Assembly (NCBI GenBank): GCA_015832175.1
Contig: WJXW01000019.1
Coordinates: forward strand, 533,068 to 597,067
DNA from: Paraphaeosphaeria minitans
Lineage: Eukaryota; Ascomycota; Dothideomycetes; Pleosporales; Didymosphaeriaceae
Reading direction: 5' to 3'
DNA length: 64,000 bases
The translations under genes and the position numbers were made by a program. Positions 1 to 64,000 of this stretch are shown here, piece after piece. Below the pieces are notes generated by a model. The model was not told where the DNA came from. It ran no database searches and saw nothing but the letters and a program-made list of their open reading frames with translations. The number at the start of each line of letters is the position of its first letter. Position 1 is the first letter of the stretch.

Positions 1-12
1 GGACGTCTCTGA

Positions 13-1686
13 TCTCTAGACGAACAACACAGTCGAACCAGACGCTTTCTCCTCCTGAAGAAACCGCTACATATAACAATGCGGACAGCCAGAGAACAGA
101 GGATTTTCGAGTCGCCCCATGGCAACAGATGTGGTATGAATATCGCAAAGCAAAATTTCGCGTCTACTGTTGTGCAGGGACACGTCTCCGAGAGCTGGGT
201 TATACGCTTCCTGCACCGTCACCGCGACCAGGTTACCTCTCAATGGACGTCGGCCATGGACTCCAGCCGCCACAACGCTGAGTCTGGGTATAAGTACAAG
301 CTATACTTTGACCTGCTGCAGCGGAAGATCACCGAATACAACATCGAGCCGGCGCACACGTACAATATGGATGAGAAGGGCTTCGCGATTGGGCTGCTAG
401 GCAGGACAAAGCGTATCTTCAGTAGGCGTCAATATGGGAAGAAGGAGGTTAGGCAGGCTCGTCAAGATGGCTCACGTGAGTGGGTGAGCCTATTGGCAGC
501 ATTCTGCGCGGATGGTACTACACTGCCTCCAGGCATCATATTTGCGTCGAAAAACTCCACAATCCAGAGTCATTGGGTGGCCGATATTGAGGCAGGAACC
601 CACCCAATTCACGTGGCTTCTTCGCCTACAGGCTGGACGAACAATGATATTGGATTGGCCTGGCTTGAACAGTCGTTTGACCGTTATACTAAGGCAAAAG
701 CGCGTCGGAGTTACAGGCTTTTGATAGTAGATGGCCACGGGAGTCACCTGACGCAGGATTTCATCGATTACTGCGACCAGAATCGGATAATACTTGCAGT
801 GTTACCCTCTCACAGTACCCAAACGCTGCAGCCGTTGGACGTAGTCTGCTTCAAGCCACTCTCCTCCGCGTACGCCTCCGAGCTGGATGACTACCTCCAG
901 AAGTCTCAAGGCCTATCGCCGTTGACGAAAGGTGACTTCATCAGCTTATTTTGGCCTGCCTGGGTGGGTACATTCACAGAAAAGCTCGTACGAAACTCCT
1001 TCACTACCACGGGAATAAGCCCAATGAACCCCGACGTTATCCTCGATAGATTCGGCCACACAACACCTATTGACTCAGACACAGTTGCCTCTGGTTCTAC
1101 GGCTTGTTCTGCAGAGGATTGGCTTAGAGCTTGCACTACACTGCGCGCGGAGGTGAAGGATCCTCGCAGTGCAGGTGCGCGGAAGCTTGGCCAAACTATC
1201 CACCACCTATCGACCCAGGTTGAGCTCCTTCACAACGAACTGGATGGTTTCAGGCAGAAACTATACCAAAAGCAGAAGCGTCAGAAGCAACCTAGTAGGC
1301 AATTAGACTTGCAACAGCACGAGGAGTATCATGGCGGAGCGATGGTGTGGTCTCCTCGAGCTATCCGGGAGGCACGCGTGCGCAAGGCAGTTACTGAGCA
1401 AGAGAAGGAGGAGGAAGAGCTAAAAAAGGCAGAGATGAAGGAGTTGGCAGCTGCTAATAAGCTATACAAGGAGAAGATTGAAGAAGAGAGGCGTCAGGCG
1501 CGGGTGAAGGAGAAGGAAGAGCGTGCAAGGATGAAGGCAGAGGAACGTCGTGCGATAGACGCCCGCAAAGCTGCTAGAGCCGCTGTCAAACAGGCGCGCG
1601 ACTCTACAAAAGCTATGCAACAGTCCCAAAGAGGCAAGCCTATAACCTCAACAGGAGCCTGCGCGTCGTGGTGTCGGTGCGCGTAG
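13..1686 (+). CDS. Pogo/Fot1-type transposase (DDE_1), N-terminus incomplete
   Basis: DNA transposase of the pogo branch of Tc1/mariner. From the ATG at 79 (535 aa) the end of the CENP-B-like helix-turn-helix is visible (VIRFLHRHRD, about residues 41-50), followed by a DDE_1 catalytic core: D98 in NMDEKGF, D218 in LIVDGHGSHLT, D254 in LQPLDV. About residues 445-520 form a Lys/Glu-rich coiled coil. The frame is open back to position 13, just after a TGA at 10-12, so the first DNA-binding domain (psq type) is missing and the start is uncertain. All three catalytic Asp are present. No inverted repeats can be placed because the left end is at the window edge. Probably a 5'-damaged copy; a spliced upstream exon is possible. 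Confidence 0.85.
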   Translation, partial: SLDEQHSRTRRFLLLKKPLHITMRTAREQRIFESPHGNRCGMNIAKQNFASTVVQGHVSESWVIRFLHRHRDQVTSQWTSAMDSSRHNAESGYKYKLYFDLLQRKITEYNIEPAHTYNMDEKGFAIGLLGRTKRIFSRRQYGKKEVRQARQDGSREWVSLLAAFCADGTTLPPGIIFASKNSTIQSHWVADIEAGTHPIHVASSPTGWTNNDIGLAWLEQSFDRYTKAKARRSYRLLIVDGHGSHLTQDFIDYCDQNRIILAVLPSHSTQTLQPLDVVCFKPLSSAYASELDDYLQKSQGLSPLTKGDFISLFWPAWVGTFTEKLVRNSFTTTGISPMNPDVILDRFGHTTPIDSDTVASGSTACSAEDWLRACTTLRAEVKDPRSAGARKLGQTIHHLSTQVELLHNELDGFRQKLYQKQKRQKQPSRQLDLQQHEEYHGGAMVWSPRAIREARVRKAVTEQEKEEEELKKAEMKELAAANKLYKEKIEEERRQARVKEKEERARMKAEERRAIDARKAARAAVKQARDSTKAMQQSQRGKPITSTGACASWCRCA

Positions 1687-1936
1687 TCACCCAAAGCCTG
1701 TGACACCTCCTCCACCCGCTCGCACTCACACCACCCGCAGCGGCTGCACCGTCACATTATATAGATAGATTGTATAAGAATAATGATCGTATAAGCCTAT
1801 AGAGCACTCCACCAGAATATCTCGCGATAATAGCTATTATTCGTGGCTCTACAGCCTCATTTTGTAGTGGGCTTGAAGGCCCGGAGCGGGCGTTCGGTGA
1901 CTCCGGGCGTTCGGTGCACGGACACGGTATCGGTGC

Positions 1937-1965
1937 TTCTCAAAATACCGTCCCGCCCCACTTCG
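1937..1965 (+). repeat. Left terminal inverted repeat of the mariner-type element
   Basis: This 29-bp sequence is the exact reverse complement of 5196-5224. It is the likely end-binding site of the transposase encoded at 4099-5088. Confidence 0.85.
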
Positions 1966-2070
1966 GTCAGCCGAGGTGGCCCCGGCTTCCCGGAAAATAT
2001 TTTCTAACACCCAATTTGTTAGTAAAACAATGATTACAGTGAACATTCACCCTGTATCAATACCTGTATT

Positions 2071-3603
2071 ATGCCGCTGCGTAGTCAACGTAAGCGTACA
2101 GCTACCCAGCCATTTGATGGAGGTGAAAATCCTCCAAAACGTGCGCGCCGGGCGCCTGCAGCAGCTGCCAGAGGTACCAAGTTACGGAGAAAAGTATCCA
2201 ACAAGGCTCCTCCTCCGCCAGAGGGCAACGTTGTTGACCCTAATCGGGAGATCGAGCCTCCGTCTGCGCAGCTACTGCCAGCAATTGTATTGTCCAGTGA
2301 TCTACCCAGTGACCCGCCTAGTGACCCGCCCAGTGGAGGTGTATCTGATCCAATTAGTGGCCCTATACAGGAAGAAACTCAGCAAGAGGAGCCAAAATCA
2401 GCTACTGGGGTACCTGAAGTAGAGTCGTCGTACGCTACTTGTCGCTGGCAGGCCTTCGTGGGTCCTAAAAAGGAGCTCTACAAGCCAAAATTTAAAGCGG
2501 AGTTCGATCTAGATCGCTGCTACGCAGGTCAGCTTTGGGCATGGGTAGATGAGGTTGTTCAAGACTTAGCTATAGAGACAACTCCGCCGCAGAAAGTGAT
2601 TATTAGGGACGTTTCCGCCTGCGCGTATAAGCCAAAGACCCCAGAGAAGCAGAAGCTGCGGCAATCGCTCAAGCGTGGAGAAGGTGCCGGCTTCATGCAG
2701 GTTATCGAGTACGCGCAGCACCTGAAGGAGTCCTCGATCGACGCCACGTATGTTGACTTTGAGGCGACGCTTGGTACTGAGTCTGTAGAGGTGATCAGTC
2801 CCATGGGCCAACAACGTAGCAGAGGCTCCTCTAGCTCCCAAGGCCAGGTTCGACTTACTGCAACACAAAGGCAGCTGCAAGAGCTGCCAGAGATCCTAGC
2901 TGGCCATGCTGTTGCTGATGGGCCCTCGATCGCTATCCGTGATAAATGGAGGTGCCAAGATACCCACTGTGGCAACTACCCGTACGTGTGCTGGATCCAA
3001 CGTACAGCTGGCCAGCCCGATGGATTTGAGAACCATTACCCGATAAGCAGCAATGTTGTGGCCATGTGGGCGCGCAACGTCACCCTCGGGAAGTGCAGCG
3101 TCAACGAGCCAGACGATATCATACGCGTAGCTCTGCGTACGTCCAGAGAGCTGGCGGCGAAGGAGAAGGCGAAGGAGAAGGCGCAACAGAGCTCTACGCC
3201 TGCCTTTACGGCAGATAGCTTTATGAGCGCGATCGCTGCCAGCGCGCTATCTGTCAGTCAGTTAGCACACAGTCAACTGCTTGCACGGCAGGCACCTGTA
3301 CCTGCAGCGCCCGCTGCAAGCTCTGCAAGTACTCCAAGCGTGCCAGTGTCAGGGTGGAGAGATCTGACGTACGAGAACAACATCGAGCTTTCCTATCATA
3401 CTCGGTACTTCTTTGACTGGTGGATGGATCAGGCAATGGCTGTACAAGTGCCAGATATCAAGAGAGTACTTACAGAGGTTGTTAAGGGCGGGCAGATCGA
3501 TCTGAACATGCTTATGGATGGATCTAACGCAGGTATGCCGTACAACGTTTGGAGAGAGGATTTCGAGCTGCCAGTCCCACTGCTTCTTTCAGTGGCGATC
3601 TAG
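2071..3603 (+). CDS. Unknown 510-aa protein carried by the mariner-type element
   Basis: I do not recognise a family. The start is the ATG at 2071, about 100 bp inside the left inverted repeat. Residues 1-45 are basic with nuclear-localisation-like clusters (PPKRARR at 21-27, KLRRK at 37-41). Residues 60-110 are Pro/Ser/Glu-rich and disordered. A folded-looking part spans about 120-240. A possible metal-binding cluster is C295, C300, C307 with H322, followed by a Lys/Glu helix (about 355-372) and an Ala/Ser-rich stretch. After the stop at 3601-3603 another frame (to 3761) encodes a basic, charged tail, so a frameshift or unspliced intron at the 3' end is possible. Its location between the element's inverted repeats suggests an accessory DNA-binding or passenger protein. 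Confidence 0.6.
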   Translation: MPLRSQRKRTATQPFDGGENPPKRARRAPAAAARGTKLRRKVSNKAPPPPEGNVVDPNREIEPPSAQLLPAIVLSSDLPSDPPSDPPSGGVSDPISGPIQEETQQEEPKSATGVPEVESSYATCRWQAFVGPKKELYKPKFKAEFDLDRCYAGQLWAWVDEVVQDLAIETTPPQKVIIRDVSACAYKPKTPEKQKLRQSLKRGEGAGFMQVIEYAQHLKESSIDATYVDFEATLGTESVEVISPMGQQRSRGSSSSQGQVRLTATQRQLQELPEILAGHAVADGPSIAIRDKWRCQDTHCGNYPYVCWIQRTAGQPDGFENHYPISSNVVAMWARNVTLGKCSVNEPDDIIRVALRTSRELAAKEKAKEKAQQSSTPAFTADSFMSAIAASALSVSQLAHSQLLARQAPVPAAPAASSASTPSVPVSGWRDLTYENNIELSYHTRYFFDWWMDQAMAVQVPDIKRVLTEVVKGGQIDLNMLMDGSNAGMPYNVWREDFELPVPLLLSVAI

Positions 3604-4026
3604 GTATACAGGACTTTTCTGAGAGCGATCAGGAGGACTGCAGAAAGTTGCAGCGGCGAGATAATAAGTGGAAACGGCGACTGAGAGCTGCCCGAGTAGA
3701 GGATAGAGATAGCGAGAGGCAATCGAGTAGAGGGCGTAGAGGTGTTGTTCTTGACGCGTAGGGCACGGGCCATATCCTATAGATATCGCCTCAGCTGATC
3801 ACCTTATTTGTATGATCAAACACCAACTTTTCCGCCTTGTCTACTCACCGTACACCTTACCCTCTGCAACTCTACCACCACGCCAGCTACACTAAAACGG
3901 ACAACAGCAATTAATTCAGTAGCCTTAGATTACCCTTGCACCACTGTAAGATTTCTGTATTTACGTTGTGGCAGGTGCTAGATTTCTAATCTCCAAAACT
4001 AACTCTAACAGAACAAATCCAATTGT

Positions 4027-4091
4027 GTACTACTAACAATAGTACAAAACCACTCCAGCGAACACTAAATATGTACTATTAACGATAGTAT
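4027..4091. terminator. Two small hairpins between convergent genes
   Basis: Two related imperfect palindromes, GTACTA(N7)TAGTAC at 4027-4045 and GTACTA(N7)TAGTAT at 4073-4091, lie just past the 3' end of the transposase gene. They could mark 3' ends or be structural repeats of the element. The role is a guess; the palindromes are plain in the sequence. Confidence 0.3.
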
Positions 4092-4098
4092 AATATCT

Positions 4099-5088
4099 CT
4101 ACGGCGCCCACCCACAGTACCTGAAGAAGTTACCCGCAGAGCTCCCGTAGCATACGCTTAATACAGCTTCCTCCAGAAAATACTCAAATCTATCATACGC
4201 CTCAGCGCCCCGGTAATGCCGCCGGATCCAGGTCTTTAACGCCTTGAAGGTCTGCTCAATCGGATTCATATCAGGTGAGTACGGAGGCAGAAACTCCATA
4301 ATTACGCCTGCCTCTGCGCACAGGTTGGCCAGCCTCACTGATCGATGGATAGACGCGTTATCGAGGACTATTACGGAGCGTTTTCCTGGCCAAGGACTGC
4401 AGTGTGGGAGTACTTGATTGGCAACAAAGTCCTCCATCAGCTCCGCTGTGATTGCTCCCTGATAGATCATGTGGGCGACGTATCCGTCGACGTCCGTGGC
4501 TGGCAGTAAGCTCCACCTCTCTGAGCGCTTGGCTGAGTAGCGCACGTCGCAGGCCGTATTGACCTCGCTCCAGCCATACTTTCGATCCCCTGTACGCTCG
4601 TTGCAAGCGCTCTCGTCAAGGCAGACAATCTGATGAGGTCGATAGATTTGTTCGCACCGCGCTCGAAAGGCTCGACGGAGGCCCTCATGACGCTCCCTGG
4701 CTGCCTTTGAGGCTGCCTTCCCACTCCACCGCATGGCTTCAAGCTCTCTATCCAGAGTAGCAACGGATATCTTGACGTCGTACTCATCGTACAAGAAGTC
4801 CTGCATCTCATCCAGGTAGGCTGTTGGCTTGCCACGCAGCATCTCTAGCAGCGCGTCTCTATGGCATTGCTTGAGCACAGGCGGTCTGCCACGACGTACG
4901 TATCTTGGCCCGATTGGCTCACCAAAGGCCTTCAGGTTGAGCCTGTATTTTCGTACTGTTTTTGGATCCACGCCGAGCTCCCGATGGATTTCTTCATTGT
5001 TTTTCCCATCAGTAACGCGATCAACAATGGCCTGGATAAGCGATGGCTGTATACGATACCCGGTGGGTCTCCCTGGATCCTGCGGCAT
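4099..5088 (-). CDS. Mariner/IS630-type transposase (DDE_3, DD34E)
   Basis: Cut-and-paste transposase of 329 aa, a normal length for the family. Residues about 14-56 form a homeodomain-like helix-turn-helix (IQPSLIQAIVDRV...KTVRKYRLNL), with a second HTH following (about 66-120). The catalytic triad is D158 (IVCLDES), D243 (VIVLDNASIH) and E278 (PDMNPIEQTF), with 34 residues between the last two. The frame is uninterrupted and the ATG at 5088 is natural. It lies about 110 bp inside the right inverted repeat, transcribed inward. The protein looks catalytically intact, so the element may be or recently have been active. Confidence 0.93.
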   Translation of the reverse strand: MPQDPGRPTGYRIQPSLIQAIVDRVTDGKNNEEIHRELGVDPKTVRKYRLNLKAFGEPIGPRYVRRGRPPVLKQCHRDALLEMLRGKPTAYLDEMQDFLYDEYDVKISVATLDRELEAMRWSGKAASKAARERHEGLRRAFRARCEQIYRPHQIVCLDESACNERTGDRKYGWSEVNTACDVRYSAKRSERWSLLPATDVDGYVAHMIYQGAITAELMEDFVANQVLPHCSPWPGKRSVIVLDNASIHRSVRLANLCAEAGVIMEFLPPYSPDMNPIEQTFKALKTWIRRHYRGAEAYDRFEYFLEEAVLSVCYGSSAGNFFRYCGWAP

Positions 5089-5195
5089 TATTTACCTAGG
5101 GTAAATGTTCTCTGTAAGCATTTTATTGCTCCTAAAACAGGTGCACAAAAATATTCGTGAGGAATCGATTACTAAGTGCTGACAGACAATCCGCG

Positions 5196-5224
5196 CGAAG
5201 TGGGGCGGGACGGTATTTTGAGAA
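5196..5224 (-). repeat. Right terminal inverted repeat of the mariner-type element
   Basis: Exact 29-bp inverted copy of 1937-1965. The flank at 5233-5280 resembles 19349-19398 (CGGAAGAGGAA ... CATCAACACCAG), so the element seems to have landed in a copy of a local repeat. Confidence 0.85.
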
Positions 5225-6661
5225 CGACAATATTCGCCTCGGAAGAGGAACTCGCTAGCACTCAACATCAACACCAGCAACCTCGGCACGGCGTTCCAGC
5301 GTAGAGCGTGATGTTTCGGACCCTACGCACCATCAGCCGTGGCATCAGCAACACCTATTACCATGGGCATCACAGCGTATCACAAGCTGCGGATTGGCTA
5401 AGCGCACAAGCACCTGACCCGACGCTTGCGGAATGCAGATGCTGCTTCGCGCGTCATCACCTCCCAGTGGGCAGTGGATTACCATGTGCACTAAGTGTGG
5501 CTGTCTGCAAGTTAGCGTGCAACTGCTCACAAGCAAATTGTTTACTGCGGGTGTATTCCCCACTTGGCCACTTTCTCGACAACCAGCATTGGCCACCAAC
5601 CGCAGCTGTAAGCTACCGCGCCGCAGCACGTAAACGCTTTGCTATGCTGGCAGCAATCAGCAAGACAATCACTCAGATGTACCTTCTCATTGCAGAGGTG
5701 CCAGCGAGTGCGATCGCTGTGGTCTGCAATATCACCATCAGGGCAACACCTAGGTGCTTTCGCTTCTTGTCATCTCCTGATTAACGTACGCAGACAACAT
5801 GCGATGTCATTCTCATGACTAGTACATCGTGATGGAAGATGCGGCTGTCTTTGCATTCTGACATGCGGCTCTACATCCGCTACAAGCGTGGCTACTGCCC
5901 TGGTGGGTACAAGCAACTTGGCGCGGATGTTGGGGCGCCAACGAGCAGGCGATTGGTAGTGCTGGAAGAAGTTTTTCCCGGTGCTGAGCATGTAAGGTCC
6001 TTGACAAGCGTGTACTGACCCGCCCACAAACTTTCGAATCGGCATTGCTCTTAATAAAATCTCGTTCTGGATGAAAGAACATGGGCCACGTACCGCACGG
6101 TCCCCGAGAATGATCACCCACTACTCGTACGTCTTCTCAGCGTTCTCGAAATGGTTATGGCTGTGTCGCAAGACCAGAGTTGTATTATCCCTGCTCTTCA
6201 CATTGATAACATCATACGTGTACAAGGCAAACGAGGCGTTGAGATCTGAAGGGCGAGTCCGATGCAGGGGACCACTACTGTTGGCCTGAATTTCCGAACT
6301 AGTGGGATTTCACCATAGGATTTGAGGCTAGATTTCTTTATGGATACTCGGGGATAGGAGGCTCTACTACGAGACTTAGAGCAATGTAGTGAGGTTCTTC
6401 TTCTTACATTAGCAAGACAAAGACAGGCGTGGGATGCAAACGTGATCCGTCTTAGTCAAGAATCTAATAGGTTCTAATGTGTCAAAGCCTTAATTACTAC
6501 CTAAGTGAATAAGTTAATATGTTTCTAAATTCATTCATTTGGACATCTGTTCTAATCAGGAGATTATATATCGTTGTTTTGGTCGGACCTCTTAACCACC
6601 TCTTACTTCAATGATAGTAGGCCCTTGATAGGACACTAAGAGGGTGCTAAAGATTTCACCA
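5225..6661. other. Non-coding stretch
   Basis: Only short overlapping frames without recognisable domains are present (for example 5308-5784 plus and 5770-6117 minus). I see no RNA gene, transposon end or repeat apart from the repeat-like flank at 5233-5280. Confidence 0.5.
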
Positions 6662-8091
6662 TCATAGTATGCCAACTGCTCGGGAGATCGGCGTAGCAAT
6701 TCGCCTCAGATAACGTGTGGTGATGGTGCCTGGCGGGTGTTTCTGGAGCGCACTACCGTACAGCCCAGCCTGCGCGTTGACATCAGCCCTCCTCTTGAGC
6801 AGAAGCTCTACGATCGCCCTGTACCCTTCTGCTGAAGCTGCTTCGAGTGCGCTGCCGTACACTCCCCCGCGCGCGTTGACATCGGCACGCTTCTCAAGCA
6901 GCAGCTCAACGACTGCCTTGTGCCCTCCTGCTGAAGCTGCTTGGAGCGCATTGCCGTATAGTCCACCCTACGCGTTGACGTCGGCGCCTTTTTCAAGCAG
7001 CAGGTCCACAATTGCCACGTTGCCCCTTTCCGAAGCTTTGTAAAGTGCATTGCCGTACTCTCCACTTCGCGCGTTGACATCGGCACGCCTCTCAAGCAAC
7101 AGCTTCGCAATCGCCTCATGGCCTCTTGCTGAAGCTGCTTTGAGTGCATCGCCGTGCAGTCCACCAGGCGCGTTGACGTCAGCGCCACCGTCAAGCAGTA
7201 GCTCAACAATCGCCTTGTATCCTCCTTCTGAAGCCCTATAGAGTGCGCTGCCGTACACTCCCCCTGGCGCTTTGACATCGGCCCCCTCTCAAGCAGCAGC
7301 TCTACAACCGCCCTCTGGCCTCCCCATGCAGCCGCCTGAAGCGCGTTCCCGAAGACTCCGCCCTGCGCGTCGACGTCAGCGCCGTCATCGAGCAGTAGCT
7401 CTACAACTGCTTTGTGGCCTCTTGCCGAAGCCCTAGAGAGTGCGTTGCCGTACTCCCCTCCCTGTGCGTTGGCGTCGGCGCCCCTATTGAGCAGAAGCTC
7501 TACAGTGGCCACGTGACCTCCGCATGAAGCCGCCTGAAGTGCGTTGCTGTACTCGCCACCCTGCGCGTTGATGTCCGCGCCACTGTGGAGCAGTAGCTCG
7601 ACCGTCTCTTTGTGACATCCCCATGAAGCTGCCTGAAGTGCGTTGCCAAAGTGTCCACCATGTGCGTTGACGTTGGCGCCTTTCTCAAGCAGAAACCTCA
7701 CAGTTATCTCGCGCCCTCTCCATGCAGCCGCCTGGAGTGCATTGCCGAAAACTCCAATTTGCGCGTTGATGTCGGCGCCATTTTCGAGCAGTAACCTCAC
7801 AATTGCCTGATTGCCATCGTATGATGCCCTGGCCAGTGCTTGGTGGTGATATATACCTCGCGCGTTAACGTCAGCACGTAGGGCCTTCCGGACGGCTGTT
7901 TCCTGCCTATGTTGGGTCGCCCGCAAGAGCGCTGAGCCTCCAGAATGCTGTACGTTGTAACGGTAAAGAAGGCTGTTGAGTTGATGATAAAGGCGGCGGT
8001 TGGCTTTTCCAAAGGCAAGGATGTTCCTTTCAGATTCCAGGTGCTCTGCTATGAGCAGTAGTAACTCGTAAGGCAGGCTAAGAAGCGACAT
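6662..8091 (-). pseudogene. F-box/ankyrin-repeat protein, broken by a frameshift and a stop
   Basis: The start is taken at 8091 (MSLLSLPYELLLLIAEHL), which opens an F-box-like motif typical of fungal F-box/ankyrin proteins; the upstream frame to 8310 is probably not translated. Twelve ankyrin repeats of about 33 residues follow (pattern YGNALQAAS.GGH.A.VELLLE.GADVNAQGG). The frame breaks at 7282-7286, where a run of six G has become five. The next segment (7258-6968) then ends at a TAG (6968-6970) where neighbouring repeats have CAG. A last segment runs to 6662 and decays after the thirteenth repeat begins. In an intact form it would be a substrate adaptor of an SCF ubiquitin ligase. The two lesions make this copy non-functional. 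Confidence 0.85.
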
Positions 8092-11000
8092 TGCTGGAGC
8101 TGGTATCCGACGGGCGGCATTTTGATAGTAGCGTTTTTGCAAGACCCTCTCCTGCTGATATGGTGCGCCAAGCATGCTGATATCGATGCTCATTGCAAAC
8201 ACATCCCACGCTTCGAATTCGTGACGCTGAATACGGTGATGCGGCTTGGTGTTAACCTGCGGCGTTGAAACGTCTGATTGGTGCCGGTAGTAGTTGTTAT
8301 CGCCTTTCACGTTCTGTTGCCACGTCGAGGCTGATGGTGTTGGTAGGCACCTCGGATGTAGCTGCAGCCGTCGCCTCCCTCCTAGTACAGCATATATCGC
8401 TTACTTGCCATCTACCAGCCAGAATGGTGGATGATAAAAGAGAATGGCGCTTTACCGGGAAATGGTAGGCAGCAGCAATGTTATGCTTATGTGATAGCTC
8501 TCGTCACTTGAACAGAAACGAAGACTTGAAAGTGTCATACCTTGTGGTCAAATAGCAAGGCTGTTGGCCAGGCTCGGACTGTTTGGTATTGTTCTCAAGG
8601 CTACAGCAGTCGCGACTCCAGCAGGTGGAGCTGTGTTTTCTACCACGGTTGACGGGTCGAGACGACGAAAGAGAGTCCCAGAGCTTGACGGTGAGGGCGG
8701 ATCTTGCGGCGGCGTTACTAAGTCGGGGAGGGTTTGCTTTTCCGCCGACTATTTGTTCCTGCTTCGAAGAAGTATGCGGAAACTGTGCTTTGCACCGAGT
8801 GCGTACATCTACTCGTGTATGGACAGCATGGAGCTGGTTCACTGGTGTCAATCGACCTCGAATGCCATCTTGGTTCAAGGGTATAAGCGACTCGGTTGGC
8901 TTAGTTGGTCAGGATGGGTCAGCATGGTTGTCCTGCCGCTCACGTATTCCAGCTATCTAGTCACAACCTTTGCACTGTTCTCATCCACCCTCATGCTGAT
9001 TCTTCCTAAGGCATTGCATATCCGAGCTAAGTGGATCTAATTGATTCGTGTGATCTGTCGAATGAATAAACCGCGCCTTCTGCAACTGCAACTATCGACA
9101 AGCCCAAGGAGGAAATATGATTTGATCTCATATTTTTCTTTGAACTGCAGCTTGGCGAGCAGTAATGCATCATGTTATGGCAGACCCCACTATTGTTGCC
9201 GCCACGCTAGGTATAGATCTTTTCATGGATAATCTATCCCTATACATCAAGCAGCGAGACCATCCCGTATCGCCGACCGTCGCCGATTCTGTCGAAAAGG
9301 TATGCATGAAGTCCAGGATCTTTCTGCGCCAAGCTCACGTTAATTCAAGGATCAAACGCCCACAGGCTTTCGCAGAGTACGATGCAGCAGCTCGCATGAA
9401 GCTCATTGCATTTCCAAGGTCATATCCAGCACTCCGGACAGGGTTCAAAGCGATGCCAAGAGATGTGCCAGCAGCGCGAGCGCCTGCCGAAATGTGTTAT
9501 TGCGGGTATCGGATTTAGAGGCTTCTGTGTCATTTATGGTGGACAACTTCGGAAAAATGTCAGAGATTTATGATCATCTCAAGCGATGTACGGTGCCTGT
9601 GCAAGGCAGGTTGGAGAACCACAACAATCCTGTCGTTCGTCGAAAGCGTAAACGGGCCAGGACTGAGGGTCCCATGGGTCCAGCTAAATAGCCGGAAGAG
9701 CAATCATTTTGGAAGCTGGGGAGTACTGTATTAAGCTTTACAATGGATTGAAGTTCATTTCTGTGTCTAGAGCGAACCGTCCTCGTGCGAGGCACATGAT
9801 AAAGCAATGCCTGTTCTACGTGACCACAATTTTTGCTAATGGCCCAAATGGGGATGTTGTCGACGAGATAGGATGAAGGGAATGTTGAAAATTAGGACTA
9901 ATTACAGGTGGACTTAAAGCCTAGTAGTAACTTAGATGATAGCTTTGACGTGTTTTTCGCCTGCGCTTCCTCGCTATAGAAGAACCCTTACAGCTTTCGT
10001 ACCTTGAAAAGTTTGCTTGAGCAGATTGCCTGGATTACTCCTGCGCCTTTGTAGTCTAAAACAGTATGGTATGCAAGATCGCTCGTCAGGCTTTCTTGAG
10101 CGACTGGGTCACTGTATCCATGGCTTGCAGTAAACACCCTTAGGATCCTGCCTTGCGGTTCTGATAGAGAAGCGCCCCTTTCAGGCATCCCCTGATGCAG
10201 TCGAAACTCACTACCCCTGCATCTTGTCTACCTTTCCTGTCACCATCTGCTGGAAGCTAAGAATAATCTCGCGTTTCGAAAGACCAGCCAACTTGTCGAT
10301 ACCGCACTGAGACTCGCTACCGCTTTAGCTCAAACACCTTGGACTTCCGTGCGGAATGGGCTTCATGTCGTTCGAAGATTACCCTGTTGTGCCGTGTCAT
10401 GTGGACGGTTGAGAGCTGCGCTCAGCCCCCAGCATAGCTTCGGCCATTGCACTCCTTTGGCAATGGCGTCTCCCCCCTTGAGTAGGAAGCTGTCGAAGCA
10501 TCGAGCTTGCACGGGTTTCCCCGTCCCCTATGAAGCTGGCTAGCTTATCGATGTTGTGATCTTTGCCTATCCGGGTATGCGTCCTGGCTCCGCTTCTGGT
10601 GGCAACGGAATTGCTCATGGGACAACACACCCTTGACCCTGTATTCTGGCTGTGTCTGCCTTGCAGCAACATGACCACTGGCTTGACGCCGTGTGAATGT
10701 TGCCGCTACAGCATGCACACCGCCACCTACGCAGGGGGAGGTTGGTATCTGGGCGAGACGCCGTCTACGGTCGCTCGTGTCGAAACCTTACTTTCCACGG
10801 ACTCTGGGTCCTGGAGCCCCTTCTATGGTGCTTTGGCACTCATCTTTGCTCACCATAGATAGTCAAGCGCGAAGTGGAGAAGCAGTTGAGCATCAGGTCG
10901 TGGGCATGAAACACCAAAGAGGAGACAGACGGGAGGCTTGGACCGTCTCCCCAGCAAGTGCAGAGGTAATGGATGGTAAGGGGTGTATGAGCCTTGGATA

Positions 11001-11293
11001 GGGACCCTTGAGGTAGGGTTCCTTGAGCTCAATATCGGGAAGAACGTACCGCTCTTCATGCGTACAGGTCATGCGGCCCCCTGCCTCTGCGAATCGTCTG
11101 AAGTGCAGTCTCAGCATCCTAGCGTTGAGGCGCAAGCCGGCAATTTTGGCGGCAAGGGAGAGGTATTTAAGGACCCCGTGAGCCCGTCCTGCCCTTTTCC
11201 GTACCACTTCACGCAACCTCCCTTTGCTTCGTAAATTGTTTTACTGGCCGTTACCGAGGATTCCACTTTTCAGATTCCAACCACGCTCACAAC
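8092..11293. other. Largely non-coding stretch
   Basis: No convincing gene. The frame at 9165-9518 (plus; ATG start, MADPTIVAATLGIDLF at its true-looking start) vaguely resembles the N-terminal signal segment of fungal STAND proteins but ends after about 113 residues, and a following frame (9494-9691) has a basic tail. Other frames are short and lack domains. No RNA gene or repeat seen. Confidence 0.4.
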
Positions 11294-12431
11294 ATGGAGC
11301 AGGTACGATAGCAAAGTCACTCACAACGCTTTGTGTGGAAGCTGACGAACATCTAGACGCTGAGCCCTAACTCTCTCGTGGATGCTGAAGGAGATATTGA
11401 TTCGCATATTGAGGAGGCATCTTGGCCCGAAACCGACCCTGCGGAGATGCAAGAGACAGATTCACTGTGCAATAGGGACGCCATTGACGGAAACCAAACC
11501 AGTGGATGTGTCAGCCAGGCTACAGAGTCATGCCTTCTAGAGCATCCTGTGGCCCTTATAGCTTCGCAGACGGGAGAAAATTCCGACCAAGCAATGGATC
11601 AAGCCTTGGAGCCTGAGCTATCAGAGGCGAGTTCTACAGCAGTCGCCATGACCTCTGCTTCCGATCAGGAGCCGGAACCAGAAGCAACCCAGTCTCCCTC
11701 AACCTCTCATCAGGTTGCATCTGCAAACGAGCCGGAAGGAGCAAGGAACGCCCAGGAAGACGATATCCAGCCCGTGGCGCGTGAACTCGGAATCGGCGAA
11801 GCGTGTTCGGCTATCGAAGAGCAACCTACCACAAATAACGAGTCCACAGCGGATCATCAGGATGATCAAGGCGATGGTCATGTTGCCTCCACAAGTTTGA
11901 GCGAGCGCGGTTCTAGCACGACAACTACCTCGCCGATACCACACACAGCTTCTCACCTACAACATACAATCAATGAAAGTGTGGCGCATGGAAATATAGG
12001 TGAATCATTTGCGTCCTGGTCTGGTAGAACCTTTGCTGACCGAAGGAATAGACTTGCCCTCATCGAACTCTGACGACGAGGAAGTCTCTGAAATGATCAT
12101 CGTCGATACCAATGGAGGCAAAGCCATCGTCATCGACAGCACCGATGAGGAAATGGACATGGATGATGACAAGTCCCGCCAAACACCAAGGCGCCGAGTG
12201 CAGCGAAAACGGGTCTCACCACGGTCACAAGAGATGATCGATTGGACGTCTAGAGAGTATGAGACAACAAGCGCAGCGAGTCTTGCTGCAGCGTGGAAGA
12301 TGGTGTGGAAGCAGTGGGGCAAGGTTCGTGCTAAGTCTAACCGGCAGCTTGCACAAACCTTGGATCGTTTTCACGAGAAAATGTCCCGCATGCAAAGATA
12401 CGAACTGCCTAGTAATCACCTCCTCTTCTAG
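11294..12431 (+). CDS. Acidic Ser/Thr/Glu-rich protein with SUMO-binding-like motifs, 3' end disturbed
   Basis: Three-exon model of about 343 aa: ATG GAG CAG at 11294-11302; intron 11303-11356 (GTACGA, GCTGAC, CTAG); exon 11357-11999; intron 12000-12051 (GTGAAT, GCTGAC, ATAG); exon 12052-12431. The two introns are 54 and 52 bp and restore one frame that would otherwise look shifted. Most of the protein is disordered and acidic. Near the end, MIIVDT and AIVIDSTDEEMDMDDD look like SUMO-interacting motifs (hydrophobic core plus acidic tail), followed by a basic patch (RRRVQRKR) and a helical segment. The last 15-20 residues overlap the remains of a pogo transposase on the other strand, so the natural C-terminus has probably been lost. 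Family not recognised. Confidence 0.5.
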
Positions 12432-12632
12432 CTTTGTAAGCTTCTTTGGATTAGGCTCGCAATCGCGTCGCGTAGTAATTCCAGCGCGTCGAGTCTGGAG
12501 CGTAGATCGAGGGATATTGTATATAGATGCAGCGTTCCGGACACTTTTTATTTGGTGCTTATCTAGACTTGATATAGCAAGGAGCATATCTGCTTCGTTG
12601 TAGGATGATCGAGCAGCTGTTGGTTGAGACAT
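12375..12632 (-). pseudogene. Relic of a pogo-type transposase N-terminus
   Basis: From the ATG at 12632 the frame encodes the psq-type helix-turn-helix typical of fungal pogo transposases (SVRNAASIYNIPRSTLQTR) and the beginning of the next DNA-binding domain (KLTKLEEEVITRQFVSL). Similarity stops near 12375, where the sequence passes into the antisense of the acidic gene. Only about 85 codons remain, with no catalytic core. Confidence 0.75.
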
Positions 12633-12639
12633 GGTGGTT

Positions 12640-13067
12640 GGTAGGTCGCGCGTCACGAAAAGCTGGTGGGGTGGCCAGCTCGCTTGCCTGGCCAGCTCGC
12701 TTACCAGGTACGTTATAGTATTTCCAGTAAACATACACTACATCTACCCATCTTGTATAGAGTCCTTTAAAGCAACTGGGATCGATACACCTAACGCTCA
12801 CCGAACACCAATCTTTTGATTTTTGGGCCACCCTCTCAGAGGCCCTAAAAATCCTAGCAACTGACTAAGCTCACTGCGCTGATTCTGGGAGTACCTCTAA
12901 CGTCCGCCTAGCCCTCCGCGCAGTCGTGCAAAGGAGCTTGTCAAGATGGCAGAGTCTCCCTCCTCCCAGCACACAGGGTCCCCAGACCCTGAGATCCCTC
13001 AGCAGCTTCACACACGCGCCCTAAGACGGCCCCAGGAAGACATGCTCTACATTGGCAGCTTCAACGC
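12640..13067. other. Intergenic, no gene seen
   Basis: Probably residual transposon flank and spacer between the pogo relic and the helicase relic. A repeated GCTCGCTT(G/A)CC phrase near 12680-12705 is a small local duplication. Confidence 0.4.
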
Positions 13068-14735
13068 CTAAGCCCACATCTGCTTGAATTTACCATCAAA
13101 CTCCCCCTTCAAACACAGAAACGCTTTTAGTACCTTTGGTAGGCGCATGTCTACATCATCCCATCCCTCCACCTCATCATCCTCATCATCCCAAACTCCA
13201 ATTGGAGCCCAGACGTTTGTTGAGGCTGAGTCATTGCCTTCCTGTCCTGCATTATCGTCGCTTCCGATTGTCATGTTATCGTCCTTTGATTCTTCATGCA
13301 CGTCGCCACTGCCTTTCAGATCAGTTGCGTCTGCCTCGGATGGTGAGGAGGGTTTTATGAAGTTAGTCAAAGCTGTTATGATCGTTGCGAGGACGAGAGA
13401 GAAGTCTGGTTATTCGTTAGCAAACAATCATCATTGTTTTGGAGGAAACATACCGTTCAGGTGAAACCAGATATCGGACCTGCGGATCTTGTTTGCTTTC
13501 TCTAGGGCATTCAGATCGCCATGCTTGTAGAAGTCATACAAGTACGCGTTGAGTGGTACTGTAGATTCCGGATGGATAGGCAAGTATGGCACAACAGCTT
13601 CTTCCAGAAAGACACCAGAACGTACAGTATCACAGAGATCGGAGATACTATCAAATTCGTCACCATGGCCCGAAAGTGAGACGAAGGGGGAGCGAAGAAC
13701 TGTGTGCTGATTCGCACTTGGGGTTATGTTGAATTGCTCGTCCGACCGACCAATTCGTATCCCACTCAGTGGCAACGCGTCATCCGGATCTTTTAGATGC
13801 TGATGAATCTCTATTTTTCTTAGCTATCTTTTGACATAAGTGCGGAAGATTGCTAAGGTTTCGTTATTATGAGCTCGGAGCGTCTTTTCCGCTTGCTTCG
13901 GCAACGGCGGTAAGAAGACGATCGAAGGCGACCGCTTCACGACCTCGACAAACTCCCCATCGACGCGTTTGCATTGTTGCCGACCAAATATGTGTGATAA
14001 TACAAGCATAAGTGTTGAACAAACGTATTGGGGATTGGAATCAATGTCCTGGCAGAGATCATGGAAGTAGCCCGAACTGAGGAGGACGTGAAAGGCCCAG
14101 GCGGAGTTCTCGGTGTAGTATAAGTGAGTGACACACCCGGCAAAGTTGATTGGCGAACCATGAAGATCCAGCAAGGACTGGCGTCGAAGATACTCGATTG
14201 AGAAGCGAAGATGGTGTAAGACAGCCATTTTGGATTTGGGGGAGCCAAGGTAGAGTCGAGGCTGGGAAAGAATAGAGTTGATTGTACGAATGGCGAAGTC
14301 GGAGTTGCTTGAGCCATGGAGTAAAGTGGCTAGCCGCAAGACCAGCGATGTTGTGATAGGAAAATGTCCGTTCAGATCTGGAAGTCTTGAGCTCATGAGA
14401 CGGAACACTCTTTCAACAGGGATTCCAAGAAACAGGATATTCCCAAGTAGGTCAAACCCTCTTCGACCAGCTCGACCAGCACACTGGCGGAAGTTGAGCG
14501 CGGTAAGGAAGACAGAGTCTCCAGCGAAAACTACAGTTTTACAGGGCATATTGATGCCCAGCGCAAGAGTGCCTGTAGCAATTACAACTTGCAGGTAGCC
14601 TCTACGGAAAAGTATCTCCACCACTTGACGATATTTCCGATTCATACCTGCATGGTGGACGCCGATGCCTCGGCTCAAAGCACTGATAAGCCATTCTGCG
14701 ACGCCTCGATCACGAAGTGGTTATGGCAGGGCAAT
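13068..14735 (-). pseudogene. C-terminal relic of a DDX60-like (Ski2-like) RNA helicase
   Basis: The C-terminal helicase half of the DDX60 family is clear: LSRGIGVHHAGMNRKYRQ, then motif V (VIATGTLALGINMP) and motif VI (FRQCAGRAGRRGFD). The frame meets a TAG at 13824-13826 where CAG is likely (YVKR[Q]LRKIEI) and continues in the same frame to the conserved SPFVSLSGHGDEF and LNAYLYDFYKHGD segments. A canonical 48-bp intron (13406-13453; GTATGT, GCTAAC, CAG) leads to the last exon, giving DFSLVLATIITAL and the usual end VLKAFLCLKGEFDGKFKQMWA spread over two blocks. Upstream, the frame hits a TAA near 14722 and similarity ends; the DEAD-box half is missing. Intact relatives act on RNA; this copy cannot. 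Confidence 0.85.
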
Positions 14736-17700
14736 GTCTGAAGTCACCTAGTGTTTGATGGTGCTTAGATTCGATTTTCTACCGTCTTGGTCCTGGGCAA
14801 TGCAAGATTCTTCAAGAAGCGTTGAAAACGTTCTGCTCTCCATTCTCTCATCTCAAACATTTAACGTAGTCTTAAAAATATAATAACACCTGCAGGAGGG
14901 GAGGAGGGGGCAAATACTATAAACCACCCAACTTCTCAGCCGTCAGACAGCTGTCAAACGTATGAGTTAGACCAGAAGTTAACTTCTGAGTTCCAGGACC
15001 GAGCGTGATTAATGGTGACGGACAACACTATTGGAAACTCCAGCTCTGCCGCTTTACAGTGAACAAACGCTGCGGTGAAAGTATTGCCTTTTATCAATTT
15101 ACAATTTAACTAGGTCTAAGAATGTTTGCTGAGACTTTATATCAGATTGCATGCTTCCAAGCATGCTGCTGGTTATGGTGGTGGTGCTTGTTTTCTCGAC
15201 TCCACGCATACCGGGACGTATGTATAGGACGGCAACTGAAACCGCGGTTGTGAGGTAAGATTGGTTGCGCTGTGCTCCAGAACACCAGCAAATGCGACGC
15301 CGCTGTGACCGCGTTAGCAAAGCATTCCTATATTATTGGGGTTTTTATGGCCTACCGGCGGTTGCGTTGTATGCGCCATACGCTCAGTTTGGTGACGAAA
15401 TCACTCCTGTTTACCGATCATGAGGATATGCTCGATGCCCAATCTAGTCAACGAAGGACTTCCTGGATGAAGATAAGCTCTGGCAATGCTAGCCAAAGCC
15501 CAACTGGGAAGGCTCACAGCATTGTGATTGTGAATGAGGGTACTTGCTGTTGTTGGGGTTCACGAAGGTCACACAACGGCTTCCGATTGGTGTGCATTGC
15601 ACACTTTCAGTATCTGCTGTGTGCTGCAACTGCTGTTTGAGACGAAGTTAGCTGTGCGGATAAGGTCAGCAGGAACTTATGGGGAACTTGGCTACGTCTT
15701 ACCGACATGCTCGCGTATCTACTGCCGCTGCTGCCGTACTGGTGAAGCTCAGGCTAAGTATACTGGCGCAACTTAAGGGCACACGCACCGCTAGAAGCAC
15801 GGCTGCACGAATGGCAGAGTACCGTCACCCCGTGGATCACTCACTAGCACTAGCAGCCGTGACCGTACTCAAAGCACGCCACAAGTGGCACTCGACGAAG
15901 AAGCCACCAAAGGAACAAGCAGTTAGAACAATAGGCTGCAGAGCAGTCAGTAATGTATCCGTAGCAGTCCAAGGATGAGACTTACGAGCTGAGGTTGAGG
16001 CTGCGTGAAGGAGATTACCGCGAAAGACGTCTTACAACCGAGGAGCATAAAGGCCCTGTCTTACTCGACGCCGATTCAAGCACCGAATAGCACTCGGCGC
16101 TGCACCTAGACAGCGATAGAAATTCTCTCCGTTCTTTCGTGAGCTATTTGCTCGCCTGTATTCTCTCGGCGGGCGGTGTCGAACGAGATATGTGCAGAGG
16201 ACGAGGCGAACAGGCTGCTCGCTGACGGGGGTGCGCTGGGGTTCAGCAATCGCGAGCAAGTCTTCGGGAGACAGCAGCAGGTGCAAGAGTGATCGCTGTA
16301 GGTATGCGCCGGGCGGTGGCTGACGGGCTGGCGAGCTGCCGTCGCGCTTGTTTCTCGAGCCTCCGGCAGTCGCGCGCCTGGAAGAGATTGAATTTTTATC
16401 ATAATCGCTGTGACCACGGTCAGATCGCGAAGAGCAGTCTGGGTACAAGCTGTTTAAGTGCGTAGCCATAGTGGGATGCCTCAGCGGAGGCGGATAACAT
16501 CGACGCTTGCTAGGTAAGTGATCATGTACGCGACACGCGATTTCTCGACTTTACGGGCATACTTCCGCTATACCTTAGTCTTGAAAAAAAGCAATCAGCG
16601 ATCAGATACCGGTAACCGATGCAACCAAGAAACGTGAAATTCACAAACCTTTCAGTAGTCAACTCCACCGATGGAAGAACCATCGTTGCTTGGCAATAAT
16701 GGACCATCCACTGAAATCCGTCGATTGGAATGGCGATCGGTCCCGAACGATCGATGTCCAGGTCTGAGCGAGCGTGAGGCGTAGGCTTCCAGGAGCAATC
16801 AGCAGCCTCTACCTATGAGCCACACTGCTGTTGCGAAGAACGCAGTGATCTGCATTCCGTGTCAGCGTGAAGATTTGAGTCTGCAGAATGACCAGATAGT
16901 ATGGATTCGTGGACTTCCACAGGAAAGACGACACGAGCCGTCCCGAGACAGTAGGCTATGATTCGTTATGGAAGCATACCATCCGATGCTGCGCTTAGAA
17001 GGTACGAGAAGACAGCACATAGGACCAGCGCAGATACTCGATCGGACCGTAAAATAATCTAGAAGATGAATGTTAGCTTCGGTACAGGCGAGTCACAGAC
17101 CAGGGCACACCTCGGGCTAACCCTCAGCGGTCAGCTGCTGTACTCACCGCTACGTATCTGACCCCAACTCATATAGCGGTCGGCGTAATATTTTCGTCAG
17201 CGAAGGACTAGAGCTTAGGGAAGACTTACCACGGCAGTAGCTAAAAGGGAGGAGGACAGCACATTATCGACTGCGCATCCTCAAGAGCACTCCTTCGCAG
17301 TCGGATTCGCAGCGAGAGCAGCCACGTCATGGTCTCCATCCGAGCAAGTCGTTACTCTGTTACAGTGCTGGCAGGACTGGGAAGGAATGGAACAGTCGGT
17401 GGGGAAGCTGCTCTAGTGAAGCCGGGTAGACTTACAGTCGATGTGCTAGATCCCCCAGCAAGGGGGCATCCGGAGCGCTCAAGTTTAAGGGACGAGAGTA
17501 GATCATTCGCACCGAGTGAGCCTACATTGCCTCAGATTTATTATTCATCAGTCAACAGGATCGAGGCATGGAAGCACGCCTTACCTTGAGGAGCCGCTCT
17601 TCGACCTCGTCCACCGCTTGCCTGCTCTCATTCTCCTACGGCAGCGGCTCGAGACGAAGTGAGCGCACGTACTGATCGGAAACTATTAGACAAGCGCATC

Positions 17701-19340
17701 AACCTTGACGAGTGTAGCGTGAAGGATCTTACGAAAAACGAGCTGGTGCGCCACGAGGCTGAAGACCATTTTGACACTCTGCCTAGCAAACGACATGAGT
17801 CTAGACGACTGTGGCTTCGCCGGCGGTCGGACCCCATCACTGCATGTCTTTGCTGTGGACGCTCGGTGCGGTGGCTGTAAGGCTCTGTATGGGAGAATCC
17901 AAGTAGCGATGGCAACTCGTCATGAGAAATGACTGGGGATGTAGCCACGCGCAACACAGCTACTCGACCTAGGCGAGCGTTGAATGTGGCTTGTATGCAA
18001 CAGACGGGATCTCATGAGAAATGGGGGTGCAGATCTTTTATACCCGTAGGGCGAGCTTTACGCTTAGGCTCGCTCACAGAAGAGATCGACTAGACGCTGA
18101 GACGTCCGTTCTCGGATCACAGGGTTGGATTACGCTGTGTTCTCCGTCACTCGAAAGCAGCCGTTACGCATGCGGTTCCTACATCAGCCATGCTTACGGC
18201 TGGTGCCCTGTCAAATAAGCAGAGACCTATCGTGAAGACGGCTGCACTGGCACGATGACGCTGCGAGTCATCAGAGTTAGAGTTCTAATACTTACTGTCG
18301 ATAGACGTCATACTCTGCGCAAAAATAGTGGGCCAAGGCTGCTGAAGTTGATGCTGAGTGCAAGGGGATTCTTTTGCTGACGCTAACTGATGTTGATGAG
18401 GCAGTACGAAACCAAATAGTAGCAAGTCCCCCTGCTCACGCTCAAACTCACCTTCCGACGCTATAATGCGGCGTCAGGACTACTGATCTGGAAGGGGAGC
18501 TGTAGTTCTGAAATGGTAGTAATATCCGCGCAGGCAAGAATTGTTTTTAAGGTAGTGTGCCAGCACTGTAATTCCATAGCTTAGCACGTCCTATATGCCC
18601 TTCGGGAGGCGAGATGGTGGACTTGATCCCATTCAACTAGACGTAAAATGAATACCAACCAACCAACCAATCAGGACTACTGGTTATGATACCTACTAGA
18701 ACATGCCACCCCACACACTCAATTGCTACGGACAGGCTGATGGCTTGGCGGATGATATCCACGTACGGCTACCGGATGATGCATCAGCCCGCCATGCAGG
18801 AGGTTGATGGCGATCGTCCATTGCGCACACACGGGGCACATCAAAGCGATGACTGCAGTAGTGCCACAGAGCGACAGGCACCTTGAGCATTGCTCAACCT
18901 ACGATGTGCTCCGATAACGTCACAAATAGCTGCTCGCACCGCATCCCGGAGAACACTTCAGCCAGCTGCCTATAATGCTTGTCGATCCCGTGCTAACATT
19001 ACAAACTTCGTTGTGCGGATAAGCGTCGCGAATGGGTAGCCTAGCGGGGCGCCTGAACGGTGAGCGATTTCAGAATGGCGGGGTTTTGCGCAGCGGGAAG
19101 TATCGCAGGCCTACGACGTGGTCCGAGTGAGCGGTGCTTCAGGTGCCTGTTTGCTCCGCGGCACGTTGGCATGCTGCTTAGGCGATGCGGCACAGCCTGC
19201 GTGAGCATTTTAGACGTAACTGCAGTCATCACGTACGCTGATGGATCGCCCTGGATCAGCTGCGGTGCATGCTCCCGTAGCCGTATAGCGATTGGGCAAG
19301 CACAAGACGGCATGATCGGAACCACCACTCAGAACGCGTC
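14736..19340. other. Long stretch without recognisable genes
   Basis: About 4.6 kb with only short frames and no domain I recognise on either strand. I found no transposase, polymerase, tRNA or rRNA. A short AACC repeat occurs at about 18655-18670. The composition is not strongly AT-rich, so this is not a classic RIP-mutated block. It may be old, decayed repeat sequence. Confidence 0.4.
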
Positions 19341-19499
19341 ATTTTGGCGTCGGAAGAGGAAATGGTTCGCAACCAGCATCAACACCAGTAGCATCATCAG
19401 GGTCGCCAATATCAGCAGCTTCAAAAGGATCTGCATTCTCGAGGTTTTTGCAGTCTCCACTCAGTGCATATCAGCAGTATCAATTGCATCGTCAATATC

Positions 19500-20100
19500 T
19501 AGATTTGTGTGGTCCCACTTGGCGCGTATTGGCAGAATCAGCAGCCTCAGCATGATATGGCATCATCGAAAATTCTTCCGCCTCCACTCAGTGTACTGTA
19601 AGCGTCAGCATCATGGAACATCATGGAATCTATGGGTCTCCGCTTGGTGAGGGTCAGCAGCTATGGCACTATTGGAAAGTTTTTCGTCTCTACCTGCTGT
19701 AGGGTAAGCATACGCAGGATGGAAGAATTAGTATCGGTGGAATCTATGGGTCTCCACTGGTGAGGGTCAGCATGTGAAAATTTCCGTCTCCACTTGCTGC
19801 ACGGTAAGCATACGCAGCATGGAAGAATTGGCATTCGTGGAATTTCTGTGGTCTCCACTTCGTGTGTGTGAGCAGGATATGGCACTATTGAAGATTCTGC
19901 CGTCTCCACTTGATGCACTGTAAGCATAAGCAGCATGATAGGATTGGCATTCGTGGAATTTCTGTGGTGCCCACTTCGTGTGTGTGAGCAGGATATGGCA
20001 CTATTGAAGATTCTGCCGTCTCCACTTGATGCACTGTAAGCATAAGCAGCATGATAGGATTGGCATTCGTGGAATTTCTGTGGTGCCCACTTAATGCGTC
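19500..20100. repeat. Degenerate tandem repeat, period about 116 bp
   Basis: A phrase of the type GTCTCCACTT...TAAGCATA.GCAGCATG...ATTGGCATTCGTGGAAT recurs about five times. The last two copies (from 19861 and 19977) are 116 bp apart and nearly identical; earlier copies are more diverged. The open frame on the minus strand through it is a by-product of the repeat and not a likely gene. Confidence 0.75.
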
Positions 20101-20274
20101 TCGGCAGCATCGGCAGCATCGCAGCTGAGCAATCTCAACAAGCATCAGCAGCAGCACCTGCATCATCTAGATATCTATGGGTATCACCTAGTGCATTAGT
20201 CAGTCATACGAGTTTAGCCGCAGTAATCGTCGCAGCCGAGTCACGTGGACGCACTCCTGATGTCAGCAGTTCGG

Positions 20275-21030
20275 CTAACAGGAATCCATCACCCGAGACG
20301 GACCGCGGCATAGCTGGGCTTCAAGGTCAGCCCAGGTCCGGCCTGCAGATTGCGAAGGGCCGGCAGGCAGCTCCTGGCTAGCTGGTTGCTGGCTGGCTGG
20401 CTGCTCCGCTGAAGCAGGGGAGACGCGCCAGAGTGCTGAGGCCTTGCCGTTATTGTGCAGGCGCTGGCAGGGCACATCCCGCTCCCAGGGCAGCGTCTTC
20501 CCTTTAGCCAGGCGAATATCGTGGCCCTGCTTTGGCTCTGTGCCCCAGTTGTGTGTGTTGTAGCAGTGAGCGCGGAGCTTGACAGGTTGCCTGCTTATGT
20601 ACTGGCAGCGATTGCCAGTGGATTGACTAGTGAATTGGCACTGGAGGCCGCGGTGGACAGCCAGGCCTGGCAGAGGCTCAGGCGGCTGGGGTCGATAGCG
20701 GATGTTAGCATGCTCCCAGGTGACAGCGTCGGCCTCCGTGCGAAGGCGCGTAGTCTGGCTGTGTAGGTAGAGGGCGTCCCAGGCAGCTAGCAAGGCCGCG
20801 CAGTCTTTTCTGGTGTAGGCATGGACCTTGGTGCTGCTAAAGTGGAAGGGGATCAGGCTTAGCGGAACAGCTGTTTGGCAGGTCTTGCAGGCGAGGAAGA
20901 AGCCAGGCGCAGAGACATAGGCCACTAAGGTATGTAGACGGGCAGCGCGGGCAACCTGCAGCTGGAACTTAGGGTCCTCTGGGTAGCTCTGGGTTGTAGT
21001 TAGATAGGCAGCTGGCGGTTCTGGAAGCAT
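20275..21030 (-). pseudogene. Fragment of a DUF3505-like zinc-module protein (relative of the telomeric helicase N-terminus)
   Basis: A 251-aa frame from the ATG at 21030. It repeats the layout of the first 150 residues of the telomeric helicase: a first Cys/His cluster (C48xxC51, later H63/H70), a linker, then C131-x10-C142-x12-H155-x4-H160. The telomeric protein has C123-x4-C128-x12-H141-x3-H145; the x12 spacing is the same. Sequence identity is low, so this is a distant relative and not a fourth copy. The last 50 residues are Gln/Ala/Ser-rich and the frame ends without any recombinase or helicase part. Its start is only 35 bp past the stop of the truncated HET-NACHT gene on the same strand, so the two fragments may be joined by a rearrangement. 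Confidence 0.6.
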
Positions 21031-21065
21031 ATCTTAGTTAGTTTCAGCTTAGGACGGCAGGCAGA

Positions 21066-22214
21066 TCAATAGTAGGGCAGCAACAACAGCACAAAGGTAA
21101 GTAATGAGCGGAGCATTAGATCTGGATCCTGCTTTTGTGTATCGTTGAAGTCGAAGTAGAAGTACGCCGTGACCGTCCTCGTGTCACCGTTGCACTGCTG
21201 CAGCAGATGCTCAATGATGGTAGAGCTCAAGACGGTCTTTCCGCATCCTGGAATCCCGTACAGCCATAGTCGCGATCCTACACGCTCCTTCCATTCTGTG
21301 AACTTATGACCATCCAGCAGCCAGAGTCCAGTCTCAGCCTGCCGCTGCTTGTGCGCTTTGTGGTAGTTGGTGGACGGATCAGGCGCGGAAAGCCAGCTGC
21401 AGATCTTGCCAAGCCTCTCTTCTTGGCCTCGGTTGTGACTCTTGGATTTGCCCCCAGAAACACTTGCTACGTCCTCGGCAGCCTCATGTATCTTCTTCTG
21501 CAGCCGTTTGATCGCATCATCTTTGCCTTCACCGTAAATCGGCGACATGTAGATGCCAAAGATGCCTAGCAGACAGTATGCTCCGTCTTCTTCGCGCGTC
21601 GTTTGGCGATCTTCTGCCCAAGAGAAACGCTCAGCAACATCGAACTCGGACAAGTCGCTCCCTGCCAGAGCGTCAAGAGGTATCCCTGTAACATCGCGGA
21701 TGATGGGTTCGAGCGATCCTTTATCGCCCAGTCGCGCCCCTTGTGTGGAGAAGAACTCGACCGATTTAGGAGCCAGGAGCTCTTGGAGCGTCCAGCCTCG
21801 GGTGAACCATCTGCTCCGCTTGAAAGCCGACTCGCCCTCGCCATCCACGGTACTGTTCTCAACGTCCGAAAGGTACACGTAACACTTCTTCGCGTTCTGG
21901 TACCAGCGGAACATGGAGTTTATCGCCTCCGAAAGCTCTGTGTTGTTTGCCTTGTCGATGCAGCAGGTGTCTACCCAGAAGTGATCCAGACCGTCACGCT
22001 TTGTCTGTTGCGCGCAGAAGCGGATCTTGTCCCAACCAGCCTTGCTCTTTGCACCAATGTCCTCTGCACTGTCGAGGTTCTTCAGATCATCGAAGATCAC
22101 CTCCTGCTCCCCCCAAGTGTGCGAGAGAATCGCATAGTCAGGAACCTTCTCGTTACCAATGTATTCCTTCGCCCATCTGAGCCTCCCGTCGGTTGCGATG
22201 TTCAACAGTCGCAT
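21066..22214 (-). pseudogene. HET-NACHT (NLR-like) incompatibility protein, 3' truncated
   Basis: Start taken at 22214 (MRLLNIATDGRL), the usual beginning of a HET domain; the upstream 33 codons look non-coding. HET blocks are visible at YAILSHTWGEQEV (27-39), WVDTCCIDKANNTELSEAINSM (split over 80-101) and RGWTLQELLAPK (139-150). After a linker, a NACHT-type P-loop occurs at 320-327 (GIPGCGKT). The frame ends at 382 aa, about 55 residues after the P-loop, in a Leu-rich run unlike the family, so most of the NACHT domain and any sensor repeats are missing. HET-NLR proteins trigger cell death on non-self recognition. As drawn the protein keeps the HET effector domain but has lost its control region; I treat it as a pseudogene, though a HET-only protein is possible. 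Confidence 0.85.
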
Positions 22215-24870
22215 CGAGTCGTGGTTCGATCTGTGTGCGCGAACGGTAGAGGAAGATCTCGTAGCCTTGAGGCAGGCTGAAGGGCGGGGTGTTGCAAAGT
22301 GGCTTGGTCGCACTGAGTGTGAAGATCTCCGCTGTCAAGTTTCTTGCGAATGGAAAAGAATGGTGTTGATTACAGCATAGGAGAGAACAGAGCTGCGACG
22401 AGCTGTAGATTCAAATGCTGGTGGTTGAGGCAGGCTGTCACTCGCGCATTCAGGGCGGCGGGCGCAGCCTATGCCATGGCGTGAGGCTGAAGCAGGCCTG
22501 ACGAGTCATGATCGTGCGAGAGAAGCAGCTGAGCCACGACTGCAACTAGGAAGGGAGCCCTTGCGTGTCGACGCGATATGTGATACGAAGAAGCGACAGA
22601 TAGTGGTGAAAGACTCGCCCGTAGCTTCGCTCTGAACGCATTTGTGAGTAGACAAGAGCTGATTGTGAAGGGGACGGCAAAGCTTCAGAGGTCCGTGCAG
22701 CACGCTTGCTACCTACCTACTTGACGCGTGCAATGACCTGCTACGTTATGGGTATGCAGGCAGAGCACAGATATTGGGCCACCCCGTAGGCGCAGACTTG
22801 GAAGCGACGCAACGCAAATGTGACAGCTGAACACAGCGAGACAGATGTCGATTGACGTGGAACAATGGGGAACGACGCGCAACCCAGTTTCAGAGCTTGG
22901 ACTCGAAGCGCGCGCTTTGTGGCTGGCGCTCATTCGGCTGTGTCCGATTGGATGGAAGAAATCGTCGATGCTCAGCTCCTTGTTCCACCATGCCTCCTGT
23001 CGCCCTCTTGCACCTTGACTTTAGCTGTGACTCACTTGCCGCCGAGCGCGGGGAACGCAATCCTGCTACCCCTGAAGGATGGTAGCGCCAATACCACGGG
23101 TCGGCAAGGTGTCATGGCGCCCGTTGCGACAGAAACGCGCCGCTTTCCACCTACTAAGGCACCTCCACACGTTCGACAGATCAACGATTCGGTTTTCGAA
23201 GACTTTTATTGCGCAAGTGGTGAACCGGCGCTTGGAGAGGTGGTTACAAGCCGGGAGGCTGTCGGCCAGCAGTTACGAAGCGGCGGCTCAAGACGGTGTC
23301 GATGTCAATGGAAGGTTTGATATAGGTCTCGATACTAAAATTCAATTAGACAACTATTGAGCCGGCTCATCCTGGCGAGGTTGTTCCGGTCGACCCTCAG
23401 CTCAGGGAAGCGGCTTTGCTCTCCAGGCTTTTCTCAGATACACGTACGCCAGATTTCCCGCACCCATTTAGCACAGTATTGAATGCTTCGACCGATGTTC
23501 GTAAAGTAGTTGGTAATGTAATGTGACATCAGCTATCACCCTCGATCCTTCGCCCCATGCTGCATCCCTCCCTTTGGCAGATGCAATGAAAGGTTCCAAT
23601 TTTGAGCTCACAATAGTGCAGTTTAGATCCTGCAACCAGCACATACTGCTATAAGTTTACTCTAATCGCGATGCGTGTTAACGCCTATCCACTTGCCGTC
23701 AACACCCCAATTGCCTCAACGACGTTTCCATGCAGCGGAGCCATGACAAACTGCTCTCGGCAACGCCTAAACAGATACTCAAGAGTGACACGTGCCTAAA
23801 AGCAGGAAGTGGAAAACTGCTGGATTCTAGAATTTAGTCTTGCTAAGATCAAGAGCAAGAACCGGCAATGACAGCCAAGGCCATCTTGCACGCCCAAGGG
23901 CTATCTCCGCAGCGGAGACACATGAGTCGATCTCAGCGGCGCGCAAAGAGACTTGGCAGTGGTCTATTCATAGCTGTCAGATAGACCGAGGGTGTTGAGG
24001 TCGGATCTGCACTATCGAGCAGGGGTCGCACTAGCCCAGGGGTCAAAACCAACCGAGAAGAGTTGACACACAACATAGAATTCAATCATCAATAAATCCA
24101 CAACCATCACCGATCATCATACCCTATCGCATACGAGCATTTTATCTGACAATAGCCCTCGCAGAGCTAGAAAACGGGAACCAGGAAAGGGGAACCAGGA
24201 AACGGACATAATATTCTTCCCAGTACAGAGTCTTGCTGGGTCCAGAAGGGGTACCCGTAATCACGCCGAGGGACTCTCACAAAAATACACGACTTTGCTG
24301 CTACTGTGTACTGTACTGTACACTCATTCCAAGGCTAATAAGAGATCATCGCCTACAAGCAAAACGGGTTTTTTCTTGAATCGAGCCCTTCTCGTACAGC
24401 CACTCTGGATCGATATCAGGATTGAGACGGTAGCATCGCGAGCGCTGCAAAACTGCTCATTGCGAAGGCCTCGTCGCCCACATATCTAGCTATCTCGCTG
24501 CAGATGGCAATAAAGGCACTCGCACAACGGCTGACGCTGAATACCAATCACTTCCTTGTTGAACCTGACTGGAACGCGGGCGAGGCTTCAGGGTCAATTT
24601 CTCGCTGCTCTTCGCTTCTTCCCTTCCATCCTTGTAGCGCACCTCTCCCAACCCCTCAAGGGTTCATCTGTAATAAATCCTATACTCACGTTTCAATCTC
24701 CTGCCTGCAAAGCCCCTTACAGCCAGATACGGTTTTCTAAACTGTTACAGATTCGGTTTGCGGACGGTTACAGTGCTGCAGAAGACTGCTACGGCACTGT
24801 AAGTAAGTCTTGCGTCATAGAGAGGTCGGGCAGGATGTATAATTACATACGGTGAAAGTTCAGCGGAACA
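22215..24870. other. Non-coding stretch with one dispersed repeat
   Basis: No gene recognised. The part at 23974-24157 is an inverted, diverged copy of 45432-45688 (separate entry). Short frames at 22865-23360 and 24295-24855 have no domains. Confidence 0.45.
23974..24157 (-). repeat. Dispersed repeat, copy A
   Basis: Read on the minus strand it matches 45432-45688, including GTTGGTTTTGACCCCTGGGC followed by TAGTGCGA, and GCAGATCCGA.CTCAAC, with roughly three quarters identity by eye. It has no coding capacity; it may be the end of an unknown transposable element. Confidence 0.7.
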
Positions 24871-24871
24871 A

Positions 24872-25216
24872 CTAGCGGGAGCTCCGGATCTTCTTCTCGA
24901 AATCATCTATGTCGAACGAGGACCTGTCGAAAGGAATCTCGGCAATGTTCTTGTGGGTGCCTTTGTGACCACTCCCCTTGTTGCCGGACTTGATAAAATC
25001 TTTCACAGCCTGATCTTTGGCTTGGGTATTCGCCTGGATCTTAGCCACAGCCTTGTTTGGATCCCTCGAATTCTGGTGAATATCGATACGAAGGTCAACC
25101 GTCTTTACGGCATTGCTCTTCGTAGTAAGGTTCTCTGGGATAGCTTGGAGGAGCTTGGCTTTGTTGTTGCGCGCAGTCGAGGCAAGCTCTTCTAGAACAT
25201 GTTTCCAAGCCATCAT
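24872..25216 (-). CDS. Hypothetical small protein (114 aa)
   Basis: An uninterrupted frame from two adjacent ATGs (25216 and 25213). The predicted protein starts MMAWKHVLEELASTA, is helical and rich in Lys, Asn and Asp, and ends FDIDDFEKKIRSSR. No signal peptide, membrane segment or known domain is visible. It stands alone. The codon pattern is plausible but the length does not exclude a chance frame. Confidence 0.35.
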   Translation of the reverse strand: MMAWKHVLEELASTARNNKAKLLQAIPENLTTKSNAVKTVDLRIDIHQNSRDPNKAVAKIQANTQAKDQAVKDFIKSGNKGSGHKGTHKNIAEIPFDRSSFDIDDFEKKIRSSR

Positions 25217-25218
25217 GA

Positions 25219-26005
25219 AAGGTGATAAAAATATAGTTTTGCAACTGTGAGGTAAATAAAGAATATCTTGGTAAATGATATGTGAAGTGTGGGTATGAAT
25301 GTCGCAGAAATACAGCACTTTATATACATCTTCATAGACAAGTTTGGCGCCCTCATTCTACTTTTATATTGTTCCAGTGTTGTTGGCGTTGGGATGGACT
25401 GATCACTCTCAGCGAATGAATACGCGCAAGCTGAGGAGGAATGACACCACATATGCATGACTGCGGCGAGCGCAAAGTGAACTAGTCCAGATAGAATGCT
25501 CAGCGCCTAAATATTTCCTCATAATAAACAATTCTTGATATGGAGTCCCTTGTGAGGACGAGCTCGGACTTCACCATTGTGTAGGCAGGAGGTGCAAACC
25601 GACGGGATAATTTGGCTCTATTTCCGCTACAATAAAATGGGAAAAGGAAGAGGTCGGAGGGGGGATCGTCGATAAATACTGGTATTTGTAGTTCAGGGCA
25701 TGATCGGCCTCGGGATAAATCGCGTCGTGCCCAAGCCAGAGCTAGGCCAGGGCGAACGGCGCTGCTGGCTTGGCGGTGGTACCCCGGTCACTTCGCGGCC
25801 GAGCTCGCCACTCATCGCATTGCGCCAAATCACACCACACCCACACTTACGAGCGGCGATTGAGACAACCGCTTAGTCGCCACCTCTTAGGCTCCTCAAA
25901 ATACTACAAATACGGCCTGCATTTCGCCGCCTCAAACCTGCGGTTTCAGCAGTTCAATCTTCGTGCTCGTTCACTTTGTACGTTCCCGCCGATGACACCC
26001 GTCGC
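25219..26005. other. Intergenic, no gene seen
   Basis: Spacer between the small minus-strand frame and the kinase gene. It should contain the promoter of the kinase gene; no specific site is recognisable. Confidence 0.4.
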
Positions 26006-28116
26006 ATGATCCCACGAGCCCTACTATCTGTGACTGACGACGCGCAGTCGGTGCACGAAATCGCACCTCACATGACATCCTGTTTGTCGGCCTCTCGATA
26101 TCAGGCACTTGGTTGGCTTCTTCAGGCCCTTCCCCGCTGTCATCGGCCGTTTAACACGAAGTTTCGGTTCTTCATGCTCAAAAGCCAGATGCCAACTACA
26201 TCACAAATTCCAAAACTGTTCGCAGAAACAGTCCATGGCGTTGGTACAACAATCCCAACCTGATCCAACAAAATTAGTTGCTGTCTAATCCGGCGAACTT
26301 AGATGAAAACATCTCTGAGGCGGATTTGTATCGTTATACTCGACAACGATGGCTGTAGGAGCTCATCCCTCGTCAGGCTGCTTAGAAATTTACTCACGAT
26401 CATGTCTATAGTAAAAATGAGCGAGACGAACTGGCGAAACGCTATCTTAAGTTTAACCTACCACACTTGGTTGAAGAGGCTGTTCGTGTGTGCAAGGGTG
26501 CCCGACACTGTATGCCTCTTAGTCCTACGATGAGCATCCTTACTAAACTCGCGAACAGGCACTAGAGTCCTGAAATGCATTGAAGGCTTACATAATAAGG
26601 CTTTTATTCTTACTATGGATAATGGCGCTGAAGTTTTCGCGAAACTTCCAAATCCAAATGCCGGGCCATCTCAATACACAACTGCTTCCGAAGTTGCCAC
26701 TCAGCAAATGGTATGCGCGAATGCCAGCCTAAGAACTACACATGACTGACAGAAGTAGCTCCGCGACGTCTTTAATGTTCCTGTCCCTCGCGTGCTTGCG
26801 TGGTCTTGTGATGCCGCAAATAACTCAGTTCAGGCTGAGTACATTCTCGAAGAGAAGGTCCCCGGTGTGCGATTAGGTGCAGTATGGCATCGTTTGACAT
26901 GGGAGAAAAAACTAGCTATTGTTGATCAGGTCGCCGATTTTGATGGCTCATTAAGCGCTATAAGGTTCAAGACACATGGCTGCATCTATTTCAAAGAGGA
27001 CCTCCAACGATTGACCGGAAATTCGGACGCCATCCAGCTTATTTCAGACCAGCAACATTCAACTCTTGAGCAATATGCAATAGGACCCTTAACAAAAGCA
27101 GAGCTTTGGGTCAGTGGTCGGGAGCAACTGGACATTGACCGGGGCCCATGTATGTTAATGGTGCGCCTAATATCAGGCCCTGCGTTAGATACTAACTAGA
27201 ACCAGGGCAAGACCCACAAGCGTATGCGCGAGGATTAGGCGCAAACGAGGTATCGTGGATCAGAAATAGTGCCAAACCTCGTATGAATTACTACCGGTCG
27301 CCAAAACATCTTGAGTTCCCTGAAGACGCGCTTGAATTACTCGCCAAGTATGAGCAAGTCGCGTCGTTTCTGGTTCCATCGACAAACAACGAGTCGGCTG
27401 CCGCTAATACTCTGTGGCATCCTGATCTCCATCTCGACAACGTGTTTGTGGATCCAGTCTCGCATAGAATTACCGGCATCGTGGACTGGCAATCGGCGAC
27501 TGTAGCACCGCTGCTCTATCAGTCTGGTGTCCATCGAGCGTTCCGACATTACAAAAGTGTCCAAGAGGGCTGGATCATGCCCAAGAAGCCGGAAAATTTC
27601 GATAACCTAGACCCCAACGAGCAAAAGCAGATTGACCAGGATCTGGAGAGCGAAACGATACACAAATACTACGAGCTCCAAACCATGAAACGTGCGCCAC
27701 TCCACTGGGATGTTCTCCAGCAGTCATCAGTTCACATGCTTAGAAAACCCGTCTGGCTTGTGACTGGCGTATGGGAGAATCGAGATATGTTCTTCTTACG
27801 TGACTCGCTCATTGCGATCGTTGCCCAATGGCATGAGATCTTTGGGGAAGATACACCATGTCCCATCGCATTTTCAACAGAAGAGCTTGAGCTGCATGCG
27901 AAGGAGGAAGAGAACATAGATGGTGTTGGGCAAATGCTGTCGCTCTTTCGAGCCCAAGGTGTTCTACCAGCAGATGGCATGGTGCAGCCCGAGGACTACG
28001 AGACTGCTATTGAAAACTGCCACAAGTACAAAGAACTCTTTCTTAGTACGGCTCAAAATGAGGATGAGAGGGATCTGTACTCCAAACTCTGGCCGTATCA
28101 AGAAGTTTCTGAGTAG
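26006..28116 (+). CDS. APH-family kinase-like protein (AIM9-like), six exons
   Basis: Reconstructed exons: 26006-26243, 26303-26354, 26412-26509, 26568-26710, 26759-27149, 27206-28116; introns of 59, 57, 58, 48 and 56 bp, all GT-AG. They join into one 610-codon frame without a stop. Conserved parts are LYRYTRQRW, YLKFNLP, NKAFILTMDNGAEVFAKLPNPNAGP, the segment VPVPRVLAW, a Trp restored across the last intron (DRGPW), and the catalytic loop LWHPDLHLDNVFVDP followed by GIVDWQSA. These match the fungal phosphotransferase family that includes Aim9. The first about 60 residues are Arg/Ser/Phe-rich with few acids after residue 22, compatible with a mitochondrial presequence, so a start at M23 is also possible. 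The substrate of this family is not firmly known. The gene looks intact. Confidence 0.85.
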
Positions 28117-28639
28117 ATACATCTATCCATTTGTTTGTCTTGTTTCTTTAAGTGCTAGCTGAAACGTAGCGTACCTCACGGGCGAGTTGCCTAGGTAACC
28201 GAGAATACGCAAAACCCGCCTAAGGAACCCCGCAGCTAGAACACACAAGACATGAAGTTGACCCCCCCGAATCATCAAGATACCTATCAATACGTGATAT
28301 CTGACACTTCACTACTTATGAAACACCGGTTAACCATTTTCAACGATTTGAAAAGCAATACAGGAAGTGATTGCTCCCTGTTAACTCAAATTGCTCACTA
28401 CGGTTTACCGACAATACTGTAGAGGTCTCTCCGTCGTACAATCAGTACGGTATTTACAAGCACCGTAACGTAACCGTAACCAGGTCTTACCAGCCGTAAT
28501 ACGGCTCGTTGGGAGCGCTGACGGATTTTACGCATTAGCAGAGCCCAACAATTCCCACAGGGGTTGATTTCCCCTCTTACGCTGCTGGTACTCTACCGCT
28601 GGAATTAAAGCGTTCAAGCAACCATTTGAATTGTGTTGC

Positions 28640-29440
28640 GGCATGTTGTAGCTAGATTCATATGTAGTAGTGGTGCTTGTAGGAACACTTCTTTTAGCTT
28701 TTTAAATGCTTTCAGTGGTTTTCCTTCCAGTGGCCATCTCACCTCTTTATTGTCCTATCGTGAGGTCTGTCAGCGGTGCGGTGATCTTGGAATAGTCCTT
28801 GATGAACTCTCGGTAGAAGTTGGTAAACCCTAGGAATGACTGGATGTCTTTCATTGACTTGGGTTCCGGCCACTCTTGTACGGCGTCTACCTTCTTAGGG
28901 TCCCTAGACACACCTTCCCTTAAGATGATAAATCTTAGGTACTCTGTTGTGGTGACATGAAACTCGCATTTGTCGGGGTGTAGGAGTAATCGATACTCGT
29001 TCATCACCTCGAGTACCTTCTTCACGTGTCCCACGTGCTCCTCCAGCGTCCCGCTGGAATAGATGAGTACATCGTCGAGGTAAGCAGTACACAATACATC
29101 CAAGTACTCGTGTAGAGCTTTGTTGATAACCGCCTGAAACGTCGCAGGCGCGTTTGTGAGTCCGAAGGGCATAACACTGTATTCGTAGAGACCGAACCGG
29201 GTCCTAAACGCTGTTTCCCATTCGTGTCCCTTGGCTACTCGTATGCGGTGGTATCCTTCGCGCACATCGAATTTCGTGAACCACTTGGTTCCGCGGAGCC
29301 TGTCCATCAGCTCCGTGATCAATAGTAATGGGTACCGGTTCTTGATCGTGGCATTGTTCAGCTGTCTGTAATCCACACAGAGTCGCAGCTTGCCGTTTTT
29401 CTTTGGTACCCATAGGATAAGGAATGCCGCGCGGCTTTAT
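28640..29440 (-). pseudogene. Ty3/gypsy retrotransposon reverse transcriptase relic
   Basis: Reverse transcriptase of a Ty3/gypsy (Metaviridae-like) LTR retrotransposon. From about 29440: FLILWVPKKNGKLRLCVDYRQ, KNRYPLLLITELMDRL, TKFDVREGYHRIRV, VMPFGLTNAPATFQ, the active site YLDD, and LGFTNFYREFI are all visible. After TDLTIGQ a stop appears at 28747, but a shifted frame carries on with NKEVRWPLEG and FKKLKEVFLQAPLLHMN to about 28640, the start of the RNase H side. No protease, integrase, gag or LTR is present. A dead fragment of about 0.8 kb. Confidence 0.9.
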
Positions 29441-30937
29441 TGAAGCCCCAGTCCATTGTTAATTTCGTGATCAATCATAGTTATAAGATCTATCTCAGGT
29501 CATTCATGCAGCAATGTACAAATCAAGATGCAGTCTCCATCAATATCGATCGAAAAATAATTGAAGACAGTTCTGCTATCTGCTAAACTAAATTCGCATG
29601 CTTCCGCCAACAACTCTAAGGTGCCTCAGCCTGTTCGAGGAGATCTACAGTCGCGATCGCAGATGCAACCGTTGCGATTGTATCGCGCTTGTCGCTATCG
29701 GACAGAAGCAAGCAATTGACCGCCACGTAAGTGACCTTTGAATAATAGGTTGATCGGAAGGAACATAAGTGATTCGTGCAGGCCGGGTGATCCCCCCAAG
29801 CTATTGACAAATTGCCATCCCAGCGTTCATCTGCATACTGAGTCTCATCTTGTCTAGTTCAATCTGCGCTGTACGTTCCTGGATGGACGCTGCCTGCAGA
29901 AGAGCTCGAACGAGATCTGTTCCTGTGTTCTGCGTCGGCCAGGTAGAGTAAGACCAGGGCCCGGGTGCATCTAAAACAGAAGTTGCATTTGGCTGAGGAA
30001 GACAGATCAGATCATCTACAGCGTGAGAAGCCACACACCCCGGTGATATGGATGTCACGACCTTTGAGTCTCCGCGATCCTCCCCGGGGAGCCCTGACGC
30101 TGTGTCCTGGAGCTCAAGGGGGACTTCGAGAATGGACGCAAGCTCGTTAGGAAAGAGCTTCGTGATAGCCTGCGCTTTTCAATGAAGCATTGGTGATGTT
30201 AATACTTATCTCGCGAACACTGACGAGTCGATGCCCGGAGATTGATCACGTGACTCATGTCTTGGCTATGTTGGCGCCCGGTGGCACAGTCCTTTGTCTC
30301 TAGCTCCAGACTTCAACAATTGCATCTCAACGCGAAGTCTGACTTCAATGATTTGGATAATGTTGCGCAGATGCGAGGCTTCCAAGATGGCTTTCTTCGC
30401 AACCCGCAGTATCATGAATGCTTCGTTATTCTTGCGCGAGGACGCTTAACAATAGCTACGGCCGTTCCCACAATCAAGGCTCCACCACCATTCATACTCT
30501 TGGTCTGGATCACAGACTCGTACTACCTTCGGCTTAAGCAGAGGGGCACAGGTGCGCTTAGCGGTAATCTCAGATCGGCTTTGCTCACCGTCAATACCGT
30601 CCAATTGGATAGAGAAGGAGACTGGACATACGCATGACGGCGCAAGCTCTGTCTAAGGCTATCCTTTCCATTGGGCACAAGAGCGAATATCGTGTCTGTG
30701 TCATATCTACAGGTATAAAGAGCGGCAAAGAGAGACTTACTTATACATTCCACACATCAAATGCCTCGCAAAAGTAAGTGCCCGGTGGTACAGAGCAACG
30801 GGCCAAGGTTCGACGAACAAGCAACACACAAGTCAAGGAGCTTCCTCCGAATCTATAGGTATAGGGCTTCAGAGGCGAAGATGTACTAGAGTAAATATGA
30901 TTATTTCTTGTAATCGCATCCGTACTGTGAAACACTT
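29441..30937. other. No recognisable gene
   Basis: Two frames are worth naming: 29801-30058 (minus; ends in a helical, coiled-coil-like segment LVRALLQAASIQERTAQIEL) and 30257-30637 (plus, 126 aa). Neither shows a known domain. They may be pieces of decayed genes. Confidence 0.4.
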
Positions 30938-30939
30938 AC

Positions 30940-30977
30940 TCGGCCCAAACAGTCGCGCTAGCGATCTCCTGCCGGAA
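30940..30977 (+). repeat. Left 38-bp terminal inverted repeat (pogo-like element)
   Basis: Exact reverse complement of 33626-33663. Starts right after the TA at 30938-30939. Confidence 0.92.
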
Positions 30978-30990
30978 GGGCCGCGCGTCA

Positions 30991-31024
30991 CATGCTCAAT
31001 GGCAATACACGCTCAATGGCAATA
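30991..31024 (+). repeat. Two 17-bp subterminal repeats, left end
   Basis: Two tandem copies of CAYGCTCAATGGCAATA. They are likely transposase-binding sites, by analogy with subterminal repeats in other DNA transposons. Confidence 0.8.
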
Positions 31025-31082
31025 ATCCCCCAAAATGTGATTTGTATAGTAATCTGTACTGTAAAAACATTTGTTAAGATTA

Positions 31083-33461
31083 CTATACTGTCCAGTCGCA
31101 TTCCTTACGAGTTAACGTATAAAATCCTCCATATATTGATGGTGGGCAGGGTGATGAATAGCCCTTATTGTCGCCGCCTACGCTGCTGCTACTCACAGGC
31201 TCAGGGGTAACAAAAGGAGAACTAACGGGGGTGAATTGAGTCTCCGGGACGTCACCCTGGCTGTCAGGGACCTCTACAAACCCCTTATCATTATCTGTAC
31301 TAACCCCTTTTTGGTGTAGAAGCTGTGAATAGGGCTCTATGGAGTTGCAGTTGACGAGCGCGACCTCGAGCGCAGTACTGGCGCTCTCAGTGATCCCTAT
31401 AAATTGGAGTGTGCCTCTACGTTCTATATATTGTATGGATTTTGTATACAAATCAAGGAAGCGCTCAGCCAACGCTAGGTCCTTAACGATATACTCCTAG
31501 TCCTTCAACTCATCTGGCCCACCTGGCTCACCCTTCTTAATGGGGCCAGTGAACACCGTCATATAGGGCCTAGTAAGGGTAATCAGGGCGCCCTGAGCGT
31601 GCCTTTTGACTGATTTTTTGCCCCAATTACGGAGCGCCGACGTAATCCTCCTCTAGGTGTTGAATCTCGTGACGAGCGCCCGGCGCGCGCGCGCGTTAAC
31701 AGCTGCCTGCTGCTGCGCGGCCTCGTTGGCAATCCTCTGTATAGCCATCTCACGGCAATCCTTAGCGTAAATAGGACCTCCGCCAGCGTTGACAACACGG
31801 TGATTACGCCTACGACGCTTAGTACTAGCGTGCTCGGCAGCCTTTGTACGGTTAAGCGCCTGCTCGAGTCCTGTTGCGGTGCGGGCCATCACGGAGCTGC
31901 CCTTCAGTGTAGAAATTACGTCCTCGGCGACGCCATATGGGAGCATACAACGTAGTGAGTAAGCAACTGCCTTCTCTTGTAAATTGAGTACGCGTACGGT
32001 CTTTGGAGTACTCCACCCTATGTCCCCAGGTGCCAGGTGTGGGCGGGGCGTTGCAAAGGCCTGGGCGAGCTCCTCCCGCAGAGAGCCGCGAGCGTCCCAG
32101 ATCTGGCGGAAAAATCGATCCTGAGTGCCGGGCGAGAGGCCCCTGAGTACAGGTATACTGCTGTACTCCTCCTCCTCCTCCTCCTCCTCCCCGCTGGAGT
32201 TGTTTACCTCTGGCGTTAGGTAGCGGAGCACGTCCTCTGCCTCCTCCACGGCCTCGTTGAGATTTCTGGCAGCCTCTGCTGCCCTCAGAGGCGCTATCAC
32301 CTGCTCTGGGCAGAAGGGCGCGAGCCCTGCTTTACGCCAGCCGCTCTTGATTGTATTCTCCTTGAACGCCTGCCCTCTGATTTGTGCGAGAGTTGCTAAG
32401 AAATCAGAGCGTCGTATATCAACAGCGCCCGTACGGGAGGCCCAGTCAAGCGTCCGGCTATGGTACCACTTCAGGGGTTGAAAACACCCTACGTCGAGCG
32501 GCTGTAGGAGGTGCGTCGTATGCGGGGGGAGAGCGTACAGCTGTATATAATGACTCTCACAGAAGTTTGCAAGCTCTGCCGTCAAGTGAGATCCATGCCC
32601 GTCAATGAGGAGCAACCGCCAGGTTTCAGGTGGAGTAGCAGCTGCTGTCATCCTATCAAAGTGCTTAATCCAGTCAATGGCCGTCTGGTCATTAGCGTAG
32701 CCACTGTCAGTGATATTTATAAGGTAATCACTAGGTAAATCGACCGCCCACTGCTCTAGGATTGTCTTTGCCTTCATAATGAGCATGGGTGGGAGAGATA
32801 CGCCAGTAGCGGAGACGCACTCAACAAGGGAGATGAGCTCGCGATTCGTAGCGGTAGGGATGAGGACCTCTCTACCGCGTCTTGTATATACAAAACTGTC
32901 CTTTGCAACACCAATCCGGATCCCAGTCTCATTCATATTGTACTTATTGGCGTCTGAGATGCCGAGGCGTTGCTCCGTGAGCCAGAGCTTCTCATACCAG
33001 GCGAGAATGGCCTCTGGTGATTGCGCAAGCTTGCGGGCTAGATCCATTGGCTTTGCTTTAGTCCTATAGTATTTTGGCTGGGAGCTAAGCCAGCGAGATG
33101 CCCAGTTACTGCCAACGCGCGGCGGGTCATCACCATCATGAGCATCTGCCAGCAGAAAGTCGGCCTGTTGCTGTACGAGCTCCCTCGTGATTCCGAATCC
33201 AACGTCGTCAATCGCGTCACAAAAGCGTATAAGGGCAAGCTCCTGCTCGGCGGAGAGCTTTTTATTCGTTGATGGGCGAGTCGACTTGTTGTTGCCTCAT
33301 TGAAGGGCGTAGTATATACGTTTGCGCAGGCGTAGGATGTCGCGATCTCTGCAGTATGCGGTGACGTCGGGGCGGGTCAACGCCTGCAACTCCACCACCG
33401 CCCTATCCACGATCTGTGTGTCGGCAATGTACGAGGATACCTGCTTCTTGGCCTTAGGCAT
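31083..33461 (-). pseudogene. Pogo-like transposase with three in-frame stops
   Basis: One frame starts at the ATG at 33461 (MPKAKKQVSSYIADTQ) and stays in phase to 31083, about 792 codons. It is interrupted by TGA at 33297-33299 (codon 55), TAG at 31653-31655 and TAG near 31497. The first part has a psq-like helix-turn-helix and a CENP-B-like domain (GVGFGITRE-type segment, VGSNWASRWL); the core has N-M-N-E at the first acidic position (NKYNMNETGIRIG), LLIDGHGSHLT and LLQPLDVGCFQPL. An Asn replaces the first catalytic Asp of pogo-1 (NMNE against NMDE). The largest open piece is 464 aa (33047-31653). All three stops can arise from one C-to-T change (CGA or CAG). Inactive as written. Confidence 0.85.
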
Positions 33462-33516
33462 TTTATTGCACGTAAATCGGGCGCGTTTTGATGGCTAGGA
33501 GGGGTTTGATAGTTGG

Positions 33517-33601
33517 TGTTGCCATTGAGCGTGTATTGCCATTGAGCGTGTATTGCCATTGAGCGTGTATTGCCATTGAGCGTGTATTGCCATTGAGCAT
33601 G
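33517..33601 (-). repeat. Five 17-bp subterminal repeats, right end
   Basis: Five tandem copies of TATTGCCATTGAGCRTG, the reverse complement of the left-end repeat. Copy number differs from the left end (two). Confidence 0.85.
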
Positions 33602-33625
33602 TGGGGCCGTGCGTAGCACGGCCTC

Positions 33626-33663
33626 TCCGGCAGGAGATCGCTAGCGCGACTGTTTGGGCCGAG
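33626..33663 (-). repeat. Right 38-bp terminal inverted repeat (pogo-like element)
   Basis: Exact inverted copy of 30940-30977, followed by TA at 33664-33665. Confidence 0.92.
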
Positions 33664-33665
33664 TA

Positions 33666-36202
33666 CAAGACGATAGTCTTGGCGCGTTGGGCGAGTACCC
33701 AGTTCCAGCCGCGCGGCGGACAGCCGATCCGTCGCGAAAACGTTGTTCCGCGCCGCCCATCCCTCCCCAACAAACAAGGGCAAGCTACCCCCAGAGGCCT
33801 TTCGTTTCCCCTCCACCATCGCTTACGTATGGTTCGGCCGGGCATCTGAGCAATGGCTTTGCTAACTGAATGCTGTGCTTCTAGGCTCTTAGAGGCACTT
33901 GCCCCGCGTTTCGCGACCGTAGTACTTTCAGTCTCCCGCCCGCACTCGGCTGTCGACCACACGTCTCCGTTTCCGCTTGCCCAGGGGTTTGCGTCTGCTC
34001 TACAAACTCGATACTACAAACTCGATAGCTTGGGTGGCTAGCTGTGGCTTGTCCAGGGTAGTCCGGAGGTCCTTGTACGTACTCAGCGAAGAAGGATATG
34101 GGCGATGGTCTGCGCTCCTCCACAATCGCCCATATCGGGCCGGTGACTCTTAAGGGTGACTCAGTCTAGATTTGCTTTGGCAAGGGCGCATCGCATACTA
34201 CCCGTAAAACGCGATGCATTACCTGAAGTAGGGCATCTTCTAGCTCTTCTTTGATTGGATGGTTTCTGCTCGAAGTACCATGCCGCGTGGCGACCTCGCA
34301 TGGCGACCTCGCATGGCAAGAGCGCCACCCGCAGGCCCCATGGCCATTTATGGCTCGGCAGCGATGCTGTTGCATCCTTAGGCCTGGACAAGACGCCGAT
34401 GGGTTGCGACAGTGATATACGCTTGATGGTGGCCTTGCCAAGGCTCGTTTTCGCCGTGGGAAGGCATTTCGTGAATTAGGCAGCGAGACGTCCATGGGAG
34501 TGTAAGTTCTTATATGCGTTGGGTTTTATGGACTGTACGTTACTTTCAGTACCAGACACGAACGACAAAACTTTCCAGGACGTGTGCAGACCGCTGTATT
34601 TACTGCAGTGAAGTCACTCCTCGCGATCATCAACCCAGGGTACCAGAGAGTGCTACCGGTGTTGCGCTTCTGGTAGAAAGCATGAACTACTGAGCAAGCA
34701 TTCAGAATGCCGCATGGCGTGTGCTTAGACAACAAGCACGGCAGCAGACAAGTCTAAATGAACAGTCGCGGCACAATTGGAAGGTGGCAACAGCCTCACA
34801 CTTATTACAAAAGCTCCGTTCCTGAACACTAAAAGCCACTTGGCGACGGACGTTAGCGTGCAACCTCAGGGAGCTGATGGCGCGAAGGCAGCATGCGATC
34901 CTTATGGTGGCTACTTCGCTGCGATTTGACGCATGCGGATCTAGTTTCGGTGCGACCGAGCAGGTCAGCCGAGGTCTGAATCGGCCTGGTGCGCTGCACG
35001 CGCTGGGTCTCAGATTCGAGAACTCGCATTCGGCAAGCCGAGGCGCGCGAAAAATGTATCGTCAACAGAGCCCGCGGAGGGGCCGAGGCACGACATGAAG
35101 ATGGGTTTGGGCGAATCCGGGAACTAAATAGCTGCAGCGACCCCCTCCTCCAAGCGGACCGAGCTGCGTAAGCCAAGATCTCGTATCAAGCTCGTAATGA
35201 AGAGCATCGTCATGTGAGGGAACACCGTACTGTGGGAGTAGTTCGTATATCATCCGACCTTAAAGTAATGAATACTCCTTGAAAATGTCTCTACGTCTTT
35301 CACACCATACCATTCCCATCCAGCTCTCCAATTAACCCAACATACTGATCCGGTCTCGCGATAACGACGCACCCCGCCAACCCCTGTACATGCCAGGCTA
35401 GATGCACCCAATGCCGTGCGGTCACATCCTGAACGCTACTGGCCGCTACGTGGTCGTGCATGCTGGAAGGTGTCTCACCGGCTGCGACAGGATATGCGAA
35501 TCGGAAAAGTAGATGATGTAGCAGCGGCAGCAGGGCATATGACGGAGGGCAAGCGGCAGAGGCGTAGCAATTAGCAGACGACGACAGCAAACATTAGTCA
35601 ATGCGCAACCCATAATCGCGCGACGCGTCATAGCTCCACTTATATGGACCCAATTCAAGCCACAATTAATGAGGTGGAATCGCTTAGACCAAGAGTCTTA
35701 GCTGGGGAATCAGCTTTGTGGCGATTGCTGTCGATGCTGGCCGTCCATTGTGATACCAAAAATTCAGTTTTACGCCTAGCAAAATCAACCCATAATATGC
35801 TGACATGGCTTTTATGCTGAAGTAGAGGCGAAAACTTCTATTATTTGCCATGTAGGAGGAAGGGTACGTTCAGTAAAGTGTCGCGGTATATAGCCTCATG
35901 TACACTTTTTCTAGTTTAGGTGAACCCTTGAGGCTAGTATGAAGAAAGACGTTAGGGTTTGCTATAAGTTAAGTAGCGATAGTAAGAACGTAGTTCCATA
36001 GTTCACCGCCGCGGGTGTTTTGCACGTGAAAAACTCCATTCTCGAACGGCATCATTAATGCAATCGTCTCGATTTCGGGTTTCACAACCGAGCGATTCAA
36101 ATACGGTATGACGTCGATACGGAAAGTGCCGCAAGACATTTCAGTGCCCACTCTCTCGCTCAACCATGGCCATTGCCAAATGCGCTGCAATTCGAGTCCG
36201 AA
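33666..36202. other. No recognisable gene
   Basis: About 2.5 kb with short frames only. A local duplication GCGACCTCGCATGG occurs twice at about 34291-34316. I see no RNA gene or transposon. Confidence 0.4.
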
Positions 36203-39200
36203 ATGACCGACACAAACGCACCTCGCCTTTCAGCTGACCTCGCAAGGGCGATTACGGAACATGAGTTGAATAAGTACCAGTCTCTATCGCTTGCTTACAG
36301 ACCTTTATGCTCATTCGCCACCTAGATACCTGCAGCTGCTACGAACAGACACCCGGCTCCAAACTGTAAACGACACTCCCTTCACCTACGCGTTGCCAGA
36401 ATTCGATCCCTTGCGCGACGCTCTGACTACAAATGCAGAGCTCGTGATTGCGCGTCTCGGTACGCGTCTTGAACATCGAACGATGAAACGGCGATACTGA
36501 TGATAGGATATAGCGGTCCAGGGAGCCTTCGTTGTACTCACGGATGGAAATTTCGAGCGATTTCTCGCCGGTGGTAAGGGACAACACTCAAGTGACGGCG
36601 ACGATGCGCAAGTCAAAGACGCCAGCTGGCTGGGAGCCATCGATTCCGACGTGGCCATATGGCGTTCGCTCTTCCAGCGAACCCTTTCCGTCAACGGCTC
36701 CTTAGTGACACCGCGTGATAAGGTATGCAATGTAACGTCCATGGGCGACATTGACCCCTCCCACCAGCTGTCATCGGTTGCCGGGACACCCCATCTATCA
36801 TTTTATGCCGGTACGCCCATTATTTCAAAACATGGTATAAACATTGGCATCGTGTTTGTGGTTGACCGCTCTATACGAAAAGAACTCTCTAGTAGGGAAA
36901 GTCACTTTTTAACATCAGCAGCAAAGAAATGTATGCAATTGCTTGAGTTCGCACGCGAGAGGGATTTCGGCGACAGATTGACGTTGGTAAATTCCCAGCT
37001 TGATCGCTTTGTCAGGTCACGCGATGTCCTCATCCAGGTTCCAAAAGAACCGCGGGCTCCCAAGGTCGAGATAGGTCCAAGGCCAGAAAAGACTGAACTC
37101 CAGCAAGTGAGGGATATTGCCCGTCGATTCCACGGAGACAGCAACATGGTAGACGACCTGTTTGCGTCAAAGGATGATTTGGGCAAGGACTCCGAGTCCA
37201 CACGGTTACTTGAGGTCGAAGAAGCCAGGGATGATCGCCTGGCGCGAGAGGATGATGAGCACAATGCAAGCGCACCAGAAGGTCCGCCAGATAACAAAGA
37301 GGTACCGGAAGATTCCAAAGGAGAGACTACGTATTGTAATGTGTTTCGAAGAGCTGCTGAATGCTTGCAAGCAGGCTTGCATGTCGATGGCGTTATGTTT
37401 TCTGATGGCGTCATTGGCTGTCATGGCTCCGTCCAACCCGTCGCGGAACCGGAACAAGAGTTGGAGCCCGAAGGGAAACACGAAGGGGAACGCGCCAAGA
37501 ATAACTCAACAACGCAGGCAAAGATCAGTGGCGAGGCCATGAGGGTATATACCAGTGCCGAGTACCAGAAGGGCGTCCATGTCGATCGCCCGGCTGAGAT
37601 ATTGGGTATGCACACGCGGAAGCGAGAGCTGGGTCCCGCGACCACGACAGTATCTGAAAGCACCTTAGGCATGGTCGATATCGACGAGGGCTACCTCCAG
37701 CGACTAATGGACCGACATCCTGAAGGCAATGTGTGGTATTTTCCCGCTGAAATAACCACCAGCTATTTAGTCAAGGATGACACACTCTGCAAGAACGATT
37801 CACAAGAGGAGACTCGGCGTCTCTCTTCGAGCTTCCCGGGTATAAAGCAACTTATCTTTCAGCCTCTCATTGATTCTGTAAGCTTAAAGCGTCTTGCCGG
37901 GTGCTTCATATGGAGCATGCAGACATGGCCAATCCTCACGGACAGTGTAGAACTATTCGCTCTAAAAGGATTCCTATACATTGTGCAGGCCGAAGTGTCC
38001 AGGATTGATACGGTCACAGCGATGAAGCAAAAAGAGACGTTTGTCTCGTCAATCAGCCACGAGTTGAGTAGGTTCTATTACGCCAACGCAACGCTAGCTG
38101 CTGGCTGACCGTGTTAGGGACTCCGCTCCATGGTATTCTCGGTGTCGTGCAGCTGCTCGGGGATACGAGTTTGGACCATTTTCAGAAGGTACTGACTAGT
38201 ACCATTAAGTCATGTGGCTCAACGCTTCACGAGACCCTTTCTAGCGTGCTATCCTATGCAAAGATCAATCAATTTGAGCGTCGTCAAGATCGATATGGCC
38301 AGAGGCGCCCGCCCGACTCGCCAAGGGTCCTCACAGACAGACACAGTATGGCTGCGGGTCCCGACAGAGACTTTGCAGGCCTGTACATTGTGAATATTGC
38401 AATGCTATGCGAAGAGATTGTTCGAATGCTCGAGGCGGGGTTGGTGTTTAGTATGTCAAAAAGACCCTACACGATCGTCGTCATACTCAACATTCGGTAC
38501 GAGGACAACTGGTGTTTCTATACAGAACCCGGGGCGCTCCGTAGGATTGCAGCCAACATCATTGGCAACGCGTTGAAGTACACTCCACATGGCTCAGTGA
38601 CTGTCACGCTTACGACGTCTGAAGAAATTGGCAACGGAACGGTCTTAAACAACGATGGCTTTTCTGGACGCATAGTGAACCTCACCGTTACTGACACCGG
38701 CAAGGGAATGTCAAACGACTTTGTAGAGCACCACCTCTTTGTCCCTTTTACCCAGGAAGATGCAAACACGTCAGAGGGTGTGGGTTTGGGAATGTCAATC
38801 GTTAAGAACTTGGTATCTTTACTTAGTGGCGAGATCTTCGTGAAGAGTAACGTCGGCAAGGGTACGGAGATTAGGGTTTCGATGCCCATGCGACGGACTA
38901 CTGAGGACCAAGACGAACTGGAGCGGCCCGCGTTAGAGTTCGCGCAAGATATCGAATACCTCCGCTCGATACATCTGTCCGTTGTCGTCTTTGGTTTTCC
39001 TGGGGCCGTTCGTGACAGCGTGGAGAGTTATCTCCTGGAGTGGTTTCAATGCACCATGCTGGACATTACAGACGACCGCAACCCGGACGTCATCATTATC
39101 GAGGAGGGTAATACTGAGGCTCGGGAAGCAATTGAGAAATCGGCGTCTCGCTACGGCCACCAGGGGGTTCTCCTTAGTATCGTAATGGAACCGCCCAGGC

Positions 39201-40162
39201 TTGGCAAAAAGATGGAGGAGATTGAAGGGTACCCGCAATGTGAACGACTTCCGCGCCCCCTTGGTCCTCATTATCTATCCCGAGCGCTTATATCTTGTAT
39301 GAACAAGCTCAAACAGCTTCGCGCGGGAAACACTCCTGCCAAAGATGGAAAATGCCAGCAAGATGAGTATGTAAAGGGGAAGGAGAATGGACAGAAAGAC
39401 GAGGGCTCGGCTAGCGAAGAGAGCAACCAAGGATCTTCTCCACCAGATGAAAGAATACAACCCCCTCGCAGTGCCCCATCTCAAAGTAGAGCTCAACAAG
39501 AGGAAGTTAATCCCTGCGGCGAGGGTGCATGGGATGGCCAAACAAGCAACCGCTCGTCAGAACTTCGTATACTTATTGTAGACGACAACGATCTGAACAG
39601 GAGGCTCCTCGGTGCGTTTCTGAAGAAGTATGGCTGTCGCAACATACAAAAAGCGGAGAACGGAGCCGTAGCGGTTGAGGCGGTTAAGAATCATCTAAAG
39701 TGCTTTGACATCATTTTCATGGGTAAGTTTTTCTTCAAAGTCTCTTATCTATCTTGCTATCTCTCTTTCTACGTCTGTAGCTACCGCGTCTTTACTCGGA
39801 AGTACGCTGCAACCCCTTATGTACACCGCAGGGGCAGCTTGCGGAGATTCTTATCCGTAAAGGACTAGGTTTTGACTAGGCATACAGATCTATCGATGCC
39901 CGTCATGGACGGCTTCGAGGCTACTCGGGAGACTCGCTCCATAGAAAAGAAACGTTGCTTTTCGAGACAGACGGCCGAGGCACCTTCCCCGGCCGTTATA
40001 GTCGCCTTGACAGGGTTAGCTAGTGATCGCGAAGTGGAAAAGCCTTACGCAGCCGGCGTTGATTTTTTCCTCACGAAGCCTGTACGTTTTGAGAGTCTGG
40101 AATATTTGCTGAAGAAGTATGAAGACGGGACTCTTTGGAGCAGTGACCACCGCTCAGGGTGA
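36203..40162 (+). CDS. Fungal hybrid histidine kinase (GAF-HisKA-HATPase-REC)
   Basis: Two-component phosphorelay sensor. The frame is continuous from 36507 through two introns: 38068-38117 (GTAGGT, GCTGAC, TTAG) and 39723-39887 (GTAAGT...CAG, 165 bp), giving at least 1146 aa. Domains: GAF-like segment (SFYAGTPII...GINIGIVFVVD, about 36800-36870); HisKA with the H-box SHELRTPLHGILG, restored by the first intron, the phosphorylated His at 38058-38060; HATPase with NIIGNALKYT, VTDTGKGM and VGLGMSIVKNL; REC with LIVDDND, the phosphorylated Asp in MDLSMPVMDGFEATR whose codon is split by the second intron, LTGLASD and LTKPV. All catalytic residues are present. The 5' exons between the ATG at 36203 and 36507 need one or two small introns I could not place. 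It probably signals to the HOG or a related pathway through Ypd1, as in other fungi. Confidence 0.88.
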
Positions 40163-40384
40163 CAGGGAAGGGTTGTAATCTTTACCCCAATTCCCGGTCC
40201 CGGGAGGGCGGAGGTTGCTCCAGAGGGTAAGAATTAGGCGGAAGATACCATTGCATTATACAGTAGGGCTGCCCGCTGTTATTACAAATCATACTTCGGT
40301 CTGGTGTGCCATCTTGGCAAGATCCTCGAGTGCTTTCCAACATCTATGAGCCTGTGGCCGTACAAGAACTGTAGAGGAAGCTAT

Positions 40385-41270
40385 TCATAGCAACTACCAC
40401 CCAGCCAAAGACGTCCTCGACCTATACTGCCCAGAAGGAACCGAGGAAGGGCCGACAAGAGTGTGCTTCTTTGTCAACAAACGGATAGACGGCAACAGGA
40501 TCCAATTCAAGGAACATACATGGGACTTATGCTCTATAACACGTAAGCTAGGTGAGGACAGCAACTCAGCATCTACGAGGTCTACAATCCCCCTAGGAAC
40601 ACGGTCCAGCAGAGTGTACTACCACACGTTCGTAAAACAACGAATAAACACGACCAAGATGAGCTAATGTTACCTGGAGACTTCAATCTACATCATCCGT
40701 CGTGGGGGAGACCGGACGCGCAGATCATAGAACCAGAGGCACAAGAACTAATTACTAAAATGAAGAGTTGGCCCTCTACGCCACCCTCGCACCCGGCACG
40801 ATACTATAGAGAGAGAGACAGTCACAAAGCGACATTGATATCTGTCGTGTAACGACAGGGCTGGTCGTCAGGGTTATGAAGGCGAAATCAATAAGGAGCT
40901 TGACCACGATTCAAACCACCTATCGATAAGCACAACTCTCTATATCGATCCAAAACGTGGATAAAGGGCCCATGAAGAACTGGAAAAGACTAAGCGGGGA
41001 GGTATACTTTAAAGGACTGAAAGAAGCCTTCCCACGGCTTCGAAGACCAGTAACAAAAACCGCGTTAGACAGATATGTATAGGAGGAGGTGATCACAGCA
41101 ATCTAAAGAGCAACAGAGAAGGCGGCCCCTCAGACGCGCATCTCCAGCAGAGCTAGAGAAGGGTAGAACGACGAGTGCAGAAAAGCATTAGCAGAGACGA
41201 ATAGACTAAAAAGAATATACAAGCAGCTCAACACGGAAGAGACATGTGAAGTACAGCTAACAATGTCCTG
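40385..41270 (+). pseudogene. LINE (Tad1-like) relic: endonuclease and linker
   Basis: Remains of a non-LTR retrotransposon ORF2. Visible pieces in order: TRVCFFVNKRIDG (about 40465), then after decay LPGDFNLHHPSWG (40667), the conserved core of APE-type endonucleases, then WKRLSGEVYFKGLKEAFPRL and the usual linker helices to about 41270. Several stops and frame changes interrupt it and no reverse transcriptase is present. Clade assignment to Tad1 is by resemblance only. Confidence 0.75.
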
Positions 41271-41544
41271 TCAGATTCGAGCACTATTTGGGCTCGCTGG
41301 GATGGGGTTCTGATGAATGAGATGGATGATCCATTGTATTGCCTGTCTCCGTGTTGACGCGCTGGCTCGAAGCCTATTATAGAGGGTGGGGGCCGATCGC
41401 GTGCCCTTATTCGCGCTAATCTGACACCTCCATCCATGCCATATACATGCCGTTTATCGTGGGTATCCTAAGTTTTACCGGCATGTACCTGATGCATGGC
41501 GACACGCGCCTGTGTGTTATAATGAAGAGAAAGTTTGGATATAT

Positions 41545-44507
41545 TCATATTACGTCGCGCTCGCGCTTCTGCCTCTTGGGACCTAAAGATTTAGTGCCTT
41601 GGAGAGCAGTAGTAATCGGCTCGCACTTGCCGTTGCGCTTCAGCTTCGCCCGAAAGGATAGGCTCCCTCTCGTAGTGCTCTGCCTCTTGGGCCAGTTCTT
41701 CCTGCTTGGCCCCTCACCTTCTTTGTTGAGAGCCGGAATGGCACTATCCATCTGGTGGGCAATCATAATTAGACCACTCGTGTCATCTTCAGACTCGCTA
41801 TCTCCCTCCACAGAGGAATATGCCTCCGAAGATGACTCTTCTCCCTCCTCTCGACGCATAGGTGAGAAGTGGAGCGGCTGAAGCGCGGTAGTCGCGACCT
41901 TTTCCGAGGAGCTTGTAGTCGAAGGGTTTGATGAGACATTTGACTCAAGATCAGAGTCGACGTCACCGGATGAAGTCGAGTCGAAAGGTAAGAACGATGC
42001 CGGAGGAAGCCTCGAACTTGGCAAGGTCTTACGCGATGTGAAAAGAATTTTCTCTTTGATGACAGGTTGCTGCTTAGGAGAAGAAGCTTCAGCGTCTGAG
42101 GAGGAACAGTGGTTGAGGGCTTCAACAATCCTCTTCGGGTAGAGCTGTGACCTGGGCTTCGCAGATGGGGCGTTATCCGAAGCCGTCTGCAGCTGTGAAC
42201 GACGAACACGAATGGAGAAGTTGTCCTCGGGCTGGACTCCGCCGAGTCCAGATGCTTTAAACTCGATAAGATCGGAGCTTTCTGTTCCATTATCGTCCTC
42301 TAAAGCATCTGGCGAAAAGCCCATATCTTCACTACTCGAGAAGGTCTGGGAACCCTGGTTGAAATCGATGTCCGTCAACGATGCAGTCTCAAGCGGGCCA
42401 CGAGGCTCTGCGATTTCAGAAGACTGCCTGAAGGTACGTCCTGAACGTGAGATCGGATCTCCAATAGGGTGACTCGTGATATTTTGATAAGCTGGAGTGT
42501 GGCTCGCAATGCCGCGACTGTCCCAAGTCAGATCAGTACAAAACTTGGCTTTGCTGTAGAAGATCATGGGTCCGTCATTGCGACATCTCGTAGACGAAGA
42601 GCTCTGCATCGTATGACTACCGAATCCAGAGGCATCGCCAGCTTGCTGAAACTGCATCGTAGAATTGCTCGAAGACCCTATATCGAGACCGTACAAATGA
42701 TCTTTGTCCCTAGAATCTTCCTTGTGGAAGAACAGAGGGGCATAGGAGAATTTGTTGCGTTCTTTTTCTTTCTGCTGGCGAGGGAGACGTTTCACCGCTC
42801 GTTCGGAGTTCACGGGGTCCGTGCGCACACTTCCTCTAATCTTCGGATACTTCGAAGGCGATCTGCTGTTCCCGTATATCTCGCGGGAATCATTACTCTG
42901 ATATTCGGGGCTAGAGCCGGTGCTGCTCAGTGTGGCGTCCGGGCCACCTCTCCATCGAATTTCCCGGCCATCGTGCGATAGCTCGAACAAGGTACTGAAC
43001 TCATTGACAGCTTCCTTTACGAAATCCGGGGTGACATTCAAGGTATGGAGTTGGGCCATGTTGATCAACAGATTGAGGTATATCCATCCATGGCCATCCT
43101 CTGGCGAGTTCCCAGATGTCATGTTTGGTAGGGTGAAGCCAAGATGTCGAATATAATCCATGTTATTGGATGGAACTTGAGCTTGATACAGATCCAGATC
43201 CATCGGTTTTGTAGCTCGCTGGTCTTGGGATCCAGAGCTCGCGAAGTCTACCTCGTTCATGTGGAGGCTCGGGCGCAACTGCTGCAAAGCTTCCTGGTAT
43301 TCGGTGATGTCCTCATCATCCGCCCGCATTGGCATTATGCGTGCTTCGCGACTGCCGTCAGTTTTCGTGCGCTGCCCTGCAGCTTCTCTACCCAGGCGAT
43401 CGGCCGTGGCAGCTGATTGGGCGACTTGCTCTTGCTGCATGGGTTGTGGATGGTTGCCAGGCGTCGATCGCTTCCCCGCGAAAATCTGCTCTAACCGACG
43501 GACCACCAACTTCTTCTTCGACTTCTCCGTCATCGGAGCGTGGTTCTTCGGGAGCAAGCCATGAGGGATGTCGTGCAAGTACGACTGGATGCTTTGTTGC
43601 TGTTGGTTGTATTGCGACTTTGTCATGCGACGGCAATCTCTATTGTTACTTGAAGCGGTATTCGAGGTTTGGTGGGATCGCGCCAGATTCGAATTGTATC
43701 CTGGCATGGAAGCGTACCCAGACTCGGCAAAGGGGGAAGCGTCCGAAGAGGCGGCTTTTTGTGCATCGAACGGCGGCGGATGAGAGGTAATCACGGGCAC
43801 GCCTTGCCCTGAATTGTTGTCGAGGTCGGCGGCGAACTTGCGTAAAGTTTCCTCCAATTCTCTTTGCTTATGGTCAGGAAGTCCGTGGAAGCGCACTTCA
43901 AACAGCTTTTCGTCTTGCAGGTGTGCGTCATACAGCTTTTCATACTTTCTCAACTTTTGCTTCAGGTTCCTATTCGCAATGGTCAGATCGTCAATGACGC
44001 TTCTGAAGTCTTCAACGCTTTCACTGGTCAGATGGCCGAGGCCGGGACGATGTGGCAGAGACGTTTGCTGGTACATATCGTGCATGTGACCGTCTGGCGG
44101 TGTCTCGGACGAAGATGAATTACGCAGGAAGAACGGTGGTTCATCTATATCTCTTTGGTTAGATGACAGCTTGAACAACGAATCATGATACTGACTGTCT
44201 AAGTTGGTACTGCTCTGCACTACATTGTTGGTAATCTCACACCACTTCCCAGCATCACTACCTTCTCCCGAGCTGTGCTTGTCGGACTGGATCTTGGGCG
44301 AGATGCCCGACGGTGTATTTGTCTTACAACTTGCGCCGGTATTGGGTGAGCTCGCAGTCGTGGTTTGCGGGTGGTAGGATGTGGGTACCTTGGGAGGAAT
44401 GCAACTCGCGGGAGGCTATGGCGAAGGGGGACAGACTGGTGCGCTGGAGGTCGGTGGGGGTGGAGCGTCTTGCGCTGTGGCGGTACGGTGCCTGGCCGGT
44501 CGCCCAT
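41545..44507 (-). CDS. frq: FREQUENCY circadian clock protein
   Basis: FRQ is the negative element of the fungal circadian clock; it binds FRH and casein kinase 1 and represses the White Collar complex. The main frame (44415 to 41545, 891 aa counted from 44220) shows the dimerising coiled coil (SVIDDLTIANRNLKQKL..., residues 73-105) with KLFEVRFHGLP, the GLLPKNHAPMTEKSKKK / LVVRRLEQIFAGK block (221-250), the casein-kinase-binding region (NMDYIRHLGF and YLNLLINMAQLHTLNVTP, about 353-398, then IRWRGG), the FCTDL block (about 549-567) and SGLGGVQPEDNF (657-668). Upstream in-frame sequence adds SSGEGSDAGKWCE. The conserved start HPHRPPAHQSVPLRHS is in another frame beginning at the ATG at 44507, so a small intron (for example from the GT at about 44395) or a one-base shift lies between 44420 and 44300. 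Slightly shorter than the Neurospora protein. Confidence 0.93.
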
Positions 44508-45431
44508 ATTGTTTTCTTGTACAACAAATATTCATGCTAAATAAGAGCAGATCATACTCTCCTCCTGCGCCCTGTGCGTGCGGTCGCCGGATGTAGTGGG
44601 ATCGTCAGTCGAGGGTCGTCGGATCGCCGCGGAGAGGCAGGTTGTTGCTCAAAGCAGGTACGGCTTGGTTTGGAGCTCGCTTGTATCAAAAGAGTGCCCT
44701 GTTGAGCGTTTGGTATCGGAAACAGGGCTGCAAAGGCGTTGTAGAGGCAATATAGAGAGAATCAGCGCGTGCACACTGAATGGCTGGGGCTGTCGGCGCA
44801 ATGGGTACGAGATCGAAGGATTTGGGCTCGCTTCAAAGCGCGAAAGCAAGTGGCGTTCTCAACTAATCGGCCTAAACCCACCAACCGATATGCATCGACG
44901 ATGGCTTTGCGTCTGCAACATTTCCACGCGGCTGATTTGTCCAAATGTACCCCGGCTGTCCGTAAAGATGCCAAACACAATCGGTGATCGTTGACTTTGA
45001 TTGCTTCAGGACGCGTCGCGCGTCGTGCTCCACGGGCAGCCAGACCTGATGACCACAAATCGCCTCTCCAATTCCCCGCTCAGATACTTCAAATCATCGA
45101 CGCAGCCCCGTTGTGCTACAATCCAGACTGGTGGGTGGTGTTTCACTCGACAATGCACCCCGTCGAAGAGCTATGACGACGACAATACGTCGACACCACC
45201 GTCACATTTCACCACGAGCGCATGTCGGGCAAAACCCCCTCCGATAGGCCATAAGATGGCCTTATCTCTCCACGCCGGATATGATCACTGCCGCTGGGCC
45301 CTGAGGAGTCCCATCTTTGTTATAACTTGGTTTAATTGCTGGCTATTCGTCAGCTGAGGCTTGGCTAAGTTGGGTTGATTTTTGCCTATTTATATAACTT
45401 ACACAACTAGTTACGCTTCTTAGCCCGTTAA

Positions 45432-45688
45432 ATATGCCTGTCAGATAAGATGCTCGCATGCGATAAGGTATGATGAGGGGTGATGATTCTGTCTTGATTG
45501 ATGATGAATTCTATCTGGTTGTCAGATTTGATGCTTTAGATACGATACAGTATGTTGATGGGTGATGAATTCTATGTCCTGTGTCAACTCTGCTCGGTTG
45601 GTTTTGACCCCTGGGCTAGTGCGATAAGTGCTGTGGTCCTTCCTCCATTATGCAGATCCGAACTCAACGCACTCGTTCTATCCGACAG
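45432..45688 (+). repeat. Dispersed repeat, copy B
   Basis: Matches the reverse complement of 23974-24157. Internally the GTCAGAT...ATGCT...GATGGGTGATGAATTCTAT phrase is duplicated (about 45435 and 45522), so copy B carries an extra internal unit. Confidence 0.7.
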
Positions 45689-45750
45689 AAGCATTTTTAC
45701 AAGAAAAAAAAAATTCGCTGCTGTGCAACACCGTGCTTGGGCCGCTCGCC

Positions 45751-45805
45751 TTTTTTTTTTTTTTTTTAACTCAGCCACTTCAGCACAGCCATTTCAACTC
45801 AGCTT

Positions 45806-45839
<34 letters not shown>
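45751..45839. repeat. Simple repeats: poly-T and (TAC)n
   Basis: A T run of about 18 near 45751-45769 and about 11 TAC units at 45806-45839. Confidence 0.95.
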
Positions 45840-46007
45840 GAGCCCAAATTCATGAAGGACCTTGCCAATGTAAGCTTCTTGGCTTCAGACAAGTCTTTGT
45901 TTCGACAAATTCTCCGTGTGAACATGTCAAGGATGATAGCCGAATGGTCCTGTCAGATAAAATGCTTCCATGTGATAAGGTATGCTGATGGGTGATGATT
46001 GTGGATT

Positions 46008-46032
46008 GATGATGATGATGATGATGATGATG
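46008..46032 (+). repeat. Simple repeat (GAT)n
   Basis: About eight GAT units. Confidence 0.95.
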
Positions 46033-46450
46033 TCCATTTGGCTGTGCAGGGGTTTTCGCCCTATGTAGCCCCACTTCCAGCTAAGCCTATCATCTAGCCC
46101 TGTCTGTATTGGTCTCAAAACCTCGTTCCTCAGCCCATTCCTGTTGGACCTGTTAGTGAACCCCGTTGTGATTCTCCTGCCTGAGGACTACTATGTCTAT
46201 GCGCGGTTAATTCTCAGATGACGGATTTAGCCTCCCCGTTCTGCGTGCAAATTTGATGGTCGCGTAGACCACGTCTAGGTTAGGTTTCCACTGGTTAATG
46301 GGACCGTCCGGGCTGGAGCCGTCCGGGTTCGTGTGCGGTGATCTTCCACCGACCTTGTATGACAAGTCGCCATATCTGTCGCCCGCTTCTCTGATCATGT
46401 CCTATCCAAGAGGAAGAGGCGTCGGTGGTCACAGACGCGCTAAGATTGGC

Positions 46451-46474
46451 TTAGCGTTAGGGTTAGAGTTAACG
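46451..46474 (+). repeat. Four degenerate telomere hexamers, copy 1
   Basis: TTAGCG TTAGGG TTAGAG TTAACG in register, same strand as the terminal TTAGGG array. Each of the three variants differs from TTAGGG at one or two bases. Equivalent tracts lie at 52701-52724 and 57688-57711. Confidence 0.85.
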
Positions 46475-46619
46475 AATTAGGTAGGATTTGATACCAGAAA
46501 CGCGTTAGACTAGGGGCAGAAACAATCCTATTCCCCAGCTATTTCTATTTCTTTCTCATTCTAATTCATCTCAACGTAACCTCTTATACTAATCTACCAT
46601 CTCTTATTCACAAAATAGG

Positions 46620-46661
46620 ATGGTGGTGGCGCAGGGTTTAGCCATTACTTTTTACTACTAA
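46620..46661 (+). promoter_or_regulatory. Leader with in-frame short upstream ORF, copy 1
   Basis: A 13-codon frame (MVVAQGLAITFYY, TAA at 46659-46661) ends 6 bp before the main ATG and is in the same frame. The leader before it is pyrimidine-rich (CTCATTCTAATTCATCTC), typical around fungal transcription starts. A possible 43-bp intron (GTAACC...ACTAAT...AATAG) ends right at this ATG. All copies share it. It would be expected to reduce translation of the main frame. Confidence 0.5.
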
Positions 46662-46667
46662 TTCGCG

Positions 46668-49600
46668 ATGGAGTTCTGCTGGGACGCTCGAGCTTCCGCG
46701 TCAAGCCCAGCTAACAGAGTACTAACATCACCACATCAACAGAACTCTCAGCAGCAACAGCAACTAGCAGGAGAAAACTTAGCGCAAGCTAATATACAAA
46801 AGTATATTCATTTTGTTAAGGAGTACGGCGTGCTTTGCTGCAGCGAGCACAAAGCCGGCATAGAAAATCTCGATGTACATCTCCGTCAAAAGCATAGTGT
46901 ACCAGTTAACGAACGGAGGAAATTCATTGAAAGCTGCGCTCTTTTGAGAAGACAAGGGCTGGGCAGCGTTACGCTACCAGACGCTGGCGGACCGCCAATC
47001 CAGGTCCTAGGAGCGCCGTTGGACGGCTTCCAATGCAAGCAGCCAGCATGCAGCTATCTTACGCGAAACAAGGGCCAGATACGACTACACTGCAACAGTC
47101 ATGGGTTAGCGTTCAAGACGGGATCAGATGCGCTCTACCAGAAGGTAAAGATGCAGTCTTTCTTCCCCGCTTCAGGACGGCAGCGGTACTTTGTAGTTTG
47201 CGTCCCCGATGTAGCGGACAGCGGAGCAGACGCTAGGGCGCATAAAGAAGAGGTGGAAGACATTCTGGCAGAGTACGCGCGAACGCAGGAGGAGAGGAAG
47301 CGGCAAGAGCAGGTGATGGATGCAGAAGTCGCAAAGACAGACAAGACAGGCTGGTGGAAGTTTACAGAGTGGCCAGAGCACTTTGCGAACCGCAACTGCG
47401 TGCACCTTGCCCACGCGATCCGGCTGCCGCGCCGGGACGAGCCCAAGCTGCAGAAGGCCGCGCGGGCTGTGGAGCAGCTGGTGGAGCAGAGCGTCCGAGG
47501 GCTGTCCTCGCTACCACGTGAGACCCGACGATGGGTGAAGAGTGCGCAGGCCAACGAGATCCACCAGCAGCCGATAGCCCGACTGCAGAACCCAGAGAGC
47601 CAGGCGCGCTATGCTGGGTACATTGTGATGTTCGTGTGCTATGTCCTACGTATCGTCGCCGCCGAAGAAGCGGACAAGGAGAGCGAGGACACGGAGAGTA
47701 GCGAGGGCAGCAGCACCGACGACAGCAGCGACGGCGACGGCAGCAGCAGCGACTGCAGTGATGAGAGCCCGCCCGAGGCCCACACAGGTCGCCGAGTCAA
47801 AGTTGATCCCATGAAGGACGCGCGGGAGATGTTCCCATGGAAAGAGGACCAAAAGCTGCTGGCCACCATGCTCTGGGAGGCCCTGGACAGCAACGACGAA
47901 GCCGGCCACATCGTCCTAGTGCGCCGGATGCTTAGTACGTTCATCATGACGACCTACATCCGCAGTCCGTTTGAGAGCGGGCTCGTTCACTTTGCTGCTG
48001 TGCTTGGGTTCGATTCAGAGACACGTCGACTGCGCACCGCGAAGAACTATTCGTATCTAGTGGCTGGGATGGTGTACTGCGTTCGGGTGATCAGTGTCGA
48101 ACACCTACTTCCGCCCGCGCAACGGGAACAGCAGGGCTTGGTGGAACGTGACCACTATCTTGACCTGAGAAAGCGCTTCCTAGCGGACGGGTCCTTCAGC
48201 CCGACGAGCCAGCTGCTTAGTCTGCTGGCCTATGGCAAGTTCATCGGCATGAATACCGGCAACGCGGGCAACGCCTTCTGGTCAGAGGATAAGAAGATCT
48301 TCTACCTCAACGGTAGACCCATCGTTATACACCATTTCCAGCTGATGGCCCAAGAACTGTTGACCGAGCTGGAGGACCTGCTCTGGGGTGAGCTGCTCTG
48401 GGTCCGCAGTCCCGGTCAGCGTTTCCCGATCCGGCTCGACCTGATTCAGGACGATGTCGCGTGCACACGACGCGGCATGTCCTTTGTCACGCACGGGAAC
48501 AACGGCCTGGAGAATGGCTTGCGATGGATGCTCGAACGGATGATGCAGGACGAGCAGGGTCGGAAGCTCCGCTCCGGAGATGGGACTTGGAACGTTGCAC
48601 GCGTGAAGCTGTACCTGCGCAGTGTCAAGCGCTTCAAGGAGCTGGAGCTTGCCAATCTCCACATTGACGAGGGAATGCCAGGTCGGGGCACCGAGATCAC
48701 GTCGATGCGGTTCCGCAACGGAGCACTGCAGGACCGCAACCTCTTCGTGATGGACGGACAGATCATGACGGTGGTCCGTTACTACAAGTCGCAGTCGCAG
48801 TTCGACAAGCCCAAGGTCATCCCAAGGTTCCTGCCCTCGCGGCTCTCGCAGGTGCTCGTTGTGTACCTGGCGTACGTGCAGCCGTTCGAAGAGTACCTGA
48901 CCGTGGAGGTGCTGGGCGGCAGCTTCACCGACTACCTGTGGGCCAACGAGCAGGGTCCGTGGCACACGGATCACCTGACGCGGGTGCTGAAGCGCGAGAC
49001 GGGCAAGCACCTGGGGGTGGCGCTGAACACGCTCGACTACCGACACACGGCGGTGGGGATTGGGCGGGAGGTGGTTGGGGATGTGTTTGGGCGGGGTTAC
49101 CAAGACGAGGTGGGTGAGATTGAAGAGCCCGAGGTCGACGAGGACGGTGAGAGCCCGTTGGAGCTGCAGAGCGCGCGGACGACCAAGATCGGCCTGGCCA
49201 ACTACAGCGTGCCCATCGATATTGTGAAGCATCTCAGCATGCGTTCGATCGAGACCTTCCGGCCGCTCAGTCGGCGCTGGCACGAGTTTCTAGGTGTGGA
49301 TGGGCACGAGGTACGACCCAGTGCAGCCAGGAAGCGGCGATGGGAAGAAGAAGGAGACGGTCAAGACAAAGGGAGAGATGATCTCGCCGTGGTCGTGCCG
49401 CAGAAGAAAACCAAACCAGGGGGTGTCACTGCGAGTGCGATGTCTAGAGCGATGCAGCAGGCACTTGGCCAGGCTACTGCATCGTTCAAGTCGGACGAGC
49501 AGGAACAGGCCATGTTCGCTATGGTGAACGGTCAGACACCGCTGGTGGTCGTGCTCCCCACAGGTGGAGGCAAGAGTCTGCTGTTCATGGTGCCGGCCTG

Positions 49601-51089
49601 CCTCGACCATGCTGGCGTGACCGTGGTTGTGGTGCCGTTCCGCGCGCTGATCGAGGACCTGGCAACGCGTATCCGCGCGCGCGGTATCGACTGCGTGGAA
49701 TGGGTTAACCACGAGACGAACCCGGCCTCCGTCATGCTGGTTGGTGCTGATGTCGCCGGCGGCGCGGGGTTCCTGAAGTATGCCAGCTCGCTGAAGGATA
49801 AGAAGCAGCTGCAGCGGGTGGTGATTGACGAGTGCCATCTCATCATCACCTCCAGCCATTGGCGGCCGAAGCTGGCGAAGCTGCGGAATCTGCGCGTGCT
49901 TGCATGCCCGATCGTACTGCTGACGGCGACGCTACCGCCCGTGCTGGAGGGGGTGTTGGGTAGAAGCATGTTGATTCAAGCTGCCACCTACATCCGGGCC
50001 AGCACGGTGCGGCCCAACATCCGGTATTACGTGTCGTGGTGTGGGCGAGGTAAGGCCATGGAGGCAGCACTGGCCATGTGTCGACGGCGGCAGGAACAGC
50101 TGCGGGGTGGCCAGAAAGGCGTCATCTACTGCCACAGCAGGACTGCATGCGAAATGCTGGCAGGGGCGCTGGGCTGCAAGCACTACCACGCTGGCGAGTT
50201 GGATCGAACCGAGATCCTCGCCAGCTGGCTGGACGAAGGCGGGCTCATCGTGGCAACATCAGCGCTCGGTACTGGGGTTAACTTTCCCAGCATCGTGTTC
50301 GTCTTGCACGTAGGCATGCCATGGAGCATGATCGACTACTGCCAGGAGAGTGGGCGTGCGGGGCGTAGCGGCGAGGTGGCGGACTCGGTCATCATCGTCG
50401 AGCCAGGTGAGGTGGAGAGGCGAATCCGGGAGGGTGGAGCGTCGGTGGACGTGTGCGCGATGGGCATGTTCATCGAGAGCGAAGGCTGCCGGCGCGGGAA
50501 GATGAGCGAGTACATGGATGGGCAGCGGGTAGTGTGCAGTGACATGGACTCGGCTGGGTGCGATCGATGCGGTGAGGGCCGGATCGAGTGGCAGCAGGCC
50601 CAGTCGCTCGCGGCGAGTGAGTGGCAAGAGGTGGAGGCAAGCATGGACGAGCTGCGGGCCGGGTGTGCGATATGCTGGGTGCTGGGGCGGGCAGGCTGGC
50701 AAGAGCACAGAACGATGCTGTGCACGGCGCAGCCCATGATGATGGGGAGGGACATGGACGAGTTCCGGCGAGGGGTGCGCGACGCTGGGAACTGCCACAG
50801 CTGTCGAAGGTGCTGGGTGAGCCAGAAGTGGTGCGCGACAGGGCAGGACGTCGCGAACTCGTGCCAGTGGCCGAACATTGTGATTCCTGTGGCCAGGGCA
50901 GCAACGGGGATTGCGGATGGGCTTGAGATCATTCGGCAGTGCGGGTTCCAGGGCGAGTGCGAGGTTTCGTGCCAGGCGTACCAGGTATGGCTTGGACAGC
51001 GCCATTGTGAACGTATCTGGGGCGAATTTCTTAGTAATGCAATGGTAGTAGCTATAAGAGTTATTATAAAACTTAAAGAGAAGAATTAG
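46668..51089 (+). CDS. Telomere-linked RecQ-type helicase with tyrosine-recombinase-like domain, copy 1
   Basis: Intronless, 1473 aa. Residues 21-33 are Gln-rich. Two zinc-finger-like modules follow: C58/H61 with H71/H76, and C123-x4-C128-x12-H141-x3-H145, then MQSFFPASGRQRYFVV (DUF3505-like). An acidic Ser/Asp/Glu stretch covers 334-371. Residues about 400-880 look like a core-binding plus catalytic tyrosine recombinase: R673 in GRGTEI, candidate Lys at 707/714/716, YRHTAVGIGR at 791-800, R837 and Tyr846 in LANYSVP. The RecQ core is complete: Walker A LPTGGGKS (963-970), DECH (1054-1057), TATLP (1086-1090), GVIYCHSR (1151-1158), ATSALGTGVNFP (1196-1207), QESGRAGR (1226-1233). C1274, C1290, C1298 and C1301 match the RecQ zinc site. 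Helicase assignment is firm; the recombinase is inferred. It resembles fungal telomere-linked helicases, whose exact job is unresolved. Confidence 0.92.
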   Translation: MEFCWDARASASSPANRVLTSPHQQNSQQQQQLAGENLAQANIQKYIHFVKEYGVLCCSEHKAGIENLDVHLRQKHSVPVNERRKFIESCALLRRQGLGSVTLPDAGGPPIQVLGAPLDGFQCKQPACSYLTRNKGQIRLHCNSHGLAFKTGSDALYQKVKMQSFFPASGRQRYFVVCVPDVADSGADARAHKEEVEDILAEYARTQEERKRQEQVMDAEVAKTDKTGWWKFTEWPEHFANRNCVHLAHAIRLPRRDEPKLQKAARAVEQLVEQSVRGLSSLPRETRRWVKSAQANEIHQQPIARLQNPESQARYAGYIVMFVCYVLRIVAAEEADKESEDTESSEGSSTDDSSDGDGSSSDCSDESPPEAHTGRRVKVDPMKDAREMFPWKEDQKLLATMLWEALDSNDEAGHIVLVRRMLSTFIMTTYIRSPFESGLVHFAAVLGFDSETRRLRTAKNYSYLVAGMVYCVRVISVEHLLPPAQREQQGLVERDHYLDLRKRFLADGSFSPTSQLLSLLAYGKFIGMNTGNAGNAFWSEDKKIFYLNGRPIVIHHFQLMAQELLTELEDLLWGELLWVRSPGQRFPIRLDLIQDDVACTRRGMSFVTHGNNGLENGLRWMLERMMQDEQGRKLRSGDGTWNVARVKLYLRSVKRFKELELANLHIDEGMPGRGTEITSMRFRNGALQDRNLFVMDGQIMTVVRYYKSQSQFDKPKVIPRFLPSRLSQVLVVYLAYVQPFEEYLTVEVLGGSFTDYLWANEQGPWHTDHLTRVLKRETGKHLGVALNTLDYRHTAVGIGREVVGDVFGRGYQDEVGEIEEPEVDEDGESPLELQSARTTKIGLANYSVPIDIVKHLSMRSIETFRPLSRRWHEFLGVDGHEVRPSAARKRRWEEEGDGQDKGRDDLAVVVPQKKTKPGGVTASAMSRAMQQALGQATASFKSDEQEQAMFAMVNGQTPLVVVLPTGGGKSLLFMVPACLDHAGVTVVVVPFRALIEDLATRIRARGIDCVEWVNHETNPASVMLVGADVAGGAGFLKYASSLKDKKQLQRVVIDECHLIITSSHWRPKLAKLRNLRVLACPIVLLTATLPPVLEGVLGRSMLIQAATYIRASTVRPNIRYYVSWCGRGKAMEAALAMCRRRQEQLRGGQKGVIYCHSRTACEMLAGALGCKHYHAGELDRTEILASWLDEGGLIVATSALGTGVNFPSIVFVLHVGMPWSMIDYCQESGRAGRSGEVADSVIIVEPGEVERRIREGGASVDVCAMGMFIESEGCRRGKMSEYMDGQRVVCSDMDSAGCDRCGEGRIEWQQAQSLAASEWQEVEASMDELRAGCAICWVLGRAGWQEHRTMLCTAQPMMMGRDMDEFRRGVRDAGNCHSCRRCWVSQKWCATGQDVANSCQWPNIVIPVARAATGIADGLEIIRQCGFQGECEVSCQAYQVWLGQRHCERIWGEFLSNAMVVAIRVIIKLKEKN

Positions 51090-52541
51090 GCCTAGAATAT
51101 AGTACTTTACTTCTATTTTTTAAAAAATCTCACTTTGTACATATTATAGTAGAGTTAGCCTATCTATTATAGATTTTATTTTACTTTACTATATATTAGT
51201 ATAATAGGATGTAAGTTTTAGAAATTATAGAAAAAATAGAAACTAGAGTCTTCTAGAAGAGTTTAGGAATTGTATAAAATAAGTAAATTTCTAAAAACCT
51301 AAGTACTAGTATTGATACTATCTTATAACTTATTAGAATTTAATAAAATTATAATTAAACTATATTTCTACTTTTTTATAAACTTTACCACTAGTTATTA
51401 AATAGTAGTATACTTTTTTATATACTTATAATAATTTTTACTTATTTAGTAATCATAAGTTTTACTTTAAATAGTTTATACTAATAGTATTATATAACTA
51501 CTAGAGTGAAACTAAATTTAATTTTATATTAATAATTTATATTTCTATTAAAAAGAGAATATAAAAGAAATTATTAAAGTAGTAGTATTTATAAGTAGAA
51601 GTAGGACTTATAAATAATAAAACTAAATTACTAAACTATGTAGTAGATAATAAATAATTTCTAGTTATTATAAAATTAAGAAAAAAAAACTAAAGGGTTA
51701 TTTTTTATTAAAGGGAAAATATATATTTCTAAAGTTATAGAAAATATAAAGTAATATAACTTTTTAAAAAGTAATATAAGGTAAAGTTATTAACTATTCT
51801 ATACAGGTATATAAGGTCGTGTTAAGTTATATAAAAGGATATAAATTATTATAAAGGGACATAAAGCTATATAAAGTAATATGTAGTAAAGTTATTAAAT
51901 ATTTTATAAAGTTATATAAGGTTGTATTAAGTTATATAAAGGGATATAAATTATTATAAAGTAATATAAAGGTATATAAAGTAATATAAAGTAAAGTTAT
52001 ATAAGGTTGTATTAAGTTATATAAAGTGATATAAATTACTATAAAGCTATATAAAGTGATATATGGTAAAGTTATTAGATATTTAATAAAGTTATATAAA
52101 GTGATATAAATTGTAATAAAGTAATATAAAGCTATATAATACTATATAACTTTCTATAAAATAGTATAAGGTACAGTTATTAAATATTTTATAAAGGTTT
52201 ATAAAGTAGTGTTAAGTTGTATAAAGTGATATAAAGTAACATAACTTTCTATAAAGGGATGTAAGGTGAAGTTATTAAATGTTATATAAAGTGGTATAAA
52301 GCTATATAAAGTAAAATAAAGTTATGTAGAGTAATATAGGATGGACTTATTAAATGTTGTTTAAAGTTATTAGTTATACTATAAAACAAACTTAGTAAGG
52401 AGAGAAGAATAAGCTTCTTATTATAAAACTTTATATAGTAGAGAAAAGTTAGGACTTTTTTAGAAAAGAGATATAATATTATAACTAGATAAGGAGTATA
52501 CTAATATAAGTTAAAGGGAGTTAAAGTAGGGAAAAATCTTG
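51090..52541 (+). repeat. AT-rich tail with degenerate short repeats, copy 1
   Basis: About 1.45 kb, very AT-rich, in sharp contrast to the GC-rich gene. From about 51720 it is built from variants of TTATATAAAGTGATATAAAG. On the plus strand G clearly outnumbers C (in sampled lines roughly four to one). No coding capacity. Confidence 0.9.
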
Positions 52542-52650
52542 AGGTAGAATAGGAAACCCGTTTATAAGTGTATAGGAGAGGTAGGATAGGAAACCCGTTC
52601 GTGAGTGCAAGGGAGAGGTGGGGTGGGTGGGCCCGTCGGGATGGGAAGAA
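52542..52650 (+). repeat. Two 37-bp direct repeats and G-rich end, copy 1
   Basis: Two imperfect 37-bp repeats (52542-52578, 52579-52615; AGGTAGRATAGGAAACCCGT...) are followed by G runs at 52620-52645: GGGG T GGG T GGG (6 nt) GGG, which fits a G-quadruplex pattern. The unit ends GGGAAGAA, directly before CC of copy 2. Confidence 0.8.
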
Positions 52651-52917
52651 CCTACCCAAGAGGAAGAGGCGTCGGTGGTCACAGACGCGCTAAGATTGGC
52701 TTAGCGTTAGGGTTAGAGTTAACGAATTAGGTAGGATTTGATACCAGAAACGCGTTAGACTAGGGGCAGAAACAATCCTATTCCCCAGCTATTTCTATTT
52801 CTTTCTCATTCTAATTCATCTCAACGTAACCTCTTATACTAATCTACCATCTCTTATTCACAAAATAGGATGGTGGTGGCGCAGGGTTTAGCCATTACTT
52901 TTTACTACTAATTCGCG

Positions 52918-55900
52918 ATGGAGTTCTGCTGGGACGCTCGAGCTTCCGCGTCAAGCCCAGCTAACAGAGTACTAACATCACCACATCAACAGAACTCTCA
53001 GCAGCAACAGCAACTAGCAGGAGAAAACTTAGCGCAAGCTAATATACAAAAGTATATTCATTTTGTTAAGGAGTACGGCGTGCTTTGCTGCAGCGAGCAC
53101 AAAGCCGGCATAGAAAATCTCGATGTACATCTCCGTCAAAAGCATAGTGTACCAGTTAACGAACGGAGGAAATTCATTGAAAGCTGCGCTCTTTTGAGAA
53201 GACAAGGGCTGGGCAGCGTTACGCTACCAGACGCTGGCGGACCGCCAATCCAGGTCCTAGGAGCGCCGTTGGACGGCTTCCAATGCAAGCAGCCAGCATG
53301 CAGCTATCTTACGCGAAACAAGGGCCAGATACGACTACACTGCAACAGTCATGGGTTAGCGTTCAAGACGGGATCAGATGCGCTCTACCAGAAGGTAAAG
53401 ATGCAGTCTTTCTTCCCCGCTTCAGGACGGCAGCGGTACTTTGTAGTTTGCGTCCCCGATGTAGCGGACAGCGGAGCAGACGCTAGGGCGCATAAAGAAG
53501 AGGTGGAAGACATTCTGGCAGAGTACGCGCGAACGCAGGAGGAGAGGAAGCGGCAAGAGCAGGTGATGGATGCAGAAGTCGCAAAGACAGACAAGACAGG
53601 CTGGTGGAAGTTTACAGAGTGGCCAGAGCACTTTGCGAACCGCAACTGCGTGCACCTTGCCCACGCGATCCGGCTGCCGCGCCGGGACGAGCCCAAGCTG
53701 CAGAAGGCCGCGCGGGCTGTGGAGCAGCTGGTGGAGCAGAGCGTCCGAGGGCTGTCCTCGCTACCACGTGAGACCCGACGATGGGTGAAGAGTGCGCAGG
53801 CCAACGAGATCCACCAGCAGCCGATAGCCCGACTGCAGAACCCAGAGAGCCAGGCGCGCTATGCTGGGTACATTGTGATGTTCGTGTGCTATGTCCTACG
53901 TATCGTCGCCGCCGAAGAAGCGGACAAGGAGAGCGAGGACACGGAGAGTAGCGAGGGCAGCAGCACCGACGACAGCAGCGACGGCGACGGCAGCAGCAGC
54001 GACTGCAGTGATGAGAGCCCGCCCGAGGCCCACACAGGTCGCCGAGTCAAAGTTGATCCCATGAAGGACGCGCGGGAGATGTTCCCATGGAAAGAGGACC
54101 AAAAGCTGCTGGCCACCATGCTCTGGGAGGCCCTGGACAGCAACGACGAAGCCGGCCACATCGTCCTAGTGCGCCGGATGCTTAGTACGTTCATCATGAC
54201 GACCTACATCCGCAGTCCGTTTGAGAGCGGGCTCGTTCACTTTGCTGCTGTGCTTGGGTTCGATTCAGAGACACGTCGACTGCGCACCGCGAAGAACTAT
54301 TCGTATCTAGTGGCTGGGATGGTGTACTGCGTTCGGGTGATCAGTGTCGAACACCTACTTCCGCCCGCGCAACGGGAACAGCAGGGCTTGGTGGAACGTG
54401 ACCACTATCTTGACCTGAGAAAGCGCTTCCTAGCGGACGGGTCCTTCAGCCCGACGAGCCAGCTGCTTAGTCTGCTGGCCTATGGCAAGTTCATCGGCAT
54501 GAATACCGGCAACGCGGGCAACGCCTTCTGGTCAGAGGATAAGAAGATCTTCTACCTCAACGGTAGACCCATCGTTATACACCATTTCCAGCTGATGGCC
54601 CAAGAACTGTTGACCGAGCTGGAGGACCTGCTCTGGGGTGAGCTGCTCTGGGTCCGCAGTCCCGGTCAGCGTTTCCCGATCCGGCTCGACCTGATTCAGG
54701 ACGATGTCGCGTGCACACGACGCGGCATGTCCTTTGTCACGCACGGGAACAACGGCCTGGAGAATGGCTTGCGATGGATGCTCGAACGGATGATGCAGGA
54801 CGAGCAGGGTCGGAAGCTCCGCTCCGGAGATGGGACTTGGAACGTTGCACGCGTGAAGCTGTACCTGCGCAGTGTCAAGCGCTTCAAGGAGCTGGAGCTT
54901 GCCAATCTCCACATTGACGAGGGAATGCCAGGTCGGGGCACCGAGATCACGTCGATGCGGTTCCGCAACGGAGCACTGCAGGACCGCAACCTCTTCGTGA
55001 TGGACGGACAGATCATGACGGTGGTCCGTTACTACAAGTCGCAGTCGCAGTTCGACAAGCCCAAGGTCATCCCAAGGTTCCTGCCCTCGCGGCTCTCGCA
55101 GGTGCTCGTTGTGTACCTGGCGTACGTGCAGCCGTTCGAAGAGTACCTGACCGTGGAGGTGCTGGGCGGCAGCTTCACCGACTACCTGTGGGCCAACGAG
55201 CAGGGTCCGTGGCACACGGATCACCTGACGCGGGTGCTGAAGCGCGAGACGGGCAAGCACCTGGGGGTGGCGCTGAACACGCTCGACTACCGACACACGG
55301 CGGTGGGGATTGGGCGGGAGGTGGTTGGGGATGTGTTTGGGCGGGGTTACCAAGACGAGGTGGGTGAGATTGAAGAGCCCGAGGTCGACGAGGACGGTGA
55401 GAGCCCGTTGGAGCTGCAGAGCGCGCGGACGACCAAGATCGGCCTGGCCAACTACAGCGTGCCCATCGATATTGTGAAGCATCTCAGCATGCGTTCGATC
55501 GAGACCTTCCGGCCGCTCAGTCGGCGCTGGCACGAGTTTCTAGGTGTGGATGGGCACGAGGTACGACCCAGTGCAGCCAGGAAGCGGCGATGGGAAGAAG
55601 AAGGAGACGGTCAAGACAAAGGGAGAGATGATCTCGCCGTGGTCGTGCCGCAGAAGAAAACCAAACCAGGGGGTGTCACTGCGAGTGCGATGTCTAGAGC
55701 GATGCAGCAGGCACTTGGCCAGGCTACTGCATCGTTCAAGTCGGACGAGCAGGAACAGGCCATGTTCGCTATGGTGAACGGTCAGACACCGCTGGTGGTC
55801 GTGCTCCCCACAGGTGGAGGCAAGAGTCTGCTGTTCATGGTGCCGGCCTGCCTCGACCATGCTGGCGTGACCGTGGTTGTGGTGCCGTTCCGCGCGCTGA

Positions 55901-57339
55901 TCGAGGACCTGGCAACGCGTATCCGCGCGCGCGGTATCGACTGCGTGGAATGGGTTAACCACGAGACGAACCCGGCCTCCGTCATGCTGGTTGGTGCTGA
56001 TGTCGCCGGCGGCGCGGGGTTCCTGAAGTATGCCAGCTCGCTGAAGGATAAGAAGCAGCTGCAGCGGGTGGTGATTGACGAGTGCCATCTCATCATCACC
56101 TCCAGCCATTGGCGGCCGAAGCTGGCGAAGCTGCGGAATCTGCGCGTGCTTGCATGCCCGATCGTACTGCTGACGGCGACGCTACCGCCCGTGCTGGAGG
56201 GGGTGTTGGGTAGAAGCATGTTGATTCAAGCTGCCACCTACATCCGGGCCAGCACGGTGCGGCCCAACATCCGGTATTACGTGTCGTGGTGTGGGCGAGG
56301 TAAGGCCATGGAGGCAGCACTGGCCATGTGTCGACGGCGGCAGGAACAGCTGCGGGGTGGCCAGAAAGGCGTCATCTACTGCCACAGCAGGACTGCATGC
56401 GAAATGCTGGCAGGGGCGCTGGGCTGCAAGCACTACCACGCTGGCGAGTTGGATCGAACCGAGATCCTCGCCAGCTGGCTGGACGAAGGCGGGCTCATCG
56501 TGGCAACATCAGCGCTCGGTACTGGGGTTAACTTTCCCAGCATCGTGTTCGTCTTGCACGTAGGCATGCCATGGAGCATGATCGACTACTGCCAGGAGAG
56601 TGGGCGTGCGGGGCGTAGCGGCGAGGTGGCGGACTCGGTCATCATCGTCGAGCCAGGTGAGGTGGAGAGGCGAATCCGGGAGGGTGGAGCGTCGGTGGAC
56701 GTGTGCGCGATGGGCATGTTCATCGAGAGCGAAGGCTGCCGGCGCGGGAAGATGAGCGAGTACATGGATGGGCAGCGGGTAGTGTGCAGTGACATGGACT
56801 CGGCTGGGTGCGATCGATGCGGTGAGGGCCGGATCGAGTGGCAGCAGGCCCAGTCGCTCGCGGCGAGTGAGTGGCAAGAGGTGGAGGCAAGCATGGACGA
56901 GCTGCGGGCCGGGTGTGCGATATGCTGGGTGCTGGGGCGGGCAGGCTGGCAAGAGCACAGAACGATGCTGTGCACGGCGCAGCCCATGATGATGGGGAGG
57001 GACATGGACGAGTTCCGGCGAGGGGTGCGCGACGCTGGGAACTGCCACAGCTGTCGAAGGTGCTGGGTGAGCCAGAAGTGGTGCGCGACAGGGCAGGACG
57101 TCGCGAACTCGTGCCAGTGGCCGAACATTGTGATTCCTGTGGCCAGGGCAGCAACGGGGATTGCGGATGGGCTTGAGATCATTCGGCAGTGCGGGTTCCA
57201 GGGCGAGTGCGAGGTTTCGTGCCAGGCGTACCAGGTATGGCTTGGACAGCGCCATTGTGAACGTATCTGGGGCGAATTTCTTAGTAATGCAATGGTAGTA
57301 GCTATAAGAGTTATTATAAAACTTAAAGAGAAGAATTAG
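52918..57339 (+). CDS. Telomere-linked RecQ-type helicase with tyrosine-recombinase-like domain, copy 2
   Basis: Predicted protein identical over all 1473 residues to the copy at 46668-51089, with the same leader, short upstream ORF (52870-52911) and telomere hexamers (52701-52724). I saw no nucleotide difference in the coding part. Its downstream AT-rich region is only about 300 bp, so its 3' end signals may differ from the other copies. All helicase motifs and candidate recombinase residues are retained. Confidence 0.92.
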   Translation: MEFCWDARASASSPANRVLTSPHQQNSQQQQQLAGENLAQANIQKYIHFVKEYGVLCCSEHKAGIENLDVHLRQKHSVPVNERRKFIESCALLRRQGLGSVTLPDAGGPPIQVLGAPLDGFQCKQPACSYLTRNKGQIRLHCNSHGLAFKTGSDALYQKVKMQSFFPASGRQRYFVVCVPDVADSGADARAHKEEVEDILAEYARTQEERKRQEQVMDAEVAKTDKTGWWKFTEWPEHFANRNCVHLAHAIRLPRRDEPKLQKAARAVEQLVEQSVRGLSSLPRETRRWVKSAQANEIHQQPIARLQNPESQARYAGYIVMFVCYVLRIVAAEEADKESEDTESSEGSSTDDSSDGDGSSSDCSDESPPEAHTGRRVKVDPMKDAREMFPWKEDQKLLATMLWEALDSNDEAGHIVLVRRMLSTFIMTTYIRSPFESGLVHFAAVLGFDSETRRLRTAKNYSYLVAGMVYCVRVISVEHLLPPAQREQQGLVERDHYLDLRKRFLADGSFSPTSQLLSLLAYGKFIGMNTGNAGNAFWSEDKKIFYLNGRPIVIHHFQLMAQELLTELEDLLWGELLWVRSPGQRFPIRLDLIQDDVACTRRGMSFVTHGNNGLENGLRWMLERMMQDEQGRKLRSGDGTWNVARVKLYLRSVKRFKELELANLHIDEGMPGRGTEITSMRFRNGALQDRNLFVMDGQIMTVVRYYKSQSQFDKPKVIPRFLPSRLSQVLVVYLAYVQPFEEYLTVEVLGGSFTDYLWANEQGPWHTDHLTRVLKRETGKHLGVALNTLDYRHTAVGIGREVVGDVFGRGYQDEVGEIEEPEVDEDGESPLELQSARTTKIGLANYSVPIDIVKHLSMRSIETFRPLSRRWHEFLGVDGHEVRPSAARKRRWEEEGDGQDKGRDDLAVVVPQKKTKPGGVTASAMSRAMQQALGQATASFKSDEQEQAMFAMVNGQTPLVVVLPTGGGKSLLFMVPACLDHAGVTVVVVPFRALIEDLATRIRARGIDCVEWVNHETNPASVMLVGADVAGGAGFLKYASSLKDKKQLQRVVIDECHLIITSSHWRPKLAKLRNLRVLACPIVLLTATLPPVLEGVLGRSMLIQAATYIRASTVRPNIRYYVSWCGRGKAMEAALAMCRRRQEQLRGGQKGVIYCHSRTACEMLAGALGCKHYHAGELDRTEILASWLDEGGLIVATSALGTGVNFPSIVFVLHVGMPWSMIDYCQESGRAGRSGEVADSVIIVEPGEVERRIREGGASVDVCAMGMFIESEGCRRGKMSEYMDGQRVVCSDMDSAGCDRCGEGRIEWQQAQSLAASEWQEVEASMDELRAGCAICWVLGRAGWQEHRTMLCTAQPMMMGRDMDEFRRGVRDAGNCHSCRRCWVSQKWCATGQDVANSCQWPNIVIPVARAATGIADGLEIIRQCGFQGECEVSCQAYQVWLGQRHCERIWGEFLSNAMVVAIRVIIKLKEKN

Positions 57340-57637
57340 GCCTAGAATATAGTACTTTACTTCTATTTTTTAAAAAATCTCACTTTGTACATATTATAGT
57401 AGAGTTAGCCTATCTATTATAGATTTTATTTTACTTTACTATATATTAGTATAATAGGATGTAAGTTTTAGAAATTATAGAAAAAATAGAAACTAGAGTC
57501 TTCTAGAAGAGTTTAGGAATTGTATAAAATAAGTAAATTTCTAAAAACCTAAGTACTAGTATTGATACTATCTTATAACTTATTAGAATTTAATAAAATT
57601 ATAATTAAACTATATTTCTACTTTTTTATAAACTTTA
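57340..57637 (+). repeat. Truncated AT-rich tail, copy 2
   Basis: Corresponds to 51090-51387 of copy 1, then breaks off at AAACTTTA before CCTATCC of copy 3. The satellite-like part is absent. Confidence 0.88.
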
Positions 57638-57904
57638 CCTATCCAAGAGGAAGAGGCGTCGGTGGTCACAGACGCGCTAAGATTGGCTTAGCGTTAGGGT
57701 TAGAGTTAACGAATTAGGTAGGATTTGATACCAGAAACGCGTTAGACTAGGGGCAGAAACAATCCTATTCCCCAGCTATTTCTATTTCTTTCTCATTCTA
57801 ATTCATCTCAACGTAACCTCTTATACTAATCTACCATCTCTTATTCACAAAATAGGATGGTGGTGGCGCAGGGTTTAGCCATTACTTTTTACTACTAATT
57901 CGCG

Positions 57905-60900
57905 ATGGAGTTCTGCTGGGACGCTCGAGCTTCCGCGTCAAGCCCAGCTAACAGAGTACTAACATCACCACATCAACAGAACTCTCAGCAGCAACAGCAA
58001 CTAGCAGGAGAAAACTTAGCGCAAGCTAATATACAAAAGTATATTCATTTTGTTAAGGAGTACGGCGTGCTTTGCTGCAGCGAGCACAAAGCCGGCATAG
58101 AAAATCTCGATGTACATCTCCGTCAAAAGCATAGTGTACCAGTTAACGAACGGAGGAAATTCATTGAAAGCTGCGCTCTTTTGAGAAGACAAGGGCTGGG
58201 CAGCGTTACGCTACCAGACGCTGGCGGACCGCCAATCCAGGTCCTAGGAGCGCCGTTGGACGGCTTCCAATGCAAGCAGCCAGCATGCAGCTATCTTACG
58301 CGAAACAAGGGCCAGATACGACTACACTGCAACAGTCATGGGTTAGCGTTCAAGACGGGATCAGATGCGCTCTACCAGAAGGTAAAGATGCAGTCTTTCT
58401 TCCCCGCTTCAGGACGGCAGCGGTACTTTGTAGTTTGCGTCCCCGATGTAGCGGACAGCGGAGCAGACGCTAGGGCGCATAAAGAAGAGGTGGAAGACAT
58501 TCTGGCAGAGTACGCGCGAACGCAGGAGGAGAGGAAGCGGCAAGAGCAGGTGATGGATGCAGAAGTCGCAAAGACAGACAAGACAGGCTGGTGGAAGTTT
58601 ACAGAGTGGCCAGAGCACTTTGCGAACCGCAACTGCGTGCACCTTGCCCACGCGATCCGGCTGCCGCGCCGGGACGAGCCCAAGCTGCAGAAGGCCGCGC
58701 GGGCTGTGGAGCAGCTGGTGGAGCAGAGCGTCCGAGGGCTGTCCTCGCTACCACGTGAGACCCGACGATGGGTGAAGAGTGCGCAGGCCAACGAGATCCA
58801 CCAGCAGCCGATAGCCCGACTGCAGAACCCAGAGAGCCAGGCGCGCTATGCTGGGTACATTGTGATGTTCGTGTGCTATGTCCTACGTATCGTCGCCGCC
58901 GAAGAAGCGGACAAGGAGAGCGAGGACACGGAGAGTAGCGAGGGCAGCAGCACCGACGACAGCAGCGACGGCGACGGCAGCAGCAGCGACTGCAGTGATG
59001 AGAGCCCGCCCGAGGCCCACACAGGTCGCCGAGTCAAAGTTGATCCCATGAAGGACGCGCGGGAGATGTTCCCATGGAAAGAGGACCAAAAGCTGCTGGC
59101 CACCATGCTCTGGGAGGCCCTGGACAGCAACGACGAAGCCGGCCACATCGTCCTAGTGCGCCGGATGCTTAGTACGTTCATCATGACGACCTACATCCGC
59201 AGTCCGTTTGAGAGCGGGCTCGTTCACTTTGCTGCTGTGCTTGGGTTCGATTCAGAGACACGTCGACTGCGCACCGCGAAGAACTATTCGTATCTAGTGG
59301 CTGGGATGGTGTACTGCGTTCGGGTGATCAGTGTCGAACACCTACTTCCGCCCGCGCAACGGGAACAGCAGGGCTTGGTGGAACGTGACCACTATCTTGA
59401 CCTGAGAAAGCGCTTCCTAGCGGACGGGTCCTTCAGCCCGACGAGCCAGCTGCTTAGTCTGCTGGCCTATGGCAAGTTCATCGGCATGAATACCGGCAAC
59501 GCGGGCAACGCCTTCTGGTCAGAGGATAAGAAGATCTTCTACCTCAACGGTAGACCCATCGTTATACACCATTTCCAGCTGATGGCCCAAGAACTGTTGA
59601 CCGAGCTGGAGGACCTGCTCTGGGGTGAGCTGCTCTGGGTCCGCAGTCCCGGTCAGCGTTTCCCGATCCGGCTCGACCTGATTCAGGACGATGTCGCGTG
59701 CACACGACGCGGCATGTCCTTTGTCACGCACGGGAACAACGGCCTGGAGAATGGCTTGCGATGGATGCTCGAACGGATGATGCAGGACGAGCAGGGTCGG
59801 AAGCTCCGCTCCGGAGATGGGACTTGGAACGTTGCACGCGTGAAGCTGTACCTGCGCAGTGTCAAGCGCTTCAAGGAGCTGGAGCTTGCCAATCTCCACA
59901 TTGACGAGGGAATGCCAGGTCGGGGCACCGAGATCACGTCGATGCGGTTCCGCAACGGAGCACTGCAGGACCGCAACCTCTTCGTGATGGACGGACAGAT
60001 CATGACGGTGGTCCGTTACTACAAGTCGCAGTCGCAGTTCGACAAGCCCAAGGTCATCCCAAGGTTCCTGCCCTCGCGGCTCTCGCAGGTGCTCGTTGTG
60101 TACCTGGCGTACGTGCAGCCGTTCGAAGAGTACCTGACCGTGGAGGTGCTGGGCGGCAGCTTCACCGACTACCTGTGGGCCAACGAGCAGGGTCCGTGGC
60201 ACACGGATCACCTGACGCGGGTGCTGAAGCGCGAGACGGGCAAGCACCTGGGGGTGGCGCTGAACACGCTCGACTACCGACACACGGCGGTGGGGATTGG
60301 GCGGGAGGTGGTTGGGGATGTGTTTGGGCGGGGTTACCAAGACGAGGTGGGTGAGATTGAAGAGCCCGAGGTCGACGAGGACGGTGAGAGCCCGTTGGAG
60401 CTGCAGAGCGCGCGGACGACCAAGATCGGCCTGGCCAACTACAGCGTGCCCATCGATATTGTGAAGCATCTCAGCATGCGTTCGATCGAGACCTTCCGGC
60501 CGCTCAGTCGGCGCTGGCACGAGTTTCTAGGTGTGGATGGGCACGAGGTACGACCCAGTGCAGCCAGGAAGCGGCGATGGGAAGAAGAAGGAGACGGTCA
60601 AGACAAAGGGAGAGATGATCTCGCCGTGGTCGTGCCGCAGAAGAAAACCAAACCAGGGGGTGTCACTGCGAGTGCGATGTCTAGAGCGATGCAGCAGGCA
60701 CTTGGCCAGGCTACTGCATCGTTCAAGTCGGACGAGCAGGAACAGGCCATGTTCGCTATGGTGAACGGTCAGACACCGCTGGTGGTCGTGCTCCCCACAG
60801 GTGGAGGCAAGAGTCTGCTGTTCATGGTGCCGGCCTGCCTCGACCATGCTGGCGTGACCGTGGTTGTGGTGCCGTTCCGCGCGCTGATCGAGGACCTGGC

Positions 60901-62326
60901 AACGCGTATCCGCGCGCGCGGTATCGACTGCGTGGAATGGGTTAACCACGAGACGAACCCGGCCTCCGTCATGCTGGTTGGTGCTGATGTCGCCGGCGGC
61001 GCGGGGTTCCTGAAGTATGCCAGCTCGCTGAAGGATAAGAAGCAGCTGCAGCGGGTGGTGATTGACGAGTGCCATCTCATCATCACCTCCAGCCATTGGC
61101 GGCCGAAGCTGGCGAAGCTGCGGAATCTGCGCGTGCTTGCATGCCCGATCGTACTGCTGACGGCGACGCTACCGCCCGTGCTGGAGGGGGTGTTGGGTAG
61201 AAGCATGTTGATTCAAGCTGCCACCTACATCCGGGCCAGCACGGTGCGGCCCAACATCCGGTATTACGTGTCGTGGTGTGGGCGAGGTAAGGCCATGGAG
61301 GCAGCACTGGCCATGTGTCGACGGCGGCAGGAACAGCTGCGGGGTGGCCAGAAAGGCGTCATCTACTGCCACAGCAGGACTGCATGCGAAATGCTGGCAG
61401 GGGCGCTGGGCTGCAAGCACTACCACGCTGGCGAGTTGGATCGAACCGAGATCCTCGCCAGCTGGCTGGACGAAGGCGGGCTCATCGTGGCAACATCAGC
61501 GCTCGGTACTGGGGTTAACTTTCCCAGCATCGTGTTCGTCTTGCACGTAGGCATGCCATGGAGCATGATCGACTACTGCCAGGAGAGTGGGCGTGCGGGG
61601 CGTAGCGGCGAGGTGGCGGACTCGGTCATCATCGTCGAGCCAGGTGAGGTGGAGAGGCGAATCCGGGAGGGTGGAGCGTCGGTGGACGTGTGCGCGATGG
61701 GCATGTTCATCGAGAGCGAAGGCTGCCGGCGCGGGAAGATGAGCGAGTACATGGATGGGCAGCGGGTAGTGTGCAGTGACATGGACTCGGCTGGGTGCGA
61801 TCGATGCGGTGAGGGCCGGATCGAGTGGCAGCAGGCCCAGTCGCTCGCGGCGAGTGAGTGGCAAGAGGTGGAGGCAAGCATGGACGAGCTGCGGGCCGGG
61901 TGTGCGATATGCTGGGTGCTGGGGCGGGCAGGCTGGCAAGAGCACAGAACGATGCTGTGCACGGCGCAGCCCATGATGATGGGGAGGGACATGGACGAGT
62001 TCCGGCGAGGGGTGCGCGACGCTGGGAACTGCCACAGCTGTCGAAGGTGCTGGGTGAGCCAGAAGTGGTGCGCGACAGGGCAGGACGTCGCGAACTCGTG
62101 CCAGTGGCCGAACATTGTGATTCCTGTGGCCAGGGCAGCAACGGGGATTGCGGATGGGCTTGAGATCATTCGGCAGTGCGGGTTCCAGGGCGAGTGCGAG
62201 GTTTCGTGCCAGGCGTACCAGGTATGGCTTGGACAGCGCCATTGTGAACGTATCTGGGGCGAATTTCTTAGTAATGCAATGGTAGTAGCTATAAGAGTTA
62301 TTATAAAACTTAAAGAGAAGAATTAG
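57905..62326 (+). CDS. Telomere-linked RecQ-type helicase with tyrosine-recombinase-like domain, copy 3
   Basis: Predicted protein identical over 1473 residues to copies 1 and 2. It is transcribed toward the telomere, with its stop about 1.55 kb from the first telomere repeat. The leader repeats the short upstream ORF (57857-57898) and telomere hexamers (57688-57711). Being nearest the end, it is the copy most exposed to telomere silencing and to loss by end erosion. Confidence 0.92.
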   Translation: MEFCWDARASASSPANRVLTSPHQQNSQQQQQLAGENLAQANIQKYIHFVKEYGVLCCSEHKAGIENLDVHLRQKHSVPVNERRKFIESCALLRRQGLGSVTLPDAGGPPIQVLGAPLDGFQCKQPACSYLTRNKGQIRLHCNSHGLAFKTGSDALYQKVKMQSFFPASGRQRYFVVCVPDVADSGADARAHKEEVEDILAEYARTQEERKRQEQVMDAEVAKTDKTGWWKFTEWPEHFANRNCVHLAHAIRLPRRDEPKLQKAARAVEQLVEQSVRGLSSLPRETRRWVKSAQANEIHQQPIARLQNPESQARYAGYIVMFVCYVLRIVAAEEADKESEDTESSEGSSTDDSSDGDGSSSDCSDESPPEAHTGRRVKVDPMKDAREMFPWKEDQKLLATMLWEALDSNDEAGHIVLVRRMLSTFIMTTYIRSPFESGLVHFAAVLGFDSETRRLRTAKNYSYLVAGMVYCVRVISVEHLLPPAQREQQGLVERDHYLDLRKRFLADGSFSPTSQLLSLLAYGKFIGMNTGNAGNAFWSEDKKIFYLNGRPIVIHHFQLMAQELLTELEDLLWGELLWVRSPGQRFPIRLDLIQDDVACTRRGMSFVTHGNNGLENGLRWMLERMMQDEQGRKLRSGDGTWNVARVKLYLRSVKRFKELELANLHIDEGMPGRGTEITSMRFRNGALQDRNLFVMDGQIMTVVRYYKSQSQFDKPKVIPRFLPSRLSQVLVVYLAYVQPFEEYLTVEVLGGSFTDYLWANEQGPWHTDHLTRVLKRETGKHLGVALNTLDYRHTAVGIGREVVGDVFGRGYQDEVGEIEEPEVDEDGESPLELQSARTTKIGLANYSVPIDIVKHLSMRSIETFRPLSRRWHEFLGVDGHEVRPSAARKRRWEEEGDGQDKGRDDLAVVVPQKKTKPGGVTASAMSRAMQQALGQATASFKSDEQEQAMFAMVNGQTPLVVVLPTGGGKSLLFMVPACLDHAGVTVVVVPFRALIEDLATRIRARGIDCVEWVNHETNPASVMLVGADVAGGAGFLKYASSLKDKKQLQRVVIDECHLIITSSHWRPKLAKLRNLRVLACPIVLLTATLPPVLEGVLGRSMLIQAATYIRASTVRPNIRYYVSWCGRGKAMEAALAMCRRRQEQLRGGQKGVIYCHSRTACEMLAGALGCKHYHAGELDRTEILASWLDEGGLIVATSALGTGVNFPSIVFVLHVGMPWSMIDYCQESGRAGRSGEVADSVIIVEPGEVERRIREGGASVDVCAMGMFIESEGCRRGKMSEYMDGQRVVCSDMDSAGCDRCGEGRIEWQQAQSLAASEWQEVEASMDELRAGCAICWVLGRAGWQEHRTMLCTAQPMMMGRDMDEFRRGVRDAGNCHSCRRCWVSQKWCATGQDVANSCQWPNIVIPVARAATGIADGLEIIRQCGFQGECEVSCQAYQVWLGQRHCERIWGEFLSNAMVVAIRVIIKLKEKN

Positions 62327-63778
62327 GCCTAGAATATAGTACTTTACTTCTATTTTTTAAAAAATCTCACTTTGTACATATTATAGTAGAGTTAGCCTAT
62401 CTATTATAGATTTTATTTTACTTTACTATATATTAGTATAATAGGATGTAAGTTTTAGAAATTATAGAAAAAATAGAAACTAGAGTCTTCTAGAAGAGTT
62501 TAGGAATTGTATAAAATAAGTAAATTTCTAAAAACCTAAGTACTAGTATTGATACTATCTTATAACTTATTAGAATTTAATAAAATTATAATTAAACTAT
62601 ATTTCTACTTTTTTATAAACTTTACCACTAGTTATTAAATAGTAGTATACTTTTTTATATACTTATAATAATTTTTACTTATTTAGTAATCATAAGTTTT
62701 ACTTTAAATAGTTTATACTAATAGTATTATATAACTACTAGAGTGAAACTAAATTTAATTTTATATTAATAATTTATATTTCTATTAAAAAGAGAATATA
62801 AAAGAAATTATTAAAGTAGTAGTATTTATAAGTAGAAGTAGGACTTATAAATAATAAAACTAAATTACTAAACTATGTAGTAGATAATAAATAATTTCTA
62901 GTTATTATAAAATTAAGAAAAAAAAACTAAAGGGTTATTTTTTATTAAAGGGAAAATATATATTTCTAAAGTTATAGAAAATATAAAGTAATATAACTTT
63001 TTAAAAAGTAATATAAGGTAAAGTTATTAACTATTCTATACAGGTATATAAGGTCGTGTTAAGTTATATAAAAGGATATAAATTATTATAAAGGGACATA
63101 AAGCTATATAAAGTAATATGTAGTAAAGTAAAGTTATATAAGGTTGTATTAAGTTATATAAAGGGATATAAATTATTATAAAGTAATATAAAGGTATATA
63201 AAGTAATATAAAGTAAAGTTATATAAGGTTGTATTAAGTTATATAAAGTGATATAAATTACTATAAAGCTATATAAAGTGATATATGGTAAAGTTATTAG
63301 ATATTTAATAAAGTTATATAAAGTGATATAAATTGTAATAAAGTAATATAAAGCTATATAATACTATATAACTTTCTATAAAATAGTATAAGGTACAGTT
63401 ATTAAATATTTTATAAAGGTTTATAAAGTAGTGTTAAGTTGTATAAAGTGATATAAAGTAACATAACTTTCTATAAAGGGATGTAAGGTGAAGTTATTAA
63501 ATGTTATATAAAGTGGTATAAAGCTATATAAAGTAAAATAAAGTTATGTAGAGTAATATAGGATGGACTTATTAAATGTTGTTTAAAGTTATTAGTTATA
63601 CTATAAAACAAACTTAGTAAGGAGAGAAGAATAAGCTTCTTATTATAAAACTTTATATAGTAGAGAAAAGTTAGGACTTTTTTAGAAAAGAGATATAATA
63701 TTATAACTAGATAAGGAGTATACTAATATAAGTTAAAGGGAGTTAAAGTAGGGAAAAATCTTGAGGTAGAATAGGAAA
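62327..63778 (+). repeat. AT-rich tail, copy 3
   Basis: Same as 51090-52541 apart from a 15-bp deletion in the short-repeat part, where copy 1 has TTATTAAATATTTTA between two GTAAAG/AAAG motifs. Slippage between short repeats explains it. Confidence 0.88.
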
Positions 63779-63841
63779 CCCGTTTATAAGTGTATAGGAG
63801 AGGTAGGATAGGAAACCCGTTCGTGAGTGCAAGGGAGAGGT

Positions 63842-63867
63842 GGGGTGGGTGGGCCCGTCGGGATGGG
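63842..63867 (+). promoter_or_regulatory. G-rich, quadruplex-prone segment beside the telomere
   Basis: GGGG T GGG T GGG CCCGTC GGG AT GGG fits the G3+N1-7 pattern. The G-rich strand is the same strand as TTAGGG. Fold is predicted from sequence only. Confidence 0.5.
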
Positions 63868-63883
63868 AAGAACCGCTGGTGCG

Positions 63884-64000
63884 TAGGGTTAGGGTTAGGG
63901 TTAGGGTTAGGGTTAGGGTTAGGGTTAGGGTTAGGGTTAGGGTTAGGGTTAGGGTTAGGGTTAGGGTTAGGGTTAGGGTTAGGGTTAGGGTTAGGGTTAG
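63884..64000 (+). repeat. Telomere, (TTAGGG)n
   Basis: About 19.5 uninterrupted TTAGGG units running to the window end. Uniform repeats and orientation (G-rich strand 3' outward) show a natural chromosome end. The real length may be greater than shown. Confidence 0.99.

Follow-up and report, generated by a model that had tools for sequence, protein, structure and literature searches.

The tandem array at a chromosome end

The locus studied here raises the question of how a gene for a RecQ-type helicase comes to lie in tandem copies directly beside a telomere, and of what else the encoded protein might do there. It occupies the right-hand part of the window, that is, of the whole stretch of 64,000 nucleotides analysed, which derives from contig C19 of a genome of 47.45 Mb in 30 contigs. 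The ORF listing contained an uninterrupted frame of 1473 amino acids at 46668-51089 (+), and the same ORF was found again, in tandem, at 52918-57339 and 57905-62326. Self-comparison of the window placed the starts of the repeat unit at 46401, 52651 and 57638. The ORF of copy 1 is followed by an AT-rich tail (51090-52650, +) that extends up to the GAAGAA preceding copy 2, the tail of copy 2 (52651-57637, +) is shortened and stops after AAACTTTA, and copy 3 (57638-63883, +), the terminal one, carries the full tail. Telomere repeats, (TAGGGT)19.5, occupy 63884-64000 (+) and reach the end of the window. The array is telomere-adjacent as judged from these repeats, and further copies lie near contig ends.

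Among 188 candidate genomic copies, 32 were scored; all of these were full length, had no stop and were printed as 100% identical, with one of them 1.8 bits below the others. A genome search for OrsD gave 43 equal-score matches near contig ends, 38 of which fall within a 1475-codon frame; several other OrsD matches lie outside this telomeric set. We noticed that C29 shares the array flank with C19 and carries an equal-scoring OrsD match, so that C29 may represent the C19 end a second time, as a duplicate or as an alternative assembly.

Elsewhere in the window, a Frequency clock protein ORF (41545-44220, -; PF09421, E 6e-116) is the neighbour of the array, about 2.2 kb from its inner end. A separate OrsD ORF of about 250 amino acids (20275-21030, -; E 2.1e-12) has no helicase domain. 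A DDE_1 transposase-like ORF was located at 31653-33047 (-; PF03184, E 6.2e-25), and tandem repeats of about 99 bases at 6744-7807 (-) overlap an ankyrin-repeat ORF at 6808-8310. No Rfam family scored above threshold in 44000-64000.

Domain composition of the encoded protein

The 1473-residue product (46668-51089, +) is composed of an OrsD zinc module, a region of predicted tyrosine-recombinase fold, a RecQ-type helicase and a Cys-containing C-terminus. The helicase and zinc parts, which the first-pass annotation had recognised from the letters, were recovered by Pfam: OrsD, a zinc-finger region (PF12013, E 3.6e-9), covers residues 48-145 (46809-47102, +), and the helicase core at residues 944-1235 (49497-50372, +) consists of DEAD (944-1092) and Helicase_C (1146-1235). 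The helicase part matched RecQ, RECQ5 and BLM in the PDB (best E 7.7e-34) and TIGR00614 in NCBIfam (E 1.6e-45, under its cut-off), identifying it as the RecQ-type SF2 core that marks a telomere-linked helicase (TLH).

The same annotation had read the region between these parts as a tyrosine recombinase, and comparison at the level of sequence did not recognise one. Pfam gave no recombinase in residues 380-880 at E up to 10, and the only match wholly inside them was Zf-Nsp1alpha at 463-488 (E 0.0059; 16.5 bits, cut-off 27). Searches of PDB, Pfam, PHROGs and NCBIfam found no recombinase in the middle region, and PF00589 (Phage_integrase) was absent from this protein, from four relatives and from a six-frame search of the genome. 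When the family profile, for which 101 of 172 rows were used, was compared by hhalign with Cre, lambda Int, XerD, XerC and partial HP1 Int singly, the E-values were 0.17-0.78, which is no better than those of 13 control sequences (0.046-0.95). The joint profile of the same five gave 0.71.

Predicted fold and conserved residues of the middle region

The recombinase reading had been staked beforehand on a structural match to tyrosine recombinases, and such a match was obtained with the predicted models. The model of residues 534-890 (48267-49337, +; m1b4a64eb1c94) showed a pLDDT of 84.6 and a pTM of 0.84, and both this and a second prediction (m281d8c0c385c) led, in Foldseek and VIA, to the same fold group, the tyrosine recombinases. 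These models place the predicted catalytic domain in the fold of the tyrosine recombinase / TopIB superfamily, with Foldseek E-values and TM-scores that are weak, and the two predictions are not independent because the homologue sets behind them overlap. Matches to Xer and Cre were stronger than those to the phage regulators MrpR, YopR and SroF. Predicted secondary structure showed residues 381-533 (47808-48266, +) to be helical, at the position where a core-binding domain had been proposed, and the VIA rows reach part of this region (e.g., XerH, model range 56-435).

R673, Y791-R792-H793, R837 and Y846 were all found at the positions claimed for them. From sequence position and secondary structure, we assigned R673 (codon 48684-48686, +) as Arg-I, K707 (48786-48788) as the beta-hairpin Lys, R792 as Arg-II (R792-H793, 49041-49046) and Y846 (49203-49205) as the Tyr nucleophile, with R837 at 49176-49178. 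In the models, R673 precedes a three-strand sheet, K707 lies near the sheet and R792-H793 are in a later helix.

Homologue searches returned 201, 154 and 227 hits, the best 120 of each of which were used to give 183 proteins; one model of 2767 amino acids, P0121, was left out, and the remaining 182 together with the query make up the 183 aligned proteins. Where a source was named among the best 120 of each search, it was one of the Dothideomycetes as we understand that class (for example Pyrenophora, Didymella, Aureobasidium, Venturia and Friedmanniomyces), Watsoniomyces or Claviceps; the names Magnaporthe, Ustilago, Schizosaccharomyces and Fusarium did not occur among the best 120 of the 201, 154 and 227 hits. 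The Walker A motif is present in 166 of the 183 aligned proteins, and the 17 others, which are short models of 842-1115 amino acids save one of 1581, may be truncated or mispredicted.

A second point on which the reading had been made to depend was the invariance of R673, R792, H793 and Y846 among relatives, and this held almost without exception (182/182 with one gap, 182/183, 182/183 and 183/183, respectively). Similarly conserved were E676 and K707 (181/182 each), R800 (183/183) and R837 (181/183, His in the other two). In an earlier set of 172 proteins, the spacing R673-K707 was 34 in 171 and the spacing R837-Y846 was 9 in all 172. The weak point conceded by the annotation, Leu rather than His three residues before Arg792, stands for this copy and does not extend to all relatives: residue 789 is L in 120, H in 44, M in 8, Q in 5, R in 5 and N in 1 of the 183 proteins, and the HxxRH box is therefore complete in 44. 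The Arg noted at the second His position is Arg837, and His occupies it in just the two proteins mentioned. Measured against the strict pattern R-K-H-R-[H/W]-Y, the protein has Leu789 for the His of HxxR and Arg837 for the His/Trp-III nine residues before Tyr, and we classify it as a divergent representative of the tyrosine recombinase / TopIB superfamily, not as a canonical tyrosine recombinase. Taken together, the predicted fold and the conserved catalytic residues support the view that the middle region has a tyrosine-recombinase fold, joined to OrsD and RecQ in one conserved polypeptide; such a protein may cut and rejoin DNA at chromosome ends.

Inner and outer ends of the repeat

Self-comparison and genome-wide junctions located the inner (left) end of copy 1 at 46401-46480 (+), which reads CCTATCCAAGAGG and forms three successive predicted hairpins. 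When folded as single-strand DNA, these first 80 bases gave z-scores of -3.28 (+) and -3.31 (-), one hairpin having the arms CGCTAAG/CTTAGCG, and the folding of the outer end was unremarkable (z 0.4 and -0.8). The hairpin-rich inner end reads CTAYCCAAGAGG, and the left-end DNA carries CCTAYCCAAGAGG.

With at most 2 mismatches allowed, a 26-base tag just inside the inner end was found at 63 sites in the genome, with an exact match at 46, and its reversed control at none. The six bases ahead of the tag were CCTATC (33), CCTACC (27), ACTACC (1), CCTATT (1) and ACTATC (1), with CTA in 63/63 and CC before TA in 61/63; the left-end sites represent 49 distinct 60-base strings. Among 71 junction sequences, which include some sites read twice in overlapping loci, 35 have a flank that matches another copy as far as the join. 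By similarity, the remaining 36 group into 25 flank clusters, at least two of which (L019 and L049) hold element-like pieces farther upstream; CTA is present in 25/25 and CC before TA in 24/25, and the next base outward of the CC is mixed. The empty site could be read at 10 joins inside other copies, and had CC in 8, a single C in 1 and neither in 1. The frequency of CC is 0.65% in the tail and 3.4% in the flanks, and the binomial chance of CC at the joins was 1e-16 and 8e-11, with two of the sites one base apart and one in the GC-rich ORF. The inner end is base-precise, and CC stands at most readable targets; this precise element end is DNA evidence added beyond the first-pass annotation. A tail or OrsD match without the left tag was seen on four contigs (C12, C22, C27 and C30), of which C22 and C27 are uninformative since the places inspected there read N.

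We also observed that the fifth base of CCTAYCC is T in 35/63 and C in 28/63 left ends, though the terminal copies are otherwise nearly identical; this base is perhaps derived from the target.

The outer end in the window is the telomere. The final 525 bases of the tail were found at 33 places in the genome, printed as 100% identical; 30 of these were seen to be no more than about 125 bases from the end of a contig, the other three being on C12, C29 and C30. A second precise (right) end of the element was not found among the tail recurrences or in the one interior copy inspected for it.

Interior copies on C1 and C18 showed about 80% and 79% identity to the terminal copy, respectively. Their changes are C-to-T (522 and 533) and G-to-A (604 and 613), mostly at CpA, CpG and their complements, as against 29 and 20 others, a pattern that we take to be the mark of RIP. 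After each of the two comes a further copy that has the same type of inner join. The near-identity of the terminal copies indicates that these are recent or continually renewed. An interior copy on C10 stops raggedly inside the tail, with other DNA beyond, and the C18 copy faces away from its nearer contig end, so a simple terminal history does not account for everything.

Discussion

The reading that we prefer, at slightly better than even odds (about 0.55), treats the repeat as a terminal mobile element, in which a tyrosine recombinase joins the inner end to a CC target and the telomere serves as the outer end. One protein would unite DNA-binding OrsD zinc fingers, the recombinase and a RecQ motor. 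The recombinase would recognise the inner end CTAYCCAAGAGG and, via Tyr846, attach it to a chromosome end that is broken or unwound and offers a target containing CC; the 3'-phosphotyrosyl link to the target CC would be attacked by the 5' end of the element. The RecQ motor and the hairpins would provide the substrate in single-stranded form, by analogy with integrons, where recombination uses a single strand. Since the outer end is the telomere, one junction would suffice, and the target would gain the element plus a telomere. Tandem copies would arise from several such events, with the older tails cut at CC. We infer that the protein is catalytically active, that it makes the inner junction, and that RecQ and the hairpins have these roles. 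More tentatively, and with rather less than even confidence, we suggest a new eukaryotic class of mobile element, a terminal tyrosine-recombinase transposon, defined by an inner end-CC junction and the telomere of the chromosome, in which RecQ would provide single strands that fold and undergo one-strand exchange as in integrons; it would colonise and re-cap ends, with TLHs as its motors.

Helitron and retroelement were dropped as candidates, as the Pfam search showed neither a Helitron domain nor a reverse transcriptase domain. A two-ended circular insertion was dropped given the lack of a precise right end and the ragged end of one interior copy.

One possible alternative is that the recombinase domain is real and does not move the element, being left over from an older transposon or having another job, and that break-induced replication or ectopic recombination among chromosome ends distributes the copies, as it does yeast Y' elements. 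The end copies are essentially identical and in part tandem, which is what homogenisation would produce; nearly half of the junction flanks (35/71) lie in another copy, and the RIP damage of both examined interior copies implies that something keeps the end copies fresh. However, homologous spread explains the identity and the arrays but not why 25 unrelated flank clusters share one inner boundary, and retention of the catalytic residues across the 183 proteins also speaks against this alternative. We consider this alternative rather unlikely.

It is less probable still that a domesticated fold of this type, like MrpR, YopR and SroF, only binds DNA and anchors the helicase at chromosome ends, since the Arg, Lys and Tyr are almost invariant, pure binding leaves the tyrosine unexplained, and those three regulators matched below Xer and Cre. 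An enzyme resembling a type IB topoisomerase or a protelomerase, relaxing or resolving telomeric DNA with no strand exchange, appears very improbable: Xer and Cre fit better, with matches that reach back into the helices ahead of the catalytic domain, ordinary TTAGGG repeats stand at the end of the window, and the recombinase-type His is present in 44/183 proteins. An artefact of modelling, for which the absent support in hhalign, the weak Foldseek values and the shared homologues of the two predictions might speak, is scarcely credible, because both predictions lead to the same fold group and the residues picked before any modelling proved to be the conserved ones, with R673 ahead of the three-strand sheet, K707 close to it and R792-H793 in a later helix.

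Comparison with known systems

MoTeR and FoTeR, like the element proposed here, are telomere-associated and mobile, with a fixed orientation, and FoTeRs often co-occur with TLHs, according to the available part of PMC12857005. Unlike them, the present repeat encodes a recombinase-fold domain and a helicase, and no reverse transcriptase domain was found by Pfam. The TLHs of Magnaporthe, Ustilago (UTASa), Metarhizium, Fusarium and S. pombe (tlh) resemble it as multicopy RecQ-type helicase genes directly beside the telomere. In the available parts of the literature, fungal TLHs are described since 1998 (reference in PMC10532341), OrsD is noted for UTASb (PMC10532341), and TLH function was called unclear in 2024 (PMC11893274). 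TLHs differ in that a tyrosine recombinase is not reported in the available parts of the TLH papers examined: "recombinase" is absent from those of PMC12857005, PMC8381367 and PMC7473861, its sole mention in that of PMC4522978 is a reference title on Cryptons, and "tyrosine recombinase" is absent from those of PMC10532341 and PMC11893274, the latter of which has "telomere-linked helicase". These two terms co-occur in no paper, and no paper was found to report a tyrosine recombinase as part of a TLH, in the literature searched, which excludes most subscription papers.

The recombinase-fold domain and the base-precise inner end offer a concrete, testable mechanism for TLH spread and recombination-based end maintenance; this would tie eukaryotic chromosome-end biology to site-specific recombinases, and a recombinase-helicase fusion could explain the spread of telomere genes. 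The protein is like Xer and Cre in its predicted fold and in the positions of R, K, R and Y, and unlike them in that Leu replaces His-II in this copy, Arg replaces His/Trp-III, no sequence similarity was detected and an acidic insert lies between Arg792 and Arg837, a spacing of 45 as compared with about 23 in Cre. PF11917 (DUF3435/GCR1_C) had no match in this protein at E up to 10, and DUF3435 matches exist elsewhere in the same genome. Cryptons and Starship captains are eukaryotic tyrosine recombinases that lie near one end of the element, point inward and require a short target, features that the present repeat may share: its inner end is precise, with CC at most targets, and no second precise end was found. 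Unlike in Cryptons and Starships, the putative recombinase is here fused to RecQ and OrsD, the copies lie mostly at chromosome ends, and the outer end is the telomere.
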